64,000 bases of DNA from Tubulanus polymorphus (lineage: Eukaryota; Nemertea; Palaeonemertea; Tubulaniformes; Tubulanidae). Numbering within the stretch: position 1 is the first letter of the stretch; each line of letters starts with the position of its first letter. The stretch spans positions 9,166,850-9,230,849 of the forward strand of contig NC_134029.1 in the NCBI RefSeq assembly GCF_964204645.1. The letters are read 5' to 3'. The translations under genes and the position numbers were made by a program. Positions 1-64,000 of the stretch are shown here, in pieces. The notes beneath the pieces were generated by a model. That model did no database searches and was not told the DNA's origin. It saw only the letters and a list, made by a program, of their open reading frames with translations.

Positions 1-345
1 TTATATATGAAATGTTCTCTTATAGAAAGAAATATAGGAAAAAAGTATGAAAGAAATTTATATTCTTCTAGTTGCGTTTTTTTCCAGTGCTTCGCCCTTA
101 ATCGAAAGACGCGATGGGTAAATTATCGTCGTCCCATCCATCCATCGTTATATTTGACGTTTTCACTTTTAAGATGGCGGACTGGTGACCTTTTCGGGTT
201 TTTTTAATACCCATTTGTTTAAATCCATCAAAATACTTTTGAACTCGCTTAGGTCGTCATAGCTGAGATTGTACTATGTTGACATCCAAGTGACGAATAG
301 ATTTAATCTGAAATGCTCTACATGTCGAAAATCGTGACGAAAGGC
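1..345. other. No gene recognised
   Basis: AT-rich sequence left of the mobile-element nest. A short open frame at 7-207 has no recognisable domain. I see no supported feature here. Confidence 0.5.
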
Positions 346-762
346 TAAAGGCTGGCTTATGTCGACAAGCAACGCGACGCCTACCGACTCCTGCCGACGC
401 AACTGAGAGCAACCGCGATCGCTTATTTCGACTGCGCTCCGATCCGCAGCAACTGAGGCCGACTAGCGGGATATGAGATCCTCCCAGTTGCTTCCCTGCT
501 TATGTCGGTTGCGATTGCTGGCAACTGCAACGGCTCAAATGGTTTCGTGATAAGTACTTCGAGAATAAATTTGAATTATTAGGAAATATATTTCTATTAG
601 AAAAGCTATTTCTTTAAGACTTTGATCTTTCTGATTCTGTTTTGAATACAATGGCTAGCGACATCTATAAAGAATAAGATGGCCACTCACACCATAATTC
701 TACCCATTTCGTTTCTAGATCTTCGGTCCGGTCCTCTGCCGTGCTGAAGGTTTGGTTTACGT

Positions 763-1383
763 ATGGAATTGCTTGAATTTTTGAAAGTTATTGGTTTAGG
801 TTTAGGTTTATTTTATTTCGCTCTAACCAAACATTGGTACATAGAGGTTACAAGAATTTGTACAATAAAATGTCGTGCAATAGATAAGTCACTTTCAGAC
901 GTCGATTACAGACTCTCGGCAATTGATGCGTACTACGAAGAATTAGAGATGTACACTAGAAGAAACTCTATCCGTATTTTTGGACTCAACGAACTTCCAG
1001 ACGAAAATCCGCTTGAAAAATGTACGAAATTTTTCAAAGACTCCCTGAACATTGATATCAATCCGTCTGGCATCGACCGAGCGCATCGAATAGGAAAACC
1101 ATCTAGAGACCCGCGTGTTCCGAGACAAATGATCGTCAAATTTGTGCGTCATACCGACAACGAGCTGGTTATCAAGCAGCGTAGAAAATTAAAAGGATCC
1201 AAAACTAGTATCTCTGAGGATTTAACCCGCGGCAGAGCTCAATTCCTGAAGTACCTGAACAAACATCAAGCGGTTTCAGCATCATGGTCGAATGACGGTA
1301 AAATTATGGCCATCATTAACAACATGAAGCACCATCTTAGTGGCTATGCAGATTTTGATGAGATATTGAATCGTGTATCCTAA
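763..1383 (+). CDS. LINE ORF1-like nucleic-acid-binding protein
   Basis: This 206-residue frame precedes the LINE ORF2 on the same strand. From about residue 66 it reads RRNSIRIFGL, followed by an IDRAHRIG block, an IVKF strand and an LKGSKTSISEDLT segment. That order is familiar from L1-type ORF1 proteins, which coat element RNA with an RRM-like fold. The first 55 residues include a hydrophobic stretch atypical for ORF1, so the true start may be internal, or the 5' end may be truncated or fused. About 290 bp separate it from ORF2; a 66-codon frame between them (1471-1671) has no recognisable domain. Confidence 0.7.
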   Translation: MELLEFLKVIGLGLGLFYFALTKHWYIEVTRICTIKCRAIDKSLSDVDYRLSAIDAYYEELEMYTRRNSIRIFGLNELPDENPLEKCTKFFKDSLNIDINPSGIDRAHRIGKPSRDPRVPRQMIVKFVRHTDNELVIKQRRKLKGSKTSISEDLTRGRAQFLKYLNKHQAVSASWSNDGKIMAIINNMKHHLSGYADFDEILNRVS

Positions 1384-1674
1384 TTTGATTAATCCTGTCA
1401 AATCATAATTCCTTGATAACAATTATTATTTAGCATCTTAAAATTATTTAGGAGGAGCTAATCCTTTCATATGCTCGTGGCTTTAGTTACTCGGTATGGT
1501 TTATTGCTAATAGTATGTGCTGTGATCACATATTTTCTACATCGTCAATTTTTCTTTGTTTTCATTGATTTTTTTGTGTATACATATGCGTACTTTGTTC
1601 ATAATGAGCGAAATTTATTATGTAACGGTGAGTGCCGTCGAAGTATTACTATCACGCTTCAATTCCACTAGCAG

Positions 1675-4611
1675 ATGGCCAGTCATGCACATCCTGAGTT
1701 TATCGTAGGTTCAAGTAGTAAATATTATAAGGATTTAACGCAATTATCAAAGTTTGGATTATCAAACTTCTCCTTGTTTCATCTAAATATAAGGAGTTTT
1801 AATAAGAATTTTGAGAATTTGCAATTATATTTACACTCCCTCTGTTTCAATTTTGGGATTTTAGCTTTTACTGAAACGTGGACTAAACTTCAACATGACA
1901 ACAAGTCAATGTATAATTTGCCTGATTATGAGTCGATTTTCATAAGTAGACAGGATACACGTGGTGGTGGAATAGCGATGTTTGTCCACAACACCATTAA
2001 ATTTAGGATACTGGATGATTTTACATGTGTAAATGACACATTCGAAAGTTTATTTATAGAAATCCAATTACCACATAATATGTCAAAACATATTGTTGGC
2101 ACTATCTATCGACCGCCTGATGCAAGTGTCAATAACTTTAATACTGATTTTCTACCACTCTTAGAAAACTTAACTAGAGCAGGGCGTAAGTGCTTCATTT
2201 TGGGCGATTTCAATATAAATCTTTTCAACGCCGACTCTCATAAACCGACTGGAGATTTTATTTTTAATATGCTTTCAACTGGTTTTACGAATTTAATAGA
2301 TAAGTCAACACGAGTAACCGACAGATCTTCTACTCTTATTGACAATATATATTCAAACTGTTATTCTAGTTTCGATGCAATTTCAGGGATTCTGATCTAT
2401 GATATATCTGACCACTTTCCAATTTTTGCAATTATGCCAGAAATCAAAGTCAACCATACATCAACTAGGACAGTTAGTTATCGAAAAATGTCAGATCATG
2501 ATATCGCTCGATTTAAACGAAAGCTAATTGCACATGATTGGACTCATGTGTTTAATATTCATGATGCTAATGTTGCCTATAACTCTTTTTATGATGTATT
2601 CTATAAATACTACACGGAATGTTTCCCTATAATCAATAGAAAGTTTTCGATATATAGGGACAAGAAACACGGATGGTTTTCTAACGGTTTATTGATTTCT
2701 TTGAAAAAGAAGGATTCTCTTTATAGAAGATACCTGTCTAGTAAACTTCAAACTGATAGAGATATCTACAATAGATATAGAAACGTTTTTAATACTTGTA
2801 TCAAAAAGGCTAAAACGCTTCACTATAACTCTATGTTAAACAATGCGAGAGATCCCAAGGAAACCTGGAAAATAATTAATGACCTAATTAATAGAAAATC
2901 ATCAAATTCTAAATATCCTGATGTTTTTGAACAGAATGGTGTTATGTACAAAAATAATGTTAGTATAGCCAATGAATTTAATAAGTGTTTTGCACAAGCG
3001 GGTCCAAATCTAGCCAATGATATTTTACCTACTAACAAAACATTTTTCTCTTTTCTGGGTCCGCCACAACAAAATAATATCTTTTTCTCTCCCACAGATT
3101 CTTTGGAAATTGAAAATATTGTTTCAAAATTTAAAAATAGTAATAACACTGGTCATGATGGTATCAATCAAAAGATCCTTAAGAGAGTAATTGACGCTAT
3201 ATCTCGGCCGTTAGCTCATATTTTAAATCTAAGTTTGATTAATGGACAAGTACCTGAATCCTTCAAAATATCTAAGATATTACCTTTGTTCAAATCTGGA
3301 GATGTTTCACATTTTTCAAACTACAGACCAATATCAATACTCCCATGTATTTCCAAGATCTTAGAAAAAGTAGTTTACAAAAGAGTTATAAGTTTTTTGG
3401 ACAAGTATAAAATACTATCTCCATGTCAATTTGGATTTAGAAAAGACCATTCCACCAACATGGCTATTACTGTTATCATAGATAAAATTATCAATAATTT
3501 AGACAATGGCAAATCAACTATAGGAATATTTTTAGACCTTTCGCGTGCATTTGATACAGTGAATCATGAAATTCTATTGTCTAAACTTTGCCATTATGGC
3601 ATCAGAGGTACGCCATTACTCTGGTTTAGAAACTATCTTTCAAACCGTTTTCAGACTGTTCTTTTTAAAGAGACTACTAGCACTAGCTATCCTGTATTCT
3701 GTGGAGTGCCTCAAGGATCTATTTTGGGGCCGATCCTTTTCTTATTATATATAAATGACCTTGCAAACGCATCAAGCATTTTTAATCTTATCATGTTTGC
3801 TGATGATGCTAATGTATTCACTTCTCATATCAATATTAATGAGTTAACTATAATAGTAAATACAGAACTACACAAACTGAATATCTGGTTTCGGGCAAAC
3901 AGGCTTTCATTGAATTTGAAAAAGACTCATTTCATGTTTTTCAGTCGTGCTAAACATAAACACTCAATTTCTATCAAAATCAACAATATGTCTATATCAC
4001 AAGTCTCGACAACAAAATTTCTAGGCGTTCAAGTTGACGACCAGCTTACTTGGAAGTCACACATTAATAGCATCTGTACTAAACTATCACGGTTCATTGG
4101 TATAATGGGTAGACTTTATGGAATTTTGTCAAAAACAACTTTACTGCAGTTGTATTATTCTTTCATTTATTGCCATCTCACCTATTGTAATATTGTATGG
4201 GGTAATACTTATCCTTCAAACTTAAGAAAGCTGGAACTTCTCCAGACGAAAGCGGTCCGCATTATCTTTAAAACCGATTTTAGAGCCCATACCTCACCAT
4301 TATTTAAGTCTGCAAAAATTCTTAAATTGGCAGATATAAACAATTTTCAAATTGGACAATTCATGTATCTATATGTCAATAACAAGTTACCTGAGATGTT
4401 CAATAATTTTTTTAAGACGAATGACGTTGGATACAACGCTAGAAACAGCAACAACATCCGCCCTGACTCATTCAAATCAAATCTAAAAGGTTTTTCAATA
4501 AAAGTCAACGGTCCAAATATTTGGAATATTATGAATGATTCAATTAAAAACTCCCCTTCTATTGAAAGTTTCAAAAATCGAACAAAAAAAATTTTACTTT
4601 CTCATTATTAA
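1675..4611 (+). CDS. LINE ORF2: AP-type endonuclease and reverse transcriptase
   Basis: The frame is uninterrupted for 978 residues and starts just after an in-frame TAG. The N-terminal endonuclease shows LNIRSF (37-42), TETW (66-69, catalytic Glu), GDFN (177-180) and SDHFP (245-249). The reverse transcriptase carries YRPIS, GFRKDHST, a DLSRAFDTVNH block, CGVPQGSILGP and FADDA at 708-712. It nicks target DNA and copies element RNA. The C-terminus (YCNIVWG, LRKLE, then an IWN-containing end) matches the Jockey/CR1/Daphne-like group, but the clade cannot be fixed by eye. The 3' region has a long TG-rich tract and an AAAT-rich end near 5080. The intact frame suggests a young copy. Confidence 0.93.
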   Translation: MASHAHPEFIVGSSSKYYKDLTQLSKFGLSNFSLFHLNIRSFNKNFENLQLYLHSLCFNFGILAFTETWTKLQHDNKSMYNLPDYESIFISRQDTRGGGIAMFVHNTIKFRILDDFTCVNDTFESLFIEIQLPHNMSKHIVGTIYRPPDASVNNFNTDFLPLLENLTRAGRKCFILGDFNINLFNADSHKPTGDFIFNMLSTGFTNLIDKSTRVTDRSSTLIDNIYSNCYSSFDAISGILIYDISDHFPIFAIMPEIKVNHTSTRTVSYRKMSDHDIARFKRKLIAHDWTHVFNIHDANVAYNSFYDVFYKYYTECFPIINRKFSIYRDKKHGWFSNGLLISLKKKDSLYRRYLSSKLQTDRDIYNRYRNVFNTCIKKAKTLHYNSMLNNARDPKETWKIINDLINRKSSNSKYPDVFEQNGVMYKNNVSIANEFNKCFAQAGPNLANDILPTNKTFFSFLGPPQQNNIFFSPTDSLEIENIVSKFKNSNNTGHDGINQKILKRVIDAISRPLAHILNLSLINGQVPESFKISKILPLFKSGDVSHFSNYRPISILPCISKILEKVVYKRVISFLDKYKILSPCQFGFRKDHSTNMAITVIIDKIINNLDNGKSTIGIFLDLSRAFDTVNHEILLSKLCHYGIRGTPLLWFRNYLSNRFQTVLFKETTSTSYPVFCGVPQGSILGPILFLLYINDLANASSIFNLIMFADDANVFTSHININELTIIVNTELHKLNIWFRANRLSLNLKKTHFMFFSRAKHKHSISIKINNMSISQVSTTKFLGVQVDDQLTWKSHINSICTKLSRFIGIMGRLYGILSKTTLLQLYYSFIYCHLTYCNIVWGNTYPSNLRKLELLQTKAVRIIFKTDFRAHTSPLFKSAKILKLADINNFQIGQFMYLYVNNKLPEMFNNFFKTNDVGYNARNSNNIRPDSFKSNLKGFSIKVNGPNIWNIMNDSIKNSPSIESFKNRTKKILLSHY

Positions 4612-4762
4612 TCGTTACAGTTTATTCATGAAAATAATAATAATGATAATTATGTATAAGGTGCAATGACCTTCTCAAATGGTACTTACTTATGCTCATA
4701 TGATGTATGTATAACCTTGGAATAAACTCCAAGGTATAACTTTATGTATTTATATGTATACA

Positions 4763-4895
4763 TTTTTGTGTGTGTGTCTACTTGTAAATGTGTGTGAATA
4801 TATGTGTGTGGTTTTCTGATATGTGGTGGGTGTTTTGGTGTGTGCGTGTGTGCTGCTTGCTTGCGAGTGTGTGTGCGTGTGTGTGTGTTTGTGTG
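4763..4895. repeat. TG-rich simple repeat in LINE 3' region
   Basis: Imperfect (TG)n tract with interruptions, directly after the ORF2 stop and probably part of the element's 3' untranslated region. Open frames on both strands here are simple Val/Cys or Thr/His runs produced by the repeat. Confidence 0.85.
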
Positions 4896-5175
4896 TATCA
4901 TGCGTATTTCATCTCTATTTGTTCCTTTTGGGGTGCCTGATATTACAAGCTCTGCTTTCCTCTGGTTGCCCTGCTGTTATTTTACATCAGTTTATATATA
5001 TTTTGTATGAACCAAATTAATCATCTATTGTAATTTTGTCTGGTATTTATTTATTGATGTAAATTATTCAGGAAATAAATAAATAATTTATAATTTACAA
5101 AACTTAAAAACAAGAAAACAGAGATACACATAGAATAGAATAATAATAGAGATAACAGATATGTATACATGAATT

Positions 5176-5455
5176 TTACTTAAGTAGCTTGAGACCAGCA
5201 TTTACAAATCTAGCGAGTTTAATTAATATATTGTTATTTACAGCATTAAATAATTGTGACATTTTAAAAGTGTTTGGTCTATTTACATAAAAAGGTGTTA
5301 AGAAAACTCTTCGTATATTGTATAGTTTGGAACACTCAAAAAGAAAATGGAATTCATCACCGATTTTGTTAAGACTACAATATGTACAAATACGTTCGTT
5401 TCTATCAATATTTACATTGCTAAGTTTGTTTGCATCTAATTTACGGCTATTGACT
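5176..5455 (-). pseudogene. Antisense fragment: C-terminus of a second LINE
   Basis: On the minus strand this stretch reads through about 93 codons to TAA at 5176. It contains RNERICTYC, then DEFHFLFEC, an RRVF stretch and a terminal LLK. The CxxC...H...C arrangement is typical of the C-terminal tail of many invertebrate LINE reverse transcriptases. Nothing upstream continues it, so it is a 5'-truncated remnant. It lies head-on to the 3' end of the intact LINE and comes from a different family, because that ORF2 tail lacks this Cys/His motif. Confidence 0.75.
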
Positions 5456-5507
5456 GATTACTAATGACGCTAACTAGCGGTCATAATTTGTACTATGTAT
5501 ATTATAT

Positions 5508-6077
5508 AAAAATTCCGTGCAATATACCATGCAAAAAATATATTGCTTCGTTTCTGCGTCCGCAAAAACGAAATTTACCGCGCAGAAACGAAGTTCGTTT
5601 CTGCGCCCGTTTTGGCGAGTTTGAGCGCGCGGTGATTTCTCGTTTTTGCGCCGCGCAAAACGAAGTCTGCGTGGCGCAAAAACGAAATTTACCGCGCAGA
5701 AACGCGCTAAAACGAGTGCAGAAACGAACTTCGTTTTTCGAACTTCGAACTTCGCCAGGGTTCATCTCGTGATACTAATTAAAACGAAGTTCGTTTCTGC
5801 GCTCGTTTTAGCACGTTTCTGCGCGGTAAATTTCGTTTTTACGCGGCGCAAAAACGGACGCAGAAACGAAGTTTGTTTTTGCGCGGCGCAAAAACGAGAA
5901 ATCACCGCGCTAAAACGCGCCAAAACGGGCGCTAAAACGAAGTTCGTTTCTGCGCTCGTTTTGGCGCGTTTCTGCGCGGTAAATTTTTTGCGCCACGCAG
6001 AAACGAAGCAATACATTTTTTGCATGGTATATTGCTCGGAATTTTTTTTTTAAACTTGGCCCTAATCAGCCACCATA
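5508..6077. mobile_element. Foldback element with AACGAA-word inner repeats
   Basis: Arms at about 5508-5558 and 5996-6046 are near-perfect inverted copies, each holding GCAATATACCATGCAAAAAA or its complement. The interior is built from short words around AAACGAAGTTCGTTT and TTTCTGCGC in both orientations. It includes two direct copies of a roughly 50-bp unit (near 5781 and 5936). The right end runs out to CCTAATCAGCCACCATA at 6077, which almost matches the end of another foldback at 19665-20202. The matching left terminus is missing. No coding potential. Confidence 0.7.
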
Positions 6078-6295
6078 GGATACGGCTTGCGACGAGTCGG
6101 TAGGCGTCGGGTTGCCGTCGCAAGCCGGCTTATGTCGAACCGATAGAGCAGCAACTGGCGGCCTCTCGTAGACCGCTAGTTGCCGCTAATCGGCGATAAA
6201 CCCAGTTGCGTCGGTAGGCGTCGCGTTGCTTGTCGACATAAGCCAGCCTTAAAGTATGTGACGATAAGGACTTAACCAAGTTAGTATGTATGTAC

Positions 6296-6385
6296 AGCAT
6301 CTTCACCCGTCAAGGGATTCGAACTCACTAAGCTAAAGTCGTTCCCGAACTGAGCGATACCAGATACTGGCAAGCGAGGATGTTA
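6296..6385 (-). repeat. tRNA-derived SINE-like fragment
   Basis: On the minus strand the segment has a B-box-like GAGTTCGAATCCC (plus 6313-6325) and, about 30 bp before it, an A-box-like CGCTCAGTTCGGG. Spacing and order fit an internal Pol III promoter. It does not fold into a clean cloverleaf by eye, so a SINE head or tRNA relic is likelier than a functional tRNA. Confidence 0.45.
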
Positions 6386-7601
6386 TGTACAGTGGAACCT
6401 CTGAAGGACTATTGCGTGTTATGTACAAAATAAAAATCCCAGGCCAAATCCTCGCTCATTTACAGTTTGATACGTATCATCGGAAGCAACGATCCTTTTC
6501 TAACGAACTTTCGGTTATAACGACCGACTTAAAATAATTCAACGTCCAACATTCGGTAATGTTTAAGTACTGAGGCATGTGGTCGAAAAATGAACTCAAG
6601 AGACACGTTACGCACTCCCTCGGATCGGTTGGAACCCAACGTTGACGGATTCAACGTTTAGAAACAACTGTCAAACGAATATATAAAGCTTATACTGGTT
6701 CAAAAATATAGTCGTTTCTATAGGGTCGTCAGTGTCCTGTTTTATTATCTGAATATTTCGCTTAATTTTTTGAGTATATTTATCTCAAATAAGTGTTTAA
6801 ACTGACCAAGTGGGTATGTAAACCATTTTACATTTACACTTGCCAAGAATTGACAGAAAAGCTTTAGAATTGAAAGGAGACTCCGCAGTATTGTTACTGA
6901 TGTCTATTGATTTCTGTCTTGGATCGTTTTGGGGGATTTATTCTTTTAAATATGTCGCTTACATTAATTAGTTCACAGGAATTCCGCTGGTGCCAAAATT
7001 TCAAACCTATTCGGGGGTAGCCTACTTCGAACAATCATGAACAAGTGATTGATGTTGAGCCTGGGATACCCCATGTCCATCCTCTAATTCAGCATCTGAG
7101 GTACGGAGACTACACACAAGCGCAATAAACGATGTGGCTTCGAATCCGGAACATCCATGACTCCCATAACCCCTAGACCACTCTGAATCAGAATCCACGG
7201 CTACCCTCTAACGGTTTCTGTTGACATTTTCTTAATATAAGACAAGACGCTTTTTTAGATTAAAAGATTAACAAAATTTATTTCAGTAGCTTTTCTTAGG
7301 GTTTCACGGCTTTTATTTTACAATATCTTGTATATATATATTCGCTTGTATTATGTGAAATTTGCAAAAACAATATTCTGACCTAGACATGTAGGTATTA
7401 CTTAACTATATAATACTGGAAACTGACAGTTATCACTTTTTGGAATGCAGAAAACAGACAATTCAATACTGTGGATTCGCTCATAAGCTGCCGATACCAA
7501 AAAGGTTCCGCTCGTTAAAACTGGAAAACTATCATCATCCTAACTTATTGTTTTACAGGTTATTTAACATTTTTCATCTTTTACGACAAAGTTTTGTCGA
7601 C
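6386..7601. other. Region downstream of the giant gene
   Basis: No coding exon recognised. On the minus strand, AATAAA occurs at 7312-7317 and 7277-7282, about 290 and 325 nt past the stop codon at 7602. These are candidate polyadenylation signals, so 7270-7601 may be the 3' untranslated region. Confidence 0.4.
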
Positions 7602-7876
7602 TTAAATATCAGCACCTGCGTTGTCATAGATTTCGGTGAATTCCGGTAATGCAAACTCTTCCCGCCCGCCAGCAGACGGGGTCGCTTGTGAAATCCTTCT
7701 CGTCGACGGGGCGACGCTGATCATATCCGGTTCAATGCGTCGTCTGTGTTGCGTGTTGCTGCACAATATTACTAACAACAGTATGAAACAGCCCAGCGAT
7801 AACAATATCGCCCAAACGATCAAAGCTATGAACATATTTCTGTTGATAAACGTTGATTTATAATCAGATTGCGCCC
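7602..7876 (-). CDS. Giant gene exon 49: transmembrane helix and tail
   Basis: The last exon encodes a short extracellular piece, a hydrophobic helix starting near MFIALIVWAILL, a basic stop-transfer QHRRR, and a tail of about 52 residues ending GADI. The tail has an IYDNAG tyrosine motif and several Ser/Thr next to Arg. A single span with the N-terminus outside follows from the signal peptide. Confidence 0.88.
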
Positions 7877-10800
7877 CTAAAAGAAAACGATATATTCACT
7901 TACTCATCTGAAATCTATCGATAAACATTCGTTACTAAACCCAAGACTAACAACGATTAGTCTCGAAAACTAATCCAAAACCCCTTAGAGCGAAATGAAA
8001 TTGATAAGAAATTTCACAACGAAAGAAATCGGTCGCACGAGAATCGTTGTACAGGGACAACAGGATAAGAGACAATTTTGAGCCTGAGCTTTTTATCTTA
8101 CTCTTTCACGTGTCCAGATTATGGCGCGCCAAAGCGTCACAAATCCGAGATGTTATAAATTCATTTTCTGTTCAAGACGCCTTTCCGTTCTAGCATACCA
8201 TATGTAGATTAACTTACCTGTTGATGGTTTATTATTTTCGTCCTCGGATGGCGCGTAGCACGTCGACGTGCCTTCAAAATTCATACAAATCTCTGATGCT
8301 TTGCAACGACTTGGGGACTCGCATTCATCTATGTCTAAAAGAAAATAACGAAATCGCAATTTCATGAGTATTTACATTACTTACTAATATGTAGTATCTA
8401 TATAGTAAAACAAAAAGGAATAAGCCATTATTTGCATGTAAAAGCTTAGGGCAGGCATTTTGATTTTCATATTCTATTTCAGAGTGTTAAGCATTTCATT
8501 TCAAATGATTACCGGTGCATGTTTTATTGTTGTCGGATAACGTGAATCCCTTGCCACAACTGCATATCGGTCTACCTTCCGAGTGACCACACGTTCTCGT
8601 GCAACCGCCATTATACATGTTGCATTCGTTTACATCTACAAATGCACGTAAATGCAAAAATATACATTTCAAGTTCTGTTGCAGACTTCCCCGCAACCCC
8701 TTGCCGAGGAGAAAGCTTAATTGGCATTTACCTAAACAGGTTTTTCCGTCCTCTTGTAGTTTGTATCCGGGATTGCATTTACATTGAAACCAAGGAAACT
8801 GATCTATGCATAGATGGTCGCATCCTCCATTGTTGTTACCACATTTTGTCACTGAAAAATTTGAGAATTCGATCAGTGTATGTAAATCATGATTATTAAC
8901 TCAATCAAGTAATCTCGATATGATAAGTGCATCGAACAAACTGTTGTAATTTATCAAATAAACTAGAAATAAAAATAGATAAATGAATAAATATATAAAA
9001 CCTCTATACCTTTGAAAGCTCCAGGCGGCCCTTGTTGGCCAAACGGACCCGTAGCACCAGTAAATCCATCGTCACCTGGGGGCCCTTTGTCTCCACGTTT
9101 GCCTTGTGTACCGCGATTTCCCGTAACGCCTGCAAGACAATGATTGAATTATAGTTCATCGAAATGTTAGTGCAAAAACGTAACTAATCGGATTAAAAGT
9201 AAACCAGTTGGATAAACTAGGGAGTTTGTCGTACTTCCCTAAATACCACCAACTCTTATCTAAGCATGAGCTAGGAAATATAATTTTACCTTTTATTCCA
9301 GTAATACCCATTGGTCCAGCGTTTCCCGGTGGTCCGGGAATACCCCTCGAACCTGTGACTCCCTTTTTACCAACAGGTCCTTGGTTGCCTTGTTGGCCAT
9401 CTATACCCGGAGGTCCGATTGCACCCTGATCTCCGGTCTGTCCCTTCGGCCCTTTTATTCCTGCATCTCCTTGTTCACCTTTAACGCCAGAAGCACCCTA
9501 ATATATACAGGAAAAACAAATGACAATCAGTAAATGACGCATTGGCAATTGCACTGTCAGTAATCGAAATAAATGCTGAAGTTTCTGTCTGGATTACCTG
9601 TGCCCCCGTAGATCCACCGGGACCGTCCGGGCCAATACCTCCTTGTACACCGGAAGCTCCGGGCAATCCTTGGGCACCCGCATCTCCAGTTGCACCGGTT
9701 GCTCCGGGGCCACCAATAGGAGGCAGTACGTATTCAGAACCTAATGTACAAATCATATGATAATCAAAACCAAATTTTTTCACATTTCCCATCAATCTTT
9801 TTTTCTAGTATTTTTTTTTACTTTTTATTTGTATTCCCAATTTAACCAAAATATATTTCTCGCAGTCCACTTTCCTTTTTCTCGCATAGTTCAACTCCTT
9901 AATCGATTTTATTTCGTCATAAATTTAGTGTATGTTAAATCATCTTCCGTCCTGACTTTTTTTGTAAAACGTGAATGAAATCCGAAGAATGAAATCCGTT
10001 GAGTTCAAACTCACTTATATCGGCGTTTATCGGGTACAGTTTTGTGTAGGAGATGCCGGTCTCTTGTAAAACTTGACCTTCAGTGGGTACCTCTTCGTTT
10101 TTCAGATTACGTATCTCGATGACGTCCGAATTGGGCGGCGGGGGAATATTCAAATACTTGAAAGTAATGGGGTTGTCACCGATGGTTGTAAATCCAATAT
10201 AATCGCCAGTTTTCACAGTTATTTTGTTCGGCGGATAAACCTGAAAAACATGACCAGTATTCTACTAACTCACAAAAAAATAATGCATACTCACGACTGA
10301 TAATTATTCTGTGATACAATCAAGGTTGTAAACAGTATGTCACAAATGCAATTTCAAGCTCAATGTGATCTTCATCATGCATTCTACACGCTGTTTTGAA
10401 ATTAGAGATCCTTGCATAATTTACGACTGATCTCTCAAATATTTTGTAAATTTGCTGATGATTTCTCTGGGCAAGTGAAATTTTCAACGAATTCGACTTA
10501 TCTATCGCTGGGTAAATACCTATCAAAAACTGTTCACTTTTTTGCTACAGCAACATTTTCACGGGGTTAGTACATATCTTTTTATGTACTACGCTTGTTA
10601 GAAAACGTTTCGTACCCTGTATTCACGCGGCCCCGAGGGTGCAGAAAACGGCACTTCGCCGACCAGAGCGAAGTATTCGCCTTGTCCAACATTCACCGGG
10701 CGCCAGATTTGCAGATTTACCGACTCATTATTGGCTAGGTAAGCGTTGAATCTCTGTACGAATCCGTCGTTCGGTATCGGTTTTCCGCGTACAATGTAAG

Positions 10801-13800
10801 ACTGAATGATGCTTGGAGCTTCATTCGTTAACCTCGAGGATGTGTCCGGGTTTCCAACTCGCACGGTCGATAAAGTGGGTCGTTTCAAATATCGTGAACC
10901 TGAAAATACACGTATTTGAAATCGATGTGAAATGATATTTTTTACGATAAAAAATACCATATACGGCACAAGGAAAAAGCGTCACCCTCTCAACGCACCT
11001 ATTTCAACATTGGCTTGGAAGTCGGCATCCTTCACTAGTTTTCCAGTAGGAAAGACAGAGCCCCCGACTACCGGGTCGGCGCCGATCACGTCGACAGTCG
11101 TAATCTGAGAAACCGTTTGAAGCTTCGCAAAAATCGGGTTCCTGTCCGTTATCATGAATCCAAATTTGTCACCTTTCTTAACGGCTATTGCGGCACCTTC
11201 CGCTGGATATACCTTTTACGGAAAAGAAATAATCAATGAAAGTACCATTTACAGTAATTAAGTCATATACATTACCAGCGAGTCTCACATTCTTAGATTT
11301 CTAATTTACGCCAGTCAAAATACCGTTTATAAACAGTCTGCAAGTGAGGGACCAAACGTAGTTGGAAAAGCCCCTTACTTTGCAAAATCAGGCCACAAAG
11401 TCAATTGATACAATTTCAGGCCCGTACCCCTAAAATTTTCAAAGTGCCTGCCAAAACTGCAGTGTCAAAACATTTTGGTCAAGATTTTTCGAAATTTGGA
11501 TACAATTTCCATGTTTTTTTTTATTGAAAAGTAATCCATTCCCAGATGATCTATTCACGTACCGGAACACTTCATATCTTAAGATCTGTCCTTTTTCACG
11601 GCGAGAAGTTATGAGGTATATTGTTAATCTGAACCAAAAGCGACTGTACGACAACTGTGATTCACGCGGTATCACGAAACGTCTTGGATAGTTTCTTGCG
11701 ATGAAAAAGATACCAAAAGTTGGATGGAACTTTTCAAGATCATCATGTCACGACTTACCGTATATGAATCGGGCGGTTGTTCTCTGGAATTAGGCGTAAA
11801 TGGCTGCTCTGCGACTAGCTTATATTGATTTGGGTTCGTCGATTCCAGCCGATAAATTTGGAATTTCACAGTCTCGTTCAGATTCATGAAGCAGTTGAAT
11901 CGATACACGTAACCGTCGGGAAGGTCCGAGTCCTCGTATATGTATATCCGTTTGCCAGGTGCCGCAGTTTCGTAACCGCCGCTGCTGACTGGTCCGCTGG
12001 TATGGCCGTGCGTGGAAACTTTCAAAGAAAAATACAGTGAATATGAGAAAATGAAACCAATGAACTCAAACATACGAATAGAAAACAGCGCCGAAACTCG
12101 GGAGTGACATTAGACGCACTGCAATGAAAGTCATAGAATGAAAAATCAGCAAGATATCTTCAGATTTTAAATCTCATTTCAAAGAAGGCGTTCGAGCGCA
12201 AAATTCCTTTGGAATTAGAATATTTTGGGAAATTGTCTTTAAGAATTACGAATGTCAAGCCCCAAATTTTTTTCAAAGACAAAACTTGACGACGGTTATA
12301 ATATTACATCGCTCTCACGTCTCATTGTTGCAATTTTGAGAAATGAAGTCTGAGTTTCGGTAGTTTGAATCCAAGGACCGTCGAAAAATGATAAAACACG
12401 CATCACAAATAGTTTTTTAGAAAAGGGAAAAATGACCCAACACAAAAGTACCCGAATAAAAATGGTGGCTAGCAATCAAAATATTGCAGTCTAAGTTTTA
12501 CATACAGCCAATTATTCGACTCCATTCGAATCGTAAAAAGTAAAATCTTTTCCAGAGCCGTCGGAAAGAATTTTTCAGTGGCGAGGCTTATTTCTGAAGG
12601 GGGTCTGGGGGCCCTCCGCTAGAAAAATTTTGAAAATTCAATCGCCGGAGATGCGTTTTGGGGCCATTTCACGGTCTCATTCACAGAAGCATGAGAAGCC
12701 GTGAGCCAACCACCTAGTACAGAGAACGACGAGCTGCTACGCGGTACAGCGTGCTTTGAAAAATATTTTGTTAAGCAAAAAGTGGGGCGGCTTTGTCCGT
12801 CACTGTTTCCTGTTTTCAGAATGATAGTTCGATTGAGTTCATTTTTGTTCAGAACTGAGATGACGATATACTTCCCACATTATCACGTCAATATTCGATG
12901 AAGATATAGCATTTTTGGCCCATACCAGAAAATGTGTAACTTACTTGTTGTATTTGGTTCGGTTAAAGGCACATCCGCTGAAAATATCGAGAGCTCGTGA
13001 AAATATGTACGATGAATAAGCTGATACAAAATAAATACATTGTAGCAATAAATAAAATATAATTCGAATGCAAAAAGATGAGATGATTCGAAGGCAATAA
13101 TTCCTTCACTAATACGTACAGATATCGACTCGAACTGCGAAACGGTAACCATCCAGCCTATTGACCACTTCTACACTACTTCCGAGTTGAGGTCCGCCGG
13201 TCTTGGTATCTAACGTTTTCATTTTGCTTCCGCTATCGCTATCGTAACCGGGAACGTACACGACAGGATTTGAAGCAGTTCCTGACGAGAAAGCCAGCTT
13301 ATCCCCGGCTTTGATAGGAAAATTTAGAGTCGTGCCAGCTTTTACGTACGTATCGATGCTTCGCCTTTGTCTCCTTGGCTTGATACCGTATTTTGAATCG
13401 CCATATACCTATAGTTTTAAGATTCAAGCAACTGCCTTATTCTTTTTTAAATTCCGACTCAAAAACAATCCCTGACGGCCAAATATGTTCGCAACACAAA
13501 TAATTTAAGACTTAAAGGACGTTAGGACCAATTATGGGCTTTTGCCTGGTCTCATTTTGAAGCTTTCAATTATAAAGGTACCCATGGAAACCTAATATCT
13601 AAATTAATCAACTCATCTATGAACGATGGCATTTACTGATCAAGGAAGATACGTTTCGACTCCGTGTTACGCATATACGACAAACTGAATTACTACTGGT
13701 CAAGCGGAATAGTTCTATGGGTCTACTGGTGAGCGCGCTTACTTTCAACGTACTAGACCAGGGTTCGCTAGATTTGATCAGATGCAGTTCAAAGAAAGTG

Positions 13801-16800
13801 ATTAAGAACAATAATTTGTGGCAACTGTTTTGCGCTAATTTGAACCGTGATATTTATCCTAATTTTGACTTAAACTAATTATGCAGTTAATATTTACCAC
13901 GAAAGTGCCAGGAAACGGTGCTCTAAAGGGCTGGTCGAAGATCAACTCGTATTTGTTTTTATCGACGAGGTCAGGGCGATAGATCTGCAGACGTACTTCG
14001 TCTGATGTTTTCACCGTTGTTGTAAATCTATACAGGTACCCGGCCGGTAGATCAATGGAATCAAAGATATCCACGAAGAATCCAGTTTCTCCCTGTTTGG
14101 CCGCGGGGTCGTTCAGCGATATCGATGGATTTCCGGCCGAAGAAACTGCAAAAAGGAATTGATATCGAATATGTTAATTTTCAATATTCTCAGGGGGATA
14201 CGACGGGCCGTATACGGGTTATTGGTGGCTGATTCGGGCTATATCGAAAGAAATTCGTACCGTATAAGTTATACATTCTAGATGTAAAAATATTCACCTA
14301 GTGAGAAAGACAGAATCAAGAAATCGGCTACCATCCTCTTAATTTAAACGAATGTGTACTTACCTAAAACCGTTCCTTCAACAACGGGAACTTCCGGTAG
14401 AGTAACATTTGATCCACCAGGTGCTGAAGTAAATCATAGAAAAATTCCTATGCAGATTAAGACACCGAAAATACCTCGATGATATACTGTATGGGTGATT
14501 TTTCAAGGTTCCTTCTGCATTAACTGCCGAAATTCCATCATTGCTGTCATTTTTAAAGTAATAGAAGACGATAGTTACCTGCGACTAATATGGACGAAAG
14601 AGTGACCAATAACGAATATTTGAATGCGTTATTTTTCTCCTTGAATTTCATTTCAGTTTGTCCGATAGAAGTTCTGTCAGTAGGATTCGCGAATGTGAAA
14701 GTTAAAACCGGTGAGGTCTCCTGCCCAGGAAGCCCGTAGCTGGCTATGGGACTCTGCGTTCCGAGACTGGTAAAGCCAAGCATATCTCCATTTTCAACTG
14801 GCATTACTTTGTCGGCGTAAACCTACCGAAAAAATTAATATTTTTCAAATTTAATCGGAAACCTAAAAAATGATGGTGTATTTCGCATTTATCTTTCATA
14901 TAATCGCTTTATTATTTCATTCTTATCTTTAAAAACTTACGGTAACGACGCCTGTAATTTGTGGTGTATACGTCATCTCATTAAGAAGTGTCAAGTTTGT
15001 GCCGTTCGGGCGCCATATCTGAAATGCTACCGGCACACCTTTCGTGACGTAGGCATTGAAAGCGAGTAGATACCCGCCTGTCAGGTTCGAATTCTTCAGT
15101 ACGACCGTCTTATAGCCATCTCCGAACACTCCCTGCAATAGCTGATTTCCGCCTCCCGAAACTAAAGAGACGTTTGAGATACATTCGATTAACATTTCCA
15201 ATGTGAAGCCTAGTCAGTCTCAGCGCATCTTACAATTCTGAGTCTAATAAAATCGGAAAGGAAATAAAAACTCCGGATGCGATAGTTACCTGTTGTGAAT
15301 ATCGGCGACATTGTAATCGAAAGGGAATATTTGAATGCATTGTTTTTTTCCTTGAATTTCATTCCAGTTTGTCCGACAGCAATTCTGTCAGTTGCATTCG
15401 TGAATGCGAAAGTTAAGACCGGCGAGGTCTCCTGTCCAGGTAGCCCGTAGCCGGCTATGGGACTCTGCGTTCCGAGACTTGTGAAACCAAGCATATCTCC
15501 ACTTTCAACTGGCATTTCTTTGTCGGTGTAAACCTACAGAAAAAAATCAAATACTTATTAGATTCAATCGGGAACCTAAAAAGTGATTGCATATTTCGCA
15601 TCTAAGTTGTTCGCGTCATTTCTATCTTTCAGAACTTACATTAACAACGCCTGTAATTTGTGGTGTATACAACATCTCATTAACAAGTGTAAAGTTTGTG
15701 CCGTTCGGGCGCCATATCTGAAAAGCTACCGGCACACCTTTCATGACGTAGGCATTGAAAGCGAGTAAATACCCGCCGGTCAGGTTCGAATTCTTCAGTA
15801 TGACCGTCGTATAACCGTCTCCGAACACTCCCTGCAATAGTTGATTTCCAGTGGCCGACGCTAACGGAATGTTTGAAAAAAATGATTAAAATCTTTCGCA
15901 CCAAGCGTATAATCAGTTTCTGCACTACATACAATATTAACTTCAATAGAATGATAGAAGATCCCACACAAACTCGCGATACGATAATTACCTGATGTGA
16001 ATATCGGTGACTGTGTAATCGAAAGGGAATATTTGAACGCGTTGTTTTTCTCCTTGAATCTCAATTCGGTTTGTCCAACAACAGTTCTGTCAGCAGGATT
16101 CGGGAATGTGAAAGTTAAGACTGGTGAGGTCTCCTGTCCAGGAAGGCCGTAGCTGGCTATGGGACTCTGCGTTCCGAGACTGGTAAAACCAAGCATGTCT
16201 CCACTTTCAACTGGCATTTCTTTGTCGGCGTAAACCTACATAAAAGAATCAAATACGGTACTTATTCCATCGGAAACCTAAAACGTGATGGCGTATTCGC
16301 ATCTAGTTGTTCGTTTCATTTGTGTTTCACAACTTACGGTAACGACGCCTGTAATTTGTGGTTTATACGTCATCTCATTAACGAGTGTGAAGTGTGTACC
16401 GTTCGGGCGCCATATCTGAAACGCTACCGGCACACCTTTCGTGACGTAGGCGTTGAAAGCGAGTAAATATCCGCCGGTCAGGTTCGAATTCTTCAGTATG
16501 ACCGTCTTATAACCGTCTTCGAAAACCTCCTGAGATAGTGGATTTCCATTGGCTGACACTAATGGAAAATTTGGAAATAAAATTTTTGTTAAAAATTCAT
16601 CACGCGAAGACCTTTGTCACTTTTAACAAAATAATAAATTTACCTTCTATGAACATTGAAGACATTGTAGCCGAAAGAGAATATTTGAATGCGTTGTTTT
16701 TCCCTTTCAATCTCAATTCAGTTTGTCCGACAGCAGTTCGGTCGGTCGTATTTGTGAATGCAAAGGTTAAAACCGGTGAGGTTTCCTGTCCAGGGAGTCC

Positions 16801-19800
16801 ATAGCTGGCTATGGTACTCTGCGTTCCGAGACTTGTGAAACCAAGCATATCTCCACTTTCAACTGGCATTTCTTTGTCGGCGTAAGCCTTTAAGAAAGTG
16901 AAATGGAAGGCGTATTTGATTCCATCAGGAAGTTACATTATCCTGAGCCAGGTTTCACAAACACTTCGTCGGTTTAATTTCTTCATTAGTTCAGTGTACA
17001 TGTGTATGCTGCTTAAGTCGACTAAAAATGTTATTCCCTTTTGTGAAACCCGACATACGGCTTTGAATTTCATTGTATAGTTTTAAATGCAAAAAGTGAT
17101 GACGTCATTTCTTTTCATAAGTTGATGGTTTAAAACTTACGGTAACGACACCTGTGATTTGTGGTGTATACGTCATCTCATCAACAAGTGCAAAGTTTGT
17201 GCCGTTCGGGCGCCATATCTGAAACGCTACCGGCACACCTTTCGTGACGTAGGCATTGAAAGCGAGTAAATATCCGCCGGTCAGGTTCGAATTCTTCAGT
17301 ACGACTGTCTTGTAGCCGTCGCCGAAAATGCCCATCAATAGGTGATTTCCGTTGGCCGACACTAAGAAAATGTTTGGAAAAAATATGTAAAAATTCTATA
17401 GTCTGTTTCATTGCTTTACACAATTTTGAGTCTCGTGTAATAACAAATAATCGTCTATCGCTAGAAATATCGATTGAGCTCTTGGAAGTTTTCTGATAAA
17501 TTGTACCTTCATGTCCGAACATTATGCGGCATTCAATTATGTAACGTGATTACTTACTACTGGCTACTGTCTACGAATTACTTTATAAGTTCTGTTCGTT
17601 TATTTTCAAATCGATTCGAAATTTGTGAACGACAAGACCAGGTTACAGAAACATTCGTACTATACTTACATATAGGTGCAGGCTGTGTTGGTACCGGGGA
17701 TGTAGCTGTTACCGGAGCTGTCTGTGTTGAACTCGCTGAAGTCAGAAAAATATTATATTCATCAATTCATTCATTCGTTAATTCATTGATTAAATATTTC
17801 ATTCATTCATTCATTTGATTTGATAAATGTTATTGTTTTAAACCGGGTTCAGGGAACACATTTTTGTTGATTCCAAACATTTGCCGTCTCAAACACAGAC
17901 CACTTACCTTTAGTAGTGATGGGAGAAGAAATCGGCGTTGTTACAATATTGGTTGTCGTGGCTACAAGATGTATTACGAATGAATAGAATGAGCTATCAT
18001 AAACTAATGTACATTGTATCATAACGTGGAGAGAATAACCTCACAAATCTTTTTCCATAATTATACAGATGATTGTTATATGTTATGGACTCTGTGTTTT
18101 AAAATGAATGTATTTCTTTCGCTTGGCATAATTCAACATGAATAAACGATTAATACTCACGGCAAGGTGGATCTTTGTAATCTGGGCCTGCAAAGTAGAT
18201 AGTGATAGTAGCGTATCAGGTAGTGATAATGGTAGTAATGATGTAAGTTCTGATGATCATGGTAATAAAAGATAAAAGAAGTGATGCGGCAGATGGTAAC
18301 AGTTGTGGTTGGGGTAGAATGGGGCGATGGCAGTGGCAATGAAGGTAGTACGAGTGGTAGTGCTATCACAAAAATTAGAATGAACCGGAACCGAAATTTC
18401 CAATTATGTACTTCGATTTACACAGAACACGCTGTAAACTCAACCGTCGATATCACCAAAGCACTTCGACTTTCGATTTCAAAATCAACCCCCACTTTTA
18501 CCTCCCGACAGGTGTGCACGTGGGTTTCTTACTGACACCAAATCAAACGAAATCTACCAACTGAATAAATAAAAGGGTCAATCCCTATCATTGATAAGAT
18601 TTAAAAAGATTGAATGGTAGAAGCACCGTGGTTATAGTGACTACAGGAATTGGTAGGGCAGAGGTAGGGGATTAGGTTATGGGTAAGCGGATTGGAACAA
18701 TATAGACGAGTAAATACACTGTGTGATCGTGATAATGTGAGTGGCCAACGGGATTCATGGCGAGCCTTTCAGCTTTTCAATTCACATGGATAGACACTTA
18801 CACAATTCAGGATGCGGTGCAATGTCTACGGACAGAGACAACTTATAGGTCAGGGCACTGGTCGAGATGCTAACGATCTCGTTCAATTTTGCCATGTCCT
18901 CAGCTTTATCAAATTGACGGAACACTGTCGTTTGCGGTTCGATTCGAATTGCGTATGATCCATTTCCGAGACTGGAGCCACCCAAGTGTTCACCACCTTC
19001 TAGTTTGATAGGATTTGACCAATCCATTTTGATCTATAACAGGAATTCAAACAGAGAGGGCTCGTTTAGATTCAAATACATGGTGGAAAACGGTTATCTG
19101 TAAAAAGGCGACACCTACAGTATGCTCCCCAGGAGTTTCAAACTGAAACGGTACATCAGCTATAAGTTTGTAGCTATATTGCGTCTTAGTTGGTCTGTAG
19201 ATCTGGGCTTTGGCTGCGTAGTTGGTCTTAGAGTACACATTCATCCGACAGACGTAACCAGCCGGTAGAGATTCGCTTATTATTACCATTGAAAAATACC
19301 CTGCCGTCACCGTATCACCTGACTGGACGACGGGATTACCAAATGTTTGAACTAGAAATGATGAATGGTAATATATAAATCGACAAAATTAATGGAAATA
19401 ATTCTCGCATATGTAACGGTGACTTGAATCAAACACGTGTCAGAAAATATATCATAGAATCTAAGATTGTATTCCCCTCAGACCGATGACTGTAAATATC
19501 ATTTCACCATTAACACTTGGTCATCAGTTTCTTGGGATAAACATTTTATTATATCAACTCTGTTTTCATTAATTTATCAGGTCTACATTGTTCGTTACAT
19601 TCTCCTTAGATTGCTTATCTTATCCATTTCCTTTCACTTGAACTATTGCAGACATGCGCAAAAATATGGTGGCTGATAAGGGCCATAGCGTAAAATTCCT
19701 GGTATGTAAATGAGGGCGCCAGAACGCAAAAAACGAAAAAAAAACGTCCAATTTTCTCTGAAAATTCGTTTTGGCGCCAAAACAAAGAATATTTAGTTTT

Positions 19801-22800
19801 GGCGGGAACTTTCATTTTGGCACCCCCGCAAAAACAACGAAAAACGTCGAAATTTCTCTAAAAATCAGTTTTGGCGCACCAAAACAAAGAAAATTACGAA
19901 CTTTCATTTTGGCGCCCCCGCCAAAACGAACTTTCAACCACGTAAAATAATTCTATATATGCAAATTACACACAGGATCAACGCACCAAATTGAAAAATA
20001 ATTTTATGGGGTTGGATGCTTGTTTTGGCGGGGGCGCCAAAACGGAAATAACCGCGCCAATACGAAATATTTTTGTTTTGGCGCGCCAAAACGAACTTTC
20101 AGTGAAAATTTGACGTTTTTTTTTTTCGTTTTGGCGTTCTGGCGTTCTGGCGCCCTCATTTACATACCATTTTTTACGCTATGGCCCTTATCAGCCACCA
20201 TACAAAAAGGATGGCATGGATTGAATTGCTGAGAGATTATGTGAACAAATGTTAAAAAGGACGGAAAGAAAAGAACAAATTTTTAGGGGAAAAAACAGTC
20301 CATTCTAGATCATGCATAATGAATGAATTTTGGATTTAAAACGATGATTGTTACTCATTTTTTTACCTTTGCCATTGGATGGAATCGGGTCGGTTGACAC
20401 GGGACAGAAACCGGGGACTATCGGCCTTGTGACGCGAGGAGGCTGAGTGGTCGATGATGCTGGACTACTAACGACCGCGGGTGTAATAGTGGATGTAATG
20501 GCAGGCGAAGTTCGTACCGGTGTTGTCGGAGGTTGTGTGGTTGGTGGTTGTGTCGGTCCTTAAAAAGGAACATGATCAAGACGGTCGAATAAATCAATTG
20601 TGTAAAAGATATGAGAAATAGACTTCATTTGTGCAGCGTGTTTTACCCGGGGTTGTGGTGCAGACCGGAGCGGTTGGCACGACAAAGTTGGAACCTGAAA
20701 TGATAAGTCAACAACTACTGAGTTTCGTATTTTGGTAAAAGGAATGATAACCAGAGGCTTTTGCCATCATTTTTTTAAGTGGCGATCTTTCATCATATAG
20801 ATTGTAGAGGCTATCTGACTACTAGCATTGCGTGATACAAGCTACAAAATGCAGTGAAGTTGGCATTTTACTATGATTTCTTACTGAGAGTTACTTGCAC
20901 GTGGCAGCCAATATGCGGCGCTGTGTCGTCACACGAATAACCTCTATATACATGTAGTGTTCAAATTGAAAATTAAAACTTACAAACGGTCGGATGAGAA
21001 GCTACCTCAGCCTTTATCATATATTTATAGATAAGTGCACTCGTGGAAATTGTATAGATTTCCCCGACTTGAGGAAATCGAGATGGTTTATTCGTTTGTT
21101 GACGAGTATATGTGCTGTATTGTCCTGATGCATCGGGCTGCCAAGCGATACTTGTTATGCCGTCTTTATTATAGAATCCAATCTTGTCACCGTCTGCGAT
21201 TTCTATTGGGTTGTTATTCCAATCAACATCTACCTAATAAGGAACGTATCTTATCCGACAAAGATGTTACAAAATAAAACGCAATCTACCAAGATCGAGG
21301 ATGACCTAAAGATTCGGATCTATCCTGATTGCGATACTTACGGTATATGGTCCGGCAGACTTGGCTGTGAAATCTATATTACCGACGAGAAGCCATGGCA
21401 AATTCTCCGAGTCCTGATTTGGAGGAGCTCGCCATATTTGCAAAGATACTGCGCCTGGTTTCGAGATCCATATCTTAAAGTTGCAGAGCCATCCCTTGCT
21501 CAGGTTTATAGTATACAATATAGTGAAAATGTAGCCGTCTGTTGCGCCAATTCCTTCAACGATGTCGGCTCCATACGATGTGACTGAAAACAATATTTCA
21601 ATGAAAGTAAACCTTCGGCAGAAGAGTTGAGGTACCCGGTAGATGAATAACCATAAAAGCATTCAACTGCGTAAATAGGTTTGTTTATAACGAACGTTTT
21701 CAGGAACCTTCCCCTCGTTAGGTACATAGTCGTACCTGATGTAACTGTACTTGTACCTAATGAGGGGAAGTGTTCCCGAAACATTCGTTATAGATAAAAT
21801 TTTGAAAATGAGATCTTATTGTGTTTACGCTTATATGGTTATTCAAATAGTTCAATCAGTCCAGCTAGACTATGCCCACTGGAAAAGAGTCTGAAATGCT
21901 CAACAATCTGACACTTTCAAAATTCCATACCACGTGAACATATACCGAAACCTTAAAACTCACTGAAATCATAGAATGTCATGAGCTATAACTTTGCAAT
22001 TGAATTGGGTACAAAATATCCATAGATCCCAATATAGATGGAAATACGACGTAATTCCACCATCCAACGCCCCCTGGTGAATGTATGCAGAAACAAGGGA
22101 CCTCGAAAATCAGCACAATCATATAAAGCATCATATCTACAATTATGCTAGCGATTGTGATTACAAAATATGTATAGGGGCCAATATAAATTGAAAGATT
22201 TAATACTTTTCTATATTCAACTCCCCCTGGTGGTGAGAACGATACTCTGGGTGACCAGTATTCCATGTGAGGAGATGTGTCCTGTGACAGATATCAAGAC
22301 TATAAGTTAAAACATAATGATATATTTTCCTCAAAAACCATTCTCCAGATATGAGCGATAACTGATGGAACTAAGATGGCTGCTGGTTGCATCAAAATCG
22401 ACTAATCGACTAAACCCGTCTGATATGTAAAACTCTAATTTCAATGTAACATGATAAACCATGTAGAAGCTAGAGGCCTAAGAATTCAGACCTAAAATCA
22501 CCTTTTTGAACAAAAACGACACAATACAGCCATCTTGTTTCTCGATCGACCCAATTTTTCCTGTGATACTAAGCCCTAGGGATACATATTCGCATGCAAA
22601 ACCTAAGAAAATAGAAAATAAAAACGCTCAAAATTGCTGAGATTTTGCCGAGCAAAATATTCGGCTTGATTCAAATTGCGCCAGTATTGGACTGTAGAGT
22701 CGGTTAGGGTAGATATACAAATTAACCAAATATCAAGACCATACATAAAAGCGTATTGAAAACTTCCCAAGAAAACTGTATTCCGTCTTTCTGTCTACAA

Positions 22801-25800
22801 ACAGACAGACGGACGGACGACGGACAAGTATAGGACATAAGTCCCAAGTGGGCTAAAAAGATTGGCAGAGAATATGACAAAGAAATAAACAATGAATTTG
22901 ATTGGATGAGCAGGTTATAGTCGTAATTTTACTCGATATTTCTCTAATTGATAATTTCTTATCATTATAACGCGTACCGTTTGCTCCGGTAGGAGTGGAT
23001 TCCAAAAATATCGAGTCGACGGTTCCACACCTCTTCGGTCCAATTGTTGTAGCTGCACACGGTGGAACATAACTTGAACCTTTTATTTAAACAAAATAAA
23101 TTTAGACACAGGTATGCATGCATACGTGGTTTTTTTCAAAGCCACTTAATTGTTGTAAACTTGTTCCACAAAATTCATGAAATGTTTTTACAGCTGAACT
23201 TACATTTTTGCGGATAGTTTGCAATGACGATGGAAACCGAAAATCTATAAGTAGCTATGGATTTCTCAATGGATATAGTTTGCCCTGTGGTCGGTAACTG
23301 TCCCGACAGTTCCGTGTAGAATGTGCGGGCGTTGGTGTCAGGGGAAAATCCAACGGATCCCGTATTCGGCATCATTATTCCGATGTATTCTCCGCCTTTC
23401 AGTTTTATTGGGTTGTTCCAGTCTGTTACTGAAATCTAATTCAAACCAGAAAATATGAGTGCATGGGTAATACTCCAGGAAGTAAACTGCTTAAATGCTT
23501 GATAATCTTTATTATACATCTAAACTGAAATCTTGATTAACATTTCAGGATCAAAGCACCAAAATGCCGATTAGCAATTACCTCGTGTTCTCCTACGCTG
23601 GGTGCAGTGAATTCAAGATCTTGAATCAGCATCCTCGAGGTAGTCAATTGATTGTTGCCGGTATTTTTCCAAATCTGGAAATGTGCCGAGACGTTTTTGA
23701 CCGCCATATACGCGCTAAAACTGCACACGTAGCCCTCGGGTAGTGGGTAAGAAGCTAGCACATAAATGAAAGAACCGCTCTGAGAAGGGTTTCCTTTCAC
23801 GACTGGATTGCCATGTGTGGACACTGAAATATCATTGACATTTATCAAAAAGTCATTTTCCATTTGTCAGTGTATGCGATGCCAACAATGATCTTTTTGT
23901 CATACCTTTGGCATCCACGGGAATGGAAGGCGACGAACACGTAGATGCGGTGGATGAACTACTTGGATCGGTTCCTTGCGGTGCAGTACTGGCAGGGGAT
24001 GTTAACTGAGTTGGTTTCACTGTGCTGCTGGCTACATTTGGAATTTTGGTTGTACTAGCCGCCGATGGGGTTGAAGGTAAAGCTGTGCTGGTAAGTATCG
24101 TTGTGGGTGCCATTGCAGTAGTAGCCGGAGGTGCTGCACTGGTCATCGGTGTTGTTGAAAAGGTTGGCGCAGGTGAAGTAGCTGAAAGAACAGGGAATGA
24201 ATTTACGTCACTGAAAATAGGATCGAAGCTTTTTAGTCAACAAATTGCCAAACGAAAGAACCAATTTGCATCAATATGCATTCAATTGAAAATTCTCAAC
24301 GGATTTTTATCATGCTTAGCAAAATATGTAACTTCGTTATCGATGCCGAATACTCACGACAAGGGGGATCCACATAGCCTTTGCCTAAAATAAATGAAAT
24401 TAATAAAATGATCTAAATTGGAAAACAAACTTGGTAAAATGTGTTATCCATCCATATCTACTTACAAAGTTTAGGGTGTGGTGCAATATTGACCGAAACT
24501 GAAAACATGTAAACTAATGTAGAAGTCGATACGGCAACGTTTTGTCCCACTTGTGGTAGACTTGTTGAAAATGTATACTCTCTATAGTAACTAGGTTGGA
24601 AGGATGGTGCATAAGCAACTGAGCCAGACTTTAAACTTGTCAAACCTAAATATTCACTACCGCTTAATTTGATCGGATTGCTCCAATCTACCGGAACCTT
24701 GAATATAAAATGAAACAGCCCCGATAAGTAAAGCTAAAAGACATCTTTTTCGTTTACAGAATGATAGAGAGAAACCAGTGAGTATAAATTCGAATGGTAG
24801 TTTATCATGTTTAAAATCTTGAACTTACCTCATGAACACCGGGTGTTTCAAACTTAAATTCTCTCTCTGCGAGTAAATTCCAAGTAGGTACTGCGCCTTT
24901 GAATATTTGAATTCTTGCCACGTGATTATTCTTGGTGTATACATTGAAATAACACACGTACCCAGCCGGAAGTGGTAAAGATGTTAACACGTAAGTAAAA
25001 TAGCCATCGTTTACTAGACTGTTTGCATCGACAACCGGATTTCCAACATCTTTGGCTGGAAATGAACATTTAAATTGTTTAAGCTAAAGAAAATAAACCT
25101 AAAAAAGAAAATAAACTAAAAACGAATGAGCTATATTACCTGATTTGTTAGGTGGAACGGGTTCTGTTGAAACTGGACATGTTTTGCCGTTAGCTGGGGT
25201 CGTGTTAATTGTAGAATCTGTTTGAGTTGAAGGGTTGGAAGTAGTGGTAGCTGGTTGAATTGAAGGTTGCTCTGTGCTCGCTGTTCTTGATGTAGTGGCA
25301 GCCGGTTGACTTGAAGGTTGTGCTGTACTCGCCGATTGTGTGGAAGGTTGTGTTGGACTCGCCGGTGTGGAAGGTTGTGTTGTACTTCGTGGCTGTTCAG
25401 ATGAAGCTGGTTGTGTTGTGCTAACTTGCGTTAGAAGAGTTGGCGCAGCTGTGGTCGTTGCTGAAATGGAATGTAATGGAAGAAAGCGGTGATGAATATT
25501 TCAGTTCTGTGTGTAGGTTGACAGTAACTTGCTTTGGCGCACTAGACGGCTCAACACGGGTTTTCAAAGAGGTTTTTTTCTTAGAAAATATCAACCACAA
25601 TGATAGATTTTGATCAGACAAAAATAACATAATTGTACAAAACGACCTGAAACGAATTAATACTCACGACACGGAGGATCGACGTAGCCTTTACCTAAAA
25701 CAAATAAAACCAGTTAGAATAGATAAAGAAACTTCGCAATATCACAATATCAACCCATATTTACTTACAAAGTTTAGGATGCGGAGCAATATTGACAGAA

Positions 25801-28800
25801 ACTGAAAACATGTAAACTAATGTAGTAGTCGATACGGCAACGTTTTTTCCCACTTGTGGTAGACTTGTTGAAAATGTATACTCTCTATAGTAACTAGGTT
25901 GGAAAAATGGTGCATAGGCAACTGAGCCAGATTTTAAACTTGTCAAACCTAAATATTCACCACCGCTTAATTTGATCGGATTGCTCCAATCTACCGGAAC
26001 CTTGAATGTAAAATGAAACAGCCCCGTTAAATAAAGCTAATAATAGAAATCGTTTTCGTCTACAGAATTATGGAGAGAAACCAGTGACTATAAATTCGAA
26101 TGGTAGTTAATCATTTCAAAATTTTGAACTTACCTCATGAACACCGGGTGTTTCGAAACTAAATTCTCTCTCTGCGAGTAAATTCCAAGTAGGTACTGCG
26201 CCTTTGAATATTTGAATTCTCGCCACGTGATTATTTTTGGTGTATACATTGAAATAACACACGTATCCAGCCGGAAGTGGTAAAGATGTCAACACGTAAG
26301 TAAAATAGCCATCGTTTGCTAGACTGTTTGCATCGACAACCGGATTCCCAACATCTTTGGCTGGAAATGAAAATGTAAAGAACAGAAGATTTCAATATTC
26401 AATGCCACATGAAGAACATATTGATAAGGCAATGAACTTAAAACTCACCACAGTTATAGAACATGTCTCTAGCTACAATTATGCAATTGATTGTGGTTAC
26501 AAAATGTGCACCAATACAATATGAAAATACTAAGTGATTCAGCTATTTAACACTCTCTAGTGACCATATACAAAAACCAATGACCTTGAAACTCATCACA
26601 ATCATGGAATATGGCACAAGCTACAATTTTGCAATTCATTGTGGCTACAAAATATTCCTGGGTACAAATACAATATGAAGATAGGAATTTATTCGGCTAT
26701 ATAGCACCCCCTGGTGACCATATGAGAAAAACCAATGACCTGAAAACTCTTCACCATCATAGAACATGTTACGAGCTACAATTCTGCAATTGATTTTGGT
26801 TACAAAATATCCATAGGTATCCATGTAAATAGGAAAACTGTATATAATTCAATATTCAAATCCCTGGTGGCGGGAACGAAAACCTGGTTAACCCCAATAT
26901 CGCGCGACGAGATGAATACTTCGAGAGTGATACTATCTATCAAATATCAAAACTATAAGTCAAAACCTGTCGATATTTTCTACAAAATACCTTTTTCTAT
27001 CTACAAATGACGACTGATGAAACTAAGATGGCTGCTGATTGTGCCTCGCTTGGCTGATCAAAGAATCTGTCTGATATATTTAAGAGCCGTTCTCAAAGTA
27101 TAAGCAGCAAGAATTTCAAGGAAACCAAACCATTTGAGAGCTACAGGTGTCGGAATTCAGCTGGCCGGTTCCCCAGTTGAGACTTAGGTCCAAAAATGGT
27201 CTTAAATCTTAAGACTGGTCTTAAGTTGTTAGATCGGCTATAGAACTTAGATGGTCTAAAATTGGTCTTAAGTCTAAGCTATGATAATGGAACTGGGCCC
27301 GGGCAAAAATGACTTTTTGGGCACAAGAAAGGCACACGATTGCCATCTTATGTCCGATCGACCCAATTTTTCTCATGCTAATGCATCATGGGGGAGGGTT
27401 ACAAACACATGTGGAAGATCAAGATAATTGATCAAAGCGATTTCAAAATTGTCCCTTGAAAACTACACAAATGTGTAAAAAGTGCTGATTTTGGTGGACA
27501 AGAAATGGCTGCCAGTCGGCCATCTTGATTCTGATCGGGCCAGTTTCCGTGAAGAAGATGTAGCTAGGTTAGATGCATGTATAAACCAAAGATCAAGACA
27601 ATACATTGAAGCGTCTTCAAACTCCCCAAAATAGCTGCATTCCGTCTACGGACAGGCGGACGGACGGACGGACGAACAGACGGACGAAAAGTGAACCCAA
27701 TAGCTTGCTGGGAGTCGCAAGTGGGCTAAAAAGAATGTAGCTATTTTACCTGATTTGTTAGGTGGAACGGGTTCTGTGGAAACTGGACATGTATTGGAGT
27801 TGCCGTTAGCTGGGGCAGTGGAAATTGAAGAATCTGTTTGAGTTGAAAGTTTGGAAGTAGTGGTAGCAGGTTGACTTGAAGGTTGTGCTGTACTCGCTGG
27901 TTTTGCAGTAGTGACAGCCAATTGACTTGAAGGTTGTACTGTACTCGCTGGTTTTGCAGTAGTGACAGCCGATTGACTTGAAGGTTGTGCTGTACTCGCT
28001 GTTTTTGTAGTAGTGACGGCTGGTTGACTTGACGGTTGCGCTGTGCTCGCTGGTTTTGTGGTAGTTTCAACCGGTTGACTTGACGGTTGTGCTGTACTCG
28101 CCGATTGTGTGGAAGGTTGTGTTGTACTTCGTGGCTGTTCAGATGAAGCTGGTTGTGTTGTGCTCACTTGCGTTAGAAGAGTTGGCGCAGCTGTGGTTGT
28201 TGCTGAAATGAATGGTAATGGAAGAAAGCGGTGATGAATATTTCAGTTCTGTGTGTTGGCTGACAGCAACTTGACGGCTCAACACGGGTTTTGAAAAATT
28301 TTTTGTCAAATGTCAACCACCATAATAAATTTTGAAACCGACAAGAATAACATAATTGTACAAAAAGACCTGAAACGAATTAGTGTTTGATACTCACGAC
28401 ACGGAGGATCGACGTAGCCTTTACCTAAAACAAATAAAACCAGTTAGAATAGAAAAGGAAACTTCGCAAAATCGCAATATTAAACCATATCTACTTACAA
28501 AGTTTAGGGTGTGGTGCAATATTGACAGAAACTGAAAACATGTAAACTAATGTAGTAGTCGATACGGCAACGTTTTGTCCCACTTGTGGTAGACTTGATA
28601 AACGTGTATATTCTCTATAGTAACTAGGTTGGAAGAATGGTGCATAGGCAACTGAGCCAGACTTGAAACTTGTCAAACCTAAATATTCACCACCGCTTAA
28701 TTTGATCGGATTGCTCCAATCTACCGGAACCTTGAATATAAAATGAAACAGCCCCGAAAAATAAAACTAAAAGACATCGTTTACAGAATTATGGAGAGAA

Positions 28801-29436
28801 ACCAGTGAGTATAAATTCGAATGGTAGTTTATCATGTTTAAAATTTTGAACTTACCTCATGAACACCGGGTGTTTCGAACTTAAATTCTCTCTCTGCGAG
28901 TAAATTCCAAGTAGGAACTGCGCCTTTGAATATTTGAATTCTTGCCACGTGATTATTTTTGGTGTATACGTTGAAATAACACACGTATCCAGCCGGAAGT
29001 GGTAATGATGTCAACACGTAAGTAAAATAGCCTTCGTTTACTAGACTGTTTGCATCGACAACCGGATTCCCAACATCTTTGGCTGCAAGTACAAATAACG
29101 AGTTTAATTTTAGGGAATGTGCTCTTGATTATACCCGTACATTATGGTAACTACAGAATGTACGCTTAAAATCCGAAAATGAGTAAGCTGACGATGTTAC
29201 TTTACCTGATGTGTTTGGTGGAACAGGGTCTGTAGTAACGGGACACGTTTCAGTTCCTGTAATTGTTAATACCGAAAATTCAATTATCATTTTATTCATA
29301 CGTACAGATGCAGATCGATGATTTTGATTTGAATTATATGATATTTCCAATTACCGTTTGCAAATGCATTCAAAAACGTGATCAACAGTAAAGTGCGTAT
29401 AAAAAGACTATAGCACCGCGAAAAACGAGTTGCCAT
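7602..29436 (-). CDS. Giant modular type I membrane protein (49 exons)
   Basis: 49 exons, all with GT/AG boundaries and consistent phase, join into 9,141 nt encoding 3,046 residues. Order: signal peptide; 13 copies of a 150-180-residue beta-rich module, each on two exons; Ser/Thr/Pro linkers after modules 1-6; collagen helix; three EGF domains; transmembrane helix (about 2970-2994); a cytoplasmic tail of about 52 residues. Modules share an LP.GY...F...Y stretch, a QIWRP-like strand, GD.(L/I)GF and a closing FS(V/L)S strand. I do not recognise the family; a jelly-roll sandwich is a guess. Inferred role: a large trimeric cell-surface glycoprotein. Exon coordinates are in the block entries below. 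Caveats: no transcript seen, and alternative splicing of modules is possible. Confidence 0.85.
8218..8851 (-). CDS. Giant gene exons 46-48: three EGF-like domains
   Basis: One domain per exon: 8732-8851 (TKCGNNNGGC, then C.C), 8513-8635 (DVNECNMYNGGC) and 8218-8334 (DIDECESPSRC). The second and third open with the D-(V/I)-(N/D)-E-C pattern of calcium-binding EGF. The third lacks its last disulfide loop: after STCYAPSEDE it runs into an acidic linker. All borders are phase 1, the standard arrangement for EGF exon shuffling. Confidence 0.9.
9010..9740 (-). CDS. Giant gene exons 43-45: collagen triple-helix segment
   Basis: Exons 9598-9740, 9290-9497 and 9010-9129 carry 13, 23 and 13 Gly-X-Y triplets, 49 in a row with no interruption (about residues 2688-2834). 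This predicts assembly of the protein as a trimer near the membrane. The segment is preceded by EYVLPPI and followed directly by the first EGF domain. The antisense strand shows long open frames that are by-products of the Gly/Pro codons. Confidence 0.92.
10015..14145 (-). CDS. Giant gene exons 36-42: modules 11-13
   Basis: Module 11: 13898-14145 and 13120-13408. Linker: 12945-12977 (33 nt). Module 12: 11759-12018 and 10999-11212. Module 13: 10616-10899 and 10015-10240. These are the most divergent copies, with the landmarks PAGYLYRF, LQIYRP, YVYRFN and LQIWRP. Module 12 has one unpaired Cys (YRFNCF). The second exon of module 11 encodes PRRQRRS (Arg run at about residues 2255-2259), a good match to a furin-type cleavage consensus. 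If used, it would split the 3,046-residue chain about three quarters of the way along. The 927-bp intron before module 12 holds no recognised gene. Confidence 0.82.
14364..17735 (-). CDS. Giant gene exons 26-35: modules 7-10, near-identical array
   Basis: Short Thr/Pro linker exon 17670-17735, then four exon pairs: 17141-17361 with 16644-16887; 16338-16558 with 15992-16235; 15640-15860 with 15290-15533; 14941-15161 with 14579-14822. The following linker exon is 14364-14423. Every first exon is 221 nt and every second is 244 nt. Shared landmarks are SNLTGGYLLAFNAY, FQIWRPNGT and GDMLGFTSLGTQS. The pairs lack the Cys residues of modules 1-6, and no linkers separate them. The introns are also recognisably duplicated. 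This is a recent tandem expansion independent of modules 1-3, and such arrays are easily collapsed in assemblies. An NLT sequon in each copy suggests N-glycosylation. Confidence 0.87.
17757..17817. repeat. (ATTC)n-rich tract in intron
   Basis: Imperfect ATTC/TTCA repeats between linker exons 25 and 26 of the giant gene. The same motif forms the tail of a LINE fragment near 36584. Confidence 0.7.
18161..24384 (-). CDS. Giant gene exons 13-26: modules 4-6 and linkers
   Basis: Linker after module 3: 24358-24384 and 23906-24181 (Ser/Thr/Ala-rich, ending near IPVDAK). Module 4: 23582-23823 and 23204-23435. Linker: 22978-23079. Module 5: 21342-21583 and 20984-21233. Linker: 20647-20694 and 20367-20558 (PTQPPTT repeats, then CPVSTDPIPSN). 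Module 6: 19119-19351 and 18802-19033. Linker: 18161-18187, 17908-17961 and 17670-17735; the last two exons lie left of this block. These modules are diverged from 1-3 but keep the paired Cys (GYVC or GWLC, then HPELC, HPTVC or PQKC) and the DPPC or VPPC tag after the module. The 19665-20202 foldback element sits in the intron before module 6. Confidence 0.82.
19665..20202. mobile_element. Foldback/MITE element with 6-bp target duplication
   Basis: Both ends begin TATGGTGGCTGATAAGGGCC in inverted orientation and match for about 60 bp. CAAAAA flanks the element on each side (19659-19664 and 20203-20208). The interior alternates GGCGCCAAAACGAA words and their complement, so the whole can fold into a long hairpin. 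It lies in a giant-gene intron between exons 20367-20558 and 19119-19351. It has no coding capacity. Confidence 0.8.
21961..22860. repeat. Intronic repeat, copy 1
   Basis: Two or so copies of a roughly 155-bp unit (near 21961 and 22119) with a motif like TTGTGATTACAAAATAT and a CCCCCTGGTG core. A segment with AACTAAGATGGCTGCTG, a GGAC-rich run (about 22803-22830) and GTGGGCTAAAAAG at 22849-22861 follows. The same series occurs at 26448-27735. It fills the giant-gene intron before module 5. Confidence 0.65.
24466..29082 (-). CDS. Giant gene exons 3-12: modules 1-3 and mucin-like linkers
   Basis: Module 1: exons 28856-29082 and 28499-28730. Linker: 28398-28424 and 27750-28202. Module 2: 26134-26360 and 25769-26000. 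Linker: 25668-25694 and 25140-25460. Module 3: 24829-25055 and 24466-24697. The three modules are nearly identical (PAGYVCYFNVY; RIQIFKG; HPKLC). Each has one Cys in the GYVC strand and one at its end, just before a 27-nt exon coding GKGYVDPPC. The 151-residue linker exon 27750-28202 repeats an STAQPSSQ-type unit about six times, so it is mucin-like and probably O-glycosylated. Its counterpart at 25140-25460 is shorter (107 residues). Even the intron sequences of the three copies are similar, so duplication was recent. Confidence 0.85.
26448..27735. repeat. Intronic repeat, copy 2, with three tandem units
   Basis: Units start near 26450, 26597 and 26753 (period about 147-156 bp), each carrying an AGCTACAAT...TGCAATT..TTGTGG block. 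Then comes a downstream part related to 22200-22860, a (GGAC)n run at about 27654-27687 and GTGGGCTAAAAAG. It occupies the giant-gene intron before module 2. A small inverted-repeat insert lies inside at 27165-27303. Confidence 0.65.
27165..27303. mobile_element. Small inverted-repeat element nested in intronic repeat
   Basis: The ends CCGGTTCCCCAGTT and AACTGGGCCCGG are roughly inverted copies. The inside is rich in GGTCTTAA and its complement, giving a hairpin of about 140 bp. It interrupts the larger repeat at 26448-27735. Confidence 0.45.
29206..29436 (-). CDS. Giant gene exons 1-2: signal peptide and CPVTTDPVPPN segment
   Basis: Exon 1 (29355-29436) starts at the ATG at 29436 and encodes 27 residues with a basic start and the hydrophobic core LLLITFL, ending FANG at a phase-1 splice. 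This is a convincing secretion signal. Exon 2 (29206-29256) encodes GTETCPVTTDPVPPNTS. The same Cys-Pro-Val-Ser/Thr motif recurs before modules 2, 3 and 6, marking it as the standard preface to a module. No clear TATA box was seen upstream. Confidence 0.85.
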
Positions 29437-31757
29437 GATTGAAAACCTACAAATTACAATGGGTACATGATAACAAATAAATACTTCTTCGACAAATTTT
29501 TCATCTACACCCATGGATGAACAATGAACTCAAATGGTAATTTGAAAGATGTTGAGATTTGTAAACAGGGTTATTACCATACCTCTTCTGGTGAATATGT
29601 GTTGACGTTACACATCCAACGAGGCAAAAATCAAAATCTAGTTTCTTACCTTGTTATCCTGTCCGGTGCGTCATTTATTACAATTAATCCAAAAAGTATT
29701 TGCGATGATGTTAGTCCATGTATATACATATATTACACACGTACAACATTTAGTCGACGCCCTACGACGTTTAGAAACGAGCACAATACCGCAGTACGAA
29801 GATCTGACGTGCCTGACCAGGTAAAACTGTCATGCTCGGTGAATCGTTACTGTCACTCGGCGCAATAGTCCTATTCGGAAACAATCACGCAATTAATGGT
29901 TGTTTAAAAATGTATGCGTCGCCATCGGTGGATCCGACTGGATTTTCCGTCGTCGAATCGGATTCAATTATCACGTTTTTGGTTGATTGAATAACATTGA
30001 CAGACAATTGCTACCACCTCAATCAACGAAGAACAATCTTCTTGCAAGATTTGCTTATTAAAAGGAATCGTACCAATATATACTGTAAATAGCCGTATGA
30101 AAACGACCTATCAAAAGATGAAATAATGAGGCAATTACCGTGTCACTAAACTTTGACAGTTCTAACCATTATCACTTAGCGGCCAAAAGGTTTGTATCAT
30201 CATTGATGGTGTAAGAAGAAAAGTATTTGAGAAAATAGCAGAGCGTTCTAATTTTCGTATTTATGGTCTTGGGGGGGGGGGGGGCTAGCTCTAAAACGAA
30301 TGCATTTCTAAAGAACCAGATAGTGAGTTTTTGACAATATCTTATCGTCATATCGTGTTGTGGGTTTGCGTTTAAAAAACTGGATCCACAATATGTTTTG
30401 TAGGCCAAGCATATTACATTAAATTGGCAGTCCAATTCAATGATTAACGCACATTATTCCTATTTTCACTCCGTTACGCGTTCTTAATGGGTGCGGTTAT
30501 GTTAAGCACGACTAACTTATAAAGGAAGACTGAATATATTGTTTTGTAAGACGAAAGCACGGGCAAAATGTGTGTACTGGAAAAGTACGTGGACTTATTT
30601 ATAATCGTTAGTAATCTTGAATGCACATCGTCCAGTAATATGGGTGTGCGGTATGAATTAATAAGTCATGTAAAGAATAACATATAACCAAAATCAGAAC
30701 TTTGTCTGTGGCTAGAATTATTAGTGGCTAGGCATAAGTTGATTTTTCGGAAAAACGTTTACGAAAAAATTGAAATTTGAAATGAATCCATATCCCAAAG
30801 GATATTGTGATGCATAAACTTGAGGTCGTCCTTTTATTTCAAATTCCGTGTTGTTTTCACGGCAACATGACTTCTTTCTTTTAACATTAAAATTTAAATT
30901 TTCATTTCTTCCATCTGTGCTTATGGCGGAAAAATCAAAATGAAAAAAAAAATCAATATGATGTCATCATAATTGCAAGTTATCTTTACGTATGCAACAA
31001 TCTTTATTTCATATTTCGTGCTGCTTTCGTGGCAACATGACAACTTTTCTTTTTGCGAACATTTCAAATATCCATTTCTTCTTTAGAGTATATATACAAC
31101 GTCAAAAGTTCACGACTGTTTTTCCATTCGATTTATCGTTTTTTTTTTTGTTCCATGGCAATGAATAAGGCCAAATTAACTCCGTGGCGATACATCAGAC
31201 CTTGGAGTAATCATTGAATGATTACTCAAAGATCAGAACAAAAAATAGAAATGTAAACTGAACTATGAATACAATACGTTCAATTCTTTATATAGTGGGT
31301 TCTGAACTTACCGGTATTATCTATTTTCCACGTTTGTGTGTGGCTATACAATTCTTTAACAAATGTTTTTCCCCAAAATATTCATTTTATTTCAGTATTC
31401 AATTAGATTTTCTGCTTTTTTCGGATATCAATGCCCAGTTTCCTATTTCTTGTCCTTTCATTGCGTGGCGTGGAGGGGGGACATGTGCGCATGTCGGTCT
31501 CAAAATAACAGCAATATCAAGTGGAGGGTTGAGGTGGTCTGGTACAGTCGTAATGAATCCATTTGTAAAAAACGTCGTGATAAACGATTTCCAGATAAAA
31601 AGCGATAATATCTTGACAGTAGCTGTTTTCGAGAAAGTTTTATTTACAAAAACAAGCAAGACATAAGTACAAAGCCTAGCTCACTTTAGGACACATGGTT
31701 ATTGCCAATATTCGCAGAATCAAAAGTTGGCACAATATCTTGGAATAAGCCAATTAC

Positions 31758-31788
<31 letters not shown>

Positions 31789-32207
31789 CATACATACGCA
31801 TATTCTCAGACTAATCCATGTTTATTCATTAATATTGCGGAGAAGGATACGGAATAAACCAAAAAAAATACATTCAAGAATTTTGCCTAATGTATGCAAA
31901 TTATTTGAAATTCGGAAATACTTTTTTCAATAGATGTAAAATCTCAAGGACAACTATTTCATTTACGTTATATATTGATTGTCTCGGAATGATATATTAT
32001 TTGTATTGCAATGCGACTTCTATCAAAAAATAGTAATCATTATGTATATTGGTATCAAATTTATTGGTATAAGTTACATACTCGAATGTGTTGACCGAGA
32101 ATCACGGTGATATCACAGAACGTGCTTCGTCTTAGAAGACCGATAAAGGGCAGGGCCAAGTTCAGTTGAAGGTTAAATTTGACTAGCGGGGTCAAAATAG
32201 GAGAAGC
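29437..32207. other. Intergenic between giant gene and compact collagen/EGF gene
   Basis: No convincing exon. It contains a G14 run (30271-30284), a (CA)n tract (about 31757-31795), a degenerate tandem pair (30832-30915 and 31009-31090) and a segment near 31285 resembling 47905-47960. The 133-codon plus-strand frame at 31265-31666 has no recognisable domain. Confidence 0.5.
30832..31090. repeat. Degenerate direct repeat pair
   Basis: Copies at about 30832-30915 and 31009-31090 share TTTATTTCA.ATT.CGTG, CGTGGCAACATGAC-like cores and a trailing CATTTCTTC block. Spacing is about 177 bp. Function unknown. Confidence 0.55.
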
Positions 32208-32213
32208 TTTATT
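32208..32213 (-). other. Candidate polyadenylation signal
   Basis: AATAAA on the minus strand, about 60 nt after the stop codon of the compact collagen/EGF gene (32275). Confidence 0.55.
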
Positions 32214-32274
32214 ATCTGTCATTTGGCTTAGTCGAGTAATATTCCACAAATGTGTTAACTTTGTCGTCTATAGT

Positions 32275-34460
32275 CTAGTAGTACTCTCCGCGGTAACTGG
32301 AACCTGGTCGCGATTCTTGTAGTCTTGGTAACGAAAGTCCGTACTGTTTGTCCCAGTTCGAGTCGACATCGCGTCGTAGCACGTTATCGTAGTAGTACTT
32401 CTCTTCGCGGCGTTGTCTTTGACGTTGGATGCACAAACACAACGACAACGACAACAACAGAATCGTCAAGATTATCAACCAGACGATGAAACCTATAATC
32501 GTTTTGTCGCTGAGTAGATCGGCTGAGATACCAGTTTGAGCTGAAAATAAAGAATCAGATTAACATTCTGTAAATTATACTCGTTCGCGATGTACTGAGC
32601 TTTGAATAGCTGATCGAAGACTGCTAGAATCTTACCATAGTTTTGCAACTAAAGCAATCTATGAAAATTAAGAGCCTTACCAGAAGCAGCTGGTTGAGCA
32701 TTGGTGTCTTTTGAAGTCTTATCGGATTTTGTTAAACATACATATCCTCCGTATGAGTTGACACACATCTCCTCTGATGTACAAGTAGCCCGACCAGTTA
32801 CCGAATTCAAACATTCGTTATTGTCTGAAAATCGAAAGAAGACGAACTGATATTATCAAAACCTATGTAACAATATTACGAACATTTGGCGAAGGGCTAT
32901 CTTACCAATGCAGGTTTTGCCATCTTTACTAATAATGAACCCGCTATCGCACTGACACGTGAAACTGCCTATGCTGTCAACGCATTTGTGTTGACAGCCA
33001 CCGTTATTGGTATTGCATTCATTGATATCTATAAAGAAATAAATCAAATGATATCTTCCCTTCAATAAGGGTCCGATTCATGAAATGTCGTGGAGATTCA
33101 CATTTATCTTAAATCCGGTCCCTGTTAATGTTGGACATCCGAAATGTCACTTACTTCCGCATTTCTTTCCGTCGGTTAATTGATAACCGTCGCGGCATTC
33201 GCAGTAGAAACTGCCGAAGGTATTTCTGCAAACGTGCTGACAACCGTGTGTATTTGTTTGACACTCATCGATATCTACATGAAAGCAATGAATTCATTAT
33301 ATCTCTGTGTAAAACATCTTTGTTTTAAGACTTTCTTGTTTTGGCTATACTGGGATTAAAACGCATACGCCAAATTTGGTGCCATTTTCCATTTGAATGT
33401 AGCTTTATATAACTGTTTCGATAAATTCAAAGCACTATTTTTGAATTCCAAAAACTGTTTATATTCAATATATTATTCCGGGCAAATTGTGGTCAATTCA
33501 TATATTTTTCATATTTGATAACAATAAGAACTCCAACAATATTATTTAGGAGATGACGACCAATTCATAATACTGTAAATTCTAATGCAGAGCTCAGCGA
33601 GACAAACTGGAAACTTCCACAGTAACTACGTACATAAATCATCAATAATCCATTCATAGGAATAGTTGTAATCAAAGAAATCGTAGCTATACCGATTAAT
33701 AATTCATGAACTTTGAACGCAGCCAATATATGGTCTATTATATAAACGTCGGAATGGTTCACAGAATTGGTATTAAAACGTGCCTATTGCAGATACAGAC
33801 CTTCATAGAGATCTCCTTTCACGCCTGTTGATCCTGCAGGTCCCCGAATTCCTTGTTCTCCACGGTCACCTTTGGGTCCATCTGCTCCTGGTGGACCTTG
33901 TGGCCCATTGTCTCCTTGTTTTCCTTGTAGCCCTTGAACTCCTTGAGCGCCATCGCTTCCTTTTTCACCCGGCGGACCGGGGTTTCCCCGTTCACCCTGT
34001 GGTCCGGCCACACCGACTGGGCCCTGCCCACCTTGTGGCCCTTGATTGCCACGTACACCTTCATTCCCTTTGTCTCCGGGTGGTCCACGAATTCCTGTAT
34101 CTCCTTTCAAACCGGGAGGTCCTTTGGGACCAACTTCGCCATCCTTCCCTGGGCCACCAATTGATCCAGTTGGGCCCGGTTTTCCTGGTGGCCCTGTAGG
34201 TCCAGGTGGGCCAGGTGATCCTTTAGGGCCTATTGGCCCTGGAAGCCCATTATCAACGACAGCAATATTTGCGACTGCTGTAAATAGAATCCGCTGACTT
34301 CAGTATACATTCTATATCAAATACCGCTGCTTTTCATTTCGACACTTAAATTTTAATTTCATTTTCATTTCGAGTCTAGAATTCATGGATTTCACTTACC
34401 AAAATGCAATGAATTAATGATTCCAATCGTGACGAAAATGGCGCAAACTTTAAGATCCAT
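32275..34460 (-). CDS. Collagen-EGF single-pass membrane protein (6 exons)
   Basis: Exons 34400-34460, 33801-34277, 33155-33274, 32906-33028, 32681-32824 and 32275-32540 join in frame: 1,191 nt, 396 residues. A signal peptide ([20 protein letters not shown]) is followed by 49 uninterrupted Gly-X-Y triplets (about 31-177). EGF domains follow: [12 protein letters not shown], a (N)[11 protein letters not shown] domain, and a shortened third domain ([12 protein letters not shown]...YVC). A transmembrane helix (about 323-345) precedes a basic and tyrosine-rich tail ([12 protein letters not shown]). All borders outside the last exon are phase 1. The plan matches the membrane-proximal part of the giant gene 3 kb downstream, including the third EGF lacking its last loop, so they are likely paralogues. 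The donor after the collagen exon is weak (GTCTGT). Probably a trimeric surface protein. Confidence 0.88.
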
Positions 34461-35905
34461 GATTGATAGACGGTAAGACGATTAGACAATTAACTGAAAG
34501 CAAAACAAAACCTTGCTGTAACGTAATGGAAGAAAATATATACGGCCTCAAATGAAGATTCCGCTTCAGTACATCAAAAATATCAGTGTCTTTACTACGC
34601 CTCCTTTTACAACTTAATGGCACTATAGCATTTGGCATCAATTTAGCGATCAACACCTTTGAATCGAGTATATGGCGTCAACGCTACCTTTGGTTTCCCG
34701 TTATAACGTCTGCGTTCAGAAGCGATCAACACATTTGATTCAAACTTAAAAGTTAAATGTGCTGCCAGGTATTACTTGCAGTGATTGTTTCCCGAACTCG
34801 ATAATAGGATTTTCGCGAGTGAACACGACAGACGGACAATATGAGTCGTTTCACCCAATACGAGTCAATTCAAGTTCAATCGTATGTACATTAATAAAGA
34901 AATAAGCTTCGAAACCGTACGTACGGAATTAATAAGTAATTAACATAGTCTTATAATGCCATCGAAAATCAATAACAAGGACTCCAATTTTAAGTCTTTG
35001 CGATTTAGTATAGAAATGCCAGGGCTCGATGGAAAGGTTAATTGAGTGTCAATGGTTGATATCGTAGATCACATAATGCAAAAGTTTGTCAGGCAATCTT
35101 AGAAATTCAATTTTTTACCAACAAGAATATTTCAGCGAATCTACTTGTTAGAACTAATCGAACTTGAAAATATCCGTGCGCTTTAATTATCGCTTATCAA
35201 ATAGAAATTAGGAAAACAGAAAATCTACTTACCGTATTTACATGTGGTGTTATGTGTTATTTATTAGTCCAATGTTAGTACTGATGTTGGGTGTGGCGGA
35301 ATTTACCGCGCTCTTAGTGCGGCACACTGACCGGGTTGGCGGAATTGCGGGGCAAAGTATTCATTCATTCGCATACCGGTGCGGCCAACCAGTGGATTTT
35401 GATCTGTCGGGCGGAAAGTTCGCGGCGTGTGAAAAACGGATTTTCTTCGTGAATCTATTCAGCCTTAATCCACCTATATCGTGAAGGCAACCAGCGCTAT
35501 TGAAATTACAAATTAGAGTCGGTGCGTCGGTAAATTGACAGTAAACTTCAACTAGGCCCAGTTCCAATTACATTTTCCAGCTTATTTTGCCACTACAGGT
35601 TCCAAGTTCCGCAGTTGTCGTTTATCAACATTATACTATTGGATGTAATTAATTTGCAATTTTACATTTATCGGAAGAATATATGACATATTGTTATAGA
35701 AAATAGATGACATATTAAGATAGAAAATAGATGACATATTGTTATGGAAAAACGAAATACAATTCGAGGATTGTCTTTGTAGATACTGACAAATACGCGA
35801 ATCATAGATCACGGATGCAATTCCATAATTGTAAATGATGAAGTTATCCGTGAAAAATAAAACTAATCTATAAGTACATGCATATATTGGTGATATTAAC
35901 TTTTG
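34461..35905. other. Intergenic, no gene recognised
   Basis: The promoter of the compact collagen/EGF gene should lie in its left part, but no clear TATA box or binding site was seen. Near 35640-35760, ATGACATATT-type words recur with TAGAAAATAG. A GGCCCAGTTCCAATTA segment at 35557-35573 resembles small MITE ends seen elsewhere in the window. Confidence 0.4.
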
Positions 35906-36642
35906 TAAGTACACTGGCCCTATATTCAAACAGTTGAATACCCTCAAGCTCAAAGATACTAGTAAACTTCAGCTAAGTACTTTTATCTACAAATTCGTCC
36001 ACTCTGACGAATTAACGAAATCATTCGAAAATTATTGGAGCGAAAATTTTCAAATCCACAGTCATAATACTCGGCGACGTCAAGATTTACAAACACTTTC
36101 TTACAATAGCCAAAGAAAAATATTTTCAGTAAAAATATCCGGCCCTTCACTTTGGAATAACATCTGTCACAGTCTAAAACAATCCGGAAAATTCAAAACT
36201 GTTTATGTGAAATGATAGAAAACTACTTTGCTCTGAATGTTTACATTATATAGGTATCCTCTAATTCAAACTGAAATTATAATTATATGTTAAACATATG
36301 CATCTGATCATTGAAGTATTACAGAAAACAACTGGTTTATTAAATGATTACATAGGTATCTCTTAATCAAACTGTTATCATAGTTAATTAAGTGTGCATT
36401 TTTGTGTGTTGAGGGTTGACTTTGAGCGTATTTTTTATTACATTTTCTTCTTCACTTTTCTCTTTTGAGGGACCTTATTTATATAAACTATTACTTAGTT
36501 TCTACAGACCCCTCCAAGTTGAATTTACTGTAATTTGCATTATGCTCTTGTACACTATGCTATAAATTATATAAATTAAAGCGTTCATTCATTCATTCAT
36601 TCATTCATTCATTCATTCATCCATTCATTCATTCATTCATTA
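35906..36642 (+). mobile_element. 5'-truncated LINE fragment with (ATTC)n tail
   Basis: The reading frame to the stop at 36215 encodes about 100 residues: GPIFKQLNTLKLKD, then FIYKFVH, HSHNTRR and SGPSLWNN. This is the C-terminal domain of a reverse transcriptase, equivalent to the end of the LINE at 1675-4611 but from a different family. An untranslated stretch and an ATTC array at 36584-36642 follow, a tail of simple repeats that CR1/L2-like elements often have. The upstream part is missing, as expected after incomplete reverse transcription. Confidence 0.8.
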
Positions 36643-37454
36643 TTCAAGTATTTAGATCCTCACAGTTCTCCTGGGTGTTTTATGGCGGACACTTAATCTG
36701 TTTTACACGGTTGCTGAATAAGTGTCATACGTAAAATTCCTGTTATGCACATGACGGCTATGAAAATTCAAGAACGGCACAATTGCCGCATTTTACCACC
36801 ACTTCCTGGACGAAAATGTGCTCAAAGTGAGCATGTCTCCCAGTCGTTACCTTCCTTCAATTCACTGCAATAATAGTCTATATATTTCCGTCAAACTTCA
36901 GTACTTCTGTGATATTTCATATGAACTATAAAGGAAAAGTGTTCATACGATACATTCGGCCTTGGGAAAAATAAATTTTGATATGGCGACGTCATAGATT
37001 ACATGTAAAACAGACCGGATCGGTTTCTACCTTATACGTAAAAGTCTTATTCGTTAAGTTCATACTTCATACGAGCAATCATCTCAACTGAGGTCGTCGA
37101 TATTTCAAACTCATTTTAGTAGGCCTTCCCTTAAAAAGGATCGTGGTATGAATCTAACGATCCAAAGCGTGCATTCAATCAGAATCAAGATAGTTGATAC
37201 CGTAAAAACATTATATATGAATGATTTTATGACCCTTTGTTCTAGTGTTCCATTTATTTTTGCATTATGCATTGCAGAATTTCCATTGGATATTTGTTTG
37301 AGTCAATTTTTTATCATGTACTATACTTCTTCAAAAAGAGCATTCTTCTCACGGAAAAAGAAGCGACTGTAAGATATCCGATTTCGAGACTAAAATGTTC
37401 GCAGATTTCTCCATCGCTACAGTCTCTTTATGATGGAAGGACAAAGTAATCCAT
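36643..37454. other. Intergenic, no gene recognised
   Basis: Ordinary AT-rich sequence between the LINE tail and the secreted Ig-protein gene. Short open frames (for example 37148-37372) show no domain. Confidence 0.4.
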
Positions 37455-37460
37455 TTTATT
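37455..37460 (-). other. Candidate polyadenylation signal
   Basis: AATAAA on the minus strand, about 62 nt past the stop of the secreted Ig-domain gene (37522). Confidence 0.55.
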
Positions 37461-37521
37461 CCAAACTCTTTCTTATGGGGTTGTACATTTGTCTTTTATA
37501 CATCTTCCTTGTCTTTTTGCT

Positions 37522-40383
37522 TCAGTCTTCGCTAGTGCTATAAAGATAGTCTATCGAACCGTCCCACGGCGTCAAAACAGCTAGAACCCGACCAGCAGAC
37601 GAGCCATGTCTGTTCTTAGCCAAACACATATAATACCACGTCCACTCTCCTGCATCCCTTTCGTTCACATTCATGATCTTCAACGTGTATGTAATCAGAT
37701 TATCAGGTCCGGCCGTATTCGTAATACTCATTCGTTTATCTTTTTCGACGGCGATCGGAATCATCTTCAATTTGTTCCAGTTTTTTACCTCTAAGTCTGG
37801 ATAACCGTATATTTTGAAAAACTCGATTGTCGGGCTGTCCGTGTTTTTGACCGTACACGGAAACTCAATCTGAAAGATGAGTGAAAATCTGAACGGTTAA
37901 AATGATAATCATTGACATTCAGACACTCCGAAATTGCTTTCTTTTGTTAGTATGTTGGGATCTATTTTCTGATATCATTCTCGTTTTTTTTCAAATTCAT
38001 ACATCAGTATGCGCATTTGAATAAAACACTTAGATGCTACTTTACACAGGTCGCCTTTAAATTTCTTTCCCTCCCTCTCCATCAACAACACTATCCCTCT
38101 TGATTCGACTATACAGTATATTAAACATATAACATTAGTTAAGTAATTGTCATCTTAGTGACATCAAAAGGCGTTTTCATCTTTCTCCAGATTGGGGCAA
38201 AGTGATAATAACTTACCTCTTCAATTTCAGGACTCAAGACTATCGAATCGTCTGCCTTTTCTAAGATTTTCACTGCGCTAAACGGAAACACGGAGAATTC
38301 TACGTAGGCACTTGCACTGCGGTACCCGGCATCAATACGGTATTTAGTACCGTCAACGAATCCTACAAAATTCGCCACAGTCGAATAGCCATCTTGGTGT
38401 ATTACTTGGTCCAGTTTTACTTGTTTTTCTGTTCCGTCTTGCGCCAGTTGCATGAGCCGTACGTACGCCTGTGGATAAGCAGTTACCTCGAAAATCACCA
38501 TGTCATTTTCGCCTTCCAGCAACGCTAAAGTTTTTGACCCATGATTATCAACGAGGCGAGAGCCGGAAGCTGACGAGACGGTAATATTCGTAATGCGACC
38601 GAAGTCCGATCTCCTGACAAGTGAACTGCACATCCTAGAATGCATATGATGTCCTTTCGTATAGTATTCGGGTACTTCCTTTGGTACCAAGCAATACGTC
38701 CCTAAATCACTCTTTTTTGGCGGATTCTCCATCAAAGCCGTATTGCGTCGTTTGTACGTCTTGGTTTGGTCAGGTAGTTGTAAAACTCGGCCACTTTCTG
38801 TCTGATTCGCTTCGGCTGGGTATGCAACGTATTCTCCATCGACCTTTCGTCGCCAAGCGTAGGCCGCCTCGAGATTCGTACCTGAACCCCAAGGAGAAAC
38901 TATCACCAATGAACGCAGGGTTAGGAGACCATCTTCGATAAACTGGACCCTTGGTGAAACGGTATAGGCTACTGGGAAACGGGCGAAACTAACGGCTGCA
39001 GGTGCTACTTCTGTCGTCGGAAAAATAAGCTCATGAACATAATCGTTGCAGTGGCCAGTAAGGGTGATTTCTAGCTTGTACGTAGATCTCGATTCGTATT
39101 TAGGCGGCACAGTAAGTGTTAGATTGGTGGCAAGTTTTGTCCCTCGATCTATAGTAACTCCTGATAATACAAAAAAACAATAAGATTTTAGCCAAAACAA
39201 TATCAGATGGAAGCGGACATATTATTTTGTCAGGTTGTTCACTTCGATCTTTCATTTGCTATGCATGTTTTAAGAACCAGTAGTGTACTACTCAGTTCCA
39301 CCAAGGACTCTAAAAACGGAGCCGGTATTTTCGTTCCATGTCATTTCGTCTTAAAGAGTCCATGATTCCACCTAAGTAACTTTATAGCAGTATCCACAGA
39401 AATAGGGAATAACGGAGAGGTCTATCAGTCGAAATGACTATTTGTATATTTCTGTAATTACGAAATCTGAATTCAAATATCTCACGATCAGTTCTCTCAG
39501 TCTTTACCTTCGACTTGAAGTGTGTAGAAGTTATGGTTTGCTAGTTTCACGAGCCATCGTGTGTGTACGCGTCGTTCAGTAGTGATGTGGACTTGAATGG
39601 TAACCGTTTTATCATTCAGAAAGCTCGGAATATTAGCGGTAAAATGTCCTGGGTATCCACCCTCGTAACACAGTCTCGGTCGTTCGCCGACTCTTTTCTC
39701 ATTGCGAACCGCCTACAAACAAAATGAAGCAGGCAAAATGATTGAATGAATAAACAAAGGACGCAATCTATCAAAAATGGCGTCTGCAACAAAATTATCC
39801 TATTTCATCTGAATAACTATAGTAGTAAGAATACCTAGATATGGTGGTTCGTGACTCTTCATATAATCTCGCATGTAATCTCTAGAACCAGGGATCAAAT
39901 GAGACTAACGTTAACTCTAAATTGAGTGTCCTGAGAAAAATGATCGACTTTTTGAAAGAGATTTTCCCAGCGATGGATAAACCGATTTCATTGAAAAACA
40001 TCACAAAATAACCTCGTTCGAAATGTAACGGGAGAATAGATCAAAATATGTAAGAGATTGGTCGCGAATTATTTATTTCAAGAGTATTTTCAAAATCAAA
40101 ACAATAGAAGTTTATGCAATATCAAATATAATCATATTGCATTTCTATGAATTGTATGTACATAGTTATATAGTTCAGCTGATAGGTATGCATCGAGGAA
40201 CCAACCCCAAAATATAAATCTTGAATACAATTTTTATCGAAATCTCTATTTTCGATAAATTTGTTTTTTTTCTATTTATAATATGCAACTTCTATCTTCT
40301 TGTAAACCTTTAAACTGTTTCTATTTTACCTGGATTGTGACGAGAAGTCCGACCAAAGCACTGAATATCGTAGCGACGTGCAT
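37522..40383 (-). CDS. Secreted protein with C-terminal Ig-like domain (4 exons)
   Basis: Exons 40330-40383, 39508-39712, 38217-39160 and 37522-37869 join in frame (1,551 nt, 516 residues). Exon 1 is a signal peptide (MHVATIFSALVGLLVTIQ). Residues 19-401 are beta-rich, contain scattered Cys, carry NLT, NQT and NIT sequons, and resemble no family I can name. The last exon forms an Ig-like fold: IEFPC, then W, then NERDAGEW, YMCLAKNRHGSSAG, which is the D.G.Y.C...N..G pattern of I-set domains (one-residue shift, WYYMC). There is no membrane helix or obvious GPI signal, so secretion is expected. It is in tandem with the two collagen/EGF genes on the same strand, but shared function is only a suggestion. 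Confidence 0.8.
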
Positions 40384-41660
40384 TTTACCGAACTTCAGTA
40401 CTAGACTTAAAGCCGGGTAGTTCGTTTAATATCAATGAGTTCTCGGGAAATTGGTCGACAAATTGCATGGAAATCGACAGTCACGACAAAAATATCTAGT
40501 TCAATGGGCCTGTGACGTTATCAGTCTGAAACTAGATGTTCCTGTTATGTGTTATCATTTCTATTACACATTGCGATGATGATACATGCATTAACCGCGG
40601 TATTTTGTATTTAGATATCTAATTATATAAACGCATCAAAAAACAATGCGATGATCTGTATACATGGCCATACATGTACCATTAACCATATACGACATGT
40701 ACCATTAACCATATACGAGTTTTTCATCACGGCGACTAATGTGTTTGTTGTCTGTATTGTAATTCCTCATTAGATTTATGATTCGTGGAATCAAGGACTT
40801 TTTGTTTTAGATACTATGGTTGAATTCAAGAAATTTCTTATCAGTGTTTGGAGAATTCAAGAAATTACTTATCAGTGTTCAGAGAAGTAAAGTTTTTTAT
40901 CAGCTTTTTTGTATGTATGACCAATTGACTTCTAACGATGGAAATATTTCAACAAATTCCTGTGAGTCCGCAACCAAAACAACGACAAAATTTATATTAT
41001 ATACATACAAAAATATGTACGGGACTTTTAAATATGAATACGTTACGGCAAAAATCTGATGAAGTCTGTTGAGCACAGCGTCCTGAAGACACACAATGAA
41101 TTTGTCTCACCTTTCGTGCACGTTTTTACAACTATACAAGGATGGGGAACCTCCAACCTCCTGTGGCAATCGAGGATTCCACTTATAGCAGGCGAGGATC
41201 CACCAGGTTCGCTAGCAGTTACTCGGTCTTATTTATCAAAGATGATTTAGATATTTATAGATCCCTCCTGTGGTCTGTTTTTAGTGTATTGTAAATAGAA
41301 AATGTATTATGTATTAAAGGCCTTTAAAGCTCGTGATGTTTTTAAAATGTTTTCATTATTCTCTAGATATATGTTAACATTTGTAAACAAAATTATTTTA
41401 CCCTCCACTTACCATGGAAATGGTAAGAGAGTGATAATCTTGTCTCATTTTCTGCATTCAGTTTCTTTTACATTTCAGTTAAAACCGAATAAACTTTTTC
41501 TTCAATAAATCTACTATTTATGAAAACTATACCGATATCTGAGTAGAAAATTGAATCTGATGTAGATTTGGTAGGTCCTGTGATAATGTTTCGACTCGGG
41601 AGCCTAAAAGTTCAGTTCAAAGTTCATTGATATGATATAATGAACTGAATTTGGCGACGA

Positions 41661-41860
41661 GATAAGATAAGATAAGATATTTATTTCACTCCAACCATAA
41701 GAATGGTACGTGGAGGCAAGATTGAATACAAAATATGAAATATAAAAATTAACAAAACATGAACAGAATTATATACATATATACATATAGACAAAACAAA
41801 ATAGGAGTTAACAAAATTTGACTGAATGCCCGTCACGCCATCTGGTGGGATAGCTGGGGT
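41661..41860 (-). mobile_element. Possible LINE 3' end with (TTATC)n tail
   Basis: A GATAAGATAAGATAAGATAT run leads into a stretch ending near AAAATTTGACTGAATG. On the minus strand this would be a 3' untranslated region closed by (TTATC)n, a tail type seen on some invertebrate LINEs. No reverse-transcriptase codons remain, so the call is tentative. Confidence 0.35.
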
Positions 41861-43806
41861 TACGGTTTTCCCTAATCGGCAGCTGAAAATCTACGTTTCT
41901 CGTAATTTTTTTAATGCAAAATCCATAGTCAAATAGCTTTCGAATTTAATACAACACACTCGTTAATTTAGATATTAGCGTATAGAACTTGTGACGAATG
42001 AGCGTAGTTGACAAACAAACCGAGACCTTGTGTCACCTTATGATAATGCTGTTAAACCCGATTTAATTTCACAAGACTAATACATAAACGTTTAGTTAGA
42101 ACAAATATCGCCGGAAAGTAAATATCGGCGGGACTTAAGAGGAATGGCTCCACTATACGTGACAATAGCTCGTTGGCTGTAGGCTAATGTTGATTCGTTA
42201 TAGTTGCAACATTAAGAACAAATGTTGGGCTGTGAATTCTGGAAGGTGAACTCGCCGAAAGTTAGTAAGCAATGTTCCGAATGGTAAACAAACTAATATC
42301 TATTGTAACCGTTTCGAACGCCGGTGATAACCGATTGCGTTCCGGTCGTCGTACGTGGCGAGGCGGCGAAATCGACCCAGCCGTGGCCGGTAGAGTTGCG
42401 GAAGTGTACGCACGCACCGGATAACAAATAGCGGATACAGGATATGCGTAATGCGCAGTGATGTTTTATTCAATTAAACCGAATCGATGCTGACCAATAA
42501 ACCCATTTAGGAGTAATCGGAGAATCAATGACTAAAGTCCTTTATGAAATGGCCACAATTCTATTTGCCATATTTCCTCCGATTTGGTAAACCTAGATTC
42601 CCAAATATTCTATCTACCTCACAATTTGAATAGCCAATAGATTTTATCTTATTTCATATGTTCTACCTTAAATCAATCAGAGAAAGGCTAAATATATTTC
42701 TAACAAGTCCATTTTATTCGATATTGTCTATAGCTGTCATCTTAAGCAAGACTAGTAGATATTCGTGTGGTATGTAAGTGTGGTGGAGTAATAAGGGGTC
42801 AGACGCTCAATAGTTGGTTTAGGTATACCATAGCATGTCAGGTTGGCTGGAAATAGATTTTGTGCTATTAGTGAGCCACATTGACTGTCTTGGTACTGTT
42901 GGAAAGACAACATCTTGGTGCTTCGGACGATGGGTGTTTTCACCCTGACAACAGGTGCCGTGTTGCAATAATCGGTTGTCAAGGTGACGATGGTGCTTTT
43001 CTCTTCTCGGTTTACCTTATTTCTAAGCATCGACAAAATAAGCAAGAACTCGTGATATGTTCTAACTCGCTAGAACTATGATATGTAGCCTTGAAATTTC
43101 AAAACTACAAATTATTTCAGTGATTCTGTTAGATAGATTATTCCTGCGAAATTAACCCTGAATACTAGGATAACTTTGCATAGATCAAGTGAGTCTTCCA
43201 TGTTTTCTACCATAACTCTGCAACCGATCAAGGTAGGACTCAAGTTTTTATGTATATTCCTATGTTTTCCCATGAGGGCGACCTGTCATTTGGAATAGGA
43301 TTCCCCGGCATCAGACTTCGTTTAAGTATGAAAACTAAGATTGAGTATTCTTGCTTTCACTATTCACATCTCAATATATTCATAAAATAGATACCATAGT
43401 AACAATGCTATCAGAATTCACCCTCCGCCAAGACTTCATTTTCCCCAGATTTCATTCTCAAAAATCCATCGGTGAGAAACGAAGCACAAAGTAGTTTCTT
43501 TTACTAAAATCGGTTCATTTCCGATCGTTCAAATCGAAAGAACAGCACCACAAGGAAATTCGAAAAACTACAGACTCTTATATCTGCATTCATATAACAG
43601 AATTTATTAATACGATTTATCATCATGTTTTAATCTTTAGTTATTACAGCGTGGCAGAAAAGAGAAACTATGAACCCACCCAGAAAGATTGTCATGTCAG
43701 TTTTATATACTATACATCTTATATATTGCACACACAAAAACGAGTAATTTGTCGTCTTTTTACAATTCCAGAAAAGTTGAACTTTTCCGTTTAGAATAAA
43801 TACATA

Positions 43807-43835
43807 CATTATATATATATATATACATATATATT
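43807..43835. repeat. (TA)n-rich tract
   Basis: Simple ATATAT repeat about 75 nt downstream of the PRDM14 stop codon. Confidence 0.6.
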
Positions 43836-43909
43836 TTTATTAGACATCTGTGTTGACTTTTGTTTTGGCAGCAATCTTTATTTGTTTAACATCACGAAAG
43901 AGATTTTAT

Positions 43910-49309
<5,400 letters not shown>

Positions 49310-52300
49310 CTAAAGCATAAAAGATAAGTTAGCTAGTTCTATGTAATATTAAGCTAATATAGTCGGACGAGGCGCCTGGGTCAATGATCTATCTTGTCAC
49401 TGCGGGTCATTGTGTAACATCTGCAGCTGACGGGACAGAGCAATGTTATCATTGACATCGTTTCGTTCTGTGGCGTTGTCTGTTGAAATGAACAAGGTCA
49501 ATTCAAGGTGCACGATGATTGTGTGATCGAGGAAAATGGGCGGAAGCACAAGCGATGCATAAAACAAACACCGATTGAAAAGACTGTAACATGTCTGTCC
49601 GTGTTCTTACGTCGAATATTTAACCAGGATCGAATTTCGTCGATGAGATTTCTATATTTCCTCGACCGGTTACAAAACGGTGAACGATGAGCGTACGTGT
49701 CCGCGGATAATGCGCAACACTGCAGAATGTTTTCATTGCGTTTTGTTCTGACCGTGTCGCGCCATTATCACTAAAAGCAGTTATGATGTTGTGTCAATGG
49801 ATTGGAGCTTTAAATATCGAATCTCGTTCGGAAACGTTCGCTTTCTTTGTAAACAACGATGCATGATTGCGCGCCGGTAAAAAACGAAACGAACATCCCG
49901 AAGTAATTTTTCGTGGCATCGATTTGTTCGCGTAAGTTATTATACAATCCTTCGTTCGTTCTACAATGTAGTGTGGAAATTTTGATGATTTGCTAGATGA
50001 ACAATTCCAATTACTTGAATAGCAAAAGCGACTCTGCAACGGTCATCCAAATCCTTAGGAAATTACTAATAAGCCTTTTGTTACAGTATGCAGGTGCTGT
50101 TTTGGGTATGCCCACTTGGTCCGCATTTTTAAGCATTTTCTACGTATTTTCTCCTGATCTAACTTTTTCATTTCATTCGTTTATCTCTGGATTGGATGAA
50201 GATGGGAACAATGCATTAAAATTCAACTCGGCTTATAATTAATTACCTTTTTCACGAAGATCACTCCGGGCGAAACACAGTTATATTAGATAAAATCGAA
50301 AAAAGAATCAACACTGTTGACCTATAGTGGGTACCTAAAAACATGGCGCCTGGAAATTCTAAAAGGCGTATTACCGTCATTTATGTATTCTTGAGTCAAT
50401 CGCTTATTTTGTCAATCGCTGATGAGTCATTGGAGAAATTTGATGGTCATTAGGCAATCGTTTGATATGACTATCTTCCTAGAATGGAACGTTTGTATTG
50501 ACATTCACGTTTTATTCTTTGAAGAACATTCACAAAAAAGTTGGCTAATTAAGTTATTTTTCTATATTCACGATCACAAGACACAAACTTTAAGTTCGAG
50601 TTTATAAACAGTGGATAATGAATAATTCTTCACGAGATATCTCTTAAAAACGAACTCTTTTAAAACTGAGAGATCACCGCGTTATAGTTGAAGCATGCAC
50701 ATCGGAGGATTTGAACTGATGGAAGACTGAACTATTCATTCTCATTGTTAATTTTGAGTTTAAAGGGCCGTATGTTGACCAAATCCAACAACTAGCGGCT
50801 CAGGTTAAAACCATGGAGATAAAATCCCGATGGTCGTACGCTACATATAGCTCCGCATTTCGATGACCAAGATGGCTTCCGATATTGTAACAGTTAATAC
50901 GTCGGAAATTATGGGTATTATATCCAAACATCTGATTTGACAATTGATACGTCTCTCTTGATGCGCCGACCGCGTCTTGTCGGTCATCGTACAAAAAGAT
51001 GATTTCGAAATCCTCGCTACCCCCACAATAAAACTGTCAGCTTCGATTCGAATCATAAAGTACATCGAAGTGTGAAAAGCCTTTCAAAAACCTAATCTCT
51101 ATTAGTGTATGTTAAAACCGCATTGAATGATCAAAAATCACATCATTGAATGGGGTATAGAATAGTGTTTGTTTGCTCAATACTAGTGTTTGAATCTAAT
51201 ATCAATGATCGGCAAGTTTTTATTTTTTTTTTGTAACGTTGATATAATTCCGATAGATGTGGTATTATATATTAAAGCCAGTCGGTCGACGATTGAAGAG
51301 GTTAATCCCGTTGATCTACGAAGCCGCTGAAAAGCGCCCGACAACGCAAACATGTGAGGGCGGAATCTTAATAGACGTAGATTTGAAATTTGACCATGAG
51401 GTGTAAGTCGTAACTGTTCAAGGGTCTGTCTGGACCTTTTCTGAGGTCAGCTACGTCAGGATGTCATAAATTATATTATAGATCTCAAGTAGGGACATAA
51501 TTAAAATGGAACTATTCCGCCAGTTAGAATGTAATCCAGACGAAACAAATTAATTCAACATGTTCGCAGTTGATCTTTCTTAGATTACGCGTATACAATG
51601 ATATGGATATAAAGGCATCTATTTGGTGGTTGCTGTGGAAAAATATTTCTGTCAAAAGGCCTTGAAATTGGAGATAAAAAACTAAACGAACCCTCCCCTC
51701 AGAAGCGCCTGATTTTCTAAGAGATTTTGATATCATTTGTCGTTAAAAGTATTTTTAACACTACATACTTTGAAGTCCGGTCGAAGAGTTTTTAATCCAC
51801 AGCGGATTTTTTATCCATAACAAACGGAGATTTATCTAGAGATATATTGCCTATTTTTAGATGTAGATATAGAAATCTATAAAATATGTGTGAATCGATA
51901 ATGAGATTCTATGAACACTAAAGATTTGAATTTTTGTAAAATTTGTACGCTTTTCAAAGATGATTCGCGCAACAATACAGCCGTATCATTTTAATGAACC
52001 CTACGTTCTTGTATTTGAAATAAAATATGAAAACAATCGGCATCATTTTAAAACCATAATCTAATGAACGATCCGACCAAACTATTCCGTCAAATCGTTA
52101 AGTAGTGGATCAAACTTTTGCGATGACATCATTTCACCCGACCGACGAATTCTAAAATCGCTAGTCACGAATATTATCGTAGCATGTTTGTACGCATCAC
52201 AAAGATGTTGTTGGTTTTAGATAATACAAAAGCGAAAAAGGAACTGCCGCCGCGGGTGAATAATATGAATATTCTCACAAAATATCGTACTCTATGTAGA

Positions 52301-53049
52301 GAGCGCTTTGGTTCGATATTTTCGGGACGAACGATTCAATTTCTTGATTATTAAATATTTGCTCGCACGCAAAACGTGACATCTGCTCAACGACTATTTT
52401 ATCGTTTTTATTTTTCTGTTTAGCGTGTATATACAAACGCTTCTATTATAGACCGTGTCAACATTTAGTATACATTTTATTTAACAAATATCGGTGGTTC
52501 CACATATTCACATGCTACTCAAGTGGATGGGCGCGCTACCGGTTATCACCCCCGAAATTATTAGCCAGACGACACAACGAGTGGTATTTGCGAAGATATT
52601 TTCCGCTTTCGTCGCTGAAGGAATTTATCGCGCAAATGGAAGATTTTTTTCTGATATTGGTAGAATCGATAACTTGATTCAAAAAGTAGTTCTACGCCAT
52701 TACAATAGATGTATATAATATGTCCTATTTCAAACTGGAAATAATCTTACGTACGTATGTCACATCGGTTGTTAATTTGGAAAGTTCAACCTAAAACATC
52801 CACTTTACCAACGGACCGTCTAATATAAGATAAGCGGCTAATTCAATGTACAGAAGTGCGTGAAAAAAGGCGATTTCAAAATAATGAAATATATAGCGGA
52901 TAAAACAGTTGAATTCTAGATTGGTTTCTGAACTGAACTTACTCGAATTTTCTAGAAAAGATGAATGATTTAAGTCTAGTCTTACTGATATTATCTTACC
53001 ATCTAATGAATGAGCATACATATATATGTAGATATGAAATTGAGTAACT
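49310..53049. other. Upstream of known PRDM14 exons; first exon(s) not identified
   Basis: The missing 5' exon must end with two bases of a codon before a GT donor. I scanned the minus strand and found no convincing candidate here. Several long AT-rich stretches carry only short random frames. Confidence 0.4.
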
Positions 53050-53183
53050 CGGCTTACCCCATGAACCTTGGCATCTGGTGATGTAAGTTCCCATAATGTT
53101 GGTGTATCACGGCTGCCGATCGTGGATCCATGTTTGTTGTCCAGAATATTTGAAGGGCCCACTTTTGTCATGTGACTATCCAA
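53050..53183 (-). CDS. Unproven candidate upstream exon
   Basis: ATG at 53183 opens a 44-codon frame (MDSHMTKVGPSNILD and on) ending VHG at a good donor (GTAAGC). It would splice in phase 0, whereas the first recognised PRDM14 exon needs phase 2, so another exon would have to lie between. No homology recognised. Recorded only as a lead. Confidence 0.15.
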
Positions 53184-56100
53184 ATTGAAACTAATCTTTA
53201 AGTTTACATTAGTTGCACTTAAATGGTCTCTTTTCTAGAGAAATGTCTTGCGTACGCATGCGCAGAACCGCCCCTCGGCTAATATCGTCTGCAAAGTTCG
53301 ATTATATTCCATCAGGCCGTAATTGTAACCGGGAAACCGAGTGTAAATATTTCCAAAACTTTAAGTATTGTCAAAGAGATGGATGCTTTGACGAGGGATC
53401 ATTGACGCAGGTGACAGCTTATTGGACGTAAATTGCAATCTAATAGAGTCCGATCGGATACAAATACTCTTTTCAAGTCAGTTCCCTATTCAATTAAAGC
53501 AATCCCAATGACGGACAGGCAATGAATACGGGGCCGATCCTGGAGTGACTGAGGGGTTTAATCGTCATGAATTAAACCTCAGAAAACTTCCAATGCTCTA
53601 AAAGAAACCATAAGGATTCGGTCTTTGTTAAATTGATGGGATTTTAATGGAAGAATTCGTTGCCCGGTTCACCATTGAGCATAAGACTGAAACTGGTCTG
53701 CGAGGGGCGTACTATATACCGTCAAAGCTATACGCTCAGGCAATAATTGCTTTCTTTTTAACCGTCGCTAAAATCCCATCTAACACCTTAATATCAATGT
53801 GTCGAGTCCACTTCGGATGAAAAGATTTCCAAATTTCAAATGGCCACGGACATAATAAAATTTTCTATGCAGCTTTTATTTCTTTGGATGATACTTTTAT
53901 TTCTTTGAAACGAACTCAACATTTCGCTGGTTAGTAACTGATAGCCAATTGAATTTCAAAACCTCAAAATGTTACAAACTGGGCATAGCGCGTTCATAAT
54001 ATCTGAAAGGATGAATTATTTCGCGTCACACGTTTCGTCGGCTGTTTCTCTCTCTATCCAAAACACAACAGATTTGACTACGAACTTTTATTGATTCTAT
54101 ATCATATGTAAAACCTAGGCATTTCGCACATTAATAGGCCACGATGTTTGAACTTGATAAACCCATCTTTCTTTCCCCAGTGTATTACTGTTGGGTAATT
54201 AATTAATGCTGAACGTGATTCGTCGATGCCCATAAGCATGATTACAGGCCCATGCCGAGCTTTTTTGAGGGGCAGTTCTATTTCAAGAAAAAGGGCGCTT
54301 TTTCATCGTCAAAATGGGCACTTTCCTATTGAAAAATCAGATCTCAATATATGTACCTGAATGAATCATTTCAGAATGGATTACTTTTCATTTCCAAAAA
54401 AATCGTGAAAATTATATCCACACTTCAAAAAATCTTGACCCGAATTTTTTACACTGACTTTTTGAAAGGCACACTTTTAGGGGGTTCGTTCGCTTCCCTC
54501 GAAGCCCCCTTGGTGCGGGCATGGATTACGACATAGCTTAAGTTAGTATCTTTGTTTCAATTGCTTTAACGAATATGAACGTGTAGATCGAATAAAGTAA
54601 ACTAGTCGATTTTACTTCAAAAAACAACGTTATTTGCATGAAGTCTTTATGTTTCTGTAGATGAGAATGACTGTAATTTACGGAAAGTGATTGACAGACA
54701 TTCATCGAGATGAGCAAAGATTCACGTCACTTCTGGGAGGAGTTGACAATCATTTATGCATCATCGGTCGTGAATGGTTTCAATTGCATTTTGTCAGCTT
54801 GAGTGCCACTTAATTAGGGCTATCAATGTCGTTTCGGGGTTTTTGTTCACTTGTAAGAAAGTGCAAAGTGTCGTCGCGAAACCGGAATCACCCGTTAGAA
54901 TTGACGAAAATCCGTTGACTTTAATGCAATTAACTATTGGACCGTTCTGTTCGTTATCGGGTTTTTGTTTTTGAATACGTTGTTGGCCAGTTTTAAAGAC
55001 TGGGTGTAGAAATTAGAATATTTTAAAAAAATCGCCGTGACAAATGAGAAATAATCGAATATCGAATATTGTAGCGAATTTAGAAAGAACACATTATTTA
55101 ATCTTAATACCATGCAGTTTTTAGAATTGAAACCGAGTAGGGAATTGATATTTCAGAGGCAGACCTAGACCAGGGTCTGAAAGAAAAAAGATGAATTCTC
55201 CATATGAAGATGCTACTATTGCGGAGGAAGGCCATATCATCTTGAAGGAGAATTGTCCACCGACCTATACGAACATAGAAATTCAAATTCTTTTTTTTTT
55301 AAATGGAGTCCCAAATTCCATCCTTTTCACTCCTCATAATAAAAAAACCAAAATGCGTTGGTGCCAACGCTGAACTTTGATACACAATTCCACAAAAGTT
55401 TGAATTAGAATTTCCTGAAAAGTTAATCGGACTTATTCATGAATTTGAAAATGATTACTGAATATGAATTCAATCTAACTTTTACTTTCGTTCTAGATAC
55501 AACGAGACAGGTGCACACGGCTCCTCTACGAATCTTTTGTTTTTTATATATCTATGAACGAAAAGTGGTAATTTTGTGCTATCAATGCTATCTATCTTTC
55601 TTATTTGTCGATAAGTTCTTATTTCGTCATTCAAGCAATTGATTTTCGCATATATCGATTTCTGTACGGAAGCGTCTAGGAGACTAATGAAAAAGATAAT
55701 AATTTGATTTCATAATCGGATATAACTTGTTAGAAACTCGATTTAACAATTGAAATTATTTTTTCCAAATTTCAGACTCAGAATTTAATCTTTATTACAT
55801 TGAGTCATGAATATATCCATTCCAAAGCATGGCGCACTGCCGTCCTGGGGCCATCTTAGAAAATTACCAACATTTCTCGAATTGAAAAAAAGATGAACGT
55901 ACGATTATCATTTACTTTAGATGCATTTTTATTAGCCGAATACGTTTATGAAATTTAGTTTCATTCATTTGACAACATTCATTTTCTACACAATATGACA
56001 TAAACATCTTTATATAACGTTTTTTAAATCTCTTATCGCATCAAATAGATTTTCTCTTTTCAACAGTTTGAAATTTCAAGGCAATTTAGGAACAAAAATA

Positions 56101-59100
56101 GATCTTTCGCTAAACATATCATCGAAATGAAGATCTCATGTTTCGATTTTTGTTCAACTCGTTAGAATCTGAGTAAGAGGGACTTGGAGTGAGGCTCCTG
56201 TCGAGAGTCGCAGAGGCGTGCTTCCCGCGTATATAAAATCGCGTTTATTCCAAAGTTTAGATGCCATAAAAGTTGAAGGAAACTAAAATTCCCCATAGGA
56301 TAAACGTGTACGATTACCCTTTTCCGTAATCTCTCTCGCTCCCCAGGCACTAATTAGAAAATCATCACTTGTCGTCTTTCATTTACCGTAACGCAATTAG
56401 ATTACCAAAGATCGTCGTCGATAGTCGCCGTAGATCGCCTTATGTCAGCCACCGAGGGACGACTATCTCTGATAATGAAAGTGTATTACTGTAATTGACA
56501 AATCTTCCAATTTCTCGCATTCGACGTGACCAATTTTCGATTGCGAGACGCGATTGTGTTAAATGCATCTAAAATGAGGGGTTGCTTGCTCGGGACGGCA
56601 TTTTGATACATATCGTTGAGGTAATTCAATTGACCAGCCCAGTGCAGTCTTTAATTCGATATCTGATATAGAGAATCGTATGGCATTATGTAAAGCCGTC
56701 TGCCATAAGTCCATTCGTCTGTTCAAGCAGTCAACGTGTACTTTTAAAAAGTTCTTCTATCTAGATATATCAGCTGAAACGTATTGATTTTTTTCACAGA
56801 TATGAACATCATTCTTATAGAATGAAGTTATGAATATTCCACTGGAGGCCTAATCCAAAAAGTATTACGAAATAAATAGAGATTACGTCATCTTCGACGG
56901 ACGTATTTCGAGGTTTTCAAAGTTAACGTCATGAAAATGTTATCGTAAAAAATTATTAGGTCCATTTCTATACCTTTCACCACCTTGCTCTAACACCCAT
57001 GTGTCGACATTATTTATTTTACACCTTTCCTCGGTGTGAATTACTTAGGAAAAGTAATTTTCAATATTCCCTAGCCACAGCCAGTCAGGCAGGTGTCGTT
57101 TCTGGGGATATAACCCTTTTTGTGTTTCGAAGTTTCCAACCAACATAATATTCTACTTCCTATTCTAACGAGCGCGAGCCCCCGGGGCGAGTGTTTTCAG
57201 ATTTCATCTAGTAACGTCACCTTTCGAGTGTTTTTAAGATACACACTACTTAAACGTCTTTTCGATTTCGCGTTACTTTTCCGTGTAATCGTTTGGATAA
57301 GGTAATGGATTGCTTTTGCCAAAACAAATTGGTTAAGATAAATAACACCCGTTTTGCGCACACGCTAGTTTAGCTTGGTGGACTATGCGCATGCGCAGAA
57401 TCCTTCACAAGTACTTGCAAATTACAAGAAAATTGTCAAATAATATGACGTCGTTAAGTAAACGGTGAGACCAGCCTCGGCAAAAGGTTATCTTTAATTG
57501 TTAATTAGTCACTTTCTGCAAAAAATGAAACTATACTCTTCATTTAGAGTTGCTATAGACTATTTTTATTGTGATTCTGGCTTCCTGTTTTCTATAGGAA
57601 ACTCGAGAGCGACGGAAATCAGAAATCATTTGGATAAACTACCCATACGCGCCTTAATAAGCCTATCCCGTACGCGTTTCCTATTCGAGACATTTCTATA
57701 GGTTCGATATCATAACGCGGGGGGACTCAGCCCGTGGCTGTTATTTCAACGAGAATACAATTTCTTTCTATGAAAACCCGGTTCCATTTTGACTGTCTTA
57801 TCCAAACAAAATATCGTTTTAACCGATTATTGAAAGGAGGCAATCAGATTAAAGTTGGCTATGAAAACAATATTGCTATAAGATGAAAGGTTGGGCGACG
57901 TTTGTCGATTCCGCCAATTTTCATAGACGGTGTAGTCAAAGATTCGAAATCGATAGCGCACCGCTACTTTTACGGAGGCTTTCCGGGGATGTACATGTCT
58001 CAGCACTCTCACCAACGTCCCAAGAGCGGAGACACCTTGTTTAGATTTAGGGAGCAACACCCAAAAGTTGGCCAATGCATTTTGGCCTTACTCCTCGTGG
58101 AATCAATTTAAGGCGATTTCATATATCATTTTGGCAATAGAGTTATTGGATATTGGGGGGGGGGGCTGCAAGCCTCATCATTTCAAAAGGGTCGATTATG
58201 AAGGTTCTGTTGAGACTAAGAATCATTGGGGGGTGCGGGGGCATTATTTGGGGGTCATATACCCCCACGCTGCCCGTCCCTGTGAAATAAAGGTAATTCA
58301 AGAATAGGCTCACGTGAAAATCGTTATTTTATTTATTCGTACATTTTGCCAACTGAAGATTCTTTTTAGCTTTTAGTTATTTATTCTTAATTAGTTTGAA
58401 CTATACGCGCAAACGAAGCATTTGTTCCACATCCGACACAGGAACAGACTGAAGTGGTGTTCGTTGACGATGCGCAGTTCACCGGCGGCACAAACACTGT
58501 GTACCATTGTGTTTCAACAAGCAGACGAACTAAGATATCCCCCGAACGAGTTTGCTTTCATTTGATCACATTACCTACCCGGGGGGATGAAACTTCAATA
58601 CGGCTTGGATTTACGTACAATCAAAATAGAAAAGCGATTAGCAACCATACATTTTAGAGCCGGTTAAAATAACATTTCTTCGACGAGGGGCTTGAGCTGC
58701 CGAAAGCGCCGCGACATTCTGAGCGTTGCGCTTTGACAAAAAATACGAGAGAAGGTCGATAGAAAAACTCTGTCGAGATATGCCGCCAATTCCCGAGGCG
58801 AATTCAGATAACTTCTAATGTTTTCTTTTTGTCATCAACCTAACATGGAATCTCCATCCACGATTCCGTTACTTTCAGTTTCAGGGTGAGGATCCAGCAA
58901 TGAATCTACAGTAAAATAACATAATATATTATGTCTATATACATTATAGATTGTGTCCTATCGGCACCAAAGTCAATTTGCGCGGACATTTTAGAAAATT
59001 TCAACATGGACTTTAAAACGAATTAGCCGAGTCGGCGAGTCCATGATTGGAATGACATCATGATTTATCCACGAGTTCTATAATTCTAGACGCGACAAAA

Positions 59101-61700
59101 GCGGCGAGGAGCGACATCTGCGCCTAAGAAAAACAAACATCCAAATAGCTGCCCAAATATGGCCGTAGGGCTTTCGATATTATACCGTGAATTGGGTCTT
59201 TACTGTCGGTAATATGCGCTGTCAAACTGACGGAACCCGAGGGCGGATTATACATTTTCTCAATCGGACTATTAAAACCGGTTTTCATCGACGACGAACT
59301 AAGATAAACATACCGGGAGTCTCAGGCCCAAACCTAGCATTCGACTGGCTTCTAATCATAACGCCCCCGGCGACAAAACTCCGTTTTTATCCATTATAAA
59401 AGCCATAGAAAGTGACAATGTTTCGCGCAAACGACCGGCGATATTAAACTCGCGGTTAATTGAACAGATTCGCAGTCTTTGTCGATCGTGAATGTTCGCT
59501 ATTTACGCCGCGTGCGATGATTGGACGTCTGCAAAAAACGACCGTCGCCGAAAATCTCCGGAATAAGTTAAAGAAATTATATACCCCGCATCCTTATTCA
59601 GAATGTGTCGCTCGGCACTCGGCAAATTGTGTAGACAAAGGACGTATCTCACCATTTTGATTGACAGCTGAATTGACCTCCTAATGAAAAGGACCAATTT
59701 CGTGTTGAACATTTTTTGACATGTCACAGCTACGAATTTTTTTCAATAAAAACAAATAATTTACAAATGTAAATTGCTAGACCACTAAGTCTTTCCGCTG
59801 TCGTAGTCGCCAATGATGGACGACTTTGAGGACAGGTTGCCTGTTAAATGACGTCCCCCACGTAATCTGTGATATTTGATTAAGAAAATCGCAGGTTTGT
59901 TCGCCGATTACCCTCGGTTTGTCTACGAGTCAGACGACGCATCAGCCATTGTTTATGAATTCCAGTACGCCTTTAATAATCGGTGGATGGCTGATAGAAT
60001 TTTCAGTGAGAACAGGCTTAAAAAGTGAATCCGCTTCTCATTGTAGGGGAGTGTTGCCAGCTCCCGGGTACTAACCTTGGAAATGTTATAGAAATGGAAA
60101 GAGCATCAGATAATGAATATAACGGGGAATATGAAGTGACCTGTTCCCACACTGTTTTTTAAACAACATCAATACAAGCAAAACTGTGATCATATTTGTT
60201 ATTTTCCATTGATTCAACAAAGCACAAAATAATTTCGGCCTACGAAGAGTTTCTACAAAAGTCGGAATCTTCGTGGGGAGCACAAAGGTATGGCTGATAT
60301 GGGGCATAAAAATATTTCTTGACAAGAAATAATTCTGCTATGAAAAATAAATCGCATTCAAAATATATCATATAGTACCGGTACCTTAAACATTTCGTTA
60401 TAAAAAATAATCGCCTTCGAAATGTTTACGTCAGTAAGAATAATTCGCATTCAAAGTATTCGTGTCAGTAAAATTGATTTCACAAGGCTGGAGACAACCT
60501 CTGGGCCCCGTAACTAACAAAATAAAAAACGAATAGAAAGCTGTGTAGGCCCACCGGTGCAATGATAAATGGATGCATGAGTAAAGTGAAAAAAAGGAAA
60601 AGAAATGAAAAAGGTACGTAGCTAGACTAAATTGTACTAAACAAAAGTAATCCAATGAATACCAGAGTAAAAATGGAAGCATCGGGTTCGGTTGTCTCTG
60701 CATTTTGGCAGGTTCTCGAATTGATACAAAATCAATTAACTCAGGTTTTTATTGAATGGTAACATGTTGTTATTTCAATCCACTAATCTTATTGAAAAGT
60801 CAAAGACATTATGATATGATTTTTAGGCCGATGTCTTACAGTTGTTTTTAAAATGTTACGGCGTCGTCGTCGGTTATACATTTTAATTCTCAGTCTGTCC
60901 AGTCCATTCTTTTTATTAGTGTCAGTATGGATCATCCACGTAAGGCTCTAGATTATTTGCTGTTAAGTGATTGATTTATAATTTTATAGAACCGATTTAC
61001 ATATCATTTCTTTTATTTGCAAAACCAGACTCAGGGGCCGATCCGTTGACTGGGACATCGATTTCCATCCGAGTCTATTCAATCCCAATGTTATGATACC
61101 AATACTGAATATCGTGGATATTGCTTAGAAATCGTCTCCTTTGCGGTGGATTAAATTGAATTGAGAAAACAACAATTTCTAAACCATTTGGCGTGTAGTA
61201 GTGAGTCACTACCCTAGGAAAAATTCTGCACCGTGTGTCCGTGCCTTATTCCAAAGTCCGTGCCCGTATTTTCCAACGATGACTCATGCTACTGTTTACA
61301 ACAACTGTGACATGGCAGTATGGTGCAATTACACGCAAACTCTGAAATTGAACGTGAAATGGGCTTTAGATATTGAATCTGATATGTTTTAGTGTAATAC
61401 ATCGATTCTAGAGGTAATCACGGAAGTAAAGCGTATCGATGTCTAGCGCGGCAAAGAGATGATTGTGAGGTTTTGATATTTGAAACTCAACTTTTTTGTC
61501 GACGTTAACGTTTTTGTGTACATTCTTTTTTTCTTGCTGACTGATTTTAATGTATGACGTGTTTACTCACTGTTAAAGATTGATTGACACCGAATATTCT
61601 TTAAGTGAAATGAGTTGAAATAGTGTTATAGCCTATTGTCATTGCTGTAAATCTATATTGTTTTATAATATTCATGAGTTTAGCACCCTTCGTGTAGAGT
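53184..61700. other. Long region without recognised genes
   Basis: Only short frames without domains. Notable sequence: a run of 11 G at 58155-58165, and GC-richer segments near 54240-54530 and 58140-58290 with AGGGGG/CCCCC words that look like old dispersed repeats. It may hold regulatory DNA, but nothing can be supported from sequence alone. Confidence 0.4.
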
Positions 61701-61701
61701 G

Positions 61702-62430
61702 TAGTTCGGATCCCCACCCACCTCTCATTCACGCCCCTTGGGCTTCACTATTAAAAGTTCAAGCACTACTACTAAATGAAATATTGTTGGATCTAATTAA
61801 CTGTTAATTAGATCCTGTTGATGTTTAGACTAGTCTATAGGCCTAGTCGTTGTTACCGGTTCCCTACAACGTCTGACGCTAAAGTATCTTATAGAGGTTA
61901 ACTCCTGTTAATTGCAATGCAACAACTGATTTTTAGTGTCAAATCAAACCTTCGTACTCAAATAAAGTGGATTACAAATTTACGCACAAACAATAGTTAA
62001 CTTCCATCTCATTACAGAACAGTTAGTTTGAGGTAAGTTGACAGTGTTTTAAGGGGTGAAATAGACGCTCAAAGCCTCGTCCCTCAAAATGAGGGGCGAA
62101 AATTAACCTTATCCGAGCACTTTCGCCCTAGACGTTGTTTGGGGAACAATGGCTAGGTACTAGACTAACTAGTCTATAGTCCCTTTATTGATTTTTGCTG
62201 CAATGTTTTGCTTAATTTTTAGGTTAGCACTGCCCCGAACCACCTCTCATTCACGCCCTTGGGCTTCACTATCAAAAGTTCAAGCACTACCACTTTATGA
62301 AATATTGTTGGATCTAATTAACTGTTAATTAGATCCTGTTGATGTTCATACTAGTCTATGGTCCCTTTATTAAATTTTGCTGCAATGTTTTGCTTAATTA
62401 TTTGGTTAGCCTAACTGCCCCGATTTAGGG
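61702..62430. repeat. Duplicated block with a repeated 27-bp palindrome
   Basis: A segment starting CACCTCTCATTCACGCCC and running through GGGCTTCACTAT and GATCCTGTTGATGTT occurs at about 61720-61860 and 62240-62370. A further unit, ACTAGTCTAT.GTCCCTTTAT to TTGGTTAG, occurs at about 62168-62230 and 62352-62412 (period about 183 bp). Each long copy contains a perfect palindrome with 13-bp arms and one central T (61789-61815 and 62310-62336). This may be a non-autonomous element or a partly tandem duplication. Confidence 0.75.
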
Positions 62431-62476
62431 CGTTAAATGGACGTGAGTTGAACCTATTTTATGCTAGTGGAAAAAG

Positions 62477-62560
62477 CCATCATCCCTCGGCAGGGATTCG
62501 AACCTGATGGCATCAATTCAGCCAAGGCACGAAACCCTGCCTCACTAAAAGACCTGGTGC
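62477..62560 (-). repeat. tRNA-derived SINE-like element, minus copy
   Basis: On the minus strand it has a B box GGTTCGAATCC (plus 62494-62504) followed by CTGCCGAGGGATG, and upstream GTTTCGTGCCTTGGCTGAAT. It aligns with the plus-strand copy near 62733-62825, so the two form an inverted pair about 170 bp apart. Confidence 0.6.
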
Positions 62561-62732
62561 ACAGGTTTACCACATGAAAACTTGCGATCAGATTGCTCGT
62601 TGTAGGCCTAGGCCTATATCGTTGAGGTAAATTTCATGAAAGAACTATAGGCCTAAACGGGAAAACCCGGGCTAAAATGAAATGAAATGGGATATCTGAT
62701 TGGCTAATAATGATATCATCTATTAAGCTGTG

Positions 62733-62825
62733 CACTCAGTGTAATATTAGTGTAGCAGAGTTTCGCACCGTGGCAATCTCGATGCTATCGGGTTCAAATC
62801 CCTGCCGGGGAGGATGGGAAAATGC
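62733..62825 (+). repeat. tRNA-derived SINE-like element, plus copy
   Basis: B box GGTTCAAATCC at 62791-62801, then CTGCCGGGGAGGATGG. Upstream, GAGTTTCGCACCGTGGCAAT matches the neighbouring inverted copy. The tRNA-like arrangement suggests a Pol III promoter; the fold is imperfect, so a functional tRNA is unlikely. Confidence 0.6.
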
Positions 62826-63453
62826 CTGCATTAGGCTAAATTGCTTGAATTTGAACATTGTTATGCCTACAGACAAGTTATTTTTCTTGTAGGGCCACTA
62901 CAAAATAAATCAAGTTATAGTAACAAATGGTAAATTCAAGAAATTTCTCAGAATTGAGGCTTTGTCTCTAATTCCAATTGAATAAAAAGATTCTGGCAAA
63001 TTTGTAGGTGCAGAACTGGCATGAAATCAACTGTTCAACTAGGCTAGCCTACTTGCGATTCAACTATTATCATAATTTGTTATCAGATAAACCAAGCCTG
63101 ACTGTATTTGATGATCAGCCTAGGGAATAGTGGGCCTACCGCTATACTAAGATTTATCTACCCGTTAGGCCTTACAAGAAAAAGGTTTTCAGGAAAAGTA
63201 AAGATTGTCAACTGGTGGCCATATTGAATTTTGATTTATCACAACATAAAACTAGATATGCGTAGATAGATTAAGGCTAATGGTGTTTTCGTTATTTTCC
63301 ACTCTAACCTTTAGAAATGCTTACGGTGCTACTGAATTTCGTATCTTGAGGCTATAAACATGTTTTTTTCTGTTTATTTATTGCAGTGCTGGTATATATA
63401 GCGAAACAAAACTCGATTGATTTTAGTCGCATTTTTTGCGCGCGGTCGATAAA

Positions 63454-63579
63454 ATGTCAGCGATGACGGCAGACAGATCGATGTACAACGACACAGATAT
63501 ACTGGATCTGTTATTCAGCAGCAACGACGGTATACTGAAACAAGAAATATCCGAAACACCTACGCAGAACATACCTAAT
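63454..63579 (+). CDS. First coding exon of a CREB3-family bZIP factor (partial)
   Basis: ATG at 63454 opens a 42-codon exon ending at a strong phase-0 donor (GTAAGT at 63580). It contains DILDLLFSSNDGILKQE, which matches the acidic activation motif at the N-terminus of CREB3/CREB3L membrane-tethered transcription factors (LLDLLFDRxDGILR-type). Those sit in the ER membrane and are released by Golgi proteolysis to act in the nucleus. A pyrimidine-rich acceptor at 63378-63386 suggests a 5' untranslated exon starting at 63387, with a non-coding exon further left. The bZIP and membrane parts would lie beyond the window. One short motif supports the call, so the family is likely but not certain. 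Confidence 0.6.
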
Positions 63580-64000
63580 GTAAGTTTATCGATAAACAAT
63601 TTTATTGTTTCATTTTCATAAATTCTTCTTTCTAGAACTTGCTAGTGCCGGTATTCGGCATTGCCCACTACTGCAACTTTACTTTGTTCATCAATTCGCG
63701 TGGCCACGATCGATGATTGTATCCAAAAAGATATCTGTCAAAGTTTCTTCGTGAAACTCAACTGCATTCACATCATTTCAACAGTGCTATGTGTCACGCA
63801 CGGATATACCAGTTGGTTTCCATTAACAAGTGACTGTCTGACTTATATTTCCTTGTGGTTTTTTCGCTTTATGGGTAAACCTGTTCAAACGTGCTTAATC
63901 TGGATCAGTTTAATCTGGATTTTAACCCCATTAGGATATCATCTATGATCCATCTATTCATAAATTTATATAAAGTATGTTTAATCCGAATAATTTCATT

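What the first reader, a model, noticed from the sequence alone, without database searches (positions are those of the whole stretch)
7602..29436. A 3,046-residue, 49-exon surface protein built from 13 copies of an unnamed module
All 49 hand-placed exons keep frame across GT/AG junctions, giving signal peptide, 13 modules, linkers, collagen, EGF, membrane span and tail. The module (LP.GY..F, QIWRP, GD.(L/I)GF) is one I cannot assign to a named family. The architecture is striking and may be undescribed.
Basis: partly seen in the sequence, partly recalled or inferred. Interest (0 to 1): 0.78.

Follow-up and report, generated by a model that had tools for sequence, protein, structure and literature searches.

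The report
Giant membrane protein of lectin-like modules
An unnamed animal carries a very large gene for a membrane-anchored cell-surface protein that strings 13 copies of an uncatalogued lectin-shaped building block on a collagen and EGF stalk, and at least 34 more dispersed copies of the same block occur across the same genome, so it looks like a widely used but unlisted extracellular domain.

Summary
The finding is confirmed. On the minus strand, 29436 to 7602, I rebuilt one open gene: 49 exons and 3,044 residues (50 exons and 3,051 residues with one doubtful 21-nt exon). It encodes a signal peptide, 13 modules with Ser/Thr/Pro-rich linkers, 49 unbroken Gly-X-Y triplets, two EGFs plus a truncated third, a membrane span and a tail. 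Each module is two exons with a phase-0 intron in the middle and phase-1 ends. Nearly identical modules evolve at dN/dS 0.15-0.31. The module has no significant match in Pfam, NCBIfam or PDB sequences. It is not unique: the same genome holds a 5-module paralogue with the same layout, a tandem neighbour without modules (32275-34465), and at least 34 dispersed copies, some beside sushi, ShK, C-type lectin, kringle or EGF domains. [quoted passage not shown] Most likely it is a collagen-trimerised, type I membrane adhesion or recognition receptor. Ligand binding is inferred. No transcript or eukaryotic protein database could be searched, so novelty beyond this genome is open.

The parts
7602..29436 (-). 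whole gene, ATG 29436 to stop 7602; 49 exons (50 with doubtful exon 21736-21756)
29355..29436 (-). exon 1: start (A at -3, G at +4) and signal peptide MATRFSRCYSLFIRTLLLITFLNAFA
   Evidence: hydropathy
28499..29082 (-). module 1 (two exons)
25769..26360 (-). module 2 (two exons), 94% identical to module 1
24466..25055 (-). module 3 (two exons)
23204..23823 (-). module 4 (two exons)
20984..21583 (-). module 5 (two exons)
18802..19351 (-). module 6 (two exons)
16644..17361 (-). module 7 (two exons); modules 7-10 are 80-83% identical and abut without linkers
15992..16552 (-). module 8 (two exons)
15290..15860 (-). module 9 (two exons)
14579..15161 (-). module 10 (two exons)
13120..14145 (-). module 11 (two exons)
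10999..12018 (-). module 12 (two exons)
10015..10899 (-). module 13 (two exons); groups with the collagen-side module p5 of the paralogue (96/96 support)
27750..28202 (-). mucin-like linker exon (about 55% Ser+Thr+Pro) with a 51-bp, 17-aa tandem repeat at 27849-28101
25140..25460 (-). mucin-like linker exon
23906..24181 (-). mucin-like linker exon
20367..20558 (-). Thr/Pro-rich linker exon
9010..9740 (-). collagen helix, 3 exons, 49 unbroken Gly-X-Y triplets
   Evidence: (PF01391, 2.4e-21)
8732..8851 (-). EGF domain 1
8513..8635 (-). EGF domain 2
8218..8334 (-). truncated third EGF (profile positions 1-32 of 43 of EGF_CA, four Cys)
7602..7876 (-). membrane span (hydropathy peak 3.05) and cytoplasmic tail of about 50 residues
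32275..34465 (-). tandem neighbour gene: signal peptide, 49 Gly-X-Y triplets, three EGFs (third truncated), membrane span, tail; no modules

Best explanation
This is a single functional gene for a type I membrane protein. Shown from sequence: a signal peptide, 13 modules in an N-terminal block spaced by mucin-like linkers (1-6) and a compact block (7-10, then 11-13), a 49-triplet collagen helix, EGFs, a membrane span and a tail. Inferred: the collagen helix joins three chains, so each molecule presents up to 39 modules on a stalk. Each module folds as a galactose-binding-like beta jelly roll (modelled on homologous single-exon copies). Most likely the modules work like lectin or carbohydrate-binding modules: many weak sites give strong multivalent adhesion to glycans on microbes, particles, neighbouring cells or matrix. 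The module number grew by recent triplication (1-3) and an older quadruplication (7-10).
For: Open frame, phase and splice pattern; purifying selection; strand-specific module hits. A 5-module paralogue and a module-free neighbour share the collagen-EGF-membrane end, and module 13 groups with paralogue module 5. Profile-profile match of window modules to dispersed single-exon copies: probability 98.5, E 2e-15, 136 columns. AlphaFold pLDDT 90.5/pTM 0.87 and 85.9/0.84. Structural neighbours: Cwp84 lectin-like domain Z 11.7, rmsd 2.9, 144 residues; phage tail-fibre domains Z about 10-11; acetyl-xylan esterase PbeAcXE N-terminal domain Z 9.0; fucolectin Z 7.1; many CBM6/32/62. Dispersed copies lie close to sushi, ShK, C-type lectin and kringle exons.
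Against: No ligand, expression or trimer data. [quoted passage not shown] The window modules themselves were not folded, since they are split by introns. Conserved module residues could not be mapped to a binding site.
Confidence: 0.45

Rival explanations
1. A structural spacer or glycocalyx protein: the modules and mucin-like linkers simply build a long, hydrated, protease-resistant rod, and ligand binding is not their role.
For: Mucin-like linkers with 55-59% Ser/Thr/Pro and 26 N-glycosylation sequons; a coding tandem repeat; modules 7-10 abut without linkers; the jelly roll is also a plain scaffold in other proteins.
Against: The same module occurs singly close to recognition domains such as C-type lectin, sushi and ShK, which a pure spacer would not explain.
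Confidence: 0.25
2. A homophilic or heterophilic protein-protein adhesion receptor: modules bind other protein ectodomains or matrix proteins, not sugars.
For: Large repeat ectodomain, EGFs, a membrane span and a short tail are typical of adhesion receptors (general knowledge); discoidin-type jelly rolls such as DDR2 bind collagen (listed at Z 5.5).
Against: No direct support; the top structural matches are a lectin-like domain, phage tail-fibre domains and carbohydrate-esterase domains.
Confidence: 0.2
3. Two separate genes (modules 1-6 and modules 7-13 plus stalk) were joined in the model.
For: No transcript; modules 1-6 carry conserved Cys and linkers, modules 7-13 largely lack both.
Against: The paralogue keeps modules of the 1-6 class and of the 13 class in one compact gene. 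The CPDYKDPPC exon and two linker exons bridge modules 6 and 7 in frame.
Confidence: 0.07
4. The domain and the architecture already exist in animal protein databases as annotated or described families outside Pfam, so nothing is new.
For: Eukaryotic UniProt, InterPro and CDD could not be searched; uncharacterised entries are likely.
Against: No hit in Pfam, NCBIfam, PHROGs above noise or PDB; paper searches found no description.
Confidence: 0.3

Closest known systems
Lectin-like domain of Clostridioides difficile Cwp84 (PDB 4d59, 4ci7; PMC4089489)
   Same: Beta jelly-roll fold over 144 residues, Z 11.7, rmsd 2.9; Z 10.9 for a second subfamily.
   Different: 5-9% identity, no sequence match; bacterial, next to a cysteine protease, binds calcium; no collagen or EGF.
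Discoidin/F5-8C, CBM6/32/62, fucolectin and PHR-type jelly rolls
   Same: Same broad galactose-binding-like fold (Z about 5-7).
   Different: No profile match to any of their Pfam models; alignments cover only about 100-127 of 165-172 residues.
Transmembrane collagens (MACITs XIII/XXIII/XXV, PMC4678570; collagen XVII; SR-A/MARCO/CL-P1 from general knowledge)
   Same: Collagen helix in a membrane-anchored protein.
   Different: Those are type II with the collagen C-terminal to the span; here a signal peptide is N-terminal, the span is C-terminal, and EGFs lie between collagen and membrane.
Tandem neighbour at 32275-34465 and paralogue at C5:23.03-23.04 Mb
   Same: Same collagen, EGF, truncated EGF, span layout; the neighbour has exactly 49 triplets too.
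   Different: 0 and 5 modules instead of 13.
Membrane mucins
   Same: Ser/Thr/Pro-rich tandem repeats.
   Different: Linkers only; the bulk is folded modules; collagen present.

Membership tests
Any Pfam-A family (for the module) | Match at or above the curated cut-off | tested here: not met
   best are Filamin 0.03 and PKD 0.0033, both below cut-off
Discoidin / F5-8 type C | Sequence match to PF00754 | tested here: not met
   not listed at E 1 among window modules or at 0.1 among 57 copies
Discoidin / F5-8 type C | Galactose-binding-like jelly-roll fold | tested here: inconclusive
   same broad fold: DDR2 Z 5.5, factor VIII entry 7kwo Z 5.8, at the level of common arrangements
Cwp84-type lectin-like domain | Fold | tested here: met
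   Z 11.7 and 10.9 for two models of single-exon copies; not folded for the window modules themselves
Cwp84-type lectin-like domain | Detectable sequence homology | tested here: not met
   profile search of PDB sequences finds none
Cwp84-type lectin-like domain | Bound calcium | not testable with these tools
   models carry no ligands
Transmembrane collagens of the MACIT type | Type II orientation, N-terminal cytosolic part | tested here: not met
   N-terminal signal peptide and C-terminal span; definition in PMC4678570
Collectins / C-type lectin receptors with collagen | C-type lectin domain | tested here: not met
   no Lectin_C hit on the modules or on the collagen-to-tail part
Collagen-containing protein | Gly-X-Y repeat | tested here: met
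   49 triplets, PF01391 2.4e-21
EGF-domain protein | Six-Cys EGF | tested here: met
   two full, one truncated
Collagen-EGF-membrane family of this genome | SP, (modules), collagen, EGF, EGF, truncated EGF, span | tested here: met
   three genes; the signal peptide of the 5-module paralogue was not located

The most novel reading that the evidence does not exclude
A previously uncatalogued, mobile animal lectin-like domain family, expanded to more than 50 copies in this genome, is the recognition unit of a new class of type I membrane collagens. The number of modules varies between paralogues and by recent duplication, as expected of a diversifying immune or self-recognition receptor.
Probability: 0.3. 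Interest if true: 0.75.

Novelty: new variant of a known kind. Interest (0 to 1): 0.55.

Why it matters
An extracellular domain used more than 50 times in one animal genome, often close to well-known recognition domains, has no entry in Pfam. Naming it would annotate many 'uncharacterised' surface proteins at once, and the three related genes (0, 5 and 13 modules) give a clean system to test what module number does. A collagen anchored in type I orientation is also uncommon (from general knowledge and PMC4678570).

Tried and rejected
Filamin and PKD hits were rejected: below cut-off and covering parts only. Bacterial or phage sequence relatives: none found (short-peptide scans of this kind find close relatives only); phage tail-fibre similarity is of fold only, so no transfer is claimed. 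Mobile-element origin of the inverted repeat around exon 18: no second copy found in the genome. Mitochondrial COX1 to place the species: not found in the assembly, so the phylum is unknown. Profile alignments could not be used for the genome or collection scans. Paper searches on the motif and architecture found no description.

Full report
What is there. The gene lies on the minus strand. A dynamic-programming exon chain with simple splice and codon scores, started at the ATG at 29436, gives a 48-exon chain. Hand placement of two EGF exons that the program skipped, and corrections to the last exon, to one acceptor (exon at 22978-23079) and to one donor (8513), complete it. The result is 49 exons and 3,044 residues, or 50 and 3,051 with a 21-nt exon at 21736-21756. 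That exon lies in the loop of an inverted repeat, of which no second copy was found in the genome; I leave it undecided. All introns are GT-AG, there is no internal stop, the start context has A at -3 and G at +4, and AATAAA signals lie at 7317 and 7282.

Modules. Thirteen modules of 154-180 residues are each encoded by two exons: a phase-1 start, a phase-0 intron in the middle and a phase-1 end, so modules can be duplicated without breaking the frame. Modules 1-3 are 94-96% identical and 7-10 are 80-83% identical; the rest share 19-45%. dN/dS within the two groups is 0.15-0.31, so the copies are under purifying selection. Introns of modules 1-3 are 90-95% identical, a sign of recent duplication or conversion. 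A profile of the modules hits 26 half-modules on the minus strand, none on the plus strand and none in shuffled DNA. Modules 1-6 carry a Cys in the GYVC-like motif and one at the end, and are spaced by Ser/Thr/Pro-rich linkers, one with a 51-bp coding repeat; modules 7-10 follow each other directly.

C-terminal part. The collagen helix has 49 unbroken triplets; Pfam gives collagen 2.4e-21, cEGF and EGF_CA, the last EGF being truncated. A membrane span (hydropathy 3.05) and a tail of about 50 residues follow.

Surroundings. The next gene on the same strand (34465 to 32275) has a signal peptide, exactly 49 Gly-X-Y triplets, three EGFs with the third truncated, a membrane span and a tail, but no module. 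On the same contig at 23.03-23.04 Mb (L022/L038), beside an open frame that reads like MOCS1 (by eye), a third gene has five two-exon modules, collagen, three EGFs and a span. Its module next to collagen groups with module 13 (support 96/96), and its N-terminal ones fall with the module 1-6 class (92/94). So the common ancestor probably already had modules of both classes in one gene, which is the best available argument against two joined genes.

The family. Searches of the genome in which the window lies find at least 34 further copies of the module, many in one exon. Iterated profiles join them with the window modules, and a profile-profile comparison of window modules with single-exon copies alone gives probability 98.5 and E 2e-15 over 136 columns. 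These copies sit close to exons for sushi, ShK, C-type lectin, kringle and EGF domains (some of these hits are just under the Pfam cut-off and gene models were not built) or behind Cys-rich N-terminal parts that resemble PAN/apple (by eye, not confirmed by Pfam). No Pfam, NCBIfam or PDB-sequence family matches.

The fold. AlphaFold2 with 57 rows from this genome gives pLDDT 90.5 and pTM 0.87 for a single-exon copy from contig C11; a copy from another subfamily, with no window rows, gives 85.9 and 0.84. [quoted passage not shown] The first tier stands above the level expected for common arrangements (7-8). The fold class is thus known; the sequence family is not listed.

How it most likely works. 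Shown: anatomy, selection, family, predicted fold class of homologues. Inferred: surface display in type I orientation (signal peptide plus C-terminal span), trimerisation by the collagen helix, and multivalent binding by lectin-like modules. Sugar binding is the most economical reading given the structural neighbours and domain company, but the same fold also serves non-sugar roles, and the Cwp84 authors themselves found the usual sugar site absent in their domain (PMC4089489).

Known or new. Transmembrane collagens described as MACITs are type II (PMC4678570), which this is not. Collectin-like receptors use C-type lectin domains, absent from this gene. I found no paper describing the motif or the architecture, but full-text search is a weak test and no eukaryotic protein database could be searched. 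I therefore call it a new variant of a known kind: a new domain family of a known fold in a new arrangement of known parts. Scores: interest 0.55; confidence in the gene anatomy about 0.9; confidence in the lectin-like receptor mechanism 0.45.

Noticed in passing
window 748-4611 (+): Apparently intact LINE: a 211-aa ORF followed by a 979-aa ORF with endonuclease (2.5e-7) and reverse transcriptase (3.3e-35) domains.
   Followed up: partly
window 32275-34465 (-): Tandem neighbour gene with signal peptide, 49 Gly-X-Y triplets, three EGFs and a membrane span, but no modules.
   Followed up: yes
window 37525-40382 (-): Small secreted or surface gene with one I-set Ig domain (6.9e-6) at its end and a long exon (38142-39221) without any Pfam match.
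   Followed up: partly
window 43910-48421 (-): PRDM-type gene: PR/SET domain at 47173-47442 (9.4e-28) followed by zinc-finger-like exons.
   Followed up: partly
window 19615-20240, 5450-6050: Long imperfect inverted repeats rich in TTTTGGCGCCAAAA-like units (in an intron of the gene) and another such array about 1.5 kb beyond its 3' end.
   Followed up: no
window 27849-28101: Coding 51-bp tandem repeat (5 copies) that gives a 17-residue Ser/Thr/Pro-rich unit; likely to vary in number between individuals.
   Followed up: no
L016 and L018 (C11:7.60 and 7.63 Mb): Two genes in opposite orientation, about 90% identical in the module, carrying C-type lectin, ShK and sushi-like exons.
   Followed up: partly
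G000 C6:7.818-7.873 Mb: Dense cluster of EGF-domain exons on one strand.
   Followed up: no
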